Source of the DNA: Holophagaceae bacterium
Lineage (GTDB): Bacteria > Acidobacteriota > Holophagae > Holophagales > Holophagaceae
Assembly: GCA_021286765.1 (NCBI GenBank)
Contig: JAJTBS010000002.1
Span: 682,001 to 746,000 of the forward strand
Direction of reading: 5' to 3'
DNA length: 64,000 bases
Under the pieces are notes generated by a model, which saw only the letters and a list, made by a program, of their open reading frames with translations, was not told the DNA's origin and ran no database searches. The position numbers and the translations under genes were made by a program. The number at the start of each line of letters is the position of its first letter. Position 1 is the first letter of the stretch. Of the stretch, positions 1-64,000 are shown piece after piece.

Positions 1-638
1 CGCCGCCCATGACCGGAGACCAAGGTGGCCTCCTGAGGCACGCCATCGGCCCCCACGCGAAGCCGCACCTTCACGCTCTGGCCGTCGATGGGGGCCAGTT
101 CCGCGGCGCGGTCGTAGTCCGGCATCACGGACTTCACCAGCTTCAGGAGCCCTTGGCCGCCCATCCCGGTTCCGTTGCCTACGCCATCGCCATGCCCCCG
201 TCCGAATCCATGGCCATCTCCCCTGGGAACCCCGTTCCCATGGGCCCCTACCGGAAGACTCCGGTCGAGGACCATCGGCGGCTCCAACGCGCGCAGCTCC
301 GTATCCACCACCGGGAGCACCCGCTGGGGCGGAGCGGTCACCACCTCCAGGGCCGGCACGGACAGAAGGCGCACATCGATCATGACATTGCCCTGCCGGT
401 GGCTGCCTCCGGGGGGGCCGGGCCGCGGGCCGATGGGAGGCCGATACTCCGGGGGCTCCATGGCCAGGGCCACCCGGATCACCGGCGGGCGTGGGGGCAG
501 GGACAGGGCCTCGATCTTCCACGCCAGCAGAAGAAGGACGGCGATCGCGTAGAGGGGGATCCACAGCCAGCGGGCCCTTCCGGCGGGCTGGAATCCCGAT
601 CCTTCCCACGCGGGGGGAGGCAGGGTGAGATCACTCAT
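1..638 (-). CDS. TonB-family energy transducer (C-terminal end cut by window)
   Basis: This gene is read leftward from ATG at 638 and is still open at base 1, so about 212 residues are visible. The product has a short cytoplasmic N-terminus, one transmembrane helix (about residues 21-35, WLWIPLYAIAVLLLLAW), then a proline-rich periplasmic stretch (PPRPPVIRV, PPEYRPPIGPRPGPPGG), a glycine/histidine-rich linker, and the beginning of a TonB C-terminal domain (MPDYDRAAELAPIDGQSVKV followed by RLRVGADGVPQEATLVSGHG). This is the order seen in TonB/TonB-like proteins that pass proton-motive force to outer-membrane transporters or, in many Acidobacteriota, act in less defined envelope roles. No ExbB/ExbD gene is visible here. 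The gene lies 84 bp downstream of the SafE-like gene and may be cotranscribed with it. Confidence 0.75.
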   Translation of the reverse strand, partial: MSDLTLPPPAWEGSGFQPAGRARWLWIPLYAIAVLLLLAWKIEALSLPPRPPVIRVALAMEPPEYRPPIGPRPGPPGGSHRQGNVMIDVRLLSVPALEVVTAPPQRVLPVVDTELRALEPPMVLDRSLPVGAHGNGVPRGDGHGFGRGHGDGVGNGTGMGGQGLLKLVKSVMPDYDRAAELAPIDGQSVKVRLRVGADGVPQEATLVSGHGR

Positions 639-722
639 GGCGGCAGCACGATCATGGTTGGACCCACCCAAGTCTGGCCTTGGATCCATGAGAGCCGCAG
701 CCTGCTGGCCTGTCCAGCGCCT

Positions 723-1517
723 TCAGCCCTGCAGCCGCAACAGCATCACGGCCTGCCAGAGGATGTACCCGCCCATGCCGGCCACCAGCAGGCCACCCAG
801 GCGCAGCAGGCGCGCCTTCCAGGCCTGACTGAGGCGCGTGCTGGCCAGGCCCAGGCCCAGGAGCAGGGGCGCGTTGCCCAGGCCGAAGGCCGCCATGCCC
901 GCGGCGCCCATCTTCCAATCCCCGCCATCCAGGGTGCGCAGCAGCATCATGTAGACCAGGCCGCAGGGGATGAGGCCCCAGAGCATCCCAAGGGCGTAGG
1001 GCAGGCTGCCAAGGGCGAGCCCCCTGCCCATGAGCTTCTGCAGCGGCGCCGGCAGCCTGAACTCCATGAGCGAGTCCGCCCGGCCGCCCAGGGCCATCAC
1101 CAGGCCCATGAGAAGCATGAGCACGCCCACGGCCAGCTTCACCCAGATCTGCCAGGGCCAGGCCTGGGCCGCGATGAGGGCCGCGCCTTCGGGTTTGCAG
1201 CAGGCATGCATGTCCTGCACGGTCTGCAGGCGCGCGAAGCCGCCGAGGAATCCAATGAGGCCGCCCAGGAGCGCGTAGGTGGTGATGCGGCCCAACTGGA
1301 AGCGCAGGTGCCGCGTCCACAGCCTTCCGCCCTGCTTCGCCTGGCTGAGGCCGAAGGCGGCCACGATGGGGCCGCACATGCCCGCGCAGTGGCCCAGGGA
1401 GCCCAGCAGGCCCGCGATCCACATCACCACCAGCCAGGGCGCGGCGTGGGGGTGGTTCAGCCATGATTCGAGCATCGCCCATGGTCCCGCGGGGGCCGCG
1501 GAACCCGCAAGCGACAT
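723..1517 (-). CDS. Sulfite exporter TauE/SafE-family (DsbD_2-type) membrane protein
   Basis: This is a polytopic inner-membrane protein of up to 264 residues with about six hydrophobic helices. The first helix region carries the GHCAGMCGP motif and a later one GLIPCGLVYMML. Both cysteine-bearing motifs are typical of the SafE/DsbD_2 family (PF13386), whose members often sit near cytochrome-oxidase or metal-handling genes. Transport of sulfur compounds or metals, or thiol electron transfer, has been suggested for the family, but nothing here fixes a substrate. The start is uncertain: ATG 1517 has no clear ribosome binding site, and an internal ATG near 1475 (MLESWLNHPH) is also possible. The gene follows a very stable hairpin at 1523-1557 that separates it from the upstream beta-barrel gene. 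Confidence 0.75.
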   Translation of the reverse strand: MSLAGSAAPAGPWAMLESWLNHPHAAPWLVVMWIAGLLGSLGHCAGMCGPIVAAFGLSQAKQGGRLWTRHLRFQLGRITTYALLGGLIGFLGGFARLQTVQDMHACCKPEGAALIAAQAWPWQIWVKLAVGVLMLLMGLVMALGGRADSLMEFRLPAPLQKLMGRGLALGSLPYALGMLWGLIPCGLVYMMLLRTLDGGDWKMGAAGMAAFGLGNAPLLLGLGLASTRLSQAWKARLLRLGGLLVAGMGGYILWQAVMLLRLQG

Positions 1518-1522
1518 GGATC

Positions 1523-1557
1523 ACGGGTGGGTGCGACGGGATGTCGCACCCACCCGT
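1523..1557 (-). terminator. Perfect 15-bp hairpin between beta-barrel and SafE genes
   Basis: ACGGGTGGGTGCGAC pairs perfectly with GTCGCACCCACCCGT around a five-base loop. It lies 18 bp past the stop of the gene at 1576-2178, as a transcription terminator would. There is no T-tract after it on the minus strand, so it may work as a Rho-independent-like pause, an mRNA-stabilising stem or an attenuator in front of the SafE gene, whose presumed start is only 5 bp away. Confidence 0.6.
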
Positions 1558-1575
1558 AGGTTGATCAGAACCGCC

Positions 1576-2178
1576 TCAGAAGCGGATGCCGGCGTACACG
1601 CCGATCTGGTTCTTGGGGGCCATGGACTTCAGGGTGTTCTCAATGGAGTCGAACTTGTTGCTGGTGCTGGTGAGGGGGAAGGCCACCTCGAGGCCGATGA
1701 AGGGCTTCACGAGGGGCGAGGGGATGGCGTAGCCCACGTTGGCGCGGAGCCAGGGCCGGTTGTAGGTGGTGTTCTCGCCCTCCACCTCAAGCTTTTCGGC
1801 GCGGTACTCCAGCCCGGCGCCCACGGCCACCACGGCCTTGAAGTTGAACATGGCACCCACGGACCAGTGACTCTGCTTCAGTTCGGTGGGGGCGCCCGAG
1901 GGCGCGCCGCCCAAGGTCGCCTTCAGGGTCGACTTGGACTCCGGCTGGTAGCCCGCCGTGACCTGGAAGAGGGCGGGGCCGATGTCCACGATGGAGTAGC
2001 CGAACCGCGCCGCGTAGACCGTCTTGTTGTCGAGGTTGAGCTGGCCAGTCACGCCAGGGGAGACTTCCATGTGGGGGGAGGGATACTGCTGCTGGCCCAG
2101 GAAGAGGCCCGCCTCGAAGGACTGTGCCGCCAGGGGAGTGCCCAGCAGGACGGCCAGGACGATGGTGGCTTTTTTCAT
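1576..2178 (-). CDS. Outer-membrane beta-barrel protein (about 200 aa)
   Basis: The start is ATG 2178, eight bases after a GGAG ribosome binding site; the frame extends upstream but without a better start. The product begins with a clear signal peptide (MKKATIVLAVLLGTPLAAQS) and continues as alternating polar/hydrophobic strands, ending in GVYAGIRF, with the terminal phenylalanine expected of a BAM-assembled barrel. The size fits a small eight-stranded barrel of the OmpA/OmpW-like class. No specific family is recognisable, and no partner gene defines a function. The gap to the DUF4342 gene is 95 bp, so it may have its own promoter. Confidence 0.7.
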   Translation of the reverse strand: MKKATIVLAVLLGTPLAAQSFEAGLFLGQQQYPSPHMEVSPGVTGQLNLDNKTVYAARFGYSIVDIGPALFQVTAGYQPESKSTLKATLGGAPSGAPTELKQSHWSVGAMFNFKAVVAVGAGLEYRAEKLEVEGENTTYNRPWLRANVGYAIPSPLVKPFIGLEVAFPLTSTSNKFDSIENTLKSMAPKNQIGVYAGIRF

Positions 2179-2273
2179 AACGCACTCCAGATGTGCCAAC
2201 GATTGGCGAGCCATGCTTTCATTCATGGCTTCGGCCTGTCAAGACGATTCTGAAGTCATCAATGGTCGGGTGG

Positions 2274-2543
2274 TCAGGCCTGATCCGTCCGCTCCACCGC
2301 GATCACCATCCGCGTGGCCACGGCGGCGAGGGCGCCCACGGCGGCCAGCACCGGCAGCAGCGCGGCGCCCACCAGACCGAGGGTGAGCGGAATCTCGATG
2401 AGCGTCTTCCCGGCCTCGTTCTTGAGCGTGATGCGCCGGATGTTGCCCTGGTGGATTAGGTCCTTGACGAAGTCCAGCACCTGCCCGCCGTCCAGGCGGA
2501 ACTCCTCGGTGCGGGTGCGGTCCTGGGTGGTGTCCGTGGTCAT
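2274..2543 (-). CDS. DUF4342 family protein
   Basis: This is an 89-residue protein. The block VLDFVKDLIHQGNIRRITLK and the following KTLIEIPLTLGLVGAALLPV are the hallmark of DUF4342, a family sometimes fused to ubiquitin-associated-like domains. An amphipathic N-terminal half is followed by one hydrophobic segment (about residues 52-80) that probably inserts in the membrane. Its function is unknown. AAAGGA precedes the ATG by about six bases. It follows the sensor-domain gene by 27 bp and is probably cotranscribed with it. Confidence 0.8.
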   Translation of the reverse strand: MTTDTTQDRTRTEEFRLDGGQVLDFVKDLIHQGNIRRITLKNEAGKTLIEIPLTLGLVGAALLPVLAAVGALAAVATRMVIAVERTDQA

Positions 2544-2570
2544 GGGGTGTCCTTTCTGAAGGGTGGGGGA

Positions 2571-3209
2571 TTAGGCGTTCACCAGCAGGTGTCCGGCCAG
2601 CCAGACCTGGAAGCGGCCCAGCAGCAGCGCCAGGTGGAAGGTGAGGGGGAGCAGGGCCAGCCCCGCCAGGCCGCAGAGGGCCGCCGCCAGGTTCGGGTGG
2701 GCGAGGAGCCAGGACCCGCCGACGTCGAGGCTGAGGGTGCCGCCGAGGTGGAGGAACTGGGCGAAGGGCACAGCCACCAGGGACAGGCCCGTGGCGAGCA
2801 GGCTGACGAGGAGGGTGAAGTAGGCGAGGCCCAGGGGCATCAGGAGCAGCAGGTAGAGGAGGCTGGTCCAGGTGCGGCGGTCCTTCAGGAGGCCCCTCAG
2901 CCGGCCCAGGAAGCCTTCCCCGCCGGGCAGCAGGGCCGGACCGGCGGAGCCCTCGCCGCCCACCAGCGCTTTCAGCAGGTACACCTCGGCCACGGATAGC
3001 AGGCGGGCGCCCGCCAGGAAGGTCAGGGCCACAGGTACGCCGATGATGAGGATGGCCAGGCCCAGGCTCAGGGAGAGGCCGGTCACCGTGTAGGTGAAGG
3101 CCAGGATGCCCGTGGCCATGGACAGCAGCAGGTAGAGCAGGGTGGTGTAGGTCCGGCGCTGGGCCAGGGCCTCGAAGAAGCCTGGGTGGGATGCGGGCAG
3201 CAGGGACAT
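2571..3209 (-). CDS. Sensor-domain (PF13796-like) membrane protein, stand-alone
   Basis: This 212-residue integral membrane protein has two related halves, each starting with a TYTTLLYLLLSMATGILAF- or RTWTSLLYLLLLMPLGLAYF-type segment followed by a long hydrophobic pair. That is the pattern of the 'Sensor' domain usually found at the N-terminus of actinobacterial sensor kinases. Here it stands alone with no kinase domain. It is preceded by GGAGG and ends 27 bp before DUF4342, with which it probably forms a two-gene unit. A membrane or lipid-related sensing role is only inferred. Confidence 0.65.
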   Translation of the reverse strand: MSLLPASHPGFFEALAQRRTYTTLLYLLLSMATGILAFTYTVTGLSLSLGLAILIIGVPVALTFLAGARLLSVAEVYLLKALVGGEGSAGPALLPGGEGFLGRLRGLLKDRRTWTSLLYLLLLMPLGLAYFTLLVSLLATGLSLVAVPFAQFLHLGGTLSLDVGGSWLLAHPNLAAALCGLAGLALLPLTFHLALLLGRFQVWLAGHLLVNA

Positions 3210-3294
3210 GGAACCTCCGGCGATGTCCCAGGCTACGGAGCGGCCACCCGCTGCGGCCGCGGGAACCGGTGAACGGCGGGCCCCGGTCGGCGAA

Positions 3295-3311
3295 CCTGGG
3301 CTCAGCCCAGG
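3295..3311 (-). other. Hairpin with the stop codon of the M14 gene as its loop
   Basis: CCTGGGC and GCCCAGG form a perfect 7-bp stem whose three loop bases (3302-3304) are the TGA stop codon of the M14 peptidase gene on the minus strand. There is no T-tract. It could be a weak terminator or stability element, or chance in GC-rich sequence. Confidence 0.4.
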
Positions 3312-4834
3312 GCCGGCACCCGCCAGAGGGCCAGTTCCTCGCCCAGGGCGGGAACCGGCAGCAGGCCGTTCTCCACGGCGCCGTCATCGCTCTCGGGTTC
3401 GCAGAGGTAGACAGCGATGGCGCCGAGGGGCTGTTCGGTGGGCACCAGGGCCCAGCCCGGCGGCACGGTCCGGGGGCTCCGGTGCCAGGAGACGGAGATC
3501 TCGCCCACGGCGGCAGCCTCGAGGATGGCGCGGCCCCCCTCGGAGCCCAGGCCCTCGACGATGGGCACCTCCACCGCGAAGGTGCCCACGGCCTCCTGGA
3601 GGCTGAGGCCGTGCAGGCGCAGGTGGGCGGCCATGGGGGCGGGCACCAGGTAGGCCTCGGGACGCTCCACCACGGTGCTGCCCACGAAACGGCCCAGGTA
3701 GGGCAGGCTCACGCGGGTGGGCGCGCCCTCCAGGGTGCGGGGCTCGCGGGTGAGGATCTCGACGGGGTCCGCGAAGCGCTCCAGGCCGTAGCGGATGGCG
3801 ATGCGGTCGCGGGGGCTGCGGCTCGCCGCCACGGTCTGCACCACCTCGTCCCGGTGGGCGGCCACGTGCTTCAGCGTCTCCAGCATGAACGCGTAGGCGG
3901 TGCGCACGCGCTCGGCGAAGCTGATGTACGAGTAGCACTCCAGCAGCAGGTCCATGCGGCTGGTGAGGCCCCGGTAGTTGCTGCCGAAGCGGGGGTGGTG
4001 CGGGTAGGTCATCCAGCCCTCGCTCACCGGGGCGCCGGGCTGCGCCTCCGCGCCCGCATCCAGCGCCCGCTCGTCCTCCACGAAGTTGCCGTACCAGCCC
4101 GCGTCCAGGCCGTGGTTCCGCTTCAGGGCCGCGGTGACCGGCGGCAGCAGGCGCTGGCGCATGTACTCGATGGGCTCGCCGCGCCCGCTCTCCACCGTGT
4201 GGGGGATGTCGTAGGTCATGGAGAAGCGGTGCACCGAGCCATTGGTGGCGTGGTTGTCGATGGTGAGGTCCGGCGCCCAGGGCTGGCAGACGCGGGTCTG
4301 CAGCAGGCGCATCTCCTCCCCCTGCATGCGCAGGTAGTCGCGGTTCAGGTTGATCTTGGCGGCGTTCACGCGGGTGCCCACCCCGCTGTCGGGGCCCAGC
4401 TGGCCTTCGAGCTTGGGCAGGTGCAGCCTGCGGTTGCCGGGGTCGATGGCGTCATTGCCATCGGGGTTGAAGAGGGGCACCACCACCAGGGTGAGCTCCG
4501 CGAGGATCTGGTCCGCGTCCAGTCCGGCCTTGCCCTCCAGCAGGTCGCGCACCAGCATCAGGCAGCCTTCCTTGCCCTCCACCTCCCCGGCGTGGATGCC
4601 GCTGATGATCAGCACCACGGGGCGGCCCAGGGCACGGGCTTCCTCGTGGGTCGTCACCCGGTGGGCGGAGAGCACCAGCAGGGGCAGCGCCCGGCCCTGG
4701 GGGCTGCGGCCGAAGCCGGTGACGTGCAGGCGCCGGTCGCCCTTGGCCTCCAGGCCGGCGATGAAGGCCATCACGTCCGCGTGGCGGCTCGTTTCTTCAT
4801 ATCGGGTGGCTTCGGCGCGGGTGAGCAGGGGCAT
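3302..4834 (-). CDS. M14-family zinc carboxypeptidase-like protein
   Basis: A 510-residue product with the M14 zinc site: H81 and E84 in GIHAGEVEG and a third ligand probably H195 in IDNHATNGS. NPDGNDAIDP and INLNRDY are further conserved M14 blocks. The family removes C-terminal residues or opens peptide-like bonds. There is no signal peptide, so it probably acts in the cytoplasm. ATG 4834 is chosen because GAGGAG lies five bases ahead; an in-frame GTG at 4840 would sit on the ribosome binding site. The second half (after about residue 330) has no M14 signature and may be a beta-rich accessory domain. The stop codon lies in the loop of a small hairpin. Confidence 0.82.
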   Translation of the reverse strand: MPLLTRAEATRYEETSRHADVMAFIAGLEAKGDRRLHVTGFGRSPQGRALPLLVLSAHRVTTHEEARALGRPVVLIISGIHAGEVEGKEGCLMLVRDLLEGKAGLDADQILAELTLVVVPLFNPDGNDAIDPGNRRLHLPKLEGQLGPDSGVGTRVNAAKINLNRDYLRMQGEEMRLLQTRVCQPWAPDLTIDNHATNGSVHRFSMTYDIPHTVESGRGEPIEYMRQRLLPPVTAALKRNHGLDAGWYGNFVEDERALDAGAEAQPGAPVSEGWMTYPHHPRFGSNYRGLTSRMDLLLECYSYISFAERVRTAYAFMLETLKHVAAHRDEVVQTVAASRSPRDRIAIRYGLERFADPVEILTREPRTLEGAPTRVSLPYLGRFVGSTVVERPEAYLVPAPMAAHLRLHGLSLQEAVGTFAVEVPIVEGLGSEGGRAILEAAAVGEISVSWHRSPRTVPPGWALVPTEQPLGAIAVYLCEPESDDGAVENGLLPVPALGEELALWRVPALG

Positions 4835-4847
4835 GGGCACTCCTCGA

Positions 4848-5288
4848 TCAGGACCGGACGGTCAGGTCCTGGAAATCCTCGGTGCGGGGCAGGCCGCGCA
4901 TGGCCTCCAGCAGCGCGGGCGGGGGGGCGGCGAGCTTGCGGGTGGCCAGGTCCAGCCACCCCCCTGAACTGGTGACGCGGGCCGCGGTGCGGCCGTCGGC
5001 CTTGATGAACTCGTTGCGCAGCAGAAAGCGGCTGCCATCCTCCGACTGCCCGGCCAGGGCCAGGGTGACCTCGAAGGATTCCAGGAGGCTGATCTCGCGG
5101 AAGTACTCGACCTCGTCCGTGCGCACCACGGGCCCGATGCGCAGCCGCGAGAACTCGGAGGTGGGGAAGCCATGCTCCTGGAAGAAGAACATGCGGAGGT
5201 CGCCGGACTTGTCCAGGTAGGCGGTGTTGCGCATGTGGGCGTTGAAGTCCATGTCCCCCCAGCCCGCGAAGAAGGTCTTTCGGTACAT
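4848..5288 (-). CDS. Acyl-CoA thioesterase, 4HBT hotdog fold
   Basis: A 146-residue single hotdog-domain protein. The N-terminus carries WGDMDFNAHMRNTAYL, matching the 4-hydroxybenzoyl-CoA thioesterase pattern (W-x-D-x-D-x-x-x-H-x-x-N) with the catalytic Asp and the helix-capping Asn/His region. It would hydrolyse acyl-CoA thioesters in the cytoplasm; chain length cannot be read from the sequence. It lies 13 bp before the M14 gene and 26 bp after the small winged-helix-like gene, so the group looks like one leftward operon. Confidence 0.85.
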   Translation of the reverse strand: MYRKTFFAGWGDMDFNAHMRNTAYLDKSGDLRMFFFQEHGFPTSEFSRLRIGPVVRTDEVEYFREISLLESFEVTLALAGQSEDGSRFLLRNEFIKADGRTAARVTSSGGWLDLATRKLAAPPPALLEAMRGLPRTEDFQDLTVRS

Positions 5289-5314
5289 CCGGGACTCCTT
5301 CGGAGGGAGATGGC

Positions 5315-5521
5315 TCAGAGGCTCCGCTTCAGCACGGCCTGGCCCAGGTGGGTGACGCGGTAGTGGCCGATGGCCCGCTCGCGGATGAGGTCGTGGCGCT
5401 CCAGGTAGGCCAGGTCCGGGTCCGAGGCCCCGGCCTTCACCAGGTGCTCCCGCGCCACGTCCGGGTGCTTGGCCACCACCTGGAGGAGGGTGAGCTGGCG
5501 GGCGGTGATGGGTTCGGCCAC
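5315..5521 (-). CDS. Small winged-helix-like protein (68 aa)
   Basis: The start is GTG 5521 with GAGGAG five to six bases upstream. The sequence reads as three helices and a short wing (ITARQLTLLQVVAKHPDVAR, AYLERHDLIRERAIGHYRVT), which resembles a minimal winged helix-turn-helix as in MarR/PadR-type DNA-binding domains without their dimerisation helices. I do not recognise a named family. It sits between the isomerase and thioesterase genes with gaps of 19 and 26 bp. A regulatory role for the operon is possible but not shown. Confidence 0.6.
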   Translation of the reverse strand: MAEPITARQLTLLQVVAKHPDVAREHLVKAGASDPDLAYLERHDLIRERAIGHYRVTHLGQAVLKRSL

Positions 5522-5540
5522 GGAGGCTCCTCGAATCGGC

Positions 5541-5906
5541 TCAGTAGGTGATCTGGCGCCGGTAGCTGGCCCGGTGGATGTCCGTGATCTGCACGGTGAG
5601 GCTGCAGGTCATCTTCGCGAACGTCTGGGGGAAGGCGCTGGCCAGCACAGGGAGGAGGGCCTCGCTGAGCTGGGCCTTCACCTCGTCCGTGCGGCCGCCG
5701 AGGATCTGCACGTTCAGCGTGACGAAGGCCTGGTCCGGGGCGCCGTCGCCGATGGCGAAGGTCCCGTGGCTCAGGAAGCGGCTCTTGATGTCCTGGGCCT
5801 TGAAGAGCCCCGTGGCCACCAGGGTGCCGTTGATCTCCCGCAGCAGGCCCGCCCAGTCGGGCTGGTCGAGGAGGTTGTCCGAGGCTTCAAGAATGCAGTG
5901 GGGCAT
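5541..5906 (-). CDS. 5-carboxymethyl-2-hydroxymuconate isomerase-like (tautomerase) protein
   Basis: A 121-residue protein beginning MPHCILEASDNL, with Pro2 placed to become the N-terminal catalytic proline after methionine removal, as in the tautomerase superfamily. The length and the middle section (SRFLSHGTFAIGDG, FVTLNVQILGGRTDEVKAQL) match the CHMI/HpaF family of homoprotocatechuate degradation. No other hpa genes are near, so the true substrate in this organism is uncertain. It is probably cotranscribed with the downstream winged-helix and thioesterase genes. Confidence 0.8.
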   Translation of the reverse strand: MPHCILEASDNLLDQPDWAGLLREINGTLVATGLFKAQDIKSRFLSHGTFAIGDGAPDQAFVTLNVQILGGRTDEVKAQLSEALLPVLASAFPQTFAKMTCSLTVQITDIHRASYRRQITY

Positions 5907-5943
5907 GGGGAACCTGATCCGGGAGGGGAGGGGGTACGGGATG

Positions 5944-6234
5944 CTACCGCCGATGGTCGGGCTTGCGCTGGATCCCTTTCTTCGACCCGGTCCCCCAGAA
6001 GCTGGTCTCCTCGGCGAAACAGATGTTCTCCAGGTCCGTCACCCGCTCCTGCAGGCAGCTCTGGGCGTCGCTGATGGCCTGGTTGTAGATGGCGGGGCCG
6101 ATCTCCTTCAGGCAGAAGCGCAGGAAGGTGCCCGCCCCGAGGTCGCCGATGCTTTCGCCGTATTCCTCGGCTACGAAGCGCTGGATGGGGCCGCTCAGGC
6201 GCTTTTCGGTGTCGGGGGAGAGCTTGATGTCCAT
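5944..6234 (-). CDS. DUF2164 family protein
   Basis: A 96-residue protein. The segment from MDIKLSPDTEKRLSGPIQRF through FLRFCLKEIGPAIYNQAISD is diagnostic of DUF2164, short helical bacterial proteins of unknown function. The start at 6234 is set by the conserved N-terminus; the open frame continues upstream without homology. The C-terminal twenty residues are basic (TGSKKGIQRKPDHRR) and extend past the usual family end. The gap to the isomerase gene is 37 bp. Confidence 0.8.
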   Translation of the reverse strand: MDIKLSPDTEKRLSGPIQRFVAEEYGESIGDLGAGTFLRFCLKEIGPAIYNQAISDAQSCLQERVTDLENICFAEETSFWGTGSKKGIQRKPDHRR

Positions 6235-6320
6235 GGGTGCCTCGCGTGTGCCTGGCCTCAGTGTGGCTGCGGTTGACGCCGGCGCGAAACGGTGGACAAC
6301 GATCCCGGGCGGCTCGGGCC

Positions 6321-6887
6321 CTAGGTGGAGGCCCCCGGGTCCTCCCCGGGGCGGGGCTGCGGGCCTGGCGCGGCCTCCGGCTTGGCGAAGCGCTGGGCGC
6401 GCAGGTGGAAGTCGTCGGTGAACGTTCGGCGCACCGGCGGGGGCGGCTCGGCCGCAGCCTCCTGACGCGCCTTGCGGATCCGCCAGAGGCCCAGGGCCAC
6501 GGGCAGCAGCAGCAGGATGGGATACTCCAGCAGGATGCGCTGGGGCGTCAGCAGGAACTGGGTGGGGCGCAGGCTGTCTGCGTACCAGGCGTCCAGGATC
6601 CACACCTCGTCGTGCTCATGCAGCTCCGCGGCCTCCGCCTTGCTCAGCGTCAGCACGCGCGTCTCCTCGCCGCGCTTAGCCGTCACGAAATCCGTGATCT
6701 GGCTGTCCGCGTTGCGGTCCACGCTCACCACCTCCAGCCGCGAGAACCCCGGCCGCTGCAAGTGGCAGAAGGGGTTCATGACCAGGAGGAAGACCTGCAC
6801 GGTGGTGATCCACGCCACCGCCCCGGCCAGGGCCCAGAGGCCGATGAGGGCGGGCCAGCGGAAGGCGGGTCGGGCGAGGAGGGACAT
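6321..6887 (-). CDS. Hypothetical membrane protein with two helices
   Basis: 188 residues from ATG 6887, with GAGG just ahead. A first transmembrane helix (about residues 13-35) is followed by an extracytoplasmic domain of about 80 residues containing FCHLQRPGFSRLEVVSVDRN, then a second helix (about 125-142) and a proline-rich cytoplasmic tail. I do not recognise a family; the topology is like DUF3592-type proteins but the sequence does not settle it. It is divergent from the histidine kinase gene at 7026. Confidence 0.6.
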   Translation of the reverse strand: MSLLARPAFRWPALIGLWALAGAVAWITTVQVFLLVMNPFCHLQRPGFSRLEVVSVDRNADSQITDFVTAKRGEETRVLTLSKAEAAELHEHDEVWILDAWYADSLRPTQFLLTPQRILLEYPILLLLPVALGLWRIRKARQEAAAEPPPPVRRTFTDDFHLRAQRFAKPEAAPGPQPRPGEDPGAST

Positions 6888-7025
6888 GCCTCGAGTATCC
6901 CTGAAGCGGGCGGAACCGGACATCCTCCAGGCCGGGAACCCCAGACCGCTTGGTTGACGGCACCGATCTACTGCGCTGGGATGATCAGACCGATTAGATG
7001 GAATCATCCCCCGGGGCCCGCCCAC

Positions 7026-9752
7026 ATGACCTCGCCACCCCTGCCGCCTGAGGTCCCCCCCGCCTGCCAGTGGGTGGATGGCCTGCCCTTGGCCATGCTG
7101 GCCTGGAATCCCGTGGAGGCGGTCCTCTGCCCCAACCGGGCCTTCACCGAGCTGTTCGGCTACGGGAACGGCGACCTACGGGAGGCCGGGGCCTGGTGGG
7201 AGTCGTGCCTGCCGGATGATGCCCACCGCCAGGCCCTGCAGGCGGCCTGGGCCGAAGCGGTGCGGCCCCCCAGCGGCGGGAGCCAGACCATGGCGCCCAT
7301 GGATGTCCCCATGCGGCAGCAGGACGGCACCTGGCGGTTCGTCCGGGCTGCCTGCGCGCGGCTGGGTGATCACCCGGTGATCACCTTCATCGACCTGACC
7401 CGGCACCACCGCACCGAGGAGGTGCTGGCCTTCCTGGCCAGCGGCGCCTCCGGGCTGGATGAGGACTTCTTCCAGTCCCTGGCGCGGTTCCTGGCCAGGC
7501 AGTTCGCGGTGGACTTCGTCTGCATCGATGTCCTCGAAGGCGACGGCCTGACGGCGAGGACGCTGGCGGTGTGGTGCGATGGCCAGTTCGAGGACAACGT
7601 GTCCTACGCCCTGAAGGACACCCCCTGCGGCGTCCTCGCGGAGCGGACGGTGTGCTGTTTCCCGTCCGGGGTGGTGGACGCCTTCCCCAAGGATGACGTG
7701 CTCCGGGACCTCCTGGCGGAGAGCTACGTGGGGGTCACACTCCGGAGTCACACCGGGAAGCCCATCGGCCTCATCGCGCTGATCAGCCGGCGTCCCCTGA
7801 AGGAGCCGGAGCTGGTCGAGTCCCTGCTGAAGCTGGTGGCGGACCGCGCCGCCGGCGAGCTGGAGCGCCGGCAGGCGGAGGAGGCCCTGCGGGAGAGCGA
7901 GGCCGCCCATCGCCACCAGTTCACGGACAACTCGTCGGTGATGCTGATGATCGATCCCGAGGACGGCCGCATCCTCGACGCCAACCGCGCGGCCGCGGCC
8001 TTCTACGGGTACACCCCGGAGCGGATGCTGGAGCTGCGCATCACCGACATCAACCCCCTGCCGGAAGCGGACCTCCGCCGTTTCGCCGCGGCCATCCGCG
8101 ACGATGAGGGCGCCCGCTTCGAGTTCCAGCACCGCATGGCCGATGGCTCCCTCCGCGAGGTGGAGGTCTCCACGAGCCGCGTCCTGGCGGGCCAGCGGCG
8201 GGTGCTGTACTCCATCATCCACGACATCACCGAGCGCAAGCAGGCCGAGGCCCAGCTGCGGGAGAACGAGGCCAAGCTCCGGACCATCTTCGAGGCCTCG
8301 GAAGCGGGCATCATCCTGGTGTCGAACCAGGGCGAGATCTCCTTCGCGAACCGGCGCATGGCGGAGATGTTCGGGATGCCCATGGAGCAGCTGATCGGCA
8401 CCGGCTATCCCGACCACCTGCACCCCTCCGAGAAGCAGGTCGGCGATGCGCGGATGCGGATGATCATCAACGGCGAGATCGACCGGGTCTCCGTGGAACG
8501 GCTGTTCCAGCGGGAGGATGGCAGCACCTTCTGGGGGCACCTGTCCGGGCGGCGCCTGGAGAACACCGATGGCAGCCTGCACACCCTCGTCGGCATCATC
8601 ACCGATGTCACCAAGCGCCGGGAGGCGGAGGAACAGCAGCAGGTCCTGCAGGCCCAGCTGCACCAGGCCCAGAAACTGGAGAGCCTCGGCAGCCTCGCCG
8701 GTGGGGTCGCCCATGACATGAACAACGTCCTGGGGGCGATCCTCGGGCTGGCTTCCGCCCATGTCGAATCCCAGCCGGCGGGCAGTCCCGCCCAGCGGGC
8801 CTTCAGCACCATCGTCAAGGCCGCCGAGCGGGGCGGCAACATGCTGAAGGGCCTGCTCAGCTTTGCGCGGCAGAACTCGGCCGAGCAGCAGGACCTGGAC
8901 CTCAACGCCATCATCCGGGAGGAGGTGCGGCTGCTGGAGCGCACCACCCTGTCGAAGGTCCGGCTCACCATGGACCTGGATCCCGACCTGCAGCTGATCC
9001 AGGGCGAGCCCGGGGCCCTGACCCACGCCCTCATGAACCTCTGCGTGAATGCCGTGGACGCCATGCCGGAGACCGGCACCCTCACCCTGCGGACCCGGAA
9101 CCTCCCCGGCCGCTGGGTCGAGGTGCAGGTCCAGGACACGGGCACCGGCATGCCGAAGGAGGTCCTGGACCGGGCCCTGGATCCCTTCTTCACCACCAAG
9201 GAGGTGGGCAAGGGCACGGGGCTGGGCCTGTCCATCGTCTACAGCACGGTCAAGACCCACCAGGGCGAGATGGAGCTCCGGAGCGAGCCGGGGCAGGGCA
9301 CCTGCGTCGTCCTGCGCTTTCCCGCCGGCGCCGGCCTGGCCCAGCCCTCCGAGCCTTCGGGAGCCTACGGCATCCTCCCCTTCGACGGCGCGCTGGAGGT
9401 CCTGCTGGTGGACGATGACGAGCTCATCCAGAACTCCATGCTGGGCATGCTGGAGCTCCTCGGCCACCTGGCCTGCCTGGCCACCAGCGGCGAGGAGGCC
9501 CTGGCCCGGGTGGAGGCGGGCCTCCGGCCCGACGTGGTCATCCTCGACATGAACATGCCGGGCATCGGCGGGGCCGGAACCCTGCCGCGGCTGCGGGCCC
9601 TGCTGCCCGCGGTGCCGGTGCTCCTGACCACGGGGCGGGCGGACCAGACGGCCCAGGACCTGATCAAGGCCCACCCCCACGTCACCCTGCTCTCCAAGCC
9701 CTTCGGCATCAAGGAACTCCAGGCGCACCTGGCCCCCTTCGTGCGGGTCTGA
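7026..9752 (+). CDS. Hybrid sensor histidine kinase: PAS-GAF-PAS-PAS-HisKA-HATPase-REC
   Basis: A soluble 908-residue kinase. It has a PAS-like domain (about 15-130), a GAF domain (about 142-275), two PAS domains (about 297-408 and 417-533, the second ending VGIITDVTKRREAEE), HisKA with phosphorylated H563 in GGVAHDMNN, an ATPase domain with N-box NLCVNAVDAM, DTGTGM and GKGTGLGLS, and a C-terminal receiver with phosphoacceptor D841 (VILDMNMPG). There are no membrane helices, so it senses a cytoplasmic signal. The terminal receiver suggests phosphorelay or self-control. An in-frame ATG near 6979 could give a longer form. The divergent upstream gene encodes a membrane protein; no output regulator is adjacent. 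Confidence 0.88.
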   Translation: MTSPPLPPEVPPACQWVDGLPLAMLAWNPVEAVLCPNRAFTELFGYGNGDLREAGAWWESCLPDDAHRQALQAAWAEAVRPPSGGSQTMAPMDVPMRQQDGTWRFVRAACARLGDHPVITFIDLTRHHRTEEVLAFLASGASGLDEDFFQSLARFLARQFAVDFVCIDVLEGDGLTARTLAVWCDGQFEDNVSYALKDTPCGVLAERTVCCFPSGVVDAFPKDDVLRDLLAESYVGVTLRSHTGKPIGLIALISRRPLKEPELVESLLKLVADRAAGELERRQAEEALRESEAAHRHQFTDNSSVMLMIDPEDGRILDANRAAAAFYGYTPERMLELRITDINPLPEADLRRFAAAIRDDEGARFEFQHRMADGSLREVEVSTSRVLAGQRRVLYSIIHDITERKQAEAQLRENEAKLRTIFEASEAGIILVSNQGEISFANRRMAEMFGMPMEQLIGTGYPDHLHPSEKQVGDARMRMIINGEIDRVSVERLFQREDGSTFWGHLSGRRLENTDGSLHTLVGIITDVTKRREAEEQQQVLQAQLHQAQKLESLGSLAGGVAHDMNNVLGAILGLASAHVESQPAGSPAQRAFSTIVKAAERGGNMLKGLLSFARQNSAEQQDLDLNAIIREEVRLLERTTLSKVRLTMDLDPDLQLIQGEPGALTHALMNLCVNAVDAMPETGTLTLRTRNLPGRWVEVQVQDTGTGMPKEVLDRALDPFFTTKEVGKGTGLGLSIVYSTVKTHQGEMELRSEPGQGTCVVLRFPAGAGLAQPSEPSGAYGILPFDGALEVLLVDDDELIQNSMLGMLELLGHLACLATSGEEALARVEAGLRPDVVILDMNMPGIGGAGTLPRLRALLPAVPVLLTTGRADQTAQDLIKAHPHVTLLSKPFGIKELQAHLAPFVRV

Positions 9753-9784
9753 GCGCCACCGGATGCGCTTAGGATGGGAGGCCT

Positions 9785-11014
9785 ATGACCTCCCCCGCCG
9801 CAGCGCATCCCCTCCTCGGCCCCGACGGCCGGCTGCTCTTCGTGACGCGGGCGGCGCGGATGTTTTCGTACGGCTTCCTCTCCGTGGTGCTGGTGCTGTA
9901 CCTGGCCGGGCTCGGCTTCAGCGAGGGGCGCATCGGCCTGCTGCTGACCCTCACCCTGGTGGGGGACACGCTCATCTCGCTGTGGATCACCCTCCACGCC
10001 GACCGCGTGGGCCGCAAACCCATGCTGGTGCTGGGCGCGGCCCTCATGCTGCTGGCCGGCATCCCCTTCGCCCTCAGCGGCGACTTCACGGTGCTGGTGC
10101 TGGCGGCCACCTTCGGCGTCATCAGCCCCTCGGGGAACGAGGTGGGGCCCTTCCTGGCCATCGAGCAGGCGGCCCTCTCCCAGGTGCTGCCCGAGGATCG
10201 CCGCACCGGCGTCTTCGCCTGGTACAACCTCACCGGCTCCTTCGCCACCGCCCTGGGCGCCCTGGCCGGGGGCTGGCTGGCCCAGGTCCTCCAGGGGGCC
10301 GGCCTGGCGCCCGTGGCCAGCTACCGGGTGCTGGTCTTCGCCTACGCCGCCGTGGGCCTGCTGCTGGTGGCCCTCTTCGCCAAGCTCAGCGGGGCCGTGG
10401 AAGCGCCGCCCGCCGCCGCCACGGCCGGGCGCTGGGGCCTGCACGCCTCGAAGGGCGTGGTGCTGAAGCTGTCAGCCCTGTTCTCCCTGGACGCCTTCGC
10501 CGGGGGCTTCGTCATCCAGAGCCTCGTGGCCTACTGGTTCCACCAGCGGTTCGGCGTGGCGCCGGGGACGCTGGGCTCCATCTTCTTCGTGGCCAACGTG
10601 CTGGCGGGCCTCTCCAGCCTCTACGCCGTGAAGCTGGCCGCGCGCATCGGCCTCATCCGCACCATGGTCGTCACCCACATCCCCTCGAACGTGCTGCTGA
10701 TCCTGGTGCCGCTGATGCCGAACCTGTCGCTGGCCGTGGCCATGCTGCTGCTGCGCTTCAGCATTTCGCAGATGGACGTGCCCACGCGCCAGGCCTACAC
10801 CATGGCCGTGGTGGCGCCCGACGAGCGCTCCGCCGCCGCCGGCGTCACGGGCATCGCGCGCACCACCGGCGCGGCCCTCTCGCCGGTCCTGGCCGGCCCC
10901 CTGCTCGCCGTCCCCGCCCTCGCGGGGCTGCCCTTCCTCCTCGCGGGGGGCCTCAAGATCCTCTACGACCTGCTGCTCTACCGGAGCTTCCGGAATTCAG
11001 AGCGCACGCGCTGA
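9785..11014 (+). CDS. Major facilitator superfamily transporter
   Basis: A 409-residue, 12-helix transporter. ADRVGRKPMLVLG after the second/third helix is the MFS loop 2-3 signature (G-x-x-x-D-x-x-G-R-K). The sequence splits into two six-helix halves joined by a loop around residues 195-215. GGGAGG precedes the ATG. It follows the kinase by 32 bp and could be cotranscribed with it. The substrate is not recognisable; multidrug or small-solute efflux is likely from the family in general. Confidence 0.85.
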   Translation: MTSPAAAHPLLGPDGRLLFVTRAARMFSYGFLSVVLVLYLAGLGFSEGRIGLLLTLTLVGDTLISLWITLHADRVGRKPMLVLGAALMLLAGIPFALSGDFTVLVLAATFGVISPSGNEVGPFLAIEQAALSQVLPEDRRTGVFAWYNLTGSFATALGALAGGWLAQVLQGAGLAPVASYRVLVFAYAAVGLLLVALFAKLSGAVEAPPAAATAGRWGLHASKGVVLKLSALFSLDAFAGGFVIQSLVAYWFHQRFGVAPGTLGSIFFVANVLAGLSSLYAVKLAARIGLIRTMVVTHIPSNVLLILVPLMPNLSLAVAMLLLRFSISQMDVPTRQAYTMAVVAPDERSAAAGVTGIARTTGAALSPVLAGPLLAVPALAGLPFLLAGGLKILYDLLLYRSFRNSERTR

Positions 11015-11075
11015 GGCAGGCCCCACGCGGCCTGGCCATTGAAGCAAAAAATGGTATTAATACGATCAGGCAGCC

Positions 11076-11102
11076 TTGTTACAACAGGAATATTCCTATC
11101 TT
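11076..11102 (+). promoter_or_regulatory. Candidate promoter with a 12-bp palindrome in the spacer
   Basis: This is an AT-rich island in GC-rich sequence. TTGTTA (11076-11081) and TATCTT (11097-11102) are spaced 15 bp, and the perfect palindrome AGGAATATTCCT (11086-11097) lies between them. It is 53 bp ahead of the secreted-protein gene. The short spacer makes the promoter weak by consensus; a repressor or activator bound at the palindrome is an inference. Confidence 0.35.
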
Positions 11103-11154
11103 CCGGGGCGCCGGACGACTAGCATCGGGACCGCCCCTCTGGAGGTGGGCCGCC

Positions 11155-11991
11155 ATGTCCCATGCAACCTTCAAGTCCCTGTTCCCCAAGCTCGCGTTCG
11201 TCCTGGCGCCGGCTCTGCTCGCCCAAAGCGGTCCCATGCCGCCGCCCCCGCTCATGCTGTTCGTGCGCGAGGAGGTCAAGCCCGGCCACGGGGCGGGCCA
11301 CGCGGCCACGGAATCCGCGTGGACCCGCGCCCTCGCCAAGGGCCAGTCCAAGGACCACTACATCGGCATGAGCGCCCTCACGGGGCCCTCCGAGGCCTGG
11401 TTCATCATGGGCTACGCCAGCTACGCGGACTGGGAGGCCAAGCAGAACGAGTTCGACAAGAACCCGGCCCTGAAGGCGGAGATCGACAAGATCTCGGCCC
11501 AGGACGGGGAGCACCTCAGCGGCACCCGCACCCTGCTGGGGGCGCTGCGCAAGGATCTGAGCTACGGTCCGCCCGTGGAGATCGGGAAGATGCGCTACTT
11601 CCGCATCCGCACCTTCCGCGTGAAGCAGGGGCAGGGCAAGGCCTTCGAGGAGGGCGTGAAGCTGGCCCTGGGCGGCTACACCAAGAGCGGGTACACCGCC
11701 TCCTTCGCCTGCTACGAGATCGCCGCGGGCACGGGCTCGCCCACCTACCTGATCCTGCGCCCCCTCAAGTCCCTGGCGGAGCTGGACGGCATGGCCGCCG
11801 CCGACAAGGCCTTCCAGGAGGCCCTGGGCGAGGAGGGCCGGATGGCCATGCAGAAGGTCTTCGCGGACACCGTGAATATCGTCGAGAACCAGCTCTTCGC
11901 CTTCAGCCCCAAGCTCAGCTTCCCGGGGCCGGACATGGTGGCGAGCGATCCGGGGTTCTGGACGGTGAAGCCCCCCAAGGGCGCGAAGTAG
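11155..11991 (+). CDS. Exported protein with two ABM/NIPSNAP-like halves, function unknown
   Basis: 278 residues. An N-terminal signal peptide (about MSHATFKSLFPKLAFVLAPA, cut near LLAQS) is followed by two similar alpha/beta units: LMLFVREEVKPGHGAGHAAT (about 34) with WFIMGYASYADWEAK, and YFRIRTFRVKQGQGKAFEEG (about 148) with TYLILRPLKSLAELDGM. This resembles a duplicated dimeric alpha-beta barrel of the ABM/NIPSNAP type, but that is fold guessing from pattern, not a firm match. GGAGG lies nine bases before ATG 11155. It is a single-gene unit behind its own AT-rich promoter region and probably periplasmic. Confidence 0.65.
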   Translation: MSHATFKSLFPKLAFVLAPALLAQSGPMPPPPLMLFVREEVKPGHGAGHAATESAWTRALAKGQSKDHYIGMSALTGPSEAWFIMGYASYADWEAKQNEFDKNPALKAEIDKISAQDGEHLSGTRTLLGALRKDLSYGPPVEIGKMRYFRIRTFRVKQGQGKAFEEGVKLALGGYTKSGYTASFACYEIAAGTGSPTYLILRPLKSLAELDGMAAADKAFQEALGEEGRMAMQKVFADTVNIVENQLFAFSPKLSFPGPDMVASDPGFWTVKPPKGAK

Positions 11992-12043
11992 GCGGGTCCC
12001 CCGCGCTGGCCCCGGTGGTTTGTGAGGACGCCGGGGCCAGGCC

Positions 12044-13489
12044 CTAGAGCATCGGCCCGCCCTCGGCGGCCTGCTCCATGTGCCCCTGGAAGCCCTTCAT
12101 CACCAGGCCGTGCATGGCCGCCTGGGTATAGCGGTAGAAGAACCAGGGCAGGGCCGGGTTGAAGTCGTGGATGGCCACCAGGGTGAAGCGGCCGCCCAGC
12201 AGGTCGCGGAACTCCAGGCGGGCCGTGCGGCCGCCCAGCATCCGCGCCAGGGCGCCGCCGGTGATGAAGTACATGCGACGGTCCGGTGTGCTGTGCGTGG
12301 GCTTGAAGTCGAGGCGCAGCAGCCGCAGCCGCGTGAGCCGCAGCCGCACAGTCCAGGAACCGTCCGCATCGCGCTCCGTGGCCACGAAGAGCTTCATGAG
12401 CGCGCCCAGCCAGGGGAAGTAGCGCTCCGCCACCCATTCGGCGTTGCGCCCCTGCGGCAGGCGCAGGCGCTGGATGGAGCGCACCCGGCCCAGCTGGCGC
12501 AGGGTCTCGTCATCCAGGGTCCGCTGGGCGCCGGTGGCCTCCACCGGGGCGGGCTGCTGCAGGGACTGCGCCAGGGTCTCCTTGAGGGGCGTCCAGTCGC
12601 GCACCACGGCCTGCTGCACGGGGTTCGCCTCACCGTGGGATTCCGCGGAGAACAGGTCCAGCAGGTAGGTGATGAAGTCCGGATGCAGCGAGGGGTTCAG
12701 CCGCCTCAGCAGGGCCGCGAAGGCGCCCTGGGGCAGGTCCCCCCAGGGCGCGAAGTGCACCGGGTGGTCCAGCAGGTCCGCCGTGTCCTGGAGCATCTGG
12801 CGCAGGCTGGTGGGCTCGGGGCCGAAGACATCGAAACTGCCGTCGAAGGTGTCCGCGCGACCCACGCAGTGCTGGAAGGCCCGCAGCAGGGCCGCCAGGG
12901 AGAGGGGGCGGATCTCGTTGGTGCCCAGGCGGGGCAGGGGGATGCGCGGCAGGGTCTCCACCATCTGCACCAGCAGCCGCGCCAGCTCCCCGCCCGGCCC
13001 CACCACCAGGCCCGTGCGCAGCACCGTGAGGGGCACGCCGCGGGAGGCCAGCACCGCCTCCCGCTCCTGGGCGTCCCGCCCCGTGGGCCGTTCGGCGGCG
13101 GCCAGCAGGGGGGCCCGGCAGAGGATCTGCTTCACGCCGGTGCGGGCCGCGGCCCAGGCGAAGTTGTCGGCGACCAGCAGGTCCATGTCCCGGGACTGGG
13201 CCTGGTCCAGGCGGGCCGAGGGGTCGCGGTTGTGCACCAGGTACACCGCGTAGTCCACGCCCTCCAGGGCGCGGGCCAGCTCCAACCGGGAGAAGTGGTC
13301 GCAGCTGCGCACCTCGTCCTGCGGGCGCGGCGCCTTGCGCGTCAGCGAGCGCGTGAGGATGCGCAGGTCGAAGCGGTCGCCCAGCGCCTCGCAGAGCGCC
13401 GCCCCGATGAAGCCGCTGGTGCCCGCCAGGGCGACCCGGGGGCGGGAGCCGGGCTTGGGTTCAGGGTGGGGTTCGGCGGGAGTGGACAC
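12044..13489 (-). CDS. NAD(P)-binding SDR protein with C-terminal polyketide-cyclase/DUF2867-like domain
   Basis: About 481 residues. The N-terminal Rossmann domain starts VALAGTSGFIGAALCEALG (the extended/atypical SDR glycine motif, G-x-x-G-x-x-G) and runs to about residue 280. The C-terminal part (about 330-480; AEWVAERYFPWLGALMKLF, RRMYFITGGALARML) looks like the DUF2867-type domain that follows SDR domains in YbjT-like proteins. The usual SDR YxxxK pair is not obvious, so catalysis is uncertain. GTG 13489 gives a start just outside the upstream gene; a GTG at 13525 would overlap it by 20 bp. It probably forms an operon with the hydrolase. Confidence 0.72.
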   Translation of the reverse strand: MSTPAEPHPEPKPGSRPRVALAGTSGFIGAALCEALGDRFDLRILTRSLTRKAPRPQDEVRSCDHFSRLELARALEGVDYAVYLVHNRDPSARLDQAQSRDMDLLVADNFAWAAARTGVKQILCRAPLLAAAERPTGRDAQEREAVLASRGVPLTVLRTGLVVGPGGELARLLVQMVETLPRIPLPRLGTNEIRPLSLAALLRAFQHCVGRADTFDGSFDVFGPEPTSLRQMLQDTADLLDHPVHFAPWGDLPQGAFAALLRRLNPSLHPDFITYLLDLFSAESHGEANPVQQAVVRDWTPLKETLAQSLQQPAPVEATGAQRTLDDETLRQLGRVRSIQRLRLPQGRNAEWVAERYFPWLGALMKLFVATERDADGSWTVRLRLTRLRLLRLDFKPTHSTPDRRMYFITGGALARMLGGRTARLEFRDLLGGRFTLVAIHDFNPALPWFFYRYTQAAMHGLVMKGFQGHMEQAAEGGPML

Positions 13490-13505
13490 GGGGCTAGAGC
13501 ATAGC

Positions 13506-14231
13506 TCACGTGGGGCCGGGCGCACCGGGCGCGGTCGGGGGCAGCAGGTCCACGAAGGTGCGGATGGCCTTCAGGCAGGCCTCGGGGCGGGTCTGCAGGA
13601 TCCAGTGCGGCCCCCGCACCGTCGCGATGTCCAGCTGGGCGCGGTGGGCGCGGATACAGGCCGTGGCGGCCCAGGGAACCAGGCGGTCGCGGTCCGCGCG
13701 CAGCGCCAGCAGGGGCACCGCGATACGGCCCAGCAGGTCCGTGGCGTCCACCGCGGCCACCGCCAGGGTGCGGCCCTTCATGGCGGCCGTGGGGAAGTGG
13801 GGCAGCATGGCCGTGGTGAGTTGCACCAGGGCCGGGGGCGCGCCCTTGCCCAGCAGCAGGCGGCGCAGCAGGGGCCGGGGCAGCTGCAGGGGCGGCAGCA
13901 GGCGCAGCAGGGGCCGCAGCCAGAGCCACTCGGGGCGCGGGTTCCGGGCGAAGCTGCTGACGAGGATCACCCCCGCCAGTCCTTCGGGCCGCTCCGCCGC
14001 CAGGGCCAGGGCCACCGGGCCCGAGAAGGATTCCCCCAGCAGCAGGAAGGGCCGCCCCGAGGGCAGCTGCTGGCGGGCGAAGGCCGTGCAGTCCGCATAG
14101 GCGGTCAGCTCCGGCGGGTAGCGCACCACCTGGGCCTCCCAGTCCCCCAGCGCCTGCACGAAGGGCTCGAACATGCGCCCCGTGCCGTCCATGCCGGGCA
14201 GGAGCACGAGGAGGGGGCGGGGGGCGGCCAT
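13506..14231 (-). CDS. Alpha/beta hydrolase
   Basis: A 241-residue alpha/beta-hydrolase fold protein. PLLVLLPGMDGTGRMF forms the oxyanion-hole strand, LLLGESFSGPVALALA carries the nucleophile elbow (G-E-S-F-S-G), LLALRADRDRLVP the acid region and GPHWILQTRP the catalytic histidine region. No signal peptide is seen. The substrate is unknown; esterase or acyltransferase-like activity is typical of such small members. It is immediately upstream of the SDR gene on the same strand. Confidence 0.8.
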   Translation of the reverse strand: MAAPRPLLVLLPGMDGTGRMFEPFVQALGDWEAQVVRYPPELTAYADCTAFARQQLPSGRPFLLLGESFSGPVALALAAERPEGLAGVILVSSFARNPRPEWLWLRPLLRLLPPLQLPRPLLRRLLLGKGAPPALVQLTTAMLPHFPTAAMKGRTLAVAAVDATDLLGRIAVPLLALRADRDRLVPWAATACIRAHRAQLDIATVRGPHWILQTRPEACLKAIRTFVDLLPPTAPGAPGPT

Positions 14232-14405
14232 GGGCGAGTATCCCAGGCCCGGGCGCTCCCGGCGAAGCCCGGACCAGGCTTGGACACCTTTTGACGCATC
14301 CGGGGCGCTAGGGTGGAGGCATCCCCCAACCAAAACCCGAAGGCCAGCCCCCGCGGACCCCCGTCCGACCTGGGCGTGCCGCTGGCCCGAGCTCAAGGAG
14401 GCCCC

Positions 14406-14693
14406 ATGGCCGCGATCATCCTCGACTACTTCGGCGACTGGCAGACCCGCCGCCTCACCTGTCCGGTCTGCGGCTGGACCGGCACCTTCCAGGAGGGCGA
14501 CACCGAGCTGTATGCCGCCCTCCAGGACTGCCAGTGCCCAGGCCCCCACGGGTTCACCGACCGGCCCATGCTCGCCATTCTGCCCTTCCCCACCTTCGAC
14601 GAGTGGCGCGAGCACTGGGACGAGATCAGCGAGGCCCAGCGATGCCTCGTTCGGCTCGCCGAGGCCAAGGAGGGGATCCAGGACCGGGACTGA
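14406..14693 (+). CDS. Small zinc-ribbon-like protein (95 aa)
   Basis: AAGGAGG lies five bases ahead of ATG 14406. The N-terminal half contains CPVCGWTGTF followed by CQCPGPHGFTDRP, giving four cysteines that could bind one zinc. The C-terminal half is an acidic helix (FDEWREHWDEISEAQRCLVR). I do not recognise a named family. It is 49 bp upstream of the SRAP gene on the same strand and may be expressed with it. Confidence 0.65.
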   Translation: MAAIILDYFGDWQTRRLTCPVCGWTGTFQEGDTELYAALQDCQCPGPHGFTDRPMLAILPFPTFDEWREHWDEISEAQRCLVRLAEAKEGIQDRD

Positions 14694-14742
14694 GGTTCCG
14701 GCCAATCCCGGTGCCCGTTCCCGCCGGTGTAGCATGGGCGGC

Positions 14743-15429
14743 ATGTGCGGCCGGTACACCTTCATCTTCGACGCCAGCTCGCTGGCGGAGGCCTTCGGCA
14801 TGGTGCCGCCGGGCTTCACCATCAAGAGCGGCCACAACCTCGGCCCGGGGCAGTACATCGTCATCGTGCGGCCCGAGCGCGGCCAGCGCGTGGCCGACAT
14901 GGCCTTCTGGGGCCTCATCCCCGGCTGGGTGAAGGATCCGAACACCTTCTCGAAGCCCATCAACGCCCGGGCCGAGACCGTGGAGGAGAAGCCCAGCTTC
15001 CGCGGCGCCTTCAAGCGCAAGCGCTGCCTCATCCCCGCCACGGGCTTCTTCGAGTGGAAGGCCGAAGGCAAGGCCAAGCAGCCCTTCTACATCCACGCCC
15101 GGGATGGCAGCCCCTTCGCGTTCGCGGGCCTGATGGAGGACTGGCACGGCCCCGATGGCGAGGTCATGGTCAGCGCCTGCATCCTCACCACCACGCCCAA
15201 CGAGCTGATGGCGGGCCTCCACGACCGCATGCCGGTGATCCTGCCCCCGGTGGCCTGGGACCTCTGGCTGGATGCCGCCGCCCAGCCCCGGGAGCTGCGG
15301 AGCCTCCTGGCGCCCTACCCGGCCAGCCTCATGGATGCCTACCCCGTGGGCACGGCCGTGGGCAACATCCGCAACGATGGCCCGGAGCTGATCCGGCCCC
15401 TGGCGCCCAGCGGATTGGACCTGGGCTGA
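14743..15429 (+). CDS. SRAP (SOS response-associated peptidase, YedK/HMCES) family protein
   Basis: A 228-residue SRAP protein. Cys2 (MCGRYTF) is the catalytic residue that forms a thiazolidine DNA-protein crosslink with abasic sites in single-stranded DNA. AFWGLIPGW, INARAETVEEKPSF, the CLIPATGFFEWK block with the active-site Glu, and LHDRMPVILPP with the conserved His are all in place. The start is fixed by the requirement for Cys2. The role is protection of abasic sites during replication. No LexA box was identified upstream. Confidence 0.92.
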   Translation: MCGRYTFIFDASSLAEAFGMVPPGFTIKSGHNLGPGQYIVIVRPERGQRVADMAFWGLIPGWVKDPNTFSKPINARAETVEEKPSFRGAFKRKRCLIPATGFFEWKAEGKAKQPFYIHARDGSPFAFAGLMEDWHGPDGEVMVSACILTTTPNELMAGLHDRMPVILPPVAWDLWLDAAAQPRELRSLLAPYPASLMDAYPVGTAVGNIRNDGPELIRPLAPSGLDLG

Positions 15430-15451
15430 CCGGCTCTAACCGGAATTGGGC

Positions 15452-15967
15452 TCAGTCGGCGCGGAGGCCCTTGGCCGCCAGCTCCTGCTCCGTGAGGCCG
15501 AAGAGGGGCGCCACCGTGCGGCCCCGCAGGCTGGCCATCAGGTAGAGCTGGCCGCGGTGGTGGGCTTCGTGCTCGGTCATGGCCCTTAACCATTTCCAAG
15601 TCGCCATGGAGGCGCCCGAGGGATTCGTGCAGGGCGCCAGCAGGTCGGCCTCGCTCAGCGTGCCGAAGATGGCCAGGGACTCGGCGTGGCACTGGTCCAG
15701 GTAGGCCCGCACGCCCTCCAGCCCCGAGGCCAGGCCCTTGGTGTGCTCCACCCCGTGCCCCGCGTAGCGGCTGGGGCGGCCCTGCACGGTCTCCGCATAC
15801 ATCCACCGCTCCAGGCCCGCCAGGTGGCGGAACAGGTCCCCGAAGCTGAAGGCCCCGGCCGCTGGCGCCCATTCCAGGTCCTCGGGCTGCAGCGCCTCCA
15901 CCACCCGCGCCGTGCGGGCCCGGGCGTTGCGCCAGTAGGCGAGGAAGGAGGGGGTGTCCTGGTGCAT
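15452..15967 (-). CDS. DinB-family (YfiT-like) metal-dependent protein
   Basis: 171 residues forming a four-helix bundle. The three histidine ligands of DinB/YfiT proteins appear as FRHLAGLERWM (first) and EHEAHHRGQLYLM (second and third). The family includes bacillithiol/mycothiol-dependent thiol transferases, but many members are uncharacterised, and the thiol cofactor of this organism is not evident. It is convergent with the SRAP gene, whose stop is 22 bp away. Confidence 0.85.
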   Translation of the reverse strand: MHQDTPSFLAYWRNARARTARVVEALQPEDLEWAPAAGAFSFGDLFRHLAGLERWMYAETVQGRPSRYAGHGVEHTKGLASGLEGVRAYLDQCHAESLAIFGTLSEADLLAPCTNPSGASMATWKWLRAMTEHEAHHRGQLYLMASLRGRTVAPLFGLTEQELAAKGLRAD

Positions 15968-16071
15968 GGATGGAGTATTTCAGGGGTTCTCGGTTCCCCC
16001 ATAGGGGTTACTGGACTTCTGGATGTAGCCTGTGGTGAAAAGCCTTAGTCGCCTTCCACCGGGAGACACTC

Positions 16072-16581
16072 ATGAGGTCCTCGCTCATCCCCTTCGCCAT
16101 CGTAGCCTCCACGGTCGCCCTCGTCGGGTGCTGGCGTGACAAGCCCGAGGTGGACCTCACCAGGATCTCCGTCGGGATGCCGAAAGAGGATGTCATCCGG
16201 GCCCTCGGGAAGCCCACGCGGGTGGCCGTCCAGGGAGGGGTCGAGTATCTGGAATACGAGGCATACGACAACTCCGGCTGGGACAACATCGGGAAGAGGA
16301 ACTACCGCTGGCTGTTCGTCCGGATCGTGAACGGGAAGGCCGACGCCTTCGGTCGCAAGGGCGACTTCAACACCACGAAGAACACAACGGTGGACTTCAA
16401 CGTCAAGCAGCAGATCGACACCAAGGTCACCCCGGGGACACCGGCTGCTCAGGGGGCCGCCCCGTTCGACCTCAAGTCCGAGTTGGAGAAGCTCCAGAAG
16501 ATGAAAGAGGGCGGACTGATCACCGAGGCCGAATACCAGCAGCTACGCCAGCGGGCGCTGGATAAGGCGAAGGCCCAGTAG
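16072..16581 (+). CDS. Lipoprotein with BamE/SmpA-like and SHOCT-like domains
   Basis: 169 residues. A type II signal peptide ends in the lipobox ALVGC (Cys20). ISVGMPKEDVIRALGKPTRV is a clear SmpA/OmlA (BamE)-type motif. The middle has an asparagine/threonine-rich part (FNTTKNTTVDFNVKQQ), and the C-terminus (LEKLQKMKEGGLITEAEYQQ) looks like a SHOCT domain, a short helical oligomerisation module. The combination suggests an envelope lipoprotein. Whether it works with the BAM complex is unknown. GGGAG lies seven bases before the ATG. Confidence 0.75.
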   Translation: MRSSLIPFAIVASTVALVGCWRDKPEVDLTRISVGMPKEDVIRALGKPTRVAVQGGVEYLEYEAYDNSGWDNIGKRNYRWLFVRIVNGKADAFGRKGDFNTTKNTTVDFNVKQQIDTKVTPGTPAAQGAAPFDLKSELEKLQKMKEGGLITEAEYQQLRQRALDKAKAQ

Positions 16582-16598
16582 GGGCTGGGTGAACGGGG

Positions 16599-16823
16599 CT
16601 ACCCCCTCAGGAACCACAGGCCCAGCGGGCGGTCTGAGTCCATCTCAAGTTTAATACCGTGCTTAGCGGCGAATTTTCTAACACCAGCGAGGTCCACGGG
16701 GTCAACTGGGCGGGTTCTGTCTGGGATACCCCCAGGGAAACCCGGAAAGAGTTCGTCATAACTGAGGTAAATCCTCTCGCTAGACTCAAGCTCGTTAAAA
16801 ATCCTAAATTTAACGTCATTCAT
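16599..16823 (-). CDS. Small hypothetical protein in a low-GC patch (74-103 aa)
   Basis: The frame is open from 16910 to 16599. ATG 16823 (MNDVKFRIFNELESS) is the likelier start, with GAGGG about nine bases ahead; the upstream ATGs at 16910 and 16856 have no ribosome binding site. The C-terminal part (VDPVDLAGVRKFAAKHGIKL then LGLWFLRG) reads like a folded domain. No family is recognised. Base composition here (16.63-16.92 kb) is distinctly lower in GC than the rest of the window, suggesting recent acquisition. Confidence 0.45.
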   Translation of the reverse strand: MNDVKFRIFNELESSERIYLSYDELFPGFPGGIPDRTRPVDPVDLAGVRKFAAKHGIKLEMDSDRPLGLWFLRG

Positions 16824-16931
16824 TAATATAGCCCTCAAATATACCCATTTTACCATTCGGTCATTTTGACGCGTAAGTGCCCGTATTGCATGTAAAACAA
16901 AGGTTTGCATAGGCAGAGCCTCGCCGGATGC

Positions 16932-17273
16932 CTATATATCGGCTAGGAGGGGCACAGCTACAGCAACCTGGGATACTGGTTTAGGGGGCCGGATCACTTG
17001 GTCATCCGCGACGACCACTAGGTCCTCGCCCTCGAAGTGCACGATCAGCCCCCGGCCCCCTGCTTGGAACGTGACGGCCCACTCGGGGGTCTCCTGGGCG
17101 GAGAGTAGGCGGAAGTTCACCTGACACCGGAGGTAGTGCTCGGCGGCGGCCAGCCAGGGCCCCGCCGGGGTTCGGAACGGGCCCTCCTCGGTCACCCGCG
17201 ACACCGCCTCGATGATCAGCCGTTGGAGCGGTGAGACGTAGCCGCCGCGTGGGACCTTCCGCTTCGTCGCCAT
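16932..17273 (-). CDS. Hypothetical protein (113 aa), accessory pocket
   Basis: ATG 17273 follows GGAGGGGG. The product has a basic N-terminus (MATKRKVPRGGYVS), an amphipathic helix and then a beta-rich section (LIVHFEGEDLVVVADDQVIR). I do not recognise it. It lies between two other unknown small genes near a truncated tRNA, a context common for remnants of integrated elements. Confidence 0.55.
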   Translation of the reverse strand: MATKRKVPRGGYVSPLQRLIIEAVSRVTEEGPFRTPAGPWLAAAEHYLRCQVNFRLLSAQETPEWAVTFQAGGRGLIVHFEGEDLVVVADDQVIRPPKPVSQVAVAVPLLADI

Positions 17274-17368
17274 ACCCCCTCCAAGCCCTGCGGGCGCCTC
17301 TGGAAGGGGTCGGGGAAGTCTAGCTTGTCAGCCGGGCCCTCGGGGTCACCCTGGAGGCCCTCGGGTGA

Positions 17369-17596
17369 TCAGCGGTCAACGTGAGGGGGCTCGGCGGCCT
17401 GTCCTGGGTCGGCGCACTCCTCCAGCTCCTGCTCGATGAAGTTTTTAATCTCAAGCAGTAACGCAGAACGGTAGTTCCCAAACGGGCGTTCGAACTTCAC
17501 CTGGGACCCCTCAAGGACCCCCGCTAGCTCCCTCAGGATATGGACGCGCTCGATGGGGGCCAGATCCGGGGCCATTACCTCCATGAGCTGGGACAC
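17369..17596 (-). CDS. Hypothetical protein (75 aa), accessory pocket
   Basis: GTG 17596 is preceded by AGGAGG at five bases, a strong initiation site. The product is a mostly helical, acidic protein (PIERVHILRELAGVLEG, LLLEIKNFIEQELEECADPG). No family is recognised. It is the first gene of the small leftward group that starts after the terminator and truncated tRNA at 17.8 kb. Confidence 0.55.
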   Translation of the reverse strand: MSQLMEVMAPDLAPIERVHILRELAGVLEGSQVKFERPFGNYRSALLLEIKNFIEQELEECADPGQAAEPPHVDR

Positions 17597-17777
17597 GTTG
17601 CCTCCTGCATAAGTCCTCGTCGGTAGACGGGGGCCTTCGCGTGAGCTACCTCCCCCGGGGTTGACGATCCGGGCGCCGCCTCTCCCGGCCTTGTGAGCCG
17701 TTTGTAACGTCTCAGGTGTGAAAACTGGTTAAAGTTTGTGCAAGTTTCGCCATGTTTTCCCCTCGGCTTCAGATAGC
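17597..17777. other. Gene-free, locally AT-richer stretch next to truncated tRNA
   Basis: About 180 bp with no credible gene. It contains AAACTGGTTAAAGTTT-type short inverted repeats near 17720-17736. It presumably carries the promoter of the leftward small genes, but no convincing -35/-10 pair is evident. Confidence 0.4.
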
Positions 17778-17811
17778 AAAACCCCCCGAAACCTAGTGGT
17801 GACGGGGGTTT
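17778..17811 (-). terminator. Intrinsic terminator after the tRNA-Thr fragment
   Basis: On the minus strand AAACCCCCG pairs with CGGGGGGTTT and is followed by a short T-run, four bases past the CCA end of the tRNA fragment. It would end topA transcription and is the kind of terminator that normally follows a tRNA gene. Confidence 0.75.
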
Positions 17812-17815
17812 ACGT

Positions 17816-17865
17816 TGGAACCAAGTACAGGATTCGAACCTGCGACCTGCTGATTACGATTCAGC
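17816..17865 (-). tRNA. 3' half of a tRNA-Thr (anticodon CGU), 5' half missing
   Basis: The minus strand shows an intact anticodon arm (GCTGA-ATCGTAA-TCAGC, anticodon CGT), a five-base variable loop AGGTC, a T-arm (GCAGG-TTCGAAT-CCTGT), the 3' acceptor strand ACTTGGT, a discriminator base and encoded CCA. The matching 5' acceptor strand (ACCAAGT) and a D-arm are absent. The sequence immediately 5' is the end of topA, whose stop codon lies four bases away. It cannot make a normal tRNA. It is best read as a recombination scar or attachment-site copy. Confidence 0.75.
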
Positions 17866-17868
17866 AAG

Positions 17869-20349
17869 TCACCCCATCGGCTCCTCATGCCCGCACTTCG
17901 GACAGAGCAGCACCTGAATCGGATCCTTCCCCCGGGGCTTCTTGGTCTTCTCGCCCATGGTGGGGTTCTTGCACGCGGGGCAGGTGACGGGGACGGGCTT
18001 GTCCCAGGCGGTGAAGTCGCACTTGGGGTAGTTGGTGCAGCCGTAGAACACCTTGCCGAAGCGGGTCTTGCGGGGGCTGAGGCCGCCGCCGCACTTGGGG
18101 CAGGGCACGGCGAGTATTTCCTTCTTCACGGTCTTGCAGGTGGGGTAGTCCACGCAGCAGACGAACTCGCCGTAGCGGCCGTGGCGCTTCACGAAGCCCT
18201 TGCCGCAGTTGGGGCACGTCTCGCCGGTCGGCTCGTCGGGGGGCACGGGGATGCCCTTGGGATCGGCCTTCACGATGCCCTTGCACTTGGGGTAGGTGGG
18301 GCAGGCCCAGAAGGGGCCCCACTGGCCCTTGCGCAGGGACATGGGCGTGGTGCCGCAGAGGGGGCATTCCGGCGCGTCCTCGGGCTCCTCCATCTTTTCC
18401 AGGTCCGCCGTGTAGTCGCACTTGTCCTTCTCGGCCTCGGCGCTGTAGTTGGTGCAGCCCACGAAGAGGCCGTTGCGGCCGATGCGCTTGAGCAGGGTGC
18501 CGGGGTGCTTCTTGCGGTCGCCGCACTTGGGGCACTTCTCCCCCGTGGGCACGCCGGCCTTGAGGTTCTGCATGTCCTTGCCGGCGGCCGCGAGCGCCTG
18601 CTCGAAGGGCCCGTAGAAGTCCGTCATGGCCTTCTTGAAGGTGAGCTTGCCCTCCTCGATGCGGTCGAGGTTGCCCTCCATGCCCGAGGTGTACTTGGGA
18701 TCCAGCAGGTCGTGGAAGCCCTGCAGCAGCAGCTCGGTGACGGTCATGCCCAGGTCGGTGGGCTTGAAGCGGCCCTCGTGCTTCTTGACGTAGTCGCGGT
18801 CCTGGATGGTGGCGATGATGCTGGCGTAGGTGGAGGGGCGGCCGATGCCATCCTCTTCCAGCTCCTTCACCAGGGTGGCCTCGTTGAAGCGGGCGGGGGG
18901 CTTGGTGAACTGCTGGTCCGTGTCCAGCTGCTGCAGCTTCAGCGGCTCGCCCAGCTTGAGGGCCGGCAGCTGCGCGTCGTCCTCGTCCTCTTCGTCGGGG
19001 CCCTTGGTGGCATCGCTGATGGCCTCGGCTTCGACTTCGGTCTTGTCGGCGCGGTACACCGCCAGCCAGCCCGCGAAGCGCTCGATCTCGCCCTTGGCCT
19101 CGAAGGTGGCCGTGTCCTTGCCCACTTCGGTTTCGGTCTGCACCACGGTCTCGTCGAAGCGCGCGGCCTCCATCTGCGAGGCCATGGTGCGCCGCCAGAT
19201 GAGGGCGTAGAGGCGGAACTGATCGGGTTCGAGGTGCCCGCGCAGGGATTCCGGCGTGCGGGTGATGTCCGTGGGGCGGATGGCCTCGTGGGCATCCTGC
19301 GCCCCGCTCTTGCCCGCATACACGCGGGCCTTGGCGGGCAGGAAGTCCTTGCCGTACTTCCCGGCGATGAATTCGCGGGTGGCCTCCACGGCCTCGGGGG
19401 CCATGCGGGGCGAATCGGTGCGCATGTAGGTGATGAGGCCCACGGGGCCCTCGCCGAAGTCCACGCCCTCATACAGCCGCTGGGCGTTGGACATGGTGCG
19501 GCTCACGCTCATCTTCAGCTTCTGGGCCGCTTCCTGCTGCAGCTTGGCGGTGGTGAAGGGGGCGGCGGGGTTGCGCTTCTTCTCCTTGGTTTCCAGGCCA
19601 GTGACGGTGTACTCGGCCTTCTCCAGCTTCGCCTTCAAGTCCTTGGCCTGGTCGACATCCCCCACGCGGCGCTTGGTCTCCTTGTTGCCGAGCTGCAAGG
19701 GCTGGCCGCCCAGCTTCACCAGCTTCATCCAGAATGCGGGGGGCAGCTTGGCGGCGAACTTGGCCTTCAGCACCCAGTACTCCACGGGGTTGAAGGCCTG
19801 GATCTCCTTCTCGCGGTCCACGATGATGCGCACGGCCACGCTCTGCACGCGCCCGGCGCTGAGGCCGCGGCGCACCTTGTCCCAGAGCACCTGGCTCACC
19901 TTGTAGCCCACCAGGCGGTCGAGCACGCGGCGGGCCCGCTGGGCGTCCACCAGCTTCTTATTAATGACGGTGGGCGCGGCCATGGCCTTCTGGATGCCCG
20001 CGGGGGTGATCTCGTTGAAGAGGACGCGGCTCACGGGCAGGGATTTCGGCGGCTTGATGGCCTCCAGCAGGTGCCAGCTGATGGCCTCCCCCTCGCGGTC
20101 GGGGTCGGTGGCGAGCACCAGCTCGGCGGCGGTCTTGGCGGCGGCCTTCAGCTCCTTGACCACCTTCTCCTTGGCCGGGCTGATCTCGTATTCCTCCTGG
20201 AAGCCGTTCGCGATGTCGACGCCCAGCTTCTTCGGCAGGTCCCGGATGTGGCCCACGGACGCCATGACCTTGTACCCCTTGCCGAGGTACTTGGTGATGG
20301 TCTTCGCCTTGGAGGGGCTTTCGACGATCACGAGTTTGGTCACGGACAT
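17869..20349 (-). CDS. topA: DNA topoisomerase I (type IA)
   Basis: An 826-residue enzyme that relaxes negative supercoils. The TOPRIM domain begins KLVIVESPSKAKTITKYLG and contains ATDPDREGEAISWHL. The active-site tyrosine is in GLITYMRTDSPRM. After the catalytic core there are five C-terminal zinc-ribbon repeats (CPKCG, CPLCG, CPNCG, CPKCG and CPAC followed by CPKCG), more than the three of E. coli TopA. The start may be ATG 20349, but AAGGGAG abuts it; GTG 20343 (third codon) has better spacing. It is preceded by dprA on the same strand with a 42-bp gap, and its stop is next to a truncated tRNA. Confidence 0.96.
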   Translation of the reverse strand: MSVTKLVIVESPSKAKTITKYLGKGYKVMASVGHIRDLPKKLGVDIANGFQEEYEISPAKEKVVKELKAAAKTAAELVLATDPDREGEAISWHLLEAIKPPKSLPVSRVLFNEITPAGIQKAMAAPTVINKKLVDAQRARRVLDRLVGYKVSQVLWDKVRRGLSAGRVQSVAVRIIVDREKEIQAFNPVEYWVLKAKFAAKLPPAFWMKLVKLGGQPLQLGNKETKRRVGDVDQAKDLKAKLEKAEYTVTGLETKEKKRNPAAPFTTAKLQQEAAQKLKMSVSRTMSNAQRLYEGVDFGEGPVGLITYMRTDSPRMAPEAVEATREFIAGKYGKDFLPAKARVYAGKSGAQDAHEAIRPTDITRTPESLRGHLEPDQFRLYALIWRRTMASQMEAARFDETVVQTETEVGKDTATFEAKGEIERFAGWLAVYRADKTEVEAEAISDATKGPDEEDEDDAQLPALKLGEPLKLQQLDTDQQFTKPPARFNEATLVKELEEDGIGRPSTYASIIATIQDRDYVKKHEGRFKPTDLGMTVTELLLQGFHDLLDPKYTSGMEGNLDRIEEGKLTFKKAMTDFYGPFEQALAAAGKDMQNLKAGVPTGEKCPKCGDRKKHPGTLLKRIGRNGLFVGCTNYSAEAEKDKCDYTADLEKMEEPEDAPECPLCGTTPMSLRKGQWGPFWACPTYPKCKGIVKADPKGIPVPPDEPTGETCPNCGKGFVKRHGRYGEFVCCVDYPTCKTVKKEILAVPCPKCGGGLSPRKTRFGKVFYGCTNYPKCDFTAWDKPVPVTCPACKNPTMGEKTKKPRGKDPIQVLLCPKCGHEEPMG

Positions 20350-20391
20350 CTCCCTTGGGGGCTAAGGATGGAACCTAGGCCGGGCCCTTTG

Positions 20392-21225
20392 TCAAGTGAC
20401 CCGCAGGGCGGACAGGTCTTCCAGGAGGTTGTCAGGGGATAGGCAAATCCGTGCGGCGCCTTCCCTTAACAGTGAATTGGGGCCCTCGGCGGAAGGATCT
20501 TCCGGGGCGCCGGGGCAGACCCAGAGCTCCTTGCCCAGGTCCAGGGCGAGGCGGGCGGTGACCAGGGAGCCGGACTTGAGGCGGGCCTCCACCACCACCA
20601 CGCCCTCGGTCCAGGCCGCCAGCAGCCAGTTGCGCCGGGGGAAGTGCCACTTGCGGGGCGGGGCCTCGGGGGGAAATGGCGTGAGGACGCCGCCCCCGGC
20701 CGCCACCATGCGGTCCATGAGGGGCCGGTGCTCCGGCGGGTAGGGCTGGTCGAGGCCCGAGCCCATGACGCCCCAGGTGGCGCCGGCTTCCAGGGCGCCG
20801 GCGTGGGCCGCGCCGTCGATGCCCCGGGCCAGGCCCGAGAGCACCGCCACGCCCGCTTGGGTGAGGGCCTTGGCCCAGGCCCGGGTGCGGGCCTTGCCGC
20901 GGGTGCTGGCCTCGCGGCTGCCCACGAGGGCGAGGCGGGGCCCCGGCGGCGGCAGCGTCCCCCGCACCCACAGGGCCACGGGGTAGGGCAGGGGGGCCAG
21001 CAGGGCGTCCACGCCGTCATCGCCCGGCAGCAGCAGGCGGGCGCCGCGCTCGGCGGCCTCCTGGTGGCGGCGGGGCAGGTCGGCCGCCAGGCGGGCCAGG
21101 GCCTCGGCCTGCTCCGGGGCCAGGGCGGGGGCCGCGCCGACCTGGAGGGCCGCCCAGGCCTCGGCCTTCTGGCGCTCGGGCCAGTCCAGCACGGTGAAGG
21201 CGAGGGCCCAGAGGCGGAGGTCCAC
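20392..21225 (-). CDS. dprA: DNA-processing protein DprA
   Basis: A 277-residue Rossmann-type DprA/Smf core. LALVGSREASTRGKARTRAW, LSGLARGIDGAAHAGALEAG, TWGVMGSGLDQPYPPEHRPL and PRRNWLLAAWTEGVVVVEA are the conserved blocks that bind single-stranded DNA and RecA loader surfaces. The usual C-terminal winged helix is missing, so it ends shortly after the core. The start is GTG 21225 with AGGA ahead. The dprA-topA order is common in bacteria. The role is protecting incoming DNA in transformation. Confidence 0.92.
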   Translation of the reverse strand: MDLRLWALAFTVLDWPERQKAEAWAALQVGAAPALAPEQAEALARLAADLPRRHQEAAERGARLLLPGDDGVDALLAPLPYPVALWVRGTLPPPGPRLALVGSREASTRGKARTRAWAKALTQAGVAVLSGLARGIDGAAHAGALEAGATWGVMGSGLDQPYPPEHRPLMDRMVAAGGGVLTPFPPEAPPRKWHFPRRNWLLAAWTEGVVVVEARLKSGSLVTARLALDLGKELWVCPGAPEDPSAEGPNSLLREGAARICLSPDNLLEDLSALRVT

Positions 21226-21300
21226 GGCGGTTCCTGGGGGAGGGAGGGGGAATGGAGCTATCCTGGATGGGACAAATGGCGCAGCGCAAGGGCTTTCCCC

Positions 21301-21328
21301 TTGCGTTTGGCCCTCCGGCCGCTACACT
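21301..21328 (+). promoter_or_regulatory. Sigma-70-like promoter of rpmB
   Basis: TTGCGT (21301-21306) and TACACT (21323-21328) are spaced 16 bp, about 42 bp ahead of the rpmB start. A CGCAAGGG/CCCTTGCG stem (21285-21305) overlaps the -35 box. Confidence 0.6.
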
Positions 21329-21369
21329 GATTCTCTTGGCTGTTTTCACCTTTGGTTCGCGAGGTTCCC

Positions 21370-21561
21370 ATGTCCCGTCAGTGCGAAATTTGCGGCAAGA
21401 AGCCCCAGTTCGGCAACAACGTGTCCCACTCCAACAACATCACCAAGCGCCGCTGGAACCCGAACATCCAGCGGGTGCGCGCCCTGGTGGGCGGCGCCCC
21501 CAAGCGGATGCGCGTCTGCACCTCCTGCATCCAGGCCGGCAAGATCCTCAAGGCCTGCTAG
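21370..21561 (+). CDS. rpmB: 50S ribosomal protein L28
   Basis: A 63-residue L28. [20 protein letters not shown] followed by [13 protein letters not shown] is diagnostic. Four cysteines (CEIC near the N-terminus and [14 protein letters not shown] at the end) give the zinc-binding C+ form, as opposed to the cysteine-free paralogue found in some bacteria under zinc limitation. It is monocistronic, between its own promoter and a strong terminator. Confidence 0.96.
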
Positions 21562-21578
21562 GTTTCTGCGTGTTCCGG

Positions 21579-21603
21579 AAGGCGGCCCCTGGGGCCGCCT
21601 TTT
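21579..21603 (+). terminator. Intrinsic terminator of rpmB
   Basis: AAGGCGGCC pairs with GGCCGCCTT around CCTGG and runs into TTTT, 17 bp after the rpmB stop. Confidence 0.88.
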
Positions 21604-21722
21604 CGCGTGTCCCGGTCCGGCGTCACAATTCAGCGCCGAACCCGCGCTGGGAGTAAGGTCCGGGCCTTGCGCCGCCGAAAGCGGGGCAAGCCTGGCCGCC
21701 GCCTGGCCCGCCGAGGTGGCCC

Positions 21723-22871
21723 ATGGAAGCGCCCGCTCTGAGCCAGTACACGCACAGCCGCCTGGACCGCGGGGCCCATGTGCTCGTGGTGGAGGACGAT
21801 CCCGTCTCCCTCAAGTTCCTCTGCGGCGTGCTGGCCTGCAACGACTACCGGCTGACCACGGTGGGTACGGCCCGGGAGGCCATGGCGGCCCTGGACCGGG
21901 AGCTGCCGGACCTGGTGATCCTGGACCTGTACCTGCCTGACAGCTACGGCCTGGCCGTGTGCAAGCACCTCCGGCAGCTGCTGGGGGGCGAGGACATCCC
22001 TGTGCTGGTGGTGACCATCGAGGATGGGCAGGAGGGCCACGCCCAGGCCGTGCGGGCCGGGGTGGACGACTTCCTGCGCAAGCCCATCCTGCCCGTGGAA
22101 CTCAGCACCCGGGCCCGCAGCCTCCTGCGCCTGCGCTACCTGCGGCGGGAGCTGCGCACGGACCGCGAGTCCATCCTGGACCTGCACGCCCAGAAGGAGA
22201 GCCTGCTGCAGTACGTGGCCCACGACATGAAGAACCTGCTGGGGGCCACCCAGGCGACGCTGGAGCTGATGAAGGAGGGCTGCGGCCCCGCCCAGTGCAC
22301 CCGCTACCAGGACCGCCTGGGCGACTCGCTGCGGGCCATGCTGGCCATGGTCAAGGACCTGCTGGACATCTCCATCGGCGACCAGGTGGACCTGGTGGCG
22401 GACCTGAACGCCCTCGAGATCGGGCCCTGGCTGGAGAAGGTGATCCAGGAGTTCGAATCCCTGGCGGCCCGGCGGCGCTGCTCGTTCCGGTTGGCCTTCC
22501 CGCCCGGGCTGGTGCTGGAGGCCGATCCTCACCTCCTCCGCCGGGTCGTGTCGAACCTGCTGGAGAACGCCATCCGCTATGCCCCCGAAGGCACCGCCAT
22601 CGAGGTGGAGGTCCAGGCGGGAGCGGGGGCGCAGGGCCCCCGGATCCAGGTCTGCGACCAGGGCATCGGCGTGCCGCCCGAGCTGCGCAGCGCGATCTTC
22701 GACCGCTTCGTGCGCCTGAAGAGCCCCCAGGAGACCCGCTCCGGGCGTGGCCTGGGCCTGGCCTTCTGCCGGCAGGTGATGGCCATGCACCAGGGGCGCA
22801 TCTGGGTGGAGGACAACGTGCCGAAGGGCAGCCGCTTCGTGCTGGAGCTGCCCGGGGAGACCGGCCGCTGA
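21723..22871 (+). CDS. Response regulator-histidine kinase fusion (REC-HisKA-HATPase)
   Basis: A 382-residue cytoplasmic protein with a receiver first (phosphoacceptor D68 in LVILDLYLPD, K120 in DDFLRKP) and then a kinase (H167 in VAHDMKN, N-box SNLLENAIRYAPEG, CDQGIGVP, GRGLGLAFC). This order means that an upstream kinase phosphorylates the receiver to control the C-terminal kinase. No output domain is present. The next gene is bacteriohemerythrin and the one after that a chemoreceptor, so an oxygen or redox relay is a reasonable, unproven, reading. Confidence 0.88.
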   Translation: MEAPALSQYTHSRLDRGAHVLVVEDDPVSLKFLCGVLACNDYRLTTVGTAREAMAALDRELPDLVILDLYLPDSYGLAVCKHLRQLLGGEDIPVLVVTIEDGQEGHAQAVRAGVDDFLRKPILPVELSTRARSLLRLRYLRRELRTDRESILDLHAQKESLLQYVAHDMKNLLGATQATLELMKEGCGPAQCTRYQDRLGDSLRAMLAMVKDLLDISIGDQVDLVADLNALEIGPWLEKVIQEFESLAARRRCSFRLAFPPGLVLEADPHLLRRVVSNLLENAIRYAPEGTAIEVEVQAGAGAQGPRIQVCDQGIGVPPELRSAIFDRFVRLKSPQETRSGRGLGLAFCRQVMAMHQGRIWVEDNVPKGSRFVLELPGETGR

Positions 22872-22912
22872 AACCCGGCCCCCGGTTCAGGCCTGCCTGT
22901 CAAAAAAGTCAG

Positions 22913-22941
22913 TTCACGGTCTGGTGGTCTGACCGTATTCT
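22913..22941 (+). promoter_or_regulatory. Promoter with internal inverted repeat ahead of bacteriohemerythrin
   Basis: TTCACG (22913-22918) and TATTCT (22936-22941) are spaced 17 bp. ACGGTC and GACCGT (22916-22921 and 22931-22936) form an inverted repeat between the two boxes, an ideal operator position for a repressor. Confidence 0.5.
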
Positions 22942-22993
22942 TGAGGTGGAATCACCCTCGGCGTGGAGGGTTCGCTGAGGAAGGGCAGGGCCC

Positions 22994-23419
22994 ATGGGAA
23001 TGGAGAGGACGGTCGACATGCAGTGGGGTCCCGCCCTGGAGCTGGGCCACGCCGGGATCGACGCGGACCACCGCTCCCTGCTGGAGACCCTGAACCGCCT
23101 GCGCCAGGCCGTGCGGCAGGACCAGGGCCGGGAGGAGATCCAGGCGGTGCTCCTGTTCCTGCGGGACTACACCGTCTCCCACTTCGCCACCGAAGAGGGG
23201 CTGATGCTCCAGCACGGCTATCCGGGTACCTCCGCCCACCTCACGGCCCACGCGGACCTGGTCATGCAGCTCAGCGACCTGGTGGCGGACTACCGGGCGG
23301 GCAAGGCCCAGCTCACGGAGGCCCTGCTGACCTTCCTCGAAGCCTGGCTGGTGGAGCACATCCAGGGCCTGGACCGGGAATTCGGCTGGTACCTGCGCGG
23401 CCGGGGCCTGGCCTCCTGA
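22994..23419 (+). CDS. Bacteriohemerythrin
   Basis: A 141-residue four-helix protein with the diiron ligands of hemerythrin: H26 (GIDADHRSLL), H63 and E67 (SHFATEE), H82 and H86 (HLTAHADLV), H122 and D127 (LVEHIQGLDREF). It reversibly binds oxygen, which may serve as an oxygen scavenger, carrier or sensor in an anaerobe. It sits 122 bp after the REC-kinase and is convergent with a chemoreceptor gene. Confidence 0.92.
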   Translation: MGMERTVDMQWGPALELGHAGIDADHRSLLETLNRLRQAVRQDQGREEIQAVLLFLRDYTVSHFATEEGLMLQHGYPGTSAHLTAHADLVMQLSDLVADYRAGKAQLTEALLTFLEAWLVEHIQGLDREFGWYLRGRGLAS

Positions 23420-23435
23420 GCGGCCGCGCCTAGAG

Positions 23436-25007
23436 CTAGAGCTTGAAGCCCTCCACGGCGGAGCGGAGGCCTTCGGCCACCTGGGCCAGGTCCGAGGCGG
23501 TGCGGGTGATCTCCTGCACCGTGGCGGAGAGCTCCTGGGTCGCCGAGGCGTTCTGGGCCAGCTGGGCATGGTTCTCGTCCACCAGCACGTTCACCTCGCG
23601 GCTGGTCTCGCTCTGGGCCCGGGCCGCCGCGCCGATCTGCTGGAAGCGGCCCGCCACGTCCCCGATCCTCGCGCGGATGTCCTCCAGGCTCTGGAGGGTG
23701 GTGTCCACGCCGAGCACGCCGGCCTCCACGGCCTCCTGGGTGCGCTGGATGAGCTGCTCGATTTCGCCGGCGGCGCTGCGGGAGCGGTCGGCCAGCTTGC
23801 GGACCTCCTCGGCCACCACGGCGAAGCCCTTGCCCATGCTGCCCGCCTTGGCCGCTTCGATGGCGGCGTTGAGGCTGAGCAGGTTGGTCTGCCGGGCGAT
23901 CTCCTGGATGACGGTCACGGCCTTCACCATCTGGCCGGTGGCGGCGCGGATGTCGGAGATGCCGGTGACGGCGGCCTGACCCGCCTGGCTGCTGTGCTCC
24001 GTGGCCGCCACGGCCCCCTCGGTCTCCTTGGAGGAGGCCTCCAGGTGGGTCGAGACATCGGTGGAGCGGCTGGTGAGGTGGCCCATGGCACCGGTCACCT
24101 GCTCGCCGGAGGCCCGCAGGTTCTCGCTCACCTGGGCGATCTGGGCCACGGCCCGCGACATCTCCTCGGAGGAGGCCGCCAGCTCGGTGGAGCCCGCGGC
24201 GACGCGCTCGCTGTAGGCGGCGAACTCCTTCACGGTGCCGTGGAGGTGGGCGTTGTAGGCGTTGAAGGCCTGGGCCACCTCGCCCACTTCATCCTGGGTG
24301 AGCACGGGCAGCCGCAGGGTGAGGTCCGAGGCGCGGAGGCCCTGGGCCAGCGCCACGATGGGCCGGGAGATGCCCCGGGCGATGGAGAGGCTCACCAGGA
24401 CCACCACCACCGCCATGAGAAGGATGGGAAGGCCGGTGGTCAGGGCGAGGGACCGGATCTGCGCGTCCACGTCATCCACGTAGAGCCCCGTGGCCACATC
24501 CCAGTTCCAGGGGTGGAAGCGGCGGATGTAGGCGATCTTCGCGCGCACCTTGCCGTCCGGAGGCAGGTGGCTGTAGTCCACGAATCCGCCTTCCGGCTTC
24601 TGGGCCTCCTGGTCCATGGCCAGCCAGTGCAGCTTTCCTTTCGTGTCCTTGCCGCCACTCATGTCCTTGCCGGCCAGGTCCTTCATGATCGGGTGATCGA
24701 TGATGCGGGCGCCGGGCGAGGCGATCCACAGGTAGTTGCTGCCCTCGTACCGCATGGCCATGAGGGCGGCGCGGCCCTGCTGTTGGGCCTGGTTGCGGTC
24801 CAGTTCCCCCTTCTGAACCCTGGCCTCGAGATCGGCCAGGAGGTGGTAGCCCATATCCACCACACTGCGCGCCCCCTCCTTCCGTGAATCGAGGTAGCGG
24901 GCACCGAAGACGGGCAGCAGGTAGGCGAAGAAGAGGAGGAGAAAGAGGGTCAGCGGGGCAAGGCCCAGAAGCTGGATCTTCCTGGAGATGGAGAGCCGGC
25001 CGAACAT
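23436..25007 (-). CDS. Methyl-accepting chemotaxis protein with single Cache sensor
   Basis: A 523-residue receptor. TM1 is at about 11-33, followed by a periplasmic sCache_2-type domain (about 40-182; [36 protein letters not shown]), TM2 (about 186-208), a HAMP (about 209-262) and a long coiled-coil signalling domain with the canonical tip [20 protein letters not shown]. No C-terminal CheR-binding pentapeptide is present. ATG 25007 with GGAGG six bases ahead is preferred over the longer open frame from 25076. sCache_2 domains often bind small organic acids. It is convergent with bacteriohemerythrin. Confidence 0.92.
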
Positions 25008-25183
25008 GCAATCCTCCGATAGCTTTCGTGACACTTTTTGATCGACACAAGATTTCATGGAATTGAGTTTTTTCACCAGCTGTGTCCATATTTCACCGCC
25101 GAGAATCGATGGTTAAGAATTGGATCTCGACAGAGTTCTCTTGCCCCGGGTCGGGCGCCATCAGCCCCCGATACACTGGCCCC

Positions 25184-25879
25184 ATGCTGCTCGCCCTCGA
25201 CACCACCACGGAGATCCTGCACCTGGCCCTCATCCGGGACGGACAGGCCTGGACCCGGCGGGTGCTGTCGGGCGTGGGGCGGGGCCACAGCGAGCGGCTG
25301 CTGCCCACCCTGGACGAGCTCATGGCCGAGGCCGGCGCCCTTCCCGCAGACCTGACGGGCGTGGCCGCCTGCCTGGGCCCCGGCGGCTTCACGAGCCTGC
25401 GCATCGGTGTGGCCACGGCGGAGGGCTTCGGCCTCACGGGCCTGCCCACCTGGGGCTTCTCGGCCTTCGCCCTGCGGGCGGAAGCCCTGCGGCAATCGGG
25501 GCTGGCGGGGCCGGTGTGGATCCTGTTGGACGGGCAGCGGGGCGAGGCCTTCCACCAGCGCTGGGCGGAGGGCCCCAGCTCACCCGCCGCCAAACACGCC
25601 CTGGCCACCCTGCCGGAGCTGGTGGGCGCCGAGCCCTGGTGGGCCCCCGAGGCCTTCGCGCCCAAAGTAGAGGCCCTGCTGCCCGAGGGCCGCATCGCCC
25701 CGGCCGACGAGGGCGCCGCCACCCTGGCGGGCCTGGTGGCCCTGGCCCGGCGCGTGGCCCTGGGGCCGCCGGAAGCGCCCCTGGTGCCCTTCTACCTGCG
25801 GGAGACCGATGCCGAGGTGAACTTCCCCCACGCCGCCGCCCATCTGCCGGAGGCCCTGCGCAAGGGCGTGGCGCGGTGA
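25184..25879 (+). CDS. tsaB: tRNA t6A biosynthesis protein TsaB
   Basis: A 231-residue ASKHA-fold protein. MLLALDTTTEILHLALIRDG at the N-terminus and CLGPGGFTSLRIGVATAEG are typical of TsaB, which scaffolds TsaD and TsaE in making N6-threonylcarbamoyladenosine at position 37 of ANN-decoding tRNAs. The start at 25184 is fixed by homology. The stop codon overlaps the start of rimI by four bases. Confidence 0.93.
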   Translation: MLLALDTTTEILHLALIRDGQAWTRRVLSGVGRGHSERLLPTLDELMAEAGALPADLTGVAACLGPGGFTSLRIGVATAEGFGLTGLPTWGFSAFALRAEALRQSGLAGPVWILLDGQRGEAFHQRWAEGPSSPAAKHALATLPELVGAEPWWAPEAFAPKVEALLPEGRIAPADEGAATLAGLVALARRVALGPPEAPLVPFYLRETDAEVNFPHAAAHLPEALRKGVAR

Positions 25880-26301
25880 GCGGCGGGCTGGAGGTCCAGC
25901 GGCACGCCTCGGGCGAGGCCCTGCCGGAGTGGGTGGCACGCCTGGATCGCACGGCCTTCGGCGCGGCCTGGAAGGCTCCCGCGGCCCACGAGGCACTGTG
26001 GCTTCTCCCCGGCCTGGCCTTCGCCCGCTGGGCCTGCATTCCCGCGGCGGGCGAGGCGGAGCTGCTGCGCATCGCCGTGGACCCGGCCCACCGGGGCGGG
26101 GGGCTGGGGCGACGGCTGCTGGAGGCCTGCCAGGAGGCCCTGGCGGCGGAGGGCATGACGGACCTCCACCTGGAGGTGCGGGCCTCGAACCAGGGGGCCA
26201 TCCAGCTCTACCGGGCCTGCGGCTGGGAGCCCTGCGGCCGGCGCGGCGGCTACTATCCCGACGGGGAAGACGCGGTGCTGTTCCGCCGGACCCATAGTTG
26301 A
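25876..26301 (+). CDS. rimI: Ribosomal-protein-alanine N-acetyltransferase RimI-like GNAT
   Basis: A 141-residue GNAT. The acetyl-CoA loop is LLRIAVDPAHRGGGLGRRLL, followed by LHLEVRASNQGAIQLYRACG and WEPCGRRGGYYPDGEDAVLF, which match RimI. GTG 25876 overlaps the TGA of tsaB (GTGA), so it is translationally coupled. The tsaB-rimI pair is a common bacterial arrangement. An N-terminal stretch of about 50 residues is less conserved. Confidence 0.88.
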   Translation: MSGGLEVQRHASGEALPEWVARLDRTAFGAAWKAPAAHEALWLLPGLAFARWACIPAAGEAELLRIAVDPAHRGGGLGRRLLEACQEALAAEGMTDLHLEVRASNQGAIQLYRACGWEPCGRRGGYYPDGEDAVLFRRTHS

Positions 26302-26311
26302 CCTACGCATC

Positions 26312-26340
26312 TTGACCAATGGGACCAGACCGCTCATATT
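26312..26340 (+). promoter_or_regulatory. Promoter of first Rrf2 gene
   Basis: TTGACC (26312-26317) and CATATT (26335-26340) are spaced 17 bp and followed by TTGAAACC. The arrangement TTGACCAA...TTGAAACC is repeated ahead of the second Rrf2 gene, so the shared bases may include the Rrf2 operator. Confidence 0.6.
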
Positions 26341-26363
26341 TGAAACCTCCCTGGCGGTGACCC

Positions 26364-26849
26364 ATGCTCGGCATCTCGCGACAGACGGATTACGCGGCCC
26401 GCGTGGTGCTGCACCTGGCCTGCCTGGCCCCCGGCGCCAAGGTGCCCATCGCCGACATCGCCAAGCACCGCATGCTGCCCCTGGACTTCGTGCGGCGCAT
26501 CGTGGGCGACCTGGTGAAGGCGGGCGTCCTGGCCACCTCCCGGGGCTCGGGCGGCGGGGTGAGCCTGGCCCGGCCGGCGGAGGATATCTCCCTGGGCGAG
26601 GTGGTGCTGGCCATGGAAGGCGGTGTGGCCCTCAACCACTGCGTGAGCGACCGCCGGGTCTGCCCACTGGCCTCGGCCTGCCCGGTGCAGTCCGTGTGGG
26701 TGGACGCCACCCGCGTGCTGGAGGACTACCTGGCTTCGGTGCGCTTCGACGCGCTGGCCAAGCGCGGCGACATCCACCAGCCCGCCCACCTGCGGGTGCA
26801 GGAGATCGGCCGGGTGCGGGGCGCGGCCCCCAAGGGCGCCCTGGCCTAG
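26364..26849 (+). CDS. Rrf2-family transcriptional regulator, copy A
   Basis: A 161-residue Rrf2 protein. The N-terminal winged helix (ISRQTDYAARVVLHLACLAP) and recognition segment (SRGSGGGVSLARPAEDISLG) are typical. Three cysteines in HCVSDRRVCPLASACPVQ are in the position that holds an Fe-S cluster in IscR, NsrR and RirA. A redox, NO or Fe-S responsive regulator is therefore likely. It is about 115 bp upstream of a paralogue, copy B, and each has its own promoter. Confidence 0.9.
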   Translation: MLGISRQTDYAARVVLHLACLAPGAKVPIADIAKHRMLPLDFVRRIVGDLVKAGVLATSRGSGGGVSLARPAEDISLGEVVLAMEGGVALNHCVSDRRVCPLASACPVQSVWVDATRVLEDYLASVRFDALAKRGDIHQPAHLRVQEIGRVRGAAPKGALA

Positions 26850-26908
26850 GAACGGAGCTTCGGGACTTTCATGTCCAACGGGTCGTTTAAATTCATGACC
26901 CTTGGGTA

Positions 26909-26936
26909 TTGACCAAGGTTACGAAATGGGTAATGT
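26909..26936 (+). promoter_or_regulatory. Promoter of second Rrf2 gene
   Basis: TTGACC (26909-26914) and TAATGT (26931-26936) are spaced 16 bp, followed by TTGAAACCC. It is near-identical in layout to the copy A promoter, which suggests auto- or cross-regulation. Confidence 0.62.
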
Positions 26937-26963
26937 TGAAACCCAGATCACCCCTGGAGCCCC

Positions 26964-27446
26964 ATGATCGGCATCTCCCGGCAGTCCGACTACGCAGCGC
27001 GTCTGGTGCTGCACCTGGCCTGTCTGGAGCCCGGCACCCGGGTCTCCATCCCCGAGATCTCGAAGACGCGCCTGCTGCCCGCGCCCTTCACCCGCCGCAT
27101 CGTGGGCGATCTGGTGAAGGCGGGCATCCTGAACACGCTCCGCGGCACCGGGGGCGGTATCCGCCTCGCGCGCCCGGCCACGGAGATCTCCCTGCTCGAC
27201 ATCCTCGAGGCGGTGGAGGGCGGGGTGGTGCTGAATGCCTGCCTGGAGGGCGGCAAGCCCTGCGTCTTCGGGCAGGGCTGCCTCGTGCAGCGGGCCTGGG
27301 GCGACGCCACCGACCTGCTGCGGCGCCATCTGGCGACCGTGACCTTCGACACCCTGGTGGGGGCGTCCCCGGATCACCAGGCCGCGCATTCCCAGCGGGC
27401 CGCCCAGGCCCAGAAGCCCGTCCGCCGCAGCATTCCCCTTTCCTGA
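26964..27446 (+). CDS. Rrf2-family transcriptional regulator, copy B
   Basis: A 160-residue paralogue of copy A. ISRQSDYAARLVLHLACLEP and LRGTGGGIRLARPATEISLL align throughout, and the cluster-ligand cysteines are kept with altered spacing residues (ACLEGGKPCVFGQGCLVQ). The C-terminal tails differ (QAAHSQRAAQAQKPVRRS here). The two genes look like a tandem duplication that has diverged. The nearest possible target downstream is ompW. Confidence 0.9.
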   Translation: MIGISRQSDYAARLVLHLACLEPGTRVSIPEISKTRLLPAPFTRRIVGDLVKAGILNTLRGTGGGIRLARPATEISLLDILEAVEGGVVLNACLEGGKPCVFGQGCLVQRAWGDATDLLRRHLATVTFDTLVGASPDHQAAHSQRAAQAQKPVRRSIPLS

Positions 27447-27720
27447 GCCGGCCCCGCCGGCCCTGAGTTCCCGCCAGATCCCTCCGCCTTCCGGCCCTGA
27501 GCCGGCGAGGGTTCCCCTGCCTTTCCACCGCTCCACCTGAGCTCCCCCCAAGCCCTCCGGCCACCCGGTCCCGCGCCGGTGGGAGTTCCTCTGCCTTTAC
27601 ACCGCACCACCGAAGCCGGCCCCGCCCGGCGCTTTCCAGCCCCCACGCAACCCGGCCGAGCCGGTGGGGGTCGCTCTGCCTTCCCACCCGCCCCCGGGAG
27701 GTCCCGGGGGCCTTTTCTGG
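27447..27720. repeat. Degenerate GC-rich tandem repeats between Rrf2 copy B and ompW
   Basis: This stretch holds no gene. A motif close to GCCGGTGGGAGTTCCTCTGC followed by CTTTMCACC occurs three times, starting at 27501, 27575 and 27660 (spacings 74 and 85 bp), embedded in longer cytosine-rich, similar-looking units. The third copy runs into a strong hairpin. Function is unknown; a leader RNA of ompW, a regulator-binding array or simple duplication are all possible. Confidence 0.6.
27690..27716 (+). terminator. Hairpin with T-run ahead of ompW
   Basis: GCCCCCGGG pairs with CCCGGGGGC around AGGT and is followed by CTTTT. It could end transcription from the Rrf2 gene. Because it is only 13 bp before the ompW start codon it could also act as an attenuator of ompW. 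Confidence 0.65.
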
Positions 27721-27729
27721 ATGCTTCCC

Positions 27730-28341
27730 ATGACCAAGCTCGTCCCCCTCACCCTGCTCGCCGCCGCCCTCGCGGCCCCGTCCCTCCGCGCCGAGGAAGG
27801 CCCCTGGATGGTCCGCCTCCGCGCCGTGGCCCTGCAGCCCGCCGACAAGTCCGACGCCTTCAGCACTGTTCAGGCCGACGCCATCCACGTCAGCAAGAAG
27901 ACCATCCCCGATGTGGACATCAGCTACTTCTTCACCCCGAACTTCTCCACCGAGCTGGTGCTCACCGTGCCTCAGGAGCACGACGTCACGCTGAATGGCA
28001 CGAAGATCGGCACCTTCAAACACCTGCCGCCCACCCTCACGGCGCAGTGGCGCTTCCTCCCCGGCCAGACGTTCAACCCCTACGTGGGCGCGGGCCTGAA
28101 CCTCACGCTGATCTCCGACGTGAAGCTGGCCGGCGGCGCGCTGGACCTGGACAAGACCAGCGTGGGCCTCGCCGCCCAGGTGGGCGCCGACATCAAGCTG
28201 GCCCCGAGCTGGCACCTGAACCTGGACGTGAAGTACGTGCAGATCAAGAGCGACGTGAAGGACAAGGCCACCGGCGCCAAGGTGACCACCGTGAAGGTGG
28301 ATCCCATGCTCTACGGCGTGGGCGTGGGCTACCGGTTCTGA
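27730..28341 (+). CDS. ompW: OmpW-family outer-membrane protein
   Basis: A 203-residue protein. The signal peptide MTKLVPLTLLAAALAAPSLR is cut before AEEGPWMVRLRAVALQP, the OmpW N-terminal strand. TIPDVDISYFFTPNFSTELV and FNPYVGAGLNLT are OmpW hallmarks, and the protein ends in YGVGVGYRF with terminal Phe. OmpW forms an eight-stranded barrel for small hydrophobic molecules and is often regulated by oxygen and redox state, which fits its place after two Rrf2 regulators. An ATG at 27721 is also in frame. Confidence 0.9.
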   Translation: MTKLVPLTLLAAALAAPSLRAEEGPWMVRLRAVALQPADKSDAFSTVQADAIHVSKKTIPDVDISYFFTPNFSTELVLTVPQEHDVTLNGTKIGTFKHLPPTLTAQWRFLPGQTFNPYVGAGLNLTLISDVKLAGGALDLDKTSVGLAAQVGADIKLAPSWHLNLDVKYVQIKSDVKDKATGAKVTTVKVDPMLYGVGVGYRF

Positions 28342-28391
28342 GGTCCCCCGGGAGTTCCTCGCTGTGGGACTCCTGGAGCAGGTAGGACAAA

Positions 28392-28418
28392 TCACGGCCC
28401 GGCTTTGCCGGGTCGTGA
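28392..28418. terminator. Strong hairpin between ompW and the methyltransferase gene
   Basis: TCACGGCCCGGC and GCCGGGTCGTGA pair (one G-U) around TTT, 50 bp past the ompW stop and between convergent genes. There is no T-run. The remaining spacer (28342-28514) has other short GC-rich inverted repeats and no gene. Confidence 0.55.
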
Positions 28419-28514
28419 CGCGGGGGTCCGGGGTGTGCGCGCAGCGCGCCTCCGCCTGATGCGCGCTGGCGGGCTCCTGCTCGCAAGCTCGCAGAGTCGG
28501 AGCCTCCCCCCGGA

Positions 28515-29750
28515 TCAACGCTCGAACAGGACGATCCGGTTGCTGTTCGTGCCCTTGTCGTTGTTGCCCACGCCCCAGATGTGGGCGGTCTTGGTGAAGG
28601 CCTGGCGGTTCACGAGGACGCCGTGGGCCCTGAAGCCGGCGCGCAGGCCCAGGGGCAGCACCACCTCGTCGAGGCGCAGCTTGCCGCGCCGGATCTCGCC
28701 CACCTCGAAGGCGACAAAGCCGCCGCGCTTCGTGAGCCGGTGCAGCTCTGCGAAGACCGCGGCCATGGTCTCCGACCAGCCCTCGAGGGTGCGGGGCGTG
28801 CTGATGCCCCGGCCGATGGCCTCGGCATCCAGGCCCGTGAACCAGCAGCGCAGCCAGTTGTCGCCGGCGTAGTCCACCACATCGAGGAAGGGCGGCGAGG
28901 TGACCGTGAGGGCGATGCAGCCATCCATCAGCGTGCCGGTCTCCCGCGCATCGGCCGTGAGAAAGCGGGCGTCCTGGGCCGCCAGGGCCAGGTGCTGCCG
29001 CTGGCCCGCCTCCAGGCCCGCCAGCAGCTGTTTCGTCTTCTTGAGGATGAGGGCATGGGTGTCACGGTAGGCGGGCACCTGGCCGCGCTGCGCGTTGATC
29101 TGGCGCTGCTTTCCCGCCGTGAGGGCCTGGTTGGGGGGCAGGGTGTACACCGAGAAGAAGCCCGGGCTGTGGCCCGTGAGGCGGTTGGTGGCCACCATGC
29201 GGATCCAGGTGTCCAGCTCATCCAGCTCGCCGCTGGCGGCCCGGGCGAGGCACCAGTCGCGGAGGCCGCGGATCTCGGCTTCGGTGCCGGGGTGGAAGAA
29301 CATGCCGAGGTCGAGGCCGTCCCCGGAGCCGGTCCGCGGGATGGCCTCCAGCCGCTGGGCGACTTCGGCGGGCTCCGGCGGCGTGAGCCTCGGTTCGGCC
29401 AGCATGCGCGAGAGGGGGTTCACGTCATTGGCGGCCACGCGGCGGCCCAGCAGGGCGGCCTCCAGGGCCGTGGTGCCCCGGCCGCTGAAGGGGTCGTAGA
29501 CGCGCTCGCCGGGCTGGGTGAGGCGCTCGATGAAGTGGCGGGGCAGCTGGGGCTTGTAGCAGGCCCGGTACGAGATCTCATGCAGGTTCGCGGCCTGGCG
29601 CTGCTTGGCGGTCCAGAGCTCCAGAGAGAGGCGCGGGTAGCTGGATCCTGCGGCCTCCACGGTGTCCCAGGCTTCCCCGGGCACGGACGGATCGGGGGCG
29701 AAGCCCGCCAGGAAGCCCCGCTGCGCCGCCTCCAAGTCCCCCGTCTCCAT
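28515..29750 (-). CDS. Orphan DNA methyltransferase (N4/N6-type)
   Basis: A 411-residue AdoMet-dependent methyltransferase. YDPFSGRGTTALEAALLG is motif I (AdoMet binding) near residue 84 and TVTSPPFLDVVDYAGDN is catalytic motif IV (TSPPF). Motif I therefore comes before motif IV, with a ~190-residue insert between them. TSPP-type motifs often mark N4-cytosine enzymes. No restriction endonuclease or specificity gene is adjacent, so it is an orphan that may mark the genome for regulation or anti-restriction. ATG 29750 is chosen; the in-frame TTG at 29774 is a weaker start. Confidence 0.82.
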   Translation of the reverse strand: METGDLEAAQRGFLAGFAPDPSVPGEAWDTVEAAGSSYPRLSLELWTAKQRQAANLHEISYRACYKPQLPRHFIERLTQPGERVYDPFSGRGTTALEAALLGRRVAANDVNPLSRMLAEPRLTPPEPAEVAQRLEAIPRTGSGDGLDLGMFFHPGTEAEIRGLRDWCLARAASGELDELDTWIRMVATNRLTGHSPGFFSVYTLPPNQALTAGKQRQINAQRGQVPAYRDTHALILKKTKQLLAGLEAGQRQHLALAAQDARFLTADARETGTLMDGCIALTVTSPPFLDVVDYAGDNWLRCWFTGLDAEAIGRGISTPRTLEGWSETMAAVFAELHRLTKRGGFVAFEVGEIRRGKLRLDEVVLPLGLRAGFRAHGVLVNRQAFTKTAHIWGVGNNDKGTNSNRIVLFER

Positions 29751-29797
29751 CCGCTTCCGCCTGCCTTTCCGCAACCAACCAGGATAGCCTGCTGGGG

Positions 29798-31879
29798 ATG
29801 CCTTCCCCCGCGCCCAAACGCCATCCCGAGCTGACGCGCCTCTATGTGGCCGTGGGCCTGGTGGCCGTGATCCTCATGATCATCCTGGCCTACAAGGCGG
29901 TGGGGAACCGCGTGGCGGAGGGCGGGCTGGACGCGCCCTCCCGCTGGGCCCTGGTGGCCGTGGGCGTGCTGAACGCGCTGGCCATCGGCACGCTGCTGTT
30001 CATCGTGGCCCGCAGCCTGGCGAAGCTCTACTTCGAACGCAAGAGCGGCATCCTGGGCTCGCGGCTGCGCACCCGCATGGTGCTGACGCTGTTCATCGTG
30101 GGCATCGTGCCCAGCCTCATCCTCTTCGTGGTGGGGCGGAACTTCATCAACAAGAACGTGGAGCGCTGGTTCAGCCCCGAGACCGAGGTGGCCATCCGCG
30201 ACGGCCAGAAGATGGCGGAGGACCTGCGCGCCGCCGCGAAGGCCCGCCTGGACTTCGGCGCGGGCCGACTGCTGGTCTCGGCTTCCGCCGAGCCCCAGGC
30301 CATCCGCGCCGCCTCGGGCCTGGACCTGGTGGCCGCCCTCAACGGCCGGGGCGAGGGGGGCATCCGAGGCCTGGACCTGGGGCCCGGCCTGCCGCCGCCG
30401 GGCCTTCAGGACCCCGCAGCCGGGGACAGCACCCAAGAGTCGCATGAAGGCCTGTGGATGCTGCGCCTGGTGCCGAGGGGCGACGGCCCCTGGGTGGTGG
30501 GCATCTTCCTGCCCCGGGAGACCCTGGACCGGGTGCTGGCCTTGGAGCAGCGGTACCGGGAGAGCCAGCAGATCCGCGCCAACCGCGACACCCTCCAGAC
30601 CCTGCCCCAGAGCACCTTCCTCTTCCTGACGCTGCTCACCCTCTTCTTCGCCGTGTGGTCGGGCCTGGCCCTGGCGAAATCGCTCAGCGAGCCCATCCGC
30701 GCCCTGGCCAAGGCCGCCCAGCGCGTGGGCAGCGGCGATCTGGAGGTGCAGCTGCCGGAGCTGGGCGAAGACGAGCTGGCCTTCCTGGCCCGCACCTTCA
30801 ACGCCATGACCCGCGACCTCAAGACCAACCAGGCGGCCATCGAGGCCCAGGCCAGCCGCCTGGAACAGCAGCGGGCCTACCTGGATCAGCTGCTGGCGGC
30901 GCTGCCCGTGGGCGTCATGAGCTGGCGGGCCGACGGCGAGCTGCGCACCTTCAACGCCGCCGCCCGCGCCTGGCTGGGTCTGGAGGCCTTCGATCCCACC
31001 GAGGCCCGTTGGGAGACCCTGGAGACCCTGCCGCGCCTGGGCCGCCTGCCTGAGCTGCTGGCGGCGGTGCGGGGCTCGAACCGCGGCGTGCAGGAGGAGT
31101 TCCGCCTGGGCGGCGAGGGCGAGGGCCGCCCGGTCCGCGCCATCCTGGAACCCCTGCAGGGCGGCGGCGTGCTGGCGGTGCTGGAGGACCTCTCCCTGCT
31201 GGCCCAGGCGGAGAAACGCGCCGCCTGGCAGGAGGTGGCCCGGCGCATGGCCCACGAGGTGAAGAACCCGCTCACGCCCATCCAGCTGACGGCCCAGCGG
31301 CTGCTCCGCAAGAACCGGGAGGGCCGGCTGGATGCCGCCGCCGTGCAGGAAGGGGCCGAGACGATCCTGGCGGAGGTGGCCAGCCTCTCGCGCCTGGTGG
31401 ACAGCTTCAGCCGCTTCGCCCGCCTGCCCGTGCCCCAGTTCGCCCCCTGCGATCCGGCGGAGCTGCTGCGGCAGGTGGCTGCCCTCTACGGGCCCACCCA
31501 CCCGGACATCCGCCTGGAGCTGTCCCTGCCCGAGGAACCCGTCTCGGCCCTGTGGGATGGCGACATGGTGAAGCGGGCCCTCATCAACTTCGTGGACAAC
31601 GCCGTGGCCGCGGTGGAGGGCAAGGGCGTGGTGAGCCTGTCCCTGGCGGTGGCGGGGGCCTCCCTGCGCTTCGAGGTGGCCGATGATGGCGCCGGGGTGC
31701 CGGAGGCCGACCGCGAGCGGCTCTTCGAGCCCTACTTCTCCACCAAGCGCAAAGGCACGGGCCTGGGCCTGGCCATCGTGCGCCGGATCGCGCAGGACCA
31801 CGGTGGCGACGCCCGCTACGAGGCCCTCGAGCGGGGCAGCCGCTTCAGCCTGGAGCTGCCCAAGGCGGGCAAGGGCTGA
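29798..31879 (+). CDS. NtrY-like membrane sensor histidine kinase
   Basis: 693 residues. There are three N-terminal helices (about 16-34, 48-72 and 92-113), an extracytoplasmic part, a fourth helix (about 273-294), a HAMP (about 295-345), a PAS domain (about 360-470), HisKA with H486 in RRMAHEVKNPLTPIQL, and a HATPase ending in FSTKRKGTGLGLAIVRRIAQ. Domain order and the H-box are those of NtrY, partner of the sigma-54 activator NtrX. No response regulator is adjacent; the NtrX-like gene at 47.9-49.3 kb is a possible partner. It is divergent from the methyltransferase with only 47 bp between starts. Confidence 0.88.
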   Translation: MPSPAPKRHPELTRLYVAVGLVAVILMIILAYKAVGNRVAEGGLDAPSRWALVAVGVLNALAIGTLLFIVARSLAKLYFERKSGILGSRLRTRMVLTLFIVGIVPSLILFVVGRNFINKNVERWFSPETEVAIRDGQKMAEDLRAAAKARLDFGAGRLLVSASAEPQAIRAASGLDLVAALNGRGEGGIRGLDLGPGLPPPGLQDPAAGDSTQESHEGLWMLRLVPRGDGPWVVGIFLPRETLDRVLALEQRYRESQQIRANRDTLQTLPQSTFLFLTLLTLFFAVWSGLALAKSLSEPIRALAKAAQRVGSGDLEVQLPELGEDELAFLARTFNAMTRDLKTNQAAIEAQASRLEQQRAYLDQLLAALPVGVMSWRADGELRTFNAAARAWLGLEAFDPTEARWETLETLPRLGRLPELLAAVRGSNRGVQEEFRLGGEGEGRPVRAILEPLQGGGVLAVLEDLSLLAQAEKRAAWQEVARRMAHEVKNPLTPIQLTAQRLLRKNREGRLDAAAVQEGAETILAEVASLSRLVDSFSRFARLPVPQFAPCDPAELLRQVAALYGPTHPDIRLELSLPEEPVSALWDGDMVKRALINFVDNAVAAVEGKGVVSLSLAVAGASLRFEVADDGAGVPEADRERLFEPYFSTKRKGTGLGLAIVRRIAQDHGGDARYEALERGSRFSLELPKAGKG

Positions 31880-31966
31880 TCAGGCCCGGCGGCGCCTCCG
31901 CAGCCAGAGCCCCAGCGGCCCGAGCACCAGCCAGGCCAGCAGCACAAGCTTGAAGAGGGGGGACAC
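31880..31966 (-). CDS. Possible 28-residue membrane peptide
   Basis: GTG 31966 with GGAG five bases ahead opens a frame of 28 codons: VSPLFKLVLLAWLVLGPLGL then WLRRRRRA. It has one hydrophobic helix and a basic end, the classic make-up of a bacterial membrane micropeptide. It lies between the kinase and SDR genes on the opposite strand, and its stop abuts the kinase stop. There is no homology support, so it is a candidate only. Confidence 0.35.
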   Translation of the reverse strand: MSPLFKLVLLAWLVLGPLGLWLRRRRRA

Positions 31967-32030
31967 GGGCGCTCCGAGGCGGGGCCGGCGCCCTCCACCA
32001 GCCTCTCATGGCGGGGCGTATGCTGACCCC

Positions 32031-32927
32031 ATGGAGAGCCGCACGGAAGGGAAGGGCGCCTGCCTCATCGCGGGCTGCGGTTACACCGGCACCCGGCTGG
32101 CGCGGCGCTGGCTGGAGGGAGGCCCTGTCCTGGCCCTGGTGCGGGGGCCGGCCTCGGCGGCGGCCCTCCTCGGCCTGGGCATTCCGGCCATCGCCATGGA
32201 CTTCGATGCGGAGGGCCCCTCTTTGGCACTGCCGCCGGATCTGCGCGCCGTGATCTACCTGGCCCCGCCCGGAGGCGGGGGAACGGAAGACCTCCGGCTC
32301 GCCCGGTTCCTCCGGGCCCTGGGCCCGGCCCACCCGCAAGTGTTAGTGTACCTGAGCACCACGGGCGTGTACGGGGACACGCAGGGAGCCCCCGTGGACG
32401 AGGCCAGCCCCCTGGCGCCGCAGGAGGACCGGTCGAAGCAGCGCCGGGATGCGGAACGGCGGGTCGCCGCCTGGTGCGAGGAACGGAACCTCCGATGGGT
32501 GGTGTTCCGGGTGCCTGCCATCTACGGCCCCCACCGCCTGCCCCTGGACCGGCTCCAGCGGGGCGAGCCCGTGCTGCGAGCGGAGGATTCGGGGCCCGGC
32601 AACCGCATCCATGTGGACGACCTGGTGGCGGCCTGTCTCGCGGCCCTGGAGCGGCCCGTGTCCGGCGCGTTCAACCTGACCGATGGGGTGCCGGAGAGCA
32701 TGGCAGCCTTCACGGCCCGCGTGGCGGCCTTGGCGGGCCTGCCCACGCCGCGCCGGGTCTCCTGGGCTGAGGCGCAGACCCTGCTGAGCCCCGGCCTTCT
32801 GGCCTTCCTGCGGGAGTCCCGCCGCGTCACGAGCCGCCGCGCGCAGGAGCTGGGCTGGGCACCGACCTATGGCGATCCCGACGACGGCATCCGCGCCAGC
32901 CTGGAGGAGATGGGCTGGGGATCCTAG
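32031..32927 (+). CDS. NAD(P)-dependent epimerase/SDR protein (YeeZ-like)
   Basis: A 298-residue extended/atypical SDR. The Rossmann motif CLIAGCGYTGTRLARRWL (G-x-G-x-x-G) is followed by LVYLSTTGVYGDTQGAPVDE, where the YxxxK tyrosine has shifted to TGVYGD, and FRVPAIYGPHRLPLDRL. The pattern fits YeeZ-like proteins. The function is not established. Its stop codon overlaps, in the opposite strand, the stop of apt. Confidence 0.8.
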   Translation: MESRTEGKGACLIAGCGYTGTRLARRWLEGGPVLALVRGPASAAALLGLGIPAIAMDFDAEGPSLALPPDLRAVIYLAPPGGGGTEDLRLARFLRALGPAHPQVLVYLSTTGVYGDTQGAPVDEASPLAPQEDRSKQRRDAERRVAAWCEERNLRWVVFRVPAIYGPHRLPLDRLQRGEPVLRAEDSGPGNRIHVDDLVAACLAALERPVSGAFNLTDGVPESMAAFTARVAALAGLPTPRRVSWAEAQTLLSPGLLAFLRESRRVTSRRAQELGWAPTYGDPDDGIRASLEEMGWGS

Positions 32928-33448
32928 TAGCGCAGCACGCTGAAGACGGGCAGCCCCTCGACCTTCTCGCGGCCGGGCAGGGAGGTCAGCTCGATGAAGA
33001 CAGTCAGCGCCAGGGGCTGGGCCCCGGTGCGCTGGATCAGGCGCTGGGCGGCGGCGGCGGTGCCGCCGGTGGCCATGACGTCGTCCACGATGAGCACGCG
33101 GTCCCCGGCCTTGAAGGCGTCCTGGTGGATCTCCAGGGCGTCCGAGCCGTACTCCAGACCGTAGGATTCCTTGAAGGTGGCCATGGGCAGCTTGCCGGGC
33201 TTGCGGGCCGGCACGAAGCCGACGCCCAGCTTCTGGGCCAGGGCGCTGCCGAAGATGAAGCCGCGGGACTCCAGCCCCAGCACATGGGTGGGCTGGAGGG
33301 CGAGCACGGGCTGGGCCATGGCGGCCACGGCCTCGCCGAAGGCCTCGGCGCTGGCCAGCAGGGGCGTGATGTCGCGGAAGAGGATCCCCGCTTTCGGGAA
33401 GTCCGGGACGTCGCGGACGAAGGAGCTGAGGGGCGTGGTGGTGGGCAT
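32924..33448 (-). CDS. apt: Adenine phosphoribosyltransferase
   Basis: A 174-residue enzyme making AMP from adenine and PRPP. PDFPKAGILFRDITPLLA is the Apt N-terminal signature and VLIVDDVMATGGTAAAA the PRPP-binding loop. GLESRGFIFGSALA and ARKPGKLPM are also conserved. It is the last gene of the leftward surE-acyP-apt group (gaps of 4 and 2 bp). Its stop overlaps the stop of the convergent SDR gene. Confidence 0.95.
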   Translation of the reverse strand: MPTTTPLSSFVRDVPDFPKAGILFRDITPLLASAEAFGEAVAAMAQPVLALQPTHVLGLESRGFIFGSALAQKLGVGFVPARKPGKLPMATFKESYGLEYGSDALEIHQDAFKAGDRVLIVDDVMATGGTAAAAQRLIQRTGAQPLALTVFIELTSLPGREKVEGLPVFSVLRY

Positions 33449-33450
33449 GG

Positions 33451-33723
33451 CTACCTGCGGATCTCGAAAGGAAAGGGTAGGGAGGATCGCATGTCCAGGG
33501 CCTCCCAGTCCAGCCGGGAGACCCGCCCGAAGGCGGGGCCCTGGGCCAGCCGGAGCCGGAGGGCCGCCAGCGCGGGCTCTGCTCCCTCGGCCTCGCCACT
33601 CACCGTGCCATCGGGCTCGTTGCGCACCCAGCCTGCCAGGCCGAGGGCCTGGGCCTCGCGCTGGGCGAAGCGCCGGTAGCCCACCCCCTGGACCTGCCCA
33701 TGGACGCGGAAGGCGGCGGCCAT
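33451..33723 (-). CDS. acyP: Acylphosphatase
   Basis: A 90-residue protein. FRVHGQVQGVGYRRFAQREA contains the phosphate-binding loop and catalytic arginine (GVGYRRF), and LAGWVRNEPDGTVSGEAEG holds the catalytic Asn. It hydrolyses acyl phosphates in the cytosol. It is encoded between surE and apt with almost no spacing. Confidence 0.93.
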   Translation of the reverse strand: MAAAFRVHGQVQGVGYRRFAQREAQALGLAGWVRNEPDGTVSGEAEGAEPALAALRLRLAQGPAFGRVSRLDWEALDMRSSLPFPFEIRR

Positions 33724-33727
33724 GGCG

Positions 33728-34477
33728 CTACGGGTTGAAGGCCGCGTCGAAGTCGGCCTGCCGCGCCAGCGTCTCTGGACAGCCCATGTCGAGGCGCAGG
33801 GGCGTCACGCTGGCGAAGCCGTGGAAGACCGCCTCCGCATCGGTGCCGGGGGCCTTGGCGTAGGTGGGGCCCGCGTCGCCGCCGATCCAGAAGTAGGGCG
33901 TGCTGCGGGGATCCACCCGGCGCTCTACCAGGTCGTGGTAGGCGCGGCTGTCCTGGCCCGTGAGGTGGAAGCCCTTGGGCTCCCCCTTGGGGAGGTTCAC
34001 ATTCCAGATGCGGTTGGCGGGCAGCTCCATGGCCTCCCAGCGCGCCAGGAAGCGGGCGATCCAGGGTTCGGCCCCCTCGAGCGACCCCCCGGGGTGGATG
34101 GAGAAGGCCGCGGCCCGGGCGCCCTGCAGGCGGCCCTCGAAGGCCGCGCCCACGGTGCCGGAGTAGAAGACATCCTCGCCCAGGTTGAAGCCGTGGTTGA
34201 TGCCCGAGAGCACCCAGTCGGGCTTGCGGCCCAGCACCTCGCAGACGCCCAGCAGCACGCAGTCCACAGGGGTGCCGTCGCAGGCGAAGCGGTCCGGGGC
34301 GACCTCGTTCAGGCGCAGGATGTTGTGCAGACTCAGGGCCGAGGAGATGGCCGAGCGGTTGCGGTCGGGGGCCACGGTGACGACCTTGCCGAAGGGCGCG
34401 GCAGCCCGGGCCAGGGCCGCGATGCCGGGGGCCCAGAGGCCATCGTCGTTGGTGAGCAGGATCAGGCGTTCGGACAT
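33728..34477 (-). CDS. surE: 5'-nucleotidase / exopolyphosphatase SurE
   Basis: A 249-residue SurE. LILLTNDDGLWAPGIAALA has the DD metal ligands, VAPDRNRSAISSALS the Asn/Ser site and DWVLSGINHGFNLGEDVFYS the conserved GxNxGxN-like block. It is a metal-dependent phosphatase for nucleoside monophosphates. The position next to pcm-type functions in other bacteria is only partly kept: here pcm is 4.3 kb away. It is first in the leftward surE-acyP-apt unit. Confidence 0.94.
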   Translation of the reverse strand: MSERLILLTNDDGLWAPGIAALARAAAPFGKVVTVAPDRNRSAISSALSLHNILRLNEVAPDRFACDGTPVDCVLLGVCEVLGRKPDWVLSGINHGFNLGEDVFYSGTVGAAFEGRLQGARAAAFSIHPGGSLEGAEPWIARFLARWEAMELPANRIWNVNLPKGEPKGFHLTGQDSRAYHDLVERRVDPRSTPYFWIGGDAGPTYAKAPGTDAEAVFHGFASVTPLRLDMGCPETLARQADFDAAFNP

Positions 34478-34543
34478 GGACCCAGTGTACCCGGTGGGTG
34501 GGGACCGCCTTCGCTGTCAGGATGGAATTCACCTCCAGGTTCC

Positions 34544-35122
34544 ATGGACGCCGACCTCCCCCTGCCTTCCACCCTGCCCATCCCCCTCGGGGAGGCGGCC
34601 GCCCCCGGCCGCGCGGCGATCCTCCCCCGGCTCCGTGAAAGGATCGTGGCTTTCGCGGCATCCCGGGGTGCAGGCGCCCACGCGGAGGACCTGGCGCAGG
34701 AGGTGCTGGTGCTGCTCCACACGAAGTACGGCCATCTGGAGACGGCGGAGGACCTGGTGCCCCTGGCCTTCCAGATCCTCCGCTTCAAGCTCTCGGCCCT
34801 GCGCCGCACGGCGGCCCGGCGCGGCGAGTACGACGCCGTGGAGGTGGAGGCCTTCCCGCCCCCCTCCGACGCGCCAGATCCGGCCACGGTGCTGGAGCGC
34901 AAGGAGCTGCTGGCGAGGCTCATGGGCGGCATCGCCCGCATGGGCGAGCGCTGCCGCGAGCTGTTCCGCCTCAAGCTGCAGGGCCGCAGCTTTGCCGAGA
35001 TCCAGGGGCTCATGGGCGCTGCCAGCCTGAACACGGTTTACACCTGGGACCACCGCTGCCGGAAGCAGCTGCTGGAGACCCTGGGCGGCAGCTGGCAGGC
35101 CGCCGGAGGAGGGGCGCCATGA
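34544..35122 (+). CDS. ECF-like RNA polymerase sigma factor
   Basis: A 192-residue sigma factor. Region 2 is HAEDLAQEVLVLLHTKYGHL and onwards, and region 4 is GERCRELFRLKLQGRSFAEI with a helix-turn-helix ending NTVYTWDHRCRKQLLETLGG. Regions 1 and 3 are missing, as in ECF factors. It is translationally coupled (ATGA overlap) to the next gene, which encodes a single-pass membrane protein in the place of an anti-sigma factor. The N-terminal 25 residues are proline-rich and variable. Confidence 0.85.
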   Translation: MDADLPLPSTLPIPLGEAAAPGRAAILPRLRERIVAFAASRGAGAHAEDLAQEVLVLLHTKYGHLETAEDLVPLAFQILRFKLSALRRTAARRGEYDAVEVEAFPPPSDAPDPATVLERKELLARLMGGIARMGERCRELFRLKLQGRSFAEIQGLMGAASLNTVYTWDHRCRKQLLETLGGSWQAAGGGAP

Positions 35123-36225
35123 CGCGGATCGACGCCGAGAAGCTCCTGGGCGGCCATGCCACCGGCACCCTCACGGAGGTCGAACGCGCGGCCCTGTTTG
35201 CCGCGGCCCTGGACCACCAGGAGGTCTTCGACGCCCTGATGGATGAGGAGGCCCTGCGGGAGCTGCTGGCGGATCCTGCGGCCAAGGCCCAGCTTCTGGC
35301 CGCCCTCGCCCCGGTGGCCGCGCCCATGGTGGTGCCCCTCTGGCGCCGCACGGGCGTGCTGGGCGCCGGGGCAAGCCTGCTGGTGGCCTCCCTGGCAGGC
35401 CTCGCCTACCTCCGCAGCCCCGACAAGGCGGCGCCAGCACTGCGGCGGGAGACGGAGCCGGCCCCGGCCGCCAAGGTGGCCGAAGCAGCTCCTGCCACGC
35501 AGGTGGTCCCGCCAGCCGCGCGCAACCGGGTGGCCTCCGAGAAGGCCAAGGAGGCGCCGGCACCCACCCAGGCTGAAGCCCCGGCGGCGCTCCCGCCGTC
35601 AAAACCCGTGCCCCTGCGGGGGGCCAGCCCGGCGGCCGCTGCGCCCGTGGCTGTGGCGGCGGAGGCCTCCCGGGAGAAGGCAACCGAGTTCCGCCGGGCC
35701 GAGGCCCAGGACCAGCTGGCGAAGAAGGCCGAGGCGCCGAAGCCCGCCGCGGCGGTGGTGGAGGTGCTGGCCTCGGTGGCTCCGCCGCCCGCCGCCCAAC
35801 CAGCCAAACGGGATCGTCCGGCCCAGGGCTTCGCGGAGCTGTCGCCCGGTGTGGTGTCCGGCGTCGTGGGCGGCGTGGCGCCGGCGTCTCCGCGCCGCGT
35901 GGAGTGGAAGGTCGCGGCCGAGTACAAACCCGCCTGGACCCTGGAACCCGGGGCCGAGGGCCTCACCCGCCTCCAGGTGAAGGGGCCTGAGGGCGCAACA
36001 GCCGTGCTGCTGAAGCGCGGGGCCGCAGGCGTGGCGGTGGTGCAGCTGGAGCGGGTGGAAACCCGCCGCGGCATGGACCACTGGCGCGGGCAGGTGCGCC
36101 TCGCCGGAGGGGAGGTCCTCGACCTCTACCTGCTGAACAGCCCCACGGCCGAGCCTGAGCGCTTGCCGGAGGTTGGGCCTGTGGATGGATTCAGGGCCCG
36201 CATCTACCCGGCATCAAGGAATTAG
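35119..36225 (+). CDS. Ala/Pro-rich single-pass membrane protein, putative anti-sigma
   Basis: 368 residues. An N-terminal helical cytoplasmic part (ALFAAALDHQEVFDALMDEE, like the zf-HC2-type region but with no HxxxCxxC zinc motif) is followed by a transmembrane helix at about 79-98 and a long Ala/Pro/Lys-rich periplasmic stem (about 100-240). The stem ends in PGVVSGVVGGVAPASPRRV, and a beta-rich C-terminal domain (about 255-365) follows. The position and ATGA overlap with the sigma gene suggest an anti-sigma role. The GVVGGVA element also occurs in the next gene's product and is seen in acidobacterial TonB-like proteins. Confidence 0.6.
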   Translation: MTRIDAEKLLGGHATGTLTEVERAALFAAALDHQEVFDALMDEEALRELLADPAAKAQLLAALAPVAAPMVVPLWRRTGVLGAGASLLVASLAGLAYLRSPDKAAPALRRETEPAPAAKVAEAAPATQVVPPAARNRVASEKAKEAPAPTQAEAPAALPPSKPVPLRGASPAAAAPVAVAAEASREKATEFRRAEAQDQLAKKAEAPKPAAAVVEVLASVAPPPAAQPAKRDRPAQGFAELSPGVVSGVVGGVAPASPRRVEWKVAAEYKPAWTLEPGAEGLTRLQVKGPEGATAVLLKRGAAGVAVVQLERVETRRGMDHWRGQVRLAGGEVLDLYLLNSPTAEPERLPEVGPVDGFRARIYPASRN

Positions 36226-36341
36226 GCCAGCGGACGCTTACCAAACTCCTTTTTCTTTTGAATCGCCTGAAAGGATTTCCTCGCCCGCGCCATTCCCTCC
36301 TGAACCGCGCCATGCCGGCGCGGCCCCACCGGGAGGAACCC

Positions 36342-38705
36342 ATGTCGCTGCGCCGCTCCACCACCACCCTGCTCGCCTGCGCGGGGCTCGCCGTCTCCTT
36401 CCAGGGCGATGCCCAGGCCCGCATCCGCCCCACGCCCGCCGGCATGGAGCGCGGATCGAAGGGCGAGGATCCTGACGCCACGCTGTCGCCCTACTTCTTC
36501 GTGAAGGGCGGCGATGCCGACCTGGACCAGCTGCCCCTGAAGGCCACCTCGGCCAGGGTGGCCATCGCAGGTGTCATCGCCGACGTGAAGGTGACCCAGG
36601 TCTACAAGAACACCGGCACCAAGCCCCTGGAGGCCATGTACGTGTTCCCGGGCTCCACGCGCTCGGCGGTCTACGGCATGACCATGACCCTCGGCGAGCG
36701 GGTGCTGAAGGCCCAGATCAAGGAGCGCGGCCAGGCCCGGGCCGACTACGAGCAGGCGAAGCAGCAGGGTCGAAGCGCTTCCCTGCTGGAACAGCACCGC
36801 CCCAACGTGTTCCAGATGAACGTGGCCCACATCCTGCCCGGCGATGAGATCCGTGTGGAGCTGTCGTACACCGAGCTGCTGGTGCCCACGGATGGCACCT
36901 ATGCCTTCGTCTACCCCACGGTGGTGGGCCCGCGCTACGCCGGCCGGGCGGGCACCGGGTCCAGCACGGGCGAGAGCTGGGTGGCCAACCCGTACACCCA
37001 TGCTGGCGAGAAGCCCGCCACCACCTTCGACCTCGAAGTGAAGCTTTCCGCAGGGCTCCCCATCCAGCACATGGCTTGCGCCACCCACAAGACCTCCATC
37101 GCCTACGACGGAAAGGCCGAGGCCACCCTGAAGCTCGATCCTTCCGAAGCCCATGGGGGCAACCGCGACCTCATCGTGAAGTACCAGCTGGCGGGCGGGG
37201 CGGTGCAGTCGGGCCTGCTGCTGGACCAGGGGAAGGACGAGAACACGTTCCTGCTCTTGGCCCAGCCACCCAAGCGCGTGACGCCCAAGGATCTGCCACC
37301 CCGCGAATTCGTCTTCATCATGGACATCTCCGGCAGCCAGATGGGCTTCCCGATCGAAGTCTCCAAGGTGCTCATGAAGGAGATGATCCAGGGACTGCGG
37401 CCCCAGGACCTCTTCAATGTCATGGTGTTCGAGGGCAGCTCGGCGCTCTGGTCGCCCACCTCGCAGCACGCCTCGCCGGAGAACGCCGCCCAGGCCCTGG
37501 CCTTCGTGCGGTCGCAGAACGGCGGCGGGGGCACGGAGCTGGGCAGCGCCATGCGGCGGGCCCTGGGCCTGCCCCGCGTGCCCGGCATCTCACGCACCTT
37601 CGTGGTGTCCACGGACGGCTACATCAGCGCCGATGGGCAGGTCTTCGACATCATCCGGAAGAACCTGGGCTCGGCCAACCTCTTCACCTTCGGCATCGGC
37701 AGTTCGGTGAATCGCCACCTCATCGAGGGCATGGCCCACGCGGGGCAGGGCGAGGCCTTCGTCATCACCAAGCCCAAGCAGGCCGCCGCCGAGGCCGAGC
37801 GCTTCCGCGCCTATGTGTCGTCGCCGGTGCTCACCAACCTCAGGCTCACCAGCCACGGCTTCCAGATCCAGGATCTCGAACCCATCCAGCTGCCAGACGT
37901 GCTGGCGGACCGGCCCGTGATCTGCCTCGGCAAGTGGAAGGGCGAGGCCAGGGGCACCGTGACGCTCTCGGGTATCAGCGGCGCCGGCCCCTGGAGCCAG
38001 ACCTTCGAGGTGGGCCAGGTGAAGGGCCGCAGCCACGGCGCCCTGCGCCAGCTCTGGGCCCGCCAGCGCATCCAGATGCTCTCGGACTACGACCAGTTCG
38101 GCCAGGACGAGGCCCGCAAGGCCGAGGTCACCCGGCTGGGGCTCGCCTACAGCCTGCTGACGGCCCACACCTCCTTCGTGGCTGTGGACACGCTGGTGCG
38201 CAACGCCGGCGGTCAGAGCACCACGGTCACCCAGCCGCTGCCCCTGCCCGAGGGCGTGTCCGATGCCGCCGTGGGCTACCTCCGAAGCGGTGTGGTAGGT
38301 GGCGTGGCCGCCAGCGCCATGCCCTACGCGCCCCCGTCGATGGCGAAGCGGGCTGCCGTGGTCGAAGTCGTGGCCCAGGACCGGGCGGCCCGGCAGGAGA
38401 AGGCCAAGGAGGCCCCCGTCCTCCGCATCCGCGGCTTCTCCGGCATCACCGGCACGTCGGACCCCGCCGCCCTGCGCCGCGAGGTGGAGGCCCGCCTGCT
38501 GGATCCCGCCCTGGCCGCGGCCCTGGCGGGGATGCCCGCGGGAACCACCCTTGAGCTGAAGGTGGAGGCCTCCGGCCAGGTCCTGTCGGCCACCTTCAGC
38601 CGCGCCTTCCCGGGCGTGGCGAAGGCCAAGGCGCTCATCGCCCTCTGGCGCCTGCGGAGCTGGACCGGCGGCCTGACGGGCAGCCTGGAGCTGACGCTGG
38701 GCTGA
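36342..38705 (+). CDS. VIT and VWA domain exported protein
   Basis: 787 residues. A signal peptide (MSLRRSTTTLLACAGLAVSF, QGDAQA) is followed by a VIT domain (about 50-180; VKVTQVYKNTGTKPLEAMYV) and a VWA domain whose MIDAS DISGSQMG starts at D328. A C-terminal part includes LRSGVVGGVAASAMPYAPP and a final alpha/beta segment (PVLRIRGFSGITGTSDPAAL). VIT-VWA proteins resemble inter-alpha-trypsin inhibitor heavy chains and bacterial surface adhesion proteins. No LPxTG or PEP-CTERM signal is present. GGGAGG precedes ATG 36342. It is the third gene after the sigma and membrane protein genes and is probably part of the same unit. Confidence 0.85.
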   Translation: MSLRRSTTTLLACAGLAVSFQGDAQARIRPTPAGMERGSKGEDPDATLSPYFFVKGGDADLDQLPLKATSARVAIAGVIADVKVTQVYKNTGTKPLEAMYVFPGSTRSAVYGMTMTLGERVLKAQIKERGQARADYEQAKQQGRSASLLEQHRPNVFQMNVAHILPGDEIRVELSYTELLVPTDGTYAFVYPTVVGPRYAGRAGTGSSTGESWVANPYTHAGEKPATTFDLEVKLSAGLPIQHMACATHKTSIAYDGKAEATLKLDPSEAHGGNRDLIVKYQLAGGAVQSGLLLDQGKDENTFLLLAQPPKRVTPKDLPPREFVFIMDISGSQMGFPIEVSKVLMKEMIQGLRPQDLFNVMVFEGSSALWSPTSQHASPENAAQALAFVRSQNGGGGTELGSAMRRALGLPRVPGISRTFVVSTDGYISADGQVFDIIRKNLGSANLFTFGIGSSVNRHLIEGMAHAGQGEAFVITKPKQAAAEAERFRAYVSSPVLTNLRLTSHGFQIQDLEPIQLPDVLADRPVICLGKWKGEARGTVTLSGISGAGPWSQTFEVGQVKGRSHGALRQLWARQRIQMLSDYDQFGQDEARKAEVTRLGLAYSLLTAHTSFVAVDTLVRNAGGQSTTVTQPLPLPEGVSDAAVGYLRSGVVGGVAASAMPYAPPSMAKRAAVVEVVAQDRAARQEKAKEAPVLRIRGFSGITGTSDPAALRREVEARLLDPALAAALAGMPAGTTLELKVEASGQVLSATFSRAFPGVAKAKALIALWRLRSWTGGLTGSLELTLG

Positions 38706-38729
38706 GGCCCGCGACGCCCCCCCCCCCGA

Positions 38730-38753
38730 CGCGCCTCCCCCCGGGGAGGCGCG
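38730..38753 (+). terminator. Hairpin after the VIT/VWA gene
   Basis: CGCGCCTCCCC pairs with GGGGAGGCGCG around CC, 25 bp past the VIT/VWA stop and following a run of cytosines. There is no T-tract. Confidence 0.55.
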
Positions 38754-38789
38754 CTGGCGTGCGGCCGGGACCGGCCTACCTTCGTAGCC

Positions 38790-39524
38790 ATGCGATGGCA
38801 TCCAGGAGTGGCCTTCGTGCTGGCCTTCGGGGGATGGAACCAGGGTGGGCTCCAGCCCCGGGAACCGACCGGAGATGCGGAACTCTCGGAGGCTCGGGCC
38901 CGGATGGTGCGGGAGCAGCTCGTGGCCCGGGGCATCGTGAACCCCCGGGTGCTGGAGGCCATGGCCCAGGTGCCCCGCCACGCGTTCGTGCCCGCCGGCG
39001 AGCGTGACCGGGCCTACGAGGACGGGCCCCTGCCCATCGGCCACGGGCAGACCATCTCCCAGCCCTACCTCGTGGCCTTCATGACGGAGGCCCTCGATCC
39101 GAAGCCCACGGACCGCGTGCTGGAGGTGGGCACGGGCTCGGGCTACCAGGCGGCGGTGCTCTCGGGGCTGGTGGCCGAGGTGTGGAGCATCGAGCGCCTC
39201 GAGCCTCTGGCCCGGCGCGCCGAAGCGGACCTTGGGCGGCTCGGCTTCGCCAACGTGAAGGTCCGCTGGGGGGACGGCTTCCTCGGCTGGCCCGAGGCGG
39301 CGCCCTTCGACGCGATCATCGTCACCTGCGCCCCGGAGGAGGTGCCCCCGGCCCTGGTGACTCAGCTCAAGACGGGCGGCCGGATGATCCTTCCCGTGGG
39401 CTCCCAGTGGGGGGCCCAGGAGATGGTGATCCTGCGGAAGACGGACGCGGGCCTGGAAAAGAAGGCCGTGCTGCCGGTGCGCTTCGTGCCGATGGTGCCG
39501 GGGCGGAAGCCGTCAGAACCTTAG
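38790..39524 (+). CDS. pcm: Protein-L-isoaspartate O-methyltransferase
   Basis: A 244-residue enzyme repairing isoaspartyl residues with AdoMet. RMVREQLVARGIVNPRVLEA and VPRHAFVPAGERDRAYEDGP are the Pcm N-terminal signature, and DRVLEVGTGSGYQAAVLSGL is the AdoMet motif I. The first twenty residues (RWHPGVAFVLAFGGWNQGGL) look like a signal peptide, so the enzyme may be exported, which is unusual but known for some bacterial Pcm paralogues. Its end overlaps the convergent beta-barrel gene by 12 bp. Confidence 0.92.
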   Translation: MRWHPGVAFVLAFGGWNQGGLQPREPTGDAELSEARARMVREQLVARGIVNPRVLEAMAQVPRHAFVPAGERDRAYEDGPLPIGHGQTISQPYLVAFMTEALDPKPTDRVLEVGTGSGYQAAVLSGLVAEVWSIERLEPLARRAEADLGRLGFANVKVRWGDGFLGWPEAAPFDAIIVTCAPEEVPPALVTQLKTGGRMILPVGSQWGAQEMVILRKTDAGLEKKAVLPVRFVPMVPGRKPSEP

Positions 39525-40046
39525 GCCCACCTGCACCTGGATGTCGAAGACGCCGCTGTCCTCCTCGGAGCCGGTGCTGGTCTGCGTCTTCAGCGTCTTC
39601 CCCGGACCGAGGAAGAGGCCTGTGTTCCAGAAGAAGTGGGAGCCGAAGGCGCGGGTGTAGCCGCCGCCCACCAGGGGCGCCGTGGTGCTGACGCGGCTCG
39701 TGTCGCCGTAGGTGAGGGACTTCTCGGCCTTGGCCCAGCGGTAGACCGCGCCGCCCAGGTACCAGGTCCCCCGGGCCTCGGGGCGGAAGCGGTAGGTCAC
39801 CACCGGGCCGGTCCGGGTTTCGGTGGTTTCCGACAGGGCGCGGCCCGTGAAGGGATCGTGGAAGGTGTCCATCCACTGGACGTGGCGGAAGCCGAAGGTC
39901 CAGGCGCTGCCCGCGGGACGGAAGCTGGCCTGCAGGTCCAGGCCCTGGTTGGCGAAGGTGAACACGCCGACCCCGAGGCGGGTCTCCCCAGACCAAAGCG
40001 TGGCCGCTCCCAGCGAGAGGAGCAGGAGAAGGGGGCGGGTCCGCAT
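39513..40046 (-). CDS. Outer-membrane beta-barrel, hypothetical (177 aa)
   Basis: GGAGG lies a few bases ahead of ATG 40046. The signal peptide is MRTRPLLLLLSLGAATLWSG. The rest alternates polar and hydrophobic residues in strands (LGVGVFTFANQGLDLQASFR, FDIQVQVGLRF), with the C-terminal Phe of a barrel protein. No family is recognised. It is downstream of the two giant exported proteins on the same strand, 69 bp after the FnIII gene, and may belong to that unit. Confidence 0.65.
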   Translation of the reverse strand: MRTRPLLLLLSLGAATLWSGETRLGVGVFTFANQGLDLQASFRPAGSAWTFGFRHVQWMDTFHDPFTGRALSETTETRTGPVVTYRFRPEARGTWYLGGAVYRWAKAEKSLTYGDTSRVSTTAPLVGGGYTRAFGSHFFWNTGLFLGPGKTLKTQTSTGSEEDSGVFDIQVQVGLRF

Positions 40047-40115
40047 GGGAGCCTCCGCTGGGTGGGAAATACACGGATGGTATACACCCATCCCGTAGCG
40101 GAGGCGCTGGTTTGC

Positions 40116-43100
40116 TTAGGGCGTGCGCACCAGGGGCTGGCTGGGCGTGGTGTTCATGCCGCTGCTGCTGCGGGCCACCACCCGGAGGTGGAGGGTGCCC
40201 TGGGCGGGCAGGACGAAGCTGGTCTCCGTGGCGCCCAGGATGCTGCTGATGCACTCATAGTCGTCGTCCTCGCCCGTGAAGGAGCGCCAGATGGTGTAGC
40301 CGGCGGCGTCCGGAGCGGCCTTCCAGGTCAGGGCGCTTCCGGCCAGGGCCAGCTGGGTGGGCGCGCCGGGCACGGGCTCGCCGGGCACGAAGACGTCCAG
40401 GGAGCCCTGGGGGTCGCTGACGTTGCCCGTGGCATCCACCGAGCGCAGGGTGTAGCGGATGTAGCCCGGGGTGGCCTGCTTGTCCGTGAAGGCGGTGCCC
40501 CCGATGGCCGAGGGTGTTAGGCGTTCCACCGCGCCCAGGGGCGCGCCGGCCTTGGCCTCGCCATCCACCAGCGTGTAGCTCAGGGCCTGCCGTTCCACGA
40601 AGGTGCCGGCCAGGTCCGGGGCCTTGGTCTGGGTCCAGGAGAGGGCCACGTCCAGCCGGCCCTGGGGGGTCTCCTGCAGGTCCACGGAGCCGGGCGAGGG
40701 GCTGGGGGGCGCCACAATGTCGGGCAGGCGCACCTCGATGGGCTCGCTGAGCGGCCCTTCCACGGTGCGGCCAAACTCCTTGGTGAGGGCCTGCACCCGG
40801 AAGTAGAACGTGGCGCCGCCGTACTGGGCCACGTCCGCCGGGAAGGTGACGATGTAGCGCTCGGTGCCAACCGGGGCGTCGTTCACGCGGGTGAAGGTGC
40901 CCGGGCCGCCCTTCACGGCGATCTTGGCCAGGTGCTCCTTCCGGCCCTCGGCCAGCCGGAGTCCCGCGCCCTGGGAGGCCACCACGCCGCGCAAGGCGAG
41001 GCTGTGGAGGGCCGGGTTCATGGCAACCTGGCCCGGAACCGGCTTCGCCGCGGCAGCCCCGGCTCCGCTCAGGGCGACCGGGTGGAGGGCGGGCGAAGCG
41101 GCGGTGGCGGTCGTCCGGGGCGCCAGCACCTCAAAGGCGCGGAGCCCGGACTGCAGGGAGACGGAGGGCCTCGGGGCGGAGATCAGCTCCACCTTCTGGG
41201 GGGCCTGCTGGAGCACGTAGTCCAGGTTCGCGCCGGGCAGGGGCTTGGCCCATTCCAGCAGCACGTGGATCTCCTTGGGCTGGGCGAGGGCGAGCATGAG
41301 GTTGGGACTGCGCACGGCCCGGAAGGCCACGGGCTTGGCTAGGAGGGCGGCGCGGCCGGGGGCCAGGGTGGCGGCGGGCAGCACGGCCGCCTCTTTGATC
41401 GAAGGGCTCTTGGCGCTGGCGCTGCTGCTGGGGCTGCCGCTGGGTTTGGTGGCCAGGGCCAGTTTGGCCTTGGGCGCCACAGAGGCCTTGGGAGCGGTGA
41501 AGGTGCCGGACACCGCGGCCTTCGGGGCCAGGATGGCGGACCGCGCGGCCCGCAGGCTGCCGCTGGCCATGGCCAGGCTGGCGGGACGCAGCAGGCGCCG
41601 GGAGGGCCCGGACGGAGGCGCCTCCTGGGTGACCTTGCCGGACAGCGTGCCCACGGCCAGCCGGCCGGGCAGGCTGCTGTCGCTCACTTCCAGCTTCCCT
41701 TCGGGGGAGCGGCCGCTGACGTTGCCGCGCTTGTCCACGGAGGTAATGGCGTAGCGGTACGCCTGGCCGGCCTGGAGGGTGCTGTCCGTCCACTCGGCGA
41801 CGGCGGTGTCGGCCATCTTCTGGAGGGGGCCGTCGCCCGTGGCGCGGTAGACCTCGTAGCCCTGGAGGTCCGCGTCGGGCGAGGGGCTCCAGACCAGGGC
41901 AGCCGGGGCCACGGAGCCGTCGGCGTTGCTGCGGAGGATGCCCGCCTCGCCCAGGGCCTTGAGCGCGCCCACAGGCATGGTCGCCACGCCCAGGGCCCGC
42001 TGCTGACGCTTGGCCTCGCTGGCGGACAGGCTCGGGGCCGACAGGGAACCGCTGGCGGACGCGCCCAGGCTCGGGGTGGAGGCGAGGGGGGCGGCGGGCG
42101 CCGCGGGCTTCACCTGGAAGGGCGTGAGGGCTGTGGAGGCAGCGGGGGCGTTCAGGGCCGCGCGCTGGTCCAGGGCCGCCACGCGGGGATCTTTCAAGCG
42201 GGCCGCCTGCACCGTGCGCAGGTTGTCCCGGGCCGAGGCCTCCGCCTTGAGCATGGGGCGGCCCGGCACTTGGGGCGGCTCCAGGTCCTTGGGGATGCCG
42301 GCCACCACGGGGGCGGTGTCCAGGGACTGCTCCTGGCCACCCAGGTCCACGGCCGTGACCTTGTAGTGGTAGGTCTTCTCGTTCTGGATGGCGCTGCCGC
42401 CCTTGATGCTGTCCGTGAAGAGGGCCCGGGGTGCCTGGCGCCCGCCCGGGTGCACCCGGCCCGCGGCGAGGCTGGCCTGCAGGGCCGCGGAGGCCTTGGG
42501 GCTCAGGGCGGGCAGGCCGCCGGGCTGGCTCACGCGGTCCAGGGCCTGGCGGTGGGCCTCGGCGACCTTCTGGGGGGTGCGGGCCGCCTCGGGCAGGGGC
42601 TTGAGGCTGCGCTCCATGCTGCCCTGGATGCCCATGGCGCGGCGGAGGGAGGTCTCGGGATCCTCCAGCTCCAGTTCCACGCGCTTCACGGGATCGGTGG
42701 TGATGCGCTGCCAGGGGCCACTGGGGGACTCCGACCGGTAGACCTGGTAGCCCGTCACCGCGTCCGTGGGCGTCTCATCCCAGTTCAGCAGCACCTCGCC
42801 GTTGCCACTGGCCGCGGTGAGGCTGGTGGGCTGGGGGATGGGCGTGGGCTGGGTGGTGTCGAAGGTCTTGGGGCAGACCACCTCCGCCTGGCCCCCTTCG
42901 GGCAGGGCGATGACGATCTTGTACTTGAACTGGCCCTTGCCGGGATCGTCCGTGGCCGTGAGCCCCAGCACTTCGGCGAGGCCCGTGTCCAGGTCGGCGC
43001 GCATGTGCATCATCTGCAGGTCGCCGCGGTTCAACTTGCCCGCGGCGCGGAGCTCGCGGAACTGCTTCAGGGATTTCTCGGGGCTCAGGTCCTTGGCCCG

Positions 43101-43589
43101 CGTGAGGGCGCTGCGGGGCACCTCCAGCTGGCGGAGCTTGGAGGTGGTGTCGTGCTGCACATTGCCGAAGGGGTAGGCCAGGATGCGATCGCGCTCCTCG
43201 GGGGGCATGGCGTCCAGGCGCTTCTCCGCGGCACGCCCCTGGAGGAAGCCGATGGGCTTTTTGCCCGTGACATCCTTCCAGGTGGCTTCGCCGACCTTCT
43301 GGCGGAAGACGTGCAGGCCCTCGGTGGGCATCTCGCCCTGGTCGTTGGCCCAGCGCAGGACGACGGTGCGGTCCTTGCGGACCAGCCCGGTGAGGTGGAA
43401 GGTGCCCTGGGTCTTGCCCGCGGGCAGCAAGTTTGCGGGAAGTTCCATGCGGGGGCTCACCACGGCCCTGGGGCCCATGAGCGGAGGCGTGGCGGAGGTC
43501 ACCTGCGGCGGGAGGGTGGACTTGCCCTGGGGCTGGAGCCCCGAGGCCAGCAGGAAGAACAGGGGCGTGATGGCGGTCCGGTTCGTCAT
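40116..43589 (-). CDS. Large exported fibronectin type III-domain protein
   Basis: 1157 residues with an N-terminal signal (ITPLFFLLASGLQPQG). A first beta-domain lies at about 60-110 and a helical segment at about 115-200. A first FnIII begins at about 251 (TSLTAASGNGEVLLNWDETP), is interrupted after GPWQRITTDP by an insert (about 300-390), and resumes with KTYHYKVTAVDLGGQEQSL. Further FnIII domains are near 563-636, 968-1070 and 1074-1157. The linkers at 430-560 and 640-760 are Ala/Pro/Ser-rich. Ten bases separate it from the upstream gene, so the two are one operon. It is probably cell-surface or periplasmic. No enzymatic motif is seen. Confidence 0.75.
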   Translation of the reverse strand: MTNRTAITPLFFLLASGLQPQGKSTLPPQVTSATPPLMGPRAVVSPRMELPANLLPAGKTQGTFHLTGLVRKDRTVVLRWANDQGEMPTEGLHVFRQKVGEATWKDVTGKKPIGFLQGRAAEKRLDAMPPEERDRILAYPFGNVQHDTTSKLRQLEVPRSALTRAKDLSPEKSLKQFRELRAAGKLNRGDLQMMHMRADLDTGLAEVLGLTATDDPGKGQFKYKIVIALPEGGQAEVVCPKTFDTTQPTPIPQPTSLTAASGNGEVLLNWDETPTDAVTGYQVYRSESPSGPWQRITTDPVKRVELELEDPETSLRRAMGIQGSMERSLKPLPEAARTPQKVAEAHRQALDRVSQPGGLPALSPKASAALQASLAAGRVHPGGRQAPRALFTDSIKGGSAIQNEKTYHYKVTAVDLGGQEQSLDTAPVVAGIPKDLEPPQVPGRPMLKAEASARDNLRTVQAARLKDPRVAALDQRAALNAPAASTALTPFQVKPAAPAAPLASTPSLGASASGSLSAPSLSASEAKRQQRALGVATMPVGALKALGEAGILRSNADGSVAPAALVWSPSPDADLQGYEVYRATGDGPLQKMADTAVAEWTDSTLQAGQAYRYAITSVDKRGNVSGRSPEGKLEVSDSSLPGRLAVGTLSGKVTQEAPPSGPSRRLLRPASLAMASGSLRAARSAILAPKAAVSGTFTAPKASVAPKAKLALATKPSGSPSSSASAKSPSIKEAAVLPAATLAPGRAALLAKPVAFRAVRSPNLMLALAQPKEIHVLLEWAKPLPGANLDYVLQQAPQKVELISAPRPSVSLQSGLRAFEVLAPRTTATAASPALHPVALSGAGAAAAKPVPGQVAMNPALHSLALRGVVASQGAGLRLAEGRKEHLAKIAVKGGPGTFTRVNDAPVGTERYIVTFPADVAQYGGATFYFRVQALTKEFGRTVEGPLSEPIEVRLPDIVAPPSPSPGSVDLQETPQGRLDVALSWTQTKAPDLAGTFVERQALSYTLVDGEAKAGAPLGAVERLTPSAIGGTAFTDKQATPGYIRYTLRSVDATGNVSDPQGSLDVFVPGEPVPGAPTQLALAGSALTWKAAPDAAGYTIWRSFTGEDDDYECISSILGATETSFVLPAQGTLHLRVVARSSSGMNTTPSQPLVRTP

Positions 43590-43599
43590 GGCGGCCTCC

Positions 43600-46500
43600 T
43601 CAAATGTCCAGGTGGGCGCTGACGGAACCCTTGAAGGCGCCGCCCAGCACGCTGTAGTGGATGGTCACATTGCCCGAGAACGTGGGGCTGCCCGGCACCT
43701 GGAGGGCCATGTTCGTGGCGAAGCTGCCACTGAAGAGGGTGATGTGGTAGGTCTTCCAGAAGGTCTCGAAGCTCATGCCGAAGGAGGCCCCGCCGTCCGC
43801 GGCGAAGGTGCCCAGGAAGCGCGGATTCTTGTCGGCGTCGATTTCAATGATCATGTCGCCCCGGGCATTCAGCCAGGCGCTGCCGTAGACGATGCCGAAG
43901 TCCCCCGACTTGCTGTAGCTGAGCGCGGCCCCGGCGCCGAAGGTGGACACGCCGCCCTGGAAGTCCGCGGTCATGTAGCCCGAGCCGTCGAACGCATTCA
44001 GGAATCGGCAGGTGATGGGCGTCTCGCGGGTGCCGATGTGGACGAACTGCCGGTCGGGGCCGAAGTGGAGCTCCACCGTGCCCATGGGCCGCAGAAGGCC
44101 GTTGTAGAGGTTCAGGTCCGCGGTCAGGGTGGCGTGGAAGGTGTCGGGCTTGCGGGTGAAGCGGACATCGGCCGTGACCACGTTGTCCGCGGGCTGCTTG
44201 TCGCGCCCGCAGAAGAGCCAGCCCTTGCCCTGCAGCATGGTGGTGAGGTTTTGGCTGATGTAGAGGTCCAGGCCGCCATGGAAGGTGAAGTTGTCGCTGG
44301 TGCCCGCATCCACGCCGGCCATGAGGGCGAGGCCCAGGCTCGGGTCGGTCTTGCCCTTGATGTCCGTGAGGTTGCGGATCTCGTCCGGCAGGAAGTTCTG
44401 GGCGAGGCCGCCGGTGAAGCCGTAGATCTCCAGGTTCGGCGCCACGGGGATGCCGCCGGTGGGGAACTCGAGGTGGCCCAGCCCGAAGAAGTAGGGGTAG
44501 TAGCCACCGGCCGGCTGGTAGTGGCGGCCGAAGCGCAGGCCCGCGGTGAGGGTGAAGGGCGTATCGCCCACGTTGGCCTTGATGGTGCCGTCGCCTTCGA
44601 AGTAGGCGTCGCTCACCTGGTCGTCGGCGCTCTCCACCTGGAAGCCCAGCTTGGCGTCCAGGGAGCCCAGGGAGGCCACGCTCTGGCTGACGGTGTAGGG
44701 GTGCTCGAGCTCCATGACACCCGTGCCCTCGTCATGCTTCTCCGTGGTGAAGAGCAGGCGGTTGGGGAAGAAGGGCAGCAGGGGGCTGATCTCCATGTCG
44801 CCGCCCAGGCCCACGTAGAAGCGGCCATCGGCCAGGACGCCGTAGCCGCTCTCGGCCAGGGCCAGGGGGAAGCCCCAGATGTTGAGGGAGGGCCGATCCT
44901 GCACGCCGCCCCAGCGGGAGCCCTTGAAGTCCAGGGACAGCTCCTCGGTGCTGCCGTCGATGCCGCCGCCGCTGGCCTCCAGCACCAAGTGGTCGAAGGG
45001 GATGGAGGGCACGGCGGCGCCGGCGATGGCGAAGTCAAAGCGGCCCGCCAGGTCGAGGTTCGTGGGGTAGAGCCGCGCCGAATCCAGCACCATGCTGATG
45101 CCGATGAGCTTGGTGTGGAGGGCCATGGGGCCCTGGGGCGTCTGGGTGATGAGCTCCACCTGCTCGGCGCCGTTCTGGGTGAGGCGGAAGGTGATGGGAG
45201 GGCGGAAGTCCACCAGCAGGGGCTTGGCCGTGAGGTCCAGCTGGCCCTTCACCACCGGTCCGTTGAGCAGGGCCCCCTCGACGAAGCGCAGGTCGAAGGG
45301 CTCCAGCTTCACGGGCGCGATGTGCAGGTTGACCAGGCTGTCCAGCTTCACGCCCAGGGCCCCGCTGAAGGCGCCATTGCCCTCGAAGCGCCCGGCCTTG
45401 CCCGGCACGGAGACGGGCACGCGGGTGTTCCCGGGGCCGAAGGTGTAGAGCTCGATGGGCAGGGTGGCGTGGAAGTCCGGCAGGAAGACGCCCATCCAGG
45501 CCTCGGGCAGGGCCTCGGGGGAGTGGGCCGTGGAGAAGTCGCACACCACGGTGGTGGACGTGGGCAGAACGCGGTACGCGCCCACCTCGACGGGCTTCGG
45601 ACCGGGGTCCCCGGCGGCGTAGAGGCCGTCGGCCAGCTCGGCGGGGCTGTCGGCGAAGGTGGCCTGGAGCGTGAAGCCGGGCCCCCAGGCAAGGGTGCCG
45701 GAGATGCGGGTGCCCTTGGGGCTGATGAGCCCCTTCACCACGCTGGCGGTGCCTTTGCTCAGGTCGAGGCGGTACGAGGTGAGGCCCGAGGGGTGGAGCG
45801 CGGCCGCCGGCAGGTTGGCGGTGCCGGAGAAGCCCTCCCAGGCCACCTCCACCCGCCCCGCGGCGGTGAGGGCGGGCGCGTTCCGGCGCGCGGCGAGGGT
45901 GCGGGAACCCGAGGGGGCGGGAGCAGCCGGGGCGGGGGCGTGGCCGGGGATGCGCCCGGACAGCGGATCCGAGACGTAGGGCTGGCCCGTGGCGCCCACG
46001 CGGCAGAGGATGTTCAGGGGGAACTGGAGCTGGGCCGGGCCGCTGAGCAGGGGCGTTCCCCGCTCGAAACCGAAGGCGAGGCCCTGCATCCGCCAGGTCT
46101 GGCCCTTGTGGAGCAGGGGCAGGTCGGTGGCGAGGCTGGGGGCCACCACGCCGGTGCCGCTGAGGAGGGCGCTGTCGAAGGCCAGGCCGGGGACCTCGAA
46201 GTGGGGCGCAAGCCCCGTCGCGCCGTGGCGAACGGGAGCGGCGATGTCGACCTCCAGGTTCCCCTTGAGCTTCACCCCGGCGGGGGAGAAGGTGACTTCG
46301 CTGGCGATGAGGTGGGCCGAGAAGGCGCCCTCCGCCAGGGCCAGGTCGCCGGGGGTCAGGGTGCCGCTGAGCCCCTGGGCGCCAAAGGCCAGGGGCGCGA
46401 TGTCCAGGCGGATGCCCGCGAGGGTGGCTGAGCCCTCCAGGTGGCTGCCCTTGTCGGAGAGCACGGCCTTGGTGAGCTGGTAGGCCCAGCCCTGGTGATC

Positions 46501-46848
46501 GGCCTTGGCGTCCTTGAGGGCCTCCTCCACGGTGCCTTCGGCCACGGCGCCCTTGAGAACGAGGTTCTTGAACTCAAGCTTCCGCGGGCCGAGGGGCTGG
46601 GGCAGCTCGAAGTAGGCGCTGCCGCTGAACTTCTCGGGCGTGGCGTCGCCATCGGGTTCCACGCGAGTGGCCTTGAAGCCGCCGAGCGTGAAGCTCTCCA
46701 CCTGCATCTTCGGCTTGAGGATCTTGTCCACCAGCTGAGTGGCCACCGGCTTGAGGGCCTGGATGACCTGGGGCGGCACCTGCGAGGTGACCGGCACGGC
46801 GACCAGGAGGGCGATCAGGAGCGAGCAGAGGTGGCGCGAAGGGCCCAT
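43600..46848 (-). CDS. Very large exported beta-rich protein of unknown function
   Basis: 1082 residues. The signal peptide is MGPSRHLCSLLIALLVAVPV with cleavage near TSQ. GGAGG precedes the ATG. The chain is glycine-rich with repeated alternating strands throughout, for example VESFTLGGFKATRVEPDG and FHATLTADLNLYNGLLRP, and shows no coiled coil, cysteine pattern or enzyme motif. An Ala/Pro linker (GHAPAPAAPAPSG) near residue 300 splits it into a shorter N-terminal and a longer C-terminal half. It could be an elongated beta-solenoid or an AsmA/lipid-groove-like protein; I do not recognise it. It is the first gene of the operon with the FnIII protein. Confidence 0.7.
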   Translation of the reverse strand: MGPSRHLCSLLIALLVAVPVTSQVPPQVIQALKPVATQLVDKILKPKMQVESFTLGGFKATRVEPDGDATPEKFSGSAYFELPQPLGPRKLEFKNLVLKGAVAEGTVEEALKDAKADHQGWAYQLTKAVLSDKGSHLEGSATLAGIRLDIAPLAFGAQGLSGTLTPGDLALAEGAFSAHLIASEVTFSPAGVKLKGNLEVDIAAPVRHGATGLAPHFEVPGLAFDSALLSGTGVVAPSLATDLPLLHKGQTWRMQGLAFGFERGTPLLSGPAQLQFPLNILCRVGATGQPYVSDPLSGRIPGHAPAPAAPAPSGSRTLAARRNAPALTAAGRVEVAWEGFSGTANLPAAALHPSGLTSYRLDLSKGTASVVKGLISPKGTRISGTLAWGPGFTLQATFADSPAELADGLYAAGDPGPKPVEVGAYRVLPTSTTVVCDFSTAHSPEALPEAWMGVFLPDFHATLPIELYTFGPGNTRVPVSVPGKAGRFEGNGAFSGALGVKLDSLVNLHIAPVKLEPFDLRFVEGALLNGPVVKGQLDLTAKPLLVDFRPPITFRLTQNGAEQVELITQTPQGPMALHTKLIGISMVLDSARLYPTNLDLAGRFDFAIAGAAVPSIPFDHLVLEASGGGIDGSTEELSLDFKGSRWGGVQDRPSLNIWGFPLALAESGYGVLADGRFYVGLGGDMEISPLLPFFPNRLLFTTEKHDEGTGVMELEHPYTVSQSVASLGSLDAKLGFQVESADDQVSDAYFEGDGTIKANVGDTPFTLTAGLRFGRHYQPAGGYYPYFFGLGHLEFPTGGIPVAPNLEIYGFTGGLAQNFLPDEIRNLTDIKGKTDPSLGLALMAGVDAGTSDNFTFHGGLDLYISQNLTTMLQGKGWLFCGRDKQPADNVVTADVRFTRKPDTFHATLTADLNLYNGLLRPMGTVELHFGPDRQFVHIGTRETPITCRFLNAFDGSGYMTADFQGGVSTFGAGAALSYSKSGDFGIVYGSAWLNARGDMIIEIDADKNPRFLGTFAADGGASFGMSFETFWKTYHITLFSGSFATNMALQVPGSPTFSGNVTIHYSVLGGAFKGSVSAHLDI

Positions 46849-47161
46849 GGGAACCTCCAGGGAGACGTCGGACAGGATGGAAATTGAAACCGTGATGATA
46901 CGAGGATTGCGCCCGTACCGGCGCCACAGGGGGTGGAAGATTCCGTTAATTTTTTATCAGGTGGGGCGGCGGCGGACCCTCCGGATGGGGCTTGAACGCG
47001 TCTGGCGGCGCCAGCCGCGGGCCTTCCTCCGACGTGACAGAGGCTCCGACTCCGTGAGCCCGAGGGGCGGGTGGGAGCACCCGCGGGACAGCGAGCGTCG
47101 GACATGGAGCCGCATCTCCACAGTCCCTCTCGGCCGGAGGCCAGAGGGGAAGGCTCAAATA
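46849..47161. other. Non-coding spacer ahead of the giant-protein operon
   Basis: No credible gene. It contains an AT patch (TTAATTTTTTATCAG near 46946-46961), a 7-bp hairpin GCGGGTG/CACCCGC with GGAG loop (47067-47084), and, up to 47161, sequence resembling decayed copies of the tRNA-Pro region. The promoter of the leftward operon should lie here, but no clear consensus was found. Confidence 0.45.
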
Positions 47162-47236
47162 CCGGCTTCAATGGGCCAAACAGAAGGCCCTCCGAAGAGG
47201 GCCTTCCGGGTGTTTTGGTCGGCGCGAGAGGATTCG
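47162..47236 (-). repeat. Copy A of a 75-bp direct repeat (tRNA-Pro 3' end plus terminator)
   Basis: 73 of 75 bases match 47320-47394. It contains the last 21 bases of tRNA-Pro (47216-47236) with encoded CCA, and a complete terminator hairpin (47180-47205). The sequence to the right diverges from the tRNA gene after TTCG, so this copy lacks the rest of the tRNA. Confidence 0.85.
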
Positions 47237-47319
47237 CCCAGGTCTGGCTGCGCCATCCCAGGTCTCGCTCCCGGCCGTCCACTGGACGGCCTCCGCGATC
47301 CCACTCGGAGGTTCGAATC

Positions 47320-47373
47320 CCGGCTTCAATGGGCCAAACAAAAGGCCCTCCGAAGAGGGCCTTCCAGGTGTTT

Positions 47374-47394
<21 letters not shown>
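47320..47394 (-). repeat. Copy B of the 75-bp direct repeat, overlapping the intact tRNA-Pro
   Basis: Same unit as 47162-47236 at an offset of exactly 158 bp, here continuous with the full tRNA-Pro gene. TCGGAGGTTCGAATCC at 47305-47320, just left of this copy, is an exact inverted copy of the tRNA-Pro T-arm region 47388-47403. Confidence 0.85.
47338..47363 (-). terminator. Intrinsic terminator of tRNA-Pro
   Basis: On the minus strand AAGGCCCTC-TTCG-GAGGGCCTTTTG: a nine-base stem, a stable UUCG loop and a T-run, 11 bp after the tRNA CCA end. It is also present in duplicated form at 47180-47205. Confidence 0.85.
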
Positions 47395-47450
<56 letters not shown>

Positions 47451-47485
47451 TGAACCATTGACTCTAGACCGGGTGGGGGCTCAGG

Positions 47486-47887
47486 TCAAGGTTTGGGTGG
47501 CGCGGAGAGCCTTTCGAAGAGGGCCCGCACCGACTTGATGACGGGCTGGAGGTCGGTGCTGGTGCGGAGGAGCCGCGGGAAGGCGGCCTTGGGTTTCTGC
47601 ACGGGGGCCGCGGGCAGCTCGTCGGCTTCCAGGCCCAGGTCGAGGCGCTGGACGAGGTGGCCGTGGGCCAGCAGCTCGGCGCAGTCGGCCACGGTGAGGC
47701 CTTCGCCCAGCCAGCCCTTGATGCGCTTGAGGCGGGGCAGCTCGTCCACATGGTAGTAGCGGAGGTTGCCCTTGCTGCGCCGGGGCTTGATGTCGGGGAT
47801 GACGTCTTCCCAGTAGCGCAGGTCCTTGGGGCCGACGCCGACGAGCTGGGCCGCCTCTCCGATCTTGAACCACTTCTTGTCGCTCAC
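47486..47887 (-). CDS. MerR-family transcriptional regulator
   Basis: A 133-residue protein. WFKIGEAAQLVGVGPKDLRY is the MerR helix-turn-helix and RRSKGNLRYYHVDELPRLKR the wing. The C-terminal part has no metal-binding cysteines, so it is not a metal sensor of the classic type. It is the last gene of the leftward respiratory locus, 11 bp after the NtrX-like gene, and ends 35 bp before the tRNA-Pro. Confidence 0.88.
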   Translation of the reverse strand: MSDKKWFKIGEAAQLVGVGPKDLRYWEDVIPDIKPRRSKGNLRYYHVDELPRLKRIKGWLGEGLTVADCAELLAHGHLVQRLDLGLEADELPAAPVQKPKAAFPRLLRTSTDLQPVIKSVRALFERLSAPPKP

Positions 47888-47898
47888 GGCCGCACCGC

Positions 47899-49278
47899 TC
47901 AGCTCTCCCTGGGCTCGATGCCCAGGGCCTTGAGGCGCTTGTAGAGGTTGGAGCGGTCCATGCCCACGCGTTCGGCCACGCGGGTCATGTTGCCGTTCTG
48001 GAGGCGCATCTCCCGCTGGAGGTACTGGCTCTCGAACCAGTCCTTGGCCTCCTTGAGGCTGGTGAACTCGGGGAAGGAGAAGGGATCGGGCTCGGCCAGG
48101 TGGCGGGTCGCCAGGGGGCCCAGGTCACGGGGACCGATCTCGCTGCCGCGGCCCAGGATCACGGCCCGCTCCATGAGGTTCTTCAGCTCGCGCACATTCC
48201 CCGGCCAGTCGTGGCGCAGCAGGGTGTCCTTGGCTTCGGGACCCAGGTGCCGGGGCGGGCGGCCGTACTGGCGGCCGATGCGGCTGATGAAGGCCTCGGC
48301 CAAGGGCAGGATGTCCTCGGGGCGCTCGCGCAGGGCGGGGATGCGCAGGGGCACCACGGCCAGGCGGAAGTAGAGGTCCTCGCGGAAGCGGCCGCGGGTG
48401 ATCTCGCCCGCCAGGTCCTTGTTGGTGGCGGCGATGACCCGCACGTCCACGCCCACGGCGCCGCCTCCGCCCACGGGCTCCACCCGGCCTTCCTGGAGGG
48501 CCCGCAGCACCTTGGCCTGGGTCTTCAGCGACATGTCGCCCACCTCGTCGAGGAACAGCGTGCCGCCGTCCGCCTCGCGGAACTTGCCCTTCTGGTCGCG
48601 CACCGCGCCCGTGAAGGCGCCCTTCTGGTGCCCGAACAGCTCGCTCTCGATGAGCTCCTCGGGGATGGCCGCGCAGTTCACCTCGATGAAAGGGGCATCC
48701 TTGCGGGGGCTCTGCAGGTGGATGAGGCGGGCCACCTCCTCTTTGCCGCTGCCGTTCTCGCCGGTGAGCAGCACGCGTCCTTCGGTGGGGGCCACCAGGG
48801 CCACGTCGGCCATGAGGCGCTTCATGGCGGGGCTGTCCGCCAGGAAGAAGCGGCCGCCCTCGACTTCCGCGAGGAGCCGCTGGTTCTCCTGCTCCAGCTT
48901 CGACTGCCGCAGGGCATTGCCCACCACCAGCAGGAGGCGGTCCAGGTCGATGGGCTTCTCCAGGAAGTCGAAGGCGCCAAACTTGGTGGCCTGCATGGCG
49001 GTGTCGATGCTGGCGTGGCCCGAGATCATGACCACGGGCAGGTCGGGGCGGACCTGCTTGGCCTGCTTCAGGGTCTCCAGGCCGTCCTGGCCCGGCAGCC
49101 AGACATCCAGCAGCATGAGTTGGAGGCTCTCGCCATCGGGGTTGTGGAGGAGGTCGATGGCCTGCTCGCCCCGCTCGGCCTTCACCACGTGGTAGCCCTC
49201 GTCCTTCAGGGCTTCGCCCAGGGACCGCCGGATGCCCGGCTCGTCATCCACCAGGAGAATGGTCGTGGGGGCGCGCAT
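47899..49278 (-). CDS. NtrX/NtrC-family sigma-54-dependent response regulator
   Basis: 459 residues: a receiver with phosphoacceptor D58 (LMLLDVWLPGQDG), an AAA+ domain with Walker A GENGSGKEE, the sigma-54 contact loop GAFTGA (FGHQKGAFTGAVRDQKGKF) and Walker B GGTLFLDEVGD, and a Fis-type helix-turn-helix at the C-terminus (MTRVAERVGMDRSNLYKRLK). It drives transcription from sigma-54 promoters. ATG 49278 is preferred to the TTG at 49302. A partner kinase is not adjacent; the NtrY-like kinase at 29.8 kb is a candidate. A good sigma-54 site lies at 59684-59698. Confidence 0.92.
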   Translation of the reverse strand: MRAPTTILLVDDEPGIRRSLGEALKDEGYHVVKAERGEQAIDLLHNPDGESLQLMLLDVWLPGQDGLETLKQAKQVRPDLPVVMISGHASIDTAMQATKFGAFDFLEKPIDLDRLLLVVGNALRQSKLEQENQRLLAEVEGGRFFLADSPAMKRLMADVALVAPTEGRVLLTGENGSGKEEVARLIHLQSPRKDAPFIEVNCAAIPEELIESELFGHQKGAFTGAVRDQKGKFREADGGTLFLDEVGDMSLKTQAKVLRALQEGRVEPVGGGGAVGVDVRVIAATNKDLAGEITRGRFREDLYFRLAVVPLRIPALRERPEDILPLAEAFISRIGRQYGRPPRHLGPEAKDTLLRHDWPGNVRELKNLMERAVILGRGSEIGPRDLGPLATRHLAEPDPFSFPEFTSLKEAKDWFESQYLQREMRLQNGNMTRVAERVGMDRSNLYKRLKALGIEPRES

Positions 49279-49325
49279 GGATCCATGCTGGACGCGGGAC
49301 AAGCCTTTGTCCAGCAGGGGGTTGG

Positions 49326-49913
49326 CTAGCTTTCTGCGAGCGCCTTCCCTGTTTCGGGCAGCAGGGCGGTGGCCAGATCCGAGGCCGCGCGGTAGTAGGC
49401 GTGGGCGGACACCTGCGGCAGCTGCTCAGCCACCACCTTCACGAAGGGCGCAAGGTGCTCCCGCACCAGGCGCTGGGCCAGTTCAGCGCAGCGCCGACGC
49501 TCGCCAGGATCGCCCTCGATGACCTGGCCCAGCAGAAAGCTCAGGCAGGCCAGCTCCAGGCCCAGGTGATCGGGGGGCACGGCCAGATCCTCCTGGACGC
49601 TGATGTCGGCCTCGTCGTAGATGGCCCGGAGGGGCCCGAGCACCTCGGGGGCCATCTGGTGGCCCCGGGCCTGGACCGATTCGAAGAGGTGCACGACGTC
49701 GGTGCCCCTGGACTGGAGGAACAGCCGGGTGTACTCCACGGCCTGGTCTTCCCCGGGAAGGGCGCATTCAGCCATCTGGCGCAGAGGCTCGGCGAGGGCC
49801 GAAGGGGGGCCTTGGTTCAGCAGGTCCTCAAGGGCCTCCTTCAAGTCCCCCTCGGGCTCCAGGAAAGCCTCGGCGAGGATCTGGGCGAGGTCTGCCAGCA
49901 GGGCAAGCGTCAT
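49326..49913 (-). CDS. TorD/DmsD-type molybdoenzyme chaperone
   Basis: A 195-residue all-helical protein of the TorD family. The central EYTRLFLQSRGTDVVHLFES corresponds to the conserved E-Y-x-R-L-F block, and PPDHLGLELACLSFLLGQ to the PDHLxxEL-type motif that recognises Tat signal peptides and holds the apo-enzyme until cofactor insertion. It lies 10 bp downstream of the NrfD-type subunit gene and serves the Tat-exported reductase at 51.5-53.7 kb. Confidence 0.9.
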   Translation of the reverse strand: MTLALLADLAQILAEAFLEPEGDLKEALEDLLNQGPPSALAEPLRQMAECALPGEDQAVEYTRLFLQSRGTDVVHLFESVQARGHQMAPEVLGPLRAIYDEADISVQEDLAVPPDHLGLELACLSFLLGQVIEGDPGERRRCAELAQRLVREHLAPFVKVVAEQLPQVSAHAYYRAASDLATALLPETGKALAES

Positions 49914-49923
49914 GTCCGGGCCC

Positions 49924-50904
49924 TCAGCGCAGCATCCCCATCTTGTGGAAGCTGCTCAGCTGACCAGCGTAGACGAAGATGTAGCGGAGGAGAAACCCGC
50001 CGAAGAGCACCAATCCGGCGGCCGTCAGGGCGAGGTTCCGGCTTCCGTGGAACGGCCGCCCCTTGAGCAGGCTGGGAGCCAGCTCATAGACCTCGATCCC
50101 CAGGGGGACCAGGAGCCCGAAGCCCAGGAAACAGACCCAGAAGACGAAGGTGTAGGGCCCGCCCAGGATCAACCAGAGGGCCTGCTTCACGGCCAGGACT
50201 GAGAGCTGGCCGTGGATCAGGTAGGGCAGGATGATGAAGAGCTCCAGGGAGATGAAGATCACGTCCAGCCAGACCAGGAACTTCAGGTCGCGCTGCTCCA
50301 CGGGGTTCCGCTTGTCCAGCACCAGGGCCAGCAGCAGGGCCGCGGTGCCGCTGGAGAGGGCCGAGAACAGGAACATCTGGGCCACCAGGTTGGTGTTCCA
50401 GAAGGGACGGGCCGACACGGCGCCCAGCAGAACGCCCGTGTAGATGCCCACGCCGATGGAGAAGGGGAAGCCCGCCATGGCGATGGTCTTGCGGTGGGCG
50501 CTGAGGTCCACATTGAGGCGATGCACCTGCTTCCAGGTGGCGGGCACCTTGGCGAAGAGCCTCTGCCGCCAGTCCTCGGGCAGCCACGCGAAGGCGTAGA
50601 CGAAGGCGATGAGGGTGAAGATCGTCAGCAGGTACGACCCGATGGACATGGGACTCTCCCACCGGAAGTGGGTGAACAGCTTGTAGAAGCGGTACCAGTG
50701 GCCCAGGTCGAGGATGAGCAGGCCTGAGCCGATGGCCACGGGCCAGGGCGCCAGCAGGGCCCCCATGCGGGCAATGCGGGGGTGGGCCGGTTGACCATCC
50801 ACCTCCAGGTAGTTGGCGAGGCCCGCCGCGAAGAAGAGCCCGGCGGACAGGCCACCCAGGAACAGGTAGACCACGATGAGGAGACCCCAGTTGAATTCGT
50901 GCAT
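49924..50904 (-). CDS. NrfD/PsrC-type membrane anchor subunit
   Basis: A 326-residue protein with eight or nine membrane helices. It starts with WGLLIVVYLFLGGLSAGLFF, a typical NrfD/PsrC N-terminus, with LILDLGHWYRFYKL in the next loop. The family takes electrons from menaquinol and passes them to a four-cluster ferredoxin subunit. It is 9 bp after that subunit's gene. Together with the Mo protein and ferredoxin it forms a three-subunit PsrABC-like reductase. Confidence 0.93.
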   Translation of the reverse strand: MHEFNWGLLIVVYLFLGGLSAGLFFAAGLANYLEVDGQPAHPRIARMGALLAPWPVAIGSGLLILDLGHWYRFYKLFTHFRWESPMSIGSYLLTIFTLIAFVYAFAWLPEDWRQRLFAKVPATWKQVHRLNVDLSAHRKTIAMAGFPFSIGVGIYTGVLLGAVSARPFWNTNLVAQMFLFSALSSGTAALLLALVLDKRNPVEQRDLKFLVWLDVIFISLELFIILPYLIHGQLSVLAVKQALWLILGGPYTFVFWVCFLGFGLLVPLGIEVYELAPSLLKGRPFHGSRNLALTAAGLVLFGGFLLRYIFVYAGQLSSFHKMGMLR

Positions 50905-50913
50905 CGCCGTCTC

Positions 50914-51465
50914 CTAGACCAGGTAGTAGAGCTGGGGGCCATTGCCCGTCTGAGGTTCCTTGACCTGGTAGCGCCGGGTGGAGAGCAGCTCGTGGATCCG
51001 GCTGGTGGGATCCTCCAGGTCGCCGAAGACCCGCACCTTGCTGGGGCAGGTCTCCACGCAGGCGGGCAGGACGCCGCCATCGATGCGATGGATGCAGAGG
51101 GTGCACTTGTGGACCGTGCCACTCTCCTCGTGGAAATACCGCGCATCGTAGGGGCAGGCGATCATGCAGTAGCGGCAGCCGATGCAGTCGTCCTCGGCCA
51201 CCAGCACCACACCGTCCTTGCGCTGCCAGGAGGCCCCCGTGGGGCAGACCCGCACGCAGGAGGGGTGCTCGCAGTGGTGGCACTGCTCGGGCTCGAAATC
51301 GATGCGCAGCTTGGGGTACTCGCCCTGGTGCGACTCGTTGATCCAGTTCCGGAAGTTGCCCACCGGGACCTCGTTCTCGGCCTTGCAGGCCACGGCGCAG
51401 GCCTTGCAGTTGATGCATTTCCTGGAGTCGATGACCAGGGCGTAGCGGCGTTTCTTCATGGCCAT
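50914..51465 (-). CDS. Four-[4Fe-4S] ferredoxin-like subunit (PsrB/PhsB/DmsB type)
   Basis: 183 residues from ATG 51465 (GGGGAGG ahead). Sixteen cysteines form four clusters: CINCKACAVAC, CHHCEHPSCVRVC, CIGCRYCMIAC and CTLC with two later cysteines (ACVETC). It carries electrons between the NrfD anchor and the molybdenum subunit and should be co-exported with the latter, since it has no signal of its own. Gaps of 9 to 10 bp on both sides fix it in the operon. Confidence 0.94.
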   Translation of the reverse strand: MAMKKRRYALVIDSRKCINCKACAVACKAENEVPVGNFRNWINESHQGEYPKLRIDFEPEQCHHCEHPSCVRVCPTGASWQRKDGVVLVAEDDCIGCRYCMIACPYDARYFHEESGTVHKCTLCIHRIDGGVLPACVETCPSKVRVFGDLEDPTSRIHELLSTRRYQVKEPQTGNGPQLYYLV

Positions 51466-51475
51466 GGCGCCTCCC

Positions 51476-53662
51476 CTATGCGTTCGCGACTTTGACGAAG
51501 GTTTCGTGGAAGGCGGCATTGCCCGAGACCTTGTCCCAGGCCGTCTCCAGCAGCACGGCGTCGCTGGCGCCCACGTTGTAGACGAGGCTCTGCATCTTCG
51601 ACTTCTTGCCGAAACCGTGGAGCATGAACACGCAGTCGGGCCGGATCTCCTCGGTGACGCGCGCCTTGAGCTTCACGGTGCCCACGCTGCTGGTGACCTG
51701 GACCGTGGAACCGGTGCGGATGCCCAGACGCTCGGCCGGCTTCGGATTGATCCAGAGGTCGTTCTCCTTCATGTGCTCGTTCAGCCAGACGTTGTTGGTC
51801 TGGTTGGCGTGGGTGAAATAGCCGACCCGACCCAGGATCAGGCGGAAGCGGTCGCTGGGCGGCGGCACCGGCGCGCTGTAGACCGGCAGGGGGTCATGAC
51901 CTGCCTCCTGCAGCCGCTCGGAGAACAGTTCGATCTTGCCGGTCTTGGTGACGAAGCGGTGGTCCGGCGTCAGCGTCTTGCCGTAGCTGGGCTGGCCGGT
52001 GGCGGCCCACACCCCGTGCTTCTTCATGTGCTCGGCCGCCATGGGGATGGGCAGTTCCTTGAACTCGGCCTCGACCCACTGCTCGATGGTGTAGTCGAAG
52101 TAGTCGGAGAGGCCCAGGCGCTTGGCGAGGCCCTGCACGATCTCCAGGTTGGGTTTCGTGTCGTGGATGGGCTTCACCACCTGCTGGCGGTAGACCACGG
52201 CGGGCCAGATGCCGGGCATGACTTCCACAGGGTCCGTGCGCTCCAGGTAGGCGCTCTCGGGGAAGACCACGTCGGCATACCAGGCCATGTCGCTCATGGC
52301 CACGTCGATGACGCCGATGAAGTCCATCTGCTCGATCATTCTCAGGGTCTTGGCCTGGTCGGGCATGGCGTTCATCGGATCCTGCTTGTAGACCATCCAG
52401 GCCTTCACGGGGTAGGGCTTCCCGCTGAGCACGTTCTCGCGCAGCTTCAGGTAGACGCCGTCGCCCTTGGCGGCCAGGGGGAAGTGCTTGTCGATCTCGT
52501 CGACGCGCGGCGCCTTGGGCTCATCCCAGGGCATGAAGAGGAATTCACCCTTGGGCAGCTTGGCGTTGGGCACCATGCCGCCCACCTGGTCCCAGTTGCC
52601 CACGATGGCGTTGAGGATGGCCTGGGCGCGGCGCATCTGGAAGTCGTTCTGGTACCACGAGGAGCGCCGCCCGGCGTAGTAGAGGGCCCGGGGTGCGGCA
52701 TCGGAGAACTCCCGGGCGATGCGGACGATGTCCTTCGCCGGGATCTCCGTTTCCTTCTCGGCCCACTCCGGGGTGTACTGCTTCACGTGCTCGGCCAGCT
52801 GATCGAAGCCGGTGGTATAGGCCGCGACAAAGTCCTTGCTGTGGCGGTTCTCCTTGATGATCACGTGGATCATCGCGAGGATGAACGCCAGGTCGGTGCC
52901 GGGCTTGATGGGGTACCACTCGTCCGCCTTGGCGGCCGTGACGGTGAAGCGGGGATCGAGGTAGACCAGCTTGGCCTTGCGTTCCATCACGCCGCCGATG
53001 AGGTCCATGGTGTCGGGCGTGATGATGCTCTCGAAGCGGTTCGCGCCGGACATGATGACGAACTTGCTGTTGAGCAGGTCGAAGCTGGGCACGGTACCGA
53101 AGGTGGCGCTGTAGGCCAGGTTCACCGAAGCCAGGCACAGCGTGGGATGGCGCACGAGGTTGGGTGAGCCGAAGGCCAGGCCGAGGTTCTTGAAAAACAC
53201 CTCCTGGAAGCCCTCGGTGGAGGACCACAGCGTGCCCTCGGGGCCGTGCTTGGCCTTCACTTCGGAGAGCTTCTTCGCCGCGAAATCGAAGGCTTCGTCC
53301 CAGCTCACGGCCCTCCACTTTCCCTCGCCCCGGGCGCCCACGCGGATCATGGGCTGCTTGAGGCGGTCGGGATCGTAGACCTGCTTGATGGCCGCGTTGC
53401 CGCGGGCGCAGAGCATGTCCCGGGACTTCGGGTTCTCGGGGTTGGGGTTCAGCTTCTTGACGACCCCCTTCTCCACCACGGCGATGGCAGAGCACTTGTT
53501 GGGGCACAGCTCGCAGGTGGTCGGCACCTCGCGGTTGTCGGCCTGGCCGCTCCGGCCCTTCTTGAAGTAGCTGAGGCAGCCCACCTGGAGGGTGGTGGCG
53601 GCCCCGGCAGTGGCGCCCGCGGCCTTCAGGAAGAGGCGGCGATCCATGAGCTTGGTTCCCAT
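51476..53662 (-). CDS. Tat-exported Mo-bis-MGD reductase, catalytic subunit (polysulfide/thiosulfate/arsenate-type)
   Basis: 728 residues. The Tat motif DRRLFLK (Arg8-Arg9) is followed by a [4Fe-4S] site (C50, C53, C57 and C85; CELCPNKC, MLCARG). The likely molybdenum ligand is C176 in RHPTLCLASVNLAYS. The family includes PsrA, PhsA, TtrA and ArrA; the length and gene set (ferredoxin plus NrfD) fit PsrABC/PhsABC best, but the ligand environment alone does not name the substrate. It reduces an extracytoplasmic acceptor with electrons from the quinone pool. ATG 53662 has GGGAG ahead. Its neighbours supply chaperone and, upstream, a porin-like barrel and cytochrome c. Confidence 0.88.
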   Translation of the reverse strand: MGTKLMDRRLFLKAAGATAGAATTLQVGCLSYFKKGRSGQADNREVPTTCELCPNKCSAIAVVEKGVVKKLNPNPENPKSRDMLCARGNAAIKQVYDPDRLKQPMIRVGARGEGKWRAVSWDEAFDFAAKKLSEVKAKHGPEGTLWSSTEGFQEVFFKNLGLAFGSPNLVRHPTLCLASVNLAYSATFGTVPSFDLLNSKFVIMSGANRFESIITPDTMDLIGGVMERKAKLVYLDPRFTVTAAKADEWYPIKPGTDLAFILAMIHVIIKENRHSKDFVAAYTTGFDQLAEHVKQYTPEWAEKETEIPAKDIVRIAREFSDAAPRALYYAGRRSSWYQNDFQMRRAQAILNAIVGNWDQVGGMVPNAKLPKGEFLFMPWDEPKAPRVDEIDKHFPLAAKGDGVYLKLRENVLSGKPYPVKAWMVYKQDPMNAMPDQAKTLRMIEQMDFIGVIDVAMSDMAWYADVVFPESAYLERTDPVEVMPGIWPAVVYRQQVVKPIHDTKPNLEIVQGLAKRLGLSDYFDYTIEQWVEAEFKELPIPMAAEHMKKHGVWAATGQPSYGKTLTPDHRFVTKTGKIELFSERLQEAGHDPLPVYSAPVPPPSDRFRLILGRVGYFTHANQTNNVWLNEHMKENDLWINPKPAERLGIRTGSTVQVTSSVGTVKLKARVTEEIRPDCVFMLHGFGKKSKMQSLVYNVGASDAVLLETAWDKVSGNAAFHETFVKVANA

Positions 53663-53737
53663 CGGGGTCTCCCTGAAAAGGCGGGAAAGGGGAGGCCGGG
53701 CCGGAAGGTCGCCCTTCCGGCCCGGAGGCTACAGGTG

Positions 53738-55450
53738 CTAGAACTTCACCTCGATCGAGGCGTACATGGTCTTCACCGCGGCGGGGAAGCCGTACTGCAG
53801 CATCGGGTTCTTGCCCAGATCGTAGGCATCCTCCCAGCTCTGGCCGGGCATGGAGGGCCCGGGGGAGATGTGCCAGCCGCTGAAGGCGTGGCTGTACTTG
53901 TAGTCCAGGTAGCCGAGGCGGAAGGCGGCGTTCTTGGCGAACTGCCAGTGGATGTAGCCCTCCCACACGTCGCCGCGGGTGCCGAGCTTCTCCGAGGCCT
54001 CGCCGGTGGCCGGGCTGTAGGTGAACCAGCGGGGCGAGCCGTGGTTGAACTCCAGGCCGACGCCAAAGGTCTGGACGGGATCCCAGCGCATGCCCACGTA
54101 GTAGGCACTGGCGGTCTGGCTGTGCGTGGCGTCGCCGAGAAGGCCGCCGAAGCCCGCGAGCTGCTGCGTGCCGCCCATGTTGGCGGGGAAGGTCCAGTAG
54201 GCGCCGTACTGGCTCGTCTTGCCGTTGGGGTTGCTCTTGATGTGCCCGTAGCTGGCGAAGTAGGTGAAGGTGTCGCCCACCTTGTGCTTCCAGGTGGCGG
54301 TCCACTGGTCCATGTCACCCAGGTTGTTGGTGGCGGTCACGTACTGGATGGCGGGCATGCCGCCCATGCCGGGCATGGCGGGCACGGGGAAGTTGTTGGT
54401 GCTTCCGAAGGGGATGTCCGTCATGTTGCCGAAGCGGTTGAAGCCCAGATAGAAGTTGGCGCTCTGGACGCTCTCGCCCAACTGGAAGAGCAGGGGCATG
54501 TCGAACATGGCGCCCAGGACGGTGGTGTCCTTGAGGGGGCCGATGCTGTTGACCTGCAGGGTGGCGTTTTGCGCGTTGGGCGTGGTGGGGTTCGCCCAGT
54601 CGACGTTGGTGAAGTTGAAGCCCACGGGGGCGGCGCTCGCCTTGACGTTGCCACCACCGCCGAAGCCGGACTCGTAGCCCACGCCGTAACAGAGGCCCAG
54701 CAGGGTGCCTTCCGGCAGGCCCAGCTTCTCCAGGGGGAATTTCAGGCCGATGCCGTCCACCTGGGCATTCACGGCCAGGGCCTGGGGCGTGGCCTGGCGC
54801 TCGGTGCCTTCCTTCACTTCGAAGGGCGGCCCATCCGAGGTGTTCTGGCGGCCGATGGACAGGATGGCCATGGGGAAGTCGTAGACCAGGCTTGCGCGCT
54901 CCACCCGGAGCACATCGGTGCCGGGGACCTTCGCATCGTTGAAGGAGTTCTGGACGGTATTGGGCGAGCCGTTGAAGGTCGGCACATCGGCGCCGCCATG
55001 GACCTTGTACATGGTCAGGCGACCCATGATCTTGGCGTGCTCATTGATGGTGATGCCCATCTTGAGGCGCAGGCGTGTGGACCACTGCACGGAGTTGGTG
55101 TAGTCCTGGCCGGGCACCTGCTGGGTGAGCGCCATGAAGGGATAGGGGTTGCCGGGAATGCCGGGGTTCTGGGCGAAGCCCATGAACTGCTGGTAGGGCT
55201 TGAAGGTCCAGGTGCTGCTCTCGAAGCGGGTGCGGAGGTCACCGCCCCACTGGATATTGTCGCCGGCGACCTTGGTCTCGACCTTGACGAGGCGCGTGTC
55301 GAGCTCCTGCGCGGCGTTGGCCTTCTCCTCGACGGCCTTGAGCTGGACCTTCAGCTGTTCGATCTGCTTCTTCAGATCCTCGTTGGACTGGGCGCTCAGC
55401 ACCGCAGGCGCCGCCAGGGCGACCAAGGCGAGCATGATTCGGGCGTTCAT
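53738..55450 (-). CDS. DUF3373-type outer-membrane porin
   Basis: A 570-residue protein. The signal peptide MNARIMLALVALAAPAVLSA is followed by a periplasmic coiled coil (about 22-60; NEDLKKQIEQLKVQLKAVEE) and a large barrel with an MPGMGGMPA loop, ending VKTMYASIEVKF with the terminal Phe. It resembles the DUF3373 family of metal- and sulfur-reducing bacteria, whose members accompany respiratory operons and act as substrate channels or redox-partner scaffolds. It stands between the cytochrome gene and the reductase (54 and 75 bp gaps), so it may admit the electron acceptor. Confidence 0.8.
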   Translation of the reverse strand: MNARIMLALVALAAPAVLSAQSNEDLKKQIEQLKVQLKAVEEKANAAQELDTRLVKVETKVAGDNIQWGGDLRTRFESSTWTFKPYQQFMGFAQNPGIPGNPYPFMALTQQVPGQDYTNSVQWSTRLRLKMGITINEHAKIMGRLTMYKVHGGADVPTFNGSPNTVQNSFNDAKVPGTDVLRVERASLVYDFPMAILSIGRQNTSDGPPFEVKEGTERQATPQALAVNAQVDGIGLKFPLEKLGLPEGTLLGLCYGVGYESGFGGGGNVKASAAPVGFNFTNVDWANPTTPNAQNATLQVNSIGPLKDTTVLGAMFDMPLLFQLGESVQSANFYLGFNRFGNMTDIPFGSTNNFPVPAMPGMGGMPAIQYVTATNNLGDMDQWTATWKHKVGDTFTYFASYGHIKSNPNGKTSQYGAYWTFPANMGGTQQLAGFGGLLGDATHSQTASAYYVGMRWDPVQTFGVGLEFNHGSPRWFTYSPATGEASEKLGTRGDVWEGYIHWQFAKNAAFRLGYLDYKYSHAFSGWHISPGPSMPGQSWEDAYDLGKNPMLQYGFPAAVKTMYASIEVKF

Positions 55451-55504
55451 GGGATGTTCTCCGGGTTCGGGATTCAGGGAAGGGGGGGCTTCGTGCGCGG
55501 AGGC

Positions 55505-55825
55505 TCAGCCGCCGCAGGTTTCGGGCTGCGGGGAGTCGGAGGCGTGGTTCACCAGGAAGGTCTGGACGTCCTTGACCTGCTCAGGCTTCAGGACGGTGTC
55601 GAGCTTCTCGGCGCCCTTCTTGTGCTTGCCGGCGGCGAAATAGGCCTTCCACTGGGCCTGGGTCTTGGAGAGCGGGGTGATCTCCTTGGCGGCGCTGCCC
55701 GGGGCGTGGCAGGTCTTGCAGGTCTTCTTGAAGAAGAACTTGCCCTTGGTGTCGCTGCCGCCTTCGGCAGCCAGGGGCGCCACGAGGGCGGCGATGAGGG
55801 CGAGGAGCCTGAGGGTGTTCCGCAT
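55505..55825 (-). CDS. Small periplasmic c-type cytochrome, mono-heme
   Basis: 106 residues. The signal peptide is MRNTLRLLALIAALVAPLAA. One haem site, CKTCH (KTCKTCHAPGS), lies near residue 36. A distal methionine is not obvious in the short sequence, so the sixth ligand is uncertain. The C-terminal CGG adds a third cysteine. It is the first gene of the leftward respiratory operon and may carry electrons to or from the Mo enzyme in the periplasm. The ribosome binding site is weak. Confidence 0.8.
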   Translation of the reverse strand: MRNTLRLLALIAALVAPLAAEGGSDTKGKFFFKKTCKTCHAPGSAAKEITPLSKTQAQWKAYFAAGKHKKGAEKLDTVLKPEQVKDVQTFLVNHASDSPQPETCGG

Positions 55826-56116
55826 GGAGCACGTCCTTTCTTGAAGGGAATGGGAGGCAGGGCGACGCCATCCCGGGCCGGGGTGGGCGCTGGGTTCGTT
55901 CAATCCGCGGAGGGCCAGCGAGAAAGCCGCGCGGGTGGTTCTCGACATTGATGATGAAGAGGTGAATAGGACGGTCAAGTCGTTCGTGACTATGATCACT
56001 ATTAATTAAATAACCACAAAGTAATTTGATTCTCCCGCTCCCGATTGGCACAGATCTGGAGACGGGCCCTCCGGGCCTGCAGACGGCTGCTATGGTGGGG
56101 TTCCAAGGATGCCGTC
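55826..56116. other. Intergenic regulatory region between cytochrome operon and [2Fe-2S] gene
   Basis: About 290 bp between divergent units. It is AT-rich at 55960-56040. It holds a CRP/FNR-type palindrome (55987-56000) and, on the minus strand, TTGACC (55978-55973) as a possible -35 for the respiratory operon, although no good -10 follows. No gene is present. Confidence 0.6.
55987..56000. promoter_or_regulatory. CRP/FNR-family operator
   Basis: GTGA-N6-TCAC is a perfect inverted repeat (CGTGACTATGATCACT) matching the CRP core TGTGA-N6-TCACA at the inner bases. Its centre is about 15-18 bp from the candidate -35 TTGACC of the respiratory operon. Oxygen- or electron-acceptor control through a CRP/FNR-type regulator would be expected for such an operon. 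Confidence 0.55.
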
Positions 56117-56494
56117 ATGGACCGCGAAGCCCCTCTCCCCACGCCCGAGCAGGATGCCGTCGTCACGCCGGTGATGGGTCCCTCGCTGAAGCGGCAGATC
56201 CTCGTCTGCACCTCCAAGAGCTGCGCGGCAAACGGTTCGGAGGCGGTGCTGGAGGCCTTCAAGGCCCAGCTCATCGAAGAACAGCTGCTCTTCTACAAGC
56301 ACAACCGGGAGGGCGAGATTCAGTGCATCCAGTGCGGGTCCGTGGGCTTTTGCGCCATCGGCCCGGCGGTGCTGGTGTACCCCGATGGCATCTGGTACGC
56401 CCATGTCACGCCGGCGGACGTGCCCGAGATTATCGAAAGCCACCTGAAGGGCGGGGTGCCTGTGGAGCGCCTGGTGCGGAAGCGCCTGGGTTAA
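56117..56494 (+). CDS. Thioredoxin-like [2Fe-2S] ferredoxin
   Basis: 125 residues from ATG 56117 (AAGGA ahead). LVCTSKSCAANGSEAVLEAF and IQCIQCGSVGFCAIGPAVLV hold the four cluster-ligating cysteines of thioredoxin-fold [2Fe-2S] proteins, with the pattern of NuoE/HoxF-like ferredoxins. It is probably an electron carrier. It is divergent from the respiratory operon and convergent with mobA, whose stop overlaps its end by four bases. A link with cofactor synthesis or the reductase is suggested only by position. Confidence 0.82.
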   Translation: MDREAPLPTPEQDAVVTPVMGPSLKRQILVCTSKSCAANGSEAVLEAFKAQLIEEQLLFYKHNREGEIQCIQCGSVGFCAIGPAVLVYPDGIWYAHVTPADVPEIIESHLKGGVPVERLVRKRLG

Positions 56495-57060
56495 GGCCGC
56501 TCGCGTTCCCAGGCCCGCCGGTCCTCCGGTGTGTCCACGTCCAGCCACTCGGCACCATCGCTGGGCAGGGCCAGGTGGGGCAGGCGGGTCGCGAGGGCGT
56601 ACAGGGATCGCTCGGCACTGGCGGCAAGCCGGGCGCGGAGAGCATCGGGCAGCCACCCTCCCAGCGGCTGCAGATGACCGCCGTGCAGGGCCATCACCCA
56701 ATGGGCGGCCGCGGGATCTGCGGCTTCACTGACTGTCGCCCATTCCTTGAGCCGCTGCGGGGTCCAGCGCACCTGGTCGCAGGCGACGATCCACCAGCGG
56801 TCCACGGCCGGGGCCTCCTGCCCCGCCCAGGTGCGCAGCGCCACGGCGGGCCCCTCGCGGGGATCTTCGAGCCGCGGCAGATCCAGATGGTCCGGCAGGG
56901 GATCACCGAGCACCTGCACGGGCCCGGTGAGGAACACGCTGGCGAAGACCCGCACCAGGTGTCCTCCCCAGGAGCCGCCCTGGGGATGATCCAGCGCGTG
57001 CTTCGGAGCGCCCATGCGGGTTCCGCTTCCGCCGCTCAGGAGCAGCAGCCCGGCCTTCAT
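56491..57060 (-). CDS. mobA: Molybdenum cofactor guanylyltransferase-like protein
   Basis: A 189-residue nucleotidyltransferase of the MobA/IspD fold. GLLLLSGGSGTRMGAPKHAL is the NTP-binding loop with the conserved GGxGxRMG, and WWIVACDQVRW the metal-binding Asp region. It would attach GMP to molybdopterin, the step needed for the bis-MGD reductase encoded nearby. ATG 57060 overlaps the moaA stop (ATGA), so the two are coupled. It lacks some C-terminal MobA elements, and MocA-like CMP transfer cannot be excluded. Confidence 0.8.
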   Translation of the reverse strand: MKAGLLLLSGGSGTRMGAPKHALDHPQGGSWGGHLVRVFASVFLTGPVQVLGDPLPDHLDLPRLEDPREGPAVALRTWAGQEAPAVDRWWIVACDQVRWTPQRLKEWATVSEAADPAAAHWVMALHGGHLQPLGGWLPDALRARLAASAERSLYALATRLPHLALPSDGAEWLDVDTPEDRRAWERERP

Positions 57061-58103
57061 CCCCCAACCTGCCACATGCCCTGCGCGAACGTGGGTTGCC
57101 CACCGGTACGCATGGGGTGGCAGTCCAGCTTTTGGGTGAGGGCCTGCCGGATGAGCCGGACGAGGTCATCGTGCGTGGCGTGGTTGCGCAGCGGCTCGAG
57201 GAGATCCACCGGCTGGTTGCCAAAGAGGCAGGCCTTCAGGGCACCCTGGCTCGTGAGGCGGACCCGGTTGCAGCGGTCGCAGAAATCGGCGCTGAGAGTG
57301 GAGATGACGCCGACCTTCCCGGTGCTGCCGGGAATCCCGAAGAGCCGGGCTGGACCCTCCTCCAGGCCCAGCACGGGCTCCTCTTCCAAGTCAGTGCCGA
57401 GGCCCTCCTGGATCGTGCGGAGGATCTCCGCCGCGGGCATGAACTGATCCTGTCCCCAGCCGTTGCCCTGGTAGGGCATGAACTCGATGAAGCGCACCTG
57501 GAAGCCGCCCGTCTGGGCGAGGCGCGTGAGGGGCAGGATCTGGTCTTCGTTCCATCCGCGGAGCACCACGGCGTTCAGCTTGGTTTTCAGCCCCACGGAC
57601 CGGGCGGCTTCCAGGCCCGCGAGGACCTTGCCGAGCTGATTCTTCCCGGTGAGGTGGGCAAAGGAGGCCGCGTCCGCCGCATCGAGGCTGACGTTGACCC
57701 CGGCGAGTCCCGCATCGCGCAAGGCCCGGGCCTTGCGGGCCAGATGGAGGCCGTTGGTGGTGAGGTGGACGCGCCCTTCCACCTCGGGGCTTATGCCCGC
57801 AATGATCGTCTCGAGGTCGCGCCGCAGGAGGGGTTCGCCGCCGGTGAGGCGGACCTTCCGGATGCCCAGGCTGGTGAACACCTTCACCAGCTGGACCACC
57901 TCGTTGCGGCTCATGGCCGGTGCCTGCGCCCGCTCGGCGACGCCGGTGCGGGGCTTGCAATAGACGCAGGCGAGGTTGCACTGCTCGGTGACGGAGACCC
58001 GCAGGTAGGTGATGGCGCGGCCCAGCCCGTCCTTCAGGCCATCCCTCACGCGGAGCATGCGCGGCAGGTGATTCTCTGGCGGGGTGGCAAAGAGGGGGGA
58101 CAC
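57057..58103 (-). CDS. moaA: GTP 3',8-cyclase MoaA
   Basis: A 348-residue radical-SAM enzyme that starts molybdenum-cofactor synthesis from GTP. The N-terminal cluster motif CNLACVYC (C-x3-C-x2-C) and C-terminal cluster CDRCNRVRLTSQGALKAC (C-x2-C-x13-C) are both intact. The protein ends with the Gly-Gly tail (WQVGG) that MoaA needs for activity. GTG 58103 with GGAG five bases ahead is preferred to the GTG at 58118. It is translationally coupled to mobA and divergent from tatD. Confidence 0.93.
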   Translation of the reverse strand: MSPLFATPPENHLPRMLRVRDGLKDGLGRAITYLRVSVTEQCNLACVYCKPRTGVAERAQAPAMSRNEVVQLVKVFTSLGIRKVRLTGGEPLLRRDLETIIAGISPEVEGRVHLTTNGLHLARKARALRDAGLAGVNVSLDAADAASFAHLTGKNQLGKVLAGLEAARSVGLKTKLNAVVLRGWNEDQILPLTRLAQTGGFQVRFIEFMPYQGNGWGQDQFMPAAEILRTIQEGLGTDLEEEPVLGLEEGPARLFGIPGSTGKVGVISTLSADFCDRCNRVRLTSQGALKACLFGNQPVDLLEPLRNHATHDDLVRLIRQALTQKLDCHPMRTGGQPTFAQGMWQVGG

Positions 58104-58237
58104 GGGGGCTCCAAGCACCTACAGGATGCAGGCATCGCCGGGCTCCGGCCTGGGATCGTGCCGAAGGTCACAGGCGGCAGGGTGGCGGGAATGTGACCCC
58201 GCGCTGCCTCCGCCCCCGTTCGTGGGACCATGGGGCC

Positions 58238-59017
58238 ATGCTCGTGGACGCGCACTGCCATCTGACCGGTTCCTACCTGGCCGAAGACCAGGTGGAGGCC
58301 ACGCTGTCGCGGGCCCAGTCGCAGGGTGTGACGGGCTTCATCGCCGTGGGCACGGATCTGGAAGATTCCAGGGTGGTGCTGGCCCTCACGGCGCGCCTCC
58401 CGGAGGTCCAGGCCAGCCTCGGCGTCCATCCCCACGAGGCGAAGGGCTGGTCGCCGGAAGTGGAAGCGGAACTCCATAAACTGCTGCTCGACCCAGCCGT
58501 GCGCTTTGTCGGGGAGACGGGGCTCGACTGGCACTACGACCTGAGCCCGAGGGACGAGCAGGAAGCGGCCTTCCGCGCCCAGATCCGCCTGGCGAGGGCC
58601 CTCCGGAAGCCGCTGATGATCCACACCCGCTCGGCCCCCGAGGCCACCCTGCGCATCCTGGAGGAGGAGGCCGCCGACGCCGTGCGCGGCATCATCCACT
58701 GCTTCAGCGAGGATCGCGCCTTCGCGGCGCGGGCCCTGGACCTGGGCTTCTACCTGAGCTTCTCGGGCATCGCGACCTTCAAGAAGGCCGAGGCCGTGCG
58801 GGACGTGGCGGCCTGGGCCCCCGCCGACCGCATCCTCGTGGAGACCGACGCGCCCTTCCTGGCCCCCGTGCCCTACCGCGGAAAGCCCAACGAACCGGGC
58901 TTCGTCCGCTTCACCGCCGAGGCCGTGGCGGATCTGCGGGGCATTCCCTCCGTCCAACTCGCCGAGCTGACCACCCGGAACCTGGAGGCCCTGTGCGGCT
59001 GGGCGCCCTCTTCCTGA
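58238..59017 (+). CDS. tatD: TatD-family metal-dependent hydrolase / DNase
   Basis: 259 residues. MLVDAHCHLTGSYLAEDQVE carries the HxH metal pair, GVHPHEAKGWS and FVGETGLDWHYD a further His and the Glu, GIIHCFSEDRAFAAR the His, and ILVETDAPFLAPVPYRGKPN the catalytic Asp. The enzyme acts on DNA 3' ends or D-aminoacyl-tRNA. ATG 58238 is fixed by homology. The end overlaps the next gene start. Confidence 0.93.
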   Translation: MLVDAHCHLTGSYLAEDQVEATLSRAQSQGVTGFIAVGTDLEDSRVVLALTARLPEVQASLGVHPHEAKGWSPEVEAELHKLLLDPAVRFVGETGLDWHYDLSPRDEQEAAFRAQIRLARALRKPLMIHTRSAPEATLRILEEEAADAVRGIIHCFSEDRAFAARALDLGFYLSFSGIATFKKAEAVRDVAAWAPADRILVETDAPFLAPVPYRGKPNEPGFVRFTAEAVADLRGIPSVQLAELTTRNLEALCGWAPSS

Positions 59018-59661
59018 CTTTCGCGGCCCTGGTCGCGCCGGAGCTGGCGGCCCAGGGCCGCCAGCCGCTCCCCTGGGAGGGCCTCCAGCCCCTGGACTGG
59101 CAGGCGGGCCCCGGCGTGGCGGCCCCAGCGTCCTATGAAGCGACGCCCTCCTCAGGGCCCGTGGAAGCCAGGCTCACGGTGGATGGGACCCTCAGTGTCA
59201 AGGATGCCCGGGGCATCATCCGGCTGCAGACCGGCCTTCCCGGGCGCCCCCTCAAGGCCTGGCGGGATGGTGGCCTCCCCCTGCCGGCCCCCTCCGGCGC
59301 TTGGCCCTTCCCCACCGACTCGCCCCTGAGCCAGGGGCTGGGCGGGCTGCTCTGGGGGGCTGCGGACTTCCGGCCCTTCCTGCGGGGCTTGCTCTGGGTC
59401 ATCGAAGACGGGGAGACCGTCCTCACCGTCGCCCACCCGGCCACGGCCCGGGTCATCCACCTGCCCTTGCCGCTCGGAAGGGACCTCCATCTGAACTTCC
59501 TCCCGGACCGGCTGGAAGTGGGCGCGGGCGAGGTGGACAAGGGGTCCCCGCGGCGCTGGTCCATCCCTTGGATCGGGCTGCTTCCCCGGCTGGCGGCCCT
59601 GGGGCCGCAGGCTGGCCCGGCCAAGGCCGGTTCAGCCCTGGCTCCCTTCCCCAAGGACTGA
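58993..59661 (+). CDS. Exported protein of unknown function (222 aa)
   Basis: GTG 58993 lies inside the end of tatD (25-bp overlap), so it is likely translated by coupling. The signal peptide is MRLGALFLTFAALVAPELAA. The mature part is beta-rich and Trp/Pro-containing (WPFPTDSPLSQGLGGLLWGA, TARVIHLPLPLGRDL). No family is recognised. It precedes the FecR/DUF6600 gene but is separated from it by a sigma-54 promoter. Confidence 0.6.
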   Translation: MRLGALFLTFAALVAPELAAQGRQPLPWEGLQPLDWQAGPGVAAPASYEATPSSGPVEARLTVDGTLSVKDARGIIRLQTGLPGRPLKAWRDGGLPLPAPSGAWPFPTDSPLSQGLGGLLWGAADFRPFLRGLLWVIEDGETVLTVAHPATARVIHLPLPLGRDLHLNFLPDRLEVGAGEVDKGSPRRWSIPWIGLLPRLAALGPQAGPAKAGSALAPFPKD

Positions 59662-59683
59662 GTCCGGAGGCCGGTGGGCCACT

Positions 59684-59698
59684 TGGCACGACCCTGGC
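59684..59698 (+). promoter_or_regulatory. Sigma-54 promoter of the FecR/DUF6600 gene
   Basis: TGGCACG-ACCC-TGGC matches the sigma-54 consensus TGGCACG-N4-TTGC at all positions but one, with the -24 GG and -12 GC spaced correctly. It lies 58 bp ahead of ATG 59756, in an intergenic region. The NtrX-like activator at 47.9-49.3 kb is a possible regulator. Confidence 0.7.
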
Positions 59699-59755
59699 AG
59701 TCTCGCTGCCGGGAACCGACCCATTGGGAATCGGCATCCATCCCGCGGAGGGAAC

Positions 59756-61702
59756 ATGCGCTCGACCTTCTCATACTCCCGATTCGCCGCACTGCTGCTG
59801 CCTGCAGCGATCCTCATGGCCGGCCCGCAGGCCCCCGCCCCCGATGAAGACGAGACGTATCAAGGCGAAGCTCCCGAACGCTACGCCATGGTGCGGGCCC
59901 TCGAAGGCGAGGTGCACATCCGCAAGGGCGACCTGGACGAGACCCTCAGCCGGGGCACGCCCATCGCCGAGGGGGATGTCGTGGAAAGCCGCGGTCGTGG
60001 CGTTCTGCAACTGGGCGACGGCACCCGCGTGGCCTTCGGTGGTGCGACCCGGTTCACCGTGGCGGCCCTCTTCACCAACCGGAAGGGCGAAAAGCAGGTG
60101 CTGCTCCGCTTGGACTACGGCCGCATCCGCGTGCTGCTGGGCGGGCAGTCCGATGCCCGCTTCCGCGTGGACACACCGTCGGGCACGGCCACCTGTTTTG
60201 ACAAGGGCGGCTTCACCCTGGAAGCGGAACGGGACAAGGTGGTTCGCCTGAAGGTCCACAGCGGCCGGGTGACGTTCGCCAATGAACGCGATGAGGCCCG
60301 CGTCACCGCCGGCGAGCGGCTGACCGTGTACAGCCCCCAGGATGGCCTGGACCGCGTCCGCAGCTTCAACACCTACGAGGGCGACGAGTTCGACCGCTGG
60401 AGCGACCGGGCGGTCATCGTCCAGCGTGGCGAGAGCTGGGACCGGGTGCCTTCTGAGATCCGCTACTACGCCGATGAGCTGGACAGCAACGGCCGCTGGG
60501 TCCACTCCGATGAATTCGGCTGGGTCTGGCAGCCCAACGGCGTGGCCGAGGACTGGCGCCCCTACTACCAGGGCCGCTGGGCCCCCTACGCCGGCGGCAT
60601 GACCTGGGTGTCCGATGAGCCCTGGGCCTACGTGGCCTACCACCATGGGCGCTGGCACTGGAGCCTGGGCGTGGGCTGGTTCTGGATTCCCGGGGTCTAC
60701 TACAGCCCGGCCTGGGTGGCCTGGAACCACACGCCCGGGTACTACGGGTGGGCGCCCCTGGGCTACTACAACACGCCCTGCCATTGGGGTTACGGGTCCT
60801 GGCGCGGCGGCTTCGCCTGGAACGTGGTGGCCGTGGTCGACATCAACCTGGGCCATGTCCACCGCCACCTTCACAACGATGTCACCGTGCTGCGCCGCTT
60901 CAACGAAGGCAGCGGCGGAACCGCCTGGACCGGCGGCGGCCGCGATGTGCGGCCCCCCTGGCAGCGCTCGCCCCTGATCGTGTCGCACACGGAGTTCCGG
61001 AATCCCGGGCAGATCCAGACGGCCTTCCGGCCGGAGGTCCACCGGGAACGGCTTGTGACCTATGAGCGCCACGCCCGCGAGACCACGGGGCGCGAAGTGT
61101 TCCGCCGTGACCTCCGACCCGCAGGCCCAGTGGAGGTCCGTCCCGGCTCGCCTGCTCCGGTGCCTGCCCGCACGCCCTTCGAGGATCGCGGCCGCGCTGG
61201 CGCCGGGGATCGCGCGACCCTGCCCCGCGAACGGCCGGTGGAACCAAGGCCCCGCATGGAGGAGAAGCGCCCCGTCCAGGCGCCCCGGGAACGGCCCATG
61301 GAGCCCCGCCCCCAAGCGGAGGTGCCGCGGGAGCGTCCGGTCGAACCCAGGCAGCGGGCGGAGGACCGGCGTCCTGATCCCGCGCCGAGAGAGCGTCCCT
61401 TCGAGCCGCGGACCCGCCCCGAGGAACGCCGCCCTGAGTCCCGCACGCTGCCCGAAAAGTCGGCAGAACCCGCTCAGCGTGAGCGTCCCACCGAGGTTCG
61501 TCCCCGCTTCGATCGCGAGGAGCGCCCCCGGTTCACCGAGGAGCGGCGCCCTGAACCCGCCCAGCGTGAGCGCCCCGCCGAGGTGCGCCCCCGTGAGGAG
61601 CGGCGCCCCGAGCCCGCCCAGCGGGAGAGCCGGCCGGCCCCGAAGCCCGAGAAGCCCCGGGAGGAGAAGAAGAGTGAGGGCCCGCGGGAGTTCCGCCGCT
61701 GA
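59756..61702 (+). CDS. FecR-domain and DUF6600 exported protein with Arg/Pro/Glu repeats
   Basis: 648 residues. The signal peptide (about 1-22) is followed by a FecR domain (about 45-200; VRALEGEVHIRKGDLDETLS, DTPSGTATCFDKGGFTLEAE), then a Trp/Tyr-rich DUF6600 region (about 235-380; GWVWQPNGVAEDWRPYYQGR, WVAWNHTPGYYGWAPLGYY) and a charged tail (about 450-648) with repeats such as PRERPVEPRQRAEDRRPDPA. Such proteins are common in Acidobacteriota and Deltaproteobacteria; the function is unknown, probably at the cell envelope. It is transcribed from a sigma-54-like promoter. Confidence 0.82.
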   Translation: MRSTFSYSRFAALLLPAAILMAGPQAPAPDEDETYQGEAPERYAMVRALEGEVHIRKGDLDETLSRGTPIAEGDVVESRGRGVLQLGDGTRVAFGGATRFTVAALFTNRKGEKQVLLRLDYGRIRVLLGGQSDARFRVDTPSGTATCFDKGGFTLEAERDKVVRLKVHSGRVTFANERDEARVTAGERLTVYSPQDGLDRVRSFNTYEGDEFDRWSDRAVIVQRGESWDRVPSEIRYYADELDSNGRWVHSDEFGWVWQPNGVAEDWRPYYQGRWAPYAGGMTWVSDEPWAYVAYHHGRWHWSLGVGWFWIPGVYYSPAWVAWNHTPGYYGWAPLGYYNTPCHWGYGSWRGGFAWNVVAVVDINLGHVHRHLHNDVTVLRRFNEGSGGTAWTGGGRDVRPPWQRSPLIVSHTEFRNPGQIQTAFRPEVHRERLVTYERHARETTGREVFRRDLRPAGPVEVRPGSPAPVPARTPFEDRGRAGAGDRATLPRERPVEPRPRMEEKRPVQAPRERPMEPRPQAEVPRERPVEPRQRAEDRRPDPAPRERPFEPRTRPEERRPESRTLPEKSAEPAQRERPTEVRPRFDREERPRFTEERRPEPAQRERPAEVRPREERRPEPAQRESRPAPKPEKPREEKKSEGPREFRR

Positions 61703-61716
61703 CCCGAGGCACCCAT

Positions 61717-61751
61717 GAAGAAGGGCCCCGTTCGGGGCCCTTCTTCCTTAT
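61717..61751. terminator. Bidirectional intrinsic terminator
   Basis: GAAGAAGGGCCCCG pairs perfectly with CGGGGCCCTTCTTC around TT and is followed by CTTATTC. It lies between the convergent FecR and acyl-CoA dehydrogenase genes. Confidence 0.88.
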
Positions 61752-61763
61752 TCTCGGGGGCGC

Positions 61764-63548
61764 TCAGGCCACTTCGATGGGGTAGATCCCCTTCTGGATG
61801 AGCTCGCTGGCGATGCGGCCCCGCAGGCGGGCGCTGCTGGTGGGGTGGAACTCGGTGAAGGCCTTCACGCCGGCCAGGGCATGGCGCAGGGCCTCGCCTT
61901 CCACCACGTCGGCGCAGAGCATCCGGGCGTTGCCGTGGACCTTGTGCCAGCTCTCATTGACGAAGAGCTCCGTCATGTCGCGGGCGATCTGGGCCCAGCG
62001 GTGGCCGGACTCGACCATGCGTTCGGCGCGGACCACGGCGCTCTCCATGGCGTAGATCTCCATGAGCATGTCGCTCATGCGGGCCATGACCTCCTGGTTG
62101 TCGATGAGCTTCTGGCCCAGCACCTGGACCGCGAGGCCCGCGGCCAGCATGCACTGGCGCTTGCTCAGCTCCACGCCGTGCTTGAGCCGGGCGAGGGGGC
62201 CGGTGAAGGCCTCGGCCTTGGGTGGATTGGAGATCTCCTTGGCCACCTGCTGGCCGAACTGCATGAGGGGCAGCTCGCCCTTCATGGCCCGCTTGAGCAG
62301 GGTGCCCGCGATGAGGAGGCGGTTGATCTCGTTGGTGCCTTCGAAGATGCGGTTGATGCGGCAGTCCCGCAGGGCCTTCTCGGGCGGATACTCGGCGCTG
62401 AAGCCGTAGCCGCCATAGGCCTGCACCGCCTCGTCCGCCACGAAGAAGAGGGCCTCGCTGCCCCAGACCTTGGAGATGCTGCACTCGATGGCGTACTCGT
62501 CGATGGCGGCCATCTTGTCGGCGCCGGCGGTGGGGCTGTCCCAGCTGGTGCTGTGCAGGGCCTCGTCGATGTAGCCGATGGTGCGGAAGTTCAGGGCCTC
62601 GAGCACGAAGATCTTGGTGGCCATGTCCGCGAGCTTCTGCTGGATCATGCCGAAGGCATTGATGGACTTGCCGAACTGCTGGCGTTCGGTGGTGTAGCGG
62701 ATGGCGTATTCCAGGATCCGCTTCATGCCGCCCTGGCTGCCCAGGCCCAGCTTGAACCGGCCGATGTTGAGGATGCCGAAGGCGATCTTGTGGCCCTTGC
62801 CCACCTCGCCGAGCAGTCGGTCCTTGGGGATGCGGCAGTTCTCGAGGATGACCGTGCGGGTGGAGCTGCCCTTGATGCCGAGCTTCTTCTCCTCGGCGCC
62901 GGTGCTGATGCCAGGATCGGTCTTCTCGACGATGAAGGCGCTGAAGTGCTGACCGTCGATCTTCGCGAAGATCACGAACACATCGGCGAAGCCCGCGTTG
63001 GTGATCCACATCTTGGTGCCGTTGAGCACCCAGTGGTCGCCGTCGAGCACGGCGGTGGTCTTGGCCGCCAGGGCATCGGAGCCGCTGCCGGCCTCTGTGA
63101 GGGCGTAGGCGGCGAGCCACTCGCCCGTGGCCAGCTTGGGCAGGTAGGCCTGCTTCTGGGCCTCGGTGCCGAAGTAAACGATGGGCAGGGTGCCGATGCC
63201 GGTGTTGGCGCTGTAGGTGACCGCGAAGCTGCCCTGCTTGCTCATCTCCTCGAGGACGAGCATGGCGGTGCGCTTGTCCACGTCCATGCCCTCGAAGGCC
63301 TCGGGGATCTCCAGCCCCAGCAGGCCCAGCTCGCCCGCCTTCTTCATGAGCTCGACGCTCAGGGGCAGGTTGAGCTTGTCGATCTCCTCATCCCGGGGCA
63401 GCACTTCGCCCTGGATGAAGTCCTTGGCGGCCCGGGCGAACTCCTTGGCGTCGTCGCCGAATTCCTCCGGCGTGAACTGGGGCATGGCCCCGATGGGGGT
63501 CAGCAGGAAACTGCCTCCCTTGACCTGCTCTGCAGCAGCGTTGCTCAT
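61764..63548 (-). CDS. Acyl-CoA dehydrogenase, long (VLCAD/ACAD9-like) form
   Basis: A 594-residue flavoenzyme. The core (about 25-420) includes YALTEAGSGSDALAAKTTAV for FAD and substrate binding, and the catalytic glutamate in RIFEGTNEINRLLIAG, as in VLCAD. The C-terminal extension (about 430-594) is that of VLCAD/ACAD9-type homodimers. It oxidises acyl-CoA at the alpha-beta bond. It is read toward the terminator shared with the FecR gene, and the upstream UbiE gene is divergent. Confidence 0.93.
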   Translation of the reverse strand: MSNAAAEQVKGGSFLLTPIGAMPQFTPEEFGDDAKEFARAAKDFIQGEVLPRDEEIDKLNLPLSVELMKKAGELGLLGLEIPEAFEGMDVDKRTAMLVLEEMSKQGSFAVTYSANTGIGTLPIVYFGTEAQKQAYLPKLATGEWLAAYALTEAGSGSDALAAKTTAVLDGDHWVLNGTKMWITNAGFADVFVIFAKIDGQHFSAFIVEKTDPGISTGAEEKKLGIKGSSTRTVILENCRIPKDRLLGEVGKGHKIAFGILNIGRFKLGLGSQGGMKRILEYAIRYTTERQQFGKSINAFGMIQQKLADMATKIFVLEALNFRTIGYIDEALHSTSWDSPTAGADKMAAIDEYAIECSISKVWGSEALFFVADEAVQAYGGYGFSAEYPPEKALRDCRINRIFEGTNEINRLLIAGTLLKRAMKGELPLMQFGQQVAKEISNPPKAEAFTGPLARLKHGVELSKRQCMLAAGLAVQVLGQKLIDNQEVMARMSDMLMEIYAMESAVVRAERMVESGHRWAQIARDMTELFVNESWHKVHGNARMLCADVVEGEALRHALAGVKAFTEFHPTSSARLRGRIASELIQKGIYPIEVA

Positions 63549-63683
63549 CTCAGTCCTCCGGATTGGGTTGGTTCACGATGCAAGGCCCGGCGGCCGTTGG
63601 CTAGCCTCTACCTCTGGTCAATGGGGTGGATACTTCGGGTAGGCGGCCTCCTCTGGTTCAATGGAAGCTCCCGCGGAGGTTGG

Positions 63684-64000
63684 ATGCCGGAAGGCAGGCA
63701 AGTGCAGCAGATGTTTTCGGCCATCGCCGGGAAGTACGACCTCTTGAACCACGTGCTTTCCGGCGGCGCGGACTTCTGGTGGTGGTGGCGCATGGCGCGG
63801 GCCAGCGGCGCTGGCCCGGGGAAGCGTTTCCTGGACGTGGCCGCGGGCACCGGGGATTCCAGCCTGGCCCTCGCGCGGCGCGGCGCCGAAGTCGTCAGCA
63901 CGGACTTCACGCATGCCATGCTGCGCCTGGGACCGGCGAAATTCAGGCGCAAGGGGTTCGCCCAGCTCATCTGGGCCTCAAGTGATGCCGATGCCCAGCG
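63684..64000 (+). CDS. ubiE: UbiE/MenG-type methyltransferase (5' end, cut by window)
   Basis: 105 residues visible from ATG 63684 with GGAGG five bases ahead. QQMFSAIAGKYDLLNHVLSG is the UbiE N-terminal signature and FLDVAAGTGDSSLALARRG the AdoMet motif. It would methylate demethylmenaquinone or a ubiquinone precursor; menaquinone is likelier for an anaerobe. It is divergent from the acyl-CoA dehydrogenase. The frame is open at the window end. Confidence 0.9.
   Translation, partial: MPEGRQVQQMFSAIAGKYDLLNHVLSGGADFWWWWRMARASGAGPGKRFLDVAAGTGDSSLALARRGAEVVSTDFTHAMLRLGPAKFRRKGFAQLIWASSDADAQ

Follow-up and report, generated by a model that had tools for sequence, protein, structure and literature searches.

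A giant beta-rich protein, G1, and an FnIII protein, G2, are encoded side by side in a bacterium of the family Holophagaceae (phylum Acidobacteriota; genome of 3.15 Mb), within the 64,000-nucleotide stretch of DNA analysed here, which we call the window. That these two genes form a real conserved unit is well supported, and their products very probably work together. Given that the unit is conserved and linked and that both proteins are exported, the pair is best read as a two-protein extracytoplasmic system, and we put at about 60% the probability that G1 and G2 are two subunits of one extracytoplasmic assembly with a structural, non-enzymatic role. The module is apparently undescribed, with no described system to file it under; a description was not found in the open-access literature searched, and other journals could change this.

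The gene pair in the window

The initial annotation reported two open reading frames of 1082 and 1157 residues, 10 bp apart, both with signal peptides and together occupying more than a tenth of the window. The coordinates proved to be exactly those reported (Table 1), a hydrophobic core was found at each N-terminus, and the share of the window was computed as 10.5%. Other species carry intact copies of both genes (alignments A1 and A2), and between close pairs dN/dS comes to about 0.08-0.10 for G1 and 0.18 for G2; by this measure G1 and G2 are both under purifying selection. Their intactness in other species and the low dN/dS indicate that they are real genes and not chance long ORFs of a 70% GC genome. 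An antisense ORF of 1082 aa that overlaps G1 (43183-46431, forward strand) was set aside as a shadow ORF. The GC and GC3 of the pair are those of the host. In other pairs the giant and its partner mostly show few-base overlaps or similarly short gaps, a spacing that is consistent with translational coupling.

Table 1. Positions of the gene pair, its parts and adjacent features in the window
Feature	Position	Strand	Remarks
G1, giant beta-rich exported protein, 1082 aa	43600..46848	-	first gene of the pair; orthologues in 8 genomes
G1 signal peptide, about residues 1-23	46780..46848	-	no lipobox cysteine; hydrophobic core 3.10 (Kyte-Doolittle) from residue 7; sequence inspection
G1 conserved core, residues 432-1022	43783..45555	-	common to Bacteroidota and Proteobacteria giants (hhalign, alignment A7)
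Segments LEIYGFTGGLAQNFLP and HFGPDRQFVHIGTRETPI of the G1 core	within 43783..45555	-	
G1-G2 gap, 10 bp	43590..43599	-	
G2, exported FnIII protein, 1157 aa	40116..43589	-	follows G1; orthologues in the 8 genomes that have G1
G2 signal peptide, about residues 1-21	43527..43589	-	hydrophobic core; sequence inspection
G2 motif 1, VVLRWANDQGEMPTEGLHVFR	43302..43364	-	typical of partner proteins; two-motif pattern
G2 motif 2, AEVLGLTATDDPGKGQFKY	42921..42977	-	typical of partner proteins; two-motif pattern
G2 best-scoring FnIII domain, residues 565-624	41718..41897	-	Pfam PF00041, E 5.5e-5
Gene 3, small exported beta-barrel-like protein, 192 aa	39513..40091	-	tested as module member, excluded
tRNA-Pro(GGG) beside the pair	47374..47450	-	neighbouring interval is the variable locus
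Second copy (86 bp) of the tRNA-Pro 3' end and terminator	47151..47236	.	94% to 47309-47394

G1 has no significant match in Pfam, NCBIfam or PADLOC, and G2 none beyond FnIII in the same three collections. The PF00041 score of the window G2, 23.7 bits, falls just under the Pfam cut-off of 25; six of the eight members of the G2 family are matched, the best homologue at E 4.6e-8. G2 shares its FnIII modules with other proteins of that kind, but is set apart from them by long inserts, a family-specific N-terminal region and its tie to the giant. No lipobox was found in either N-terminus and no transmembrane anchor was seen in G1. A sorting signal was found for neither protein, and the C-terminal sorting domains TIGR04183 and TIGR04131 of NCBIfam matched neither G1 nor G2. 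A search for internal repeats in G1 gave only a weak signal. Sequence searches of the PDB returned nothing credible for the giants and FnIII segments alone for G2, and AlphaFold models of the two giants, built on a three-row alignment, reached a mean pLDDT of 27 and 31 and are unusable for fold or interface. A defence system was discarded as an explanation, there being no PADLOC match. A phage, plasmid or viral origin was likewise dismissed: at E 1e-3 G1 matched neither phages nor plasmids, it had no match in IMG/VR, and the PHROGs matches of G2 sit on FnIII stretches. The pair does have relatives, being part of a broad superfamily with a distant relationship to DUF6603.

The initial annotation also placed a small beta-barrel gene 69 bp from the pair and suggested that the three adjacent exported products form one assembly. 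The 69-bp gap holds when gene 3 is read from an internal ATG (39513-40046, reverse strand). Seven other genomes of the genus encode homologues of gene 3, and the pair is missing from each of these (0/7); gene 3 in turn is absent from all seven other pair-bearing genomes. This disjoint distribution rules out a three-gene system, and the suggestion of a single assembly of three products was abandoned.

Relatives of the pair and their linkage

When 100 relatives were searched, G1 was found in the query genome and seven others; the genomes with full-length G2 are precisely these eight. The two genes are adjacent, in the order G1-G2, in all eight, and their pairwise identities are correlated with r=0.99; on these comparisons, G1 and G2 evolve together. 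A combined profile (A7) run over 77 Holophagaceae genomes found the giant in 13, distributed over 4 of 11 genera.

Outside the family, the first lead was a weak tblastn match (E about 9) to a megaplasmid of Persicobacter. A second weak match pointed to a plasmid of Mycetohabitans, on which a giant of 2337 aa and an FnIII-like protein are encoded, and this in turn led to Azospirillum. An HMM of the eight G1 proteins (A1) was then run on 739 ORFs and 739 reversed decoys, and the giants of Mycetohabitans, Persicobacter, an acidobacterium (G303), Azospirillum and Bergeyella alone outranked every decoy. The Azospirillum and Bergeyella giants had been picked for their resemblance to other giants, and that of G303 for a weak DUF6603 score, not for similarity to G1. 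Aligned with a profile of these five giants, G1 gave an hhalign E of 6.8e-15 over 544 columns (reversed control, 0.17), and with a tidier core profile (A6) an E of 7.5e-17 over 608 columns (with reversed controls close to 0.2). The G1 family also aligned with the Persicobacter and Bergeyella giants alone (E 3.7e-7) and with those of Mycetohabitans and Azospirillum alone (E 3.4e-12). Profile A6 holds no Holophagaceae sequence; swept blindly over 396 Acidobacteriota genomes it matched 11, and it recovered G1 in the window genome (E 3e-6) and in a relative, G027 (4e-8). On profile evidence, G1 thus belongs, though divergent, to a superfamily of beta-rich giants. Relatives of its N-terminal third (residues 1-330) were not detected outside Holophagaceae. 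The invariant columns of the superfamily (alignment A7) are almost all Gly, Pro or hydrophobic, with no catalytic-looking set, which points to structure and not to catalysis. In one giant (G060; L140, 3070-9951), N-terminal PKD domains are fused to the core.

The FnIII partner accompanies the giant far beyond the genus. It lies directly after the giant in all 12 assessable Holophagaceae genomes (in a 13th the contig ends at the giant), is the neighbour in six Acidobacteriota outside the family (G180, G203, G209, G329, G348 and G355) and is one gene away in two more (G303 and G331). The partner is therefore next door or one gene away in 20/20 assessable Acidobacteriota genomes with a giant, a count of genomes that are not phylogenetically independent. 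In Persicobacter sp. JZB09 (CP012852.1) the order is the same, an exported 1560-aa giant being followed by an exported 689-aa FnIII protein with abutting codons. The partner is directly beside the giant in Azospirillum, a phospholipase D-like gene separates the two in Mycetohabitans, and Bergeyella has a decayed giant, for which an intact partner was not seen. As judged from these loci, the pair of giant and FnIII protein spans at least three bacterial phyla. The linkage of the two genes as a unit, proposed in the initial annotation, was thereby borne out both among the close relatives and in the wider superfamily. Two Acidobacteriota loci (L107, 12287-14734, and L118, 6453-8336) have partner, middle gene and giant laid out as in Mycetohabitans; their middle genes, of 815 or 627 aa, have no Pfam match, whereas the Mycetohabitans counterpart is phospholipase D-like.

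Against a profile built from other exported partners, G2 scored E 2.5e-22 (518 columns), in an alignment that rests mainly on FnIII modules; since such modules are common, this score alone is no proof of special kinship. The N-terminal part of G2, taken alone, gave no significant alignment with the distant partners. Two motifs, LRW..G(F/L).(V/L).R and A..LGL..D..Y.Y, recur in that order in the partners, and the stretch of the second in G2 aligned with the Persicobacter partner at an hhalign E of 1e-5. The two-motif pattern, which was written after seeing the sequences, matched partner proteins alone and none of 591 shuffled ORFs. By profile, G2 counts as a member of the FnIII family found with the giants.

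Signal peptides are present on both partners in Holophagaceae (three genera), G180 and Persicobacter, and on neither in G203, G303, G329, G331, G348, G355, Mycetohabitans and Azospirillum. Among pairs with readable N-termini none is discordant, with the proviso that starts were picked automatically and single cases may be wrong. Such concordance would be expected if the two proteins have to come together. Moreover, the giants without a signal peptide share the core, which suggests that the core folds as a soluble protein and argues against a membrane barrel.

Within the genus the pair is present in 7/47 genomes; over the eight pair-bearing genomes it occupies at least three chromosomal positions. 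A stretch common to the genus runs from SurE-acylphosphatase-PRTase through sigma-VIT-VWA, PIMT and tRNA-Pro(GGG) to MerR-NtrC. In the window, the pair occupies the interval from PIMT to the 3' side of tRNA-Pro. Three relatives (G021, G022 and G029) have it 5' of tRNA-Pro, reversed in orientation and ahead of MerR; in three others (G026, G027 and G030) it is beside SurE, and in G055 it is in an unrelated place. The interval between PIMT (pcm) and tRNA-Pro (window 39524-47374; L075-L088) varies in the genus: it is nearly empty in one relative (235 bp; G001, L086), contains an apparent RND efflux operon, together with two TetR-type regulators, in five (G006, G007, G017, G024 and G025), and a response-regulator gene in two (G002 and G032). 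Because of the several insertion positions, the empty site and the other genes at the same site, we regard the pair as an accessory unit that was moved, gained or lost several times and never split.

A direct duplication of the tRNA-Pro 3' end (47151-47394), its copies 158 bp apart, was found at none of the other loci compared and resembles a scar of integration or excision. It was rejected as an att site of the pair itself, since the copies do not flank the pair and the other pair-bearing loci have no second copy. Elsewhere in the window, a sigma-70 region 4 protein, a Pro/Ala-rich protein and a 787-aa VIT+VWA protein are encoded in a row (34544-38705) and conserved in the genus; the Pro/Ala-rich protein may be an anti-sigma factor of the adjoining sigma-70 region 4 protein. 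A NarJ-type chaperone, an NrfD-like membrane subunit, a 4Fe-4S protein and a 728-aa ORF (49326-53662) look like a molybdopterin oxidoreductase operon, in which Pfam matched the NarJ-type protein alone.

Known systems and possible roles

DUF6603 (PF20248) proteins are likewise giants. Giants of the G1 superfamily match them by profile (E 2.6e-9), and the Mycetohabitans relative is annotated as DUF6603, so that by profile comparison the superfamily is distantly related to this Pfam family. G1 itself, however, has no PF20248 match, nor has any protein of its genome, and A1 against DUF6603 proteins gave a non-significant E of 0.09; the DUF6603 loci looked at here have other partners. One relative (G022; L106, C7, 3243-13094) has a true DUF6603 protein of 3283 aa besides its G1/G2 pair, with different neighbours.

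The Persicobacter locus brings in polymorphic toxins. Its pair is preceded by T9SS type B sorting-domain and PorP/OmpA proteins and followed by a 2119-aa pretoxin-HINT protein, none of which is found in Holophagaceae. This 2119-aa protein presumably carries a TANFOR domain; the NCBIfam search reported no TIGR02542 there. Downstream of the decayed Bergeyella giant lie FnIII proteins and a Toxin-deaminase. In the sections covered of a study of TANFOR toxins, FnIII genes are significantly enriched beside the toxins, whereas the giant is not described and the two genes are not treated as a module (Jana et al. 2020, PMC7073777, Table 1). From these neighbourhoods the pair could be an accessory of toxin delivery that carries, anchors or exposes polymorphic toxins, those of Holophagaceae being encoded elsewhere. 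We consider this role rather unlikely: no toxin gene was seen next to the Holophagaceae pairs where the flank sufficed, most acidobacterial and proteobacterial pairs have neighbours other than toxins, and several pairs are entirely without signal peptides. TANFOR systems, moreover, have toxin and immunity gene adjacent, while G1 and G2 are not toxins and have no toxin among their neighbours in the window. Cargo of the T9SS bears a C-terminal sorting domain, in contrast to G1 and G2, which lack TIGR04183 and TIGR04131; a search of the genome for the translocon SprA gave no match, in a run in which no positive control matched either.

Other roles can be weighed against the composition of the two proteins. 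G1 is beta-rich by inspection, exported and conserved in its strand-like C-terminal end, as might be expected of a barrel in the outer membrane, or of a lipid-transfer bridge of the AsmA/TamB type, that has G2 for its periplasmic partner. This is improbable, given that AsmA, TamB, OMP and DUF3971 have no Pfam match to G1 at E up to 10, that the same core, occurring in giants without a signal peptide, most likely folds as a soluble protein, and that no transmembrane anchor was seen in G1. The initial annotation had left room for one protein being a plain known family such as AsmA; on the Pfam searches, neither giant is of that kind. A secreted or surface pair that degrades or binds polysaccharides, of the type of FnIII-bearing glycoside hydrolases, is very improbable: the FnIII modules of G2 do find matches in the corresponding modules of cellulases and CBM proteins, but FnIII segments alone match, there is no catalytic domain and the giants have no invariant set of polar residues. 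The patchy distribution of the pair (7/47 genus and 13/77 family genomes, beside a variable tRNA-Pro locus) would also be seen with independent accessory genes that are neighbours by chance in one lineage. That notion is barely credible and already contradicted by the linkage data, as the genes are never more than one gene apart in 20/20 genomes, have several insertion sites and are paired in three phyla.

In the extracytoplasmic assembly that we favour, G1 and G2 would be co-translated, cross the inner membrane by the Sec route and bind each other in the periplasm or at the cell surface. G1 may form a soluble scaffold of beta structure with an extended shape, and G2 would consist of consecutive FnIII modules and a special N-terminal region that docks on G1. 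The pair would then act as a structural, adhesive or cargo-holding assembly devoid of enzymatic activity, of which the Holophagaceae form, with no toxin gene, may be the bare scaffold. More tentatively, the pair may belong to a widespread two-protein machine that has so far gone unrecognised, intracellular or exported, in which a giant beta scaffold and its FnIII partner hold a cargo that varies with the gene neighbourhood (polymorphic toxins in Bacteroidota, a phospholipase D-like protein in Mycetohabitans) and which is cargo-free in Holophagaceae.

The retention of the pair in 20/20 Acidobacteriota and in two further phyla, with concordant export, is strong evidence, drawn from sequence comparison, for an undescribed protein complex. 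With two genes, a compact core and clear motifs, it offers a defined target for structure determination and knock-out. These results link orphan giants of soil bacteria to the polymorphic toxin neighbourhoods of Bacteroidota, and through them a part of the DUF6603-like dark matter gains a partner protein.
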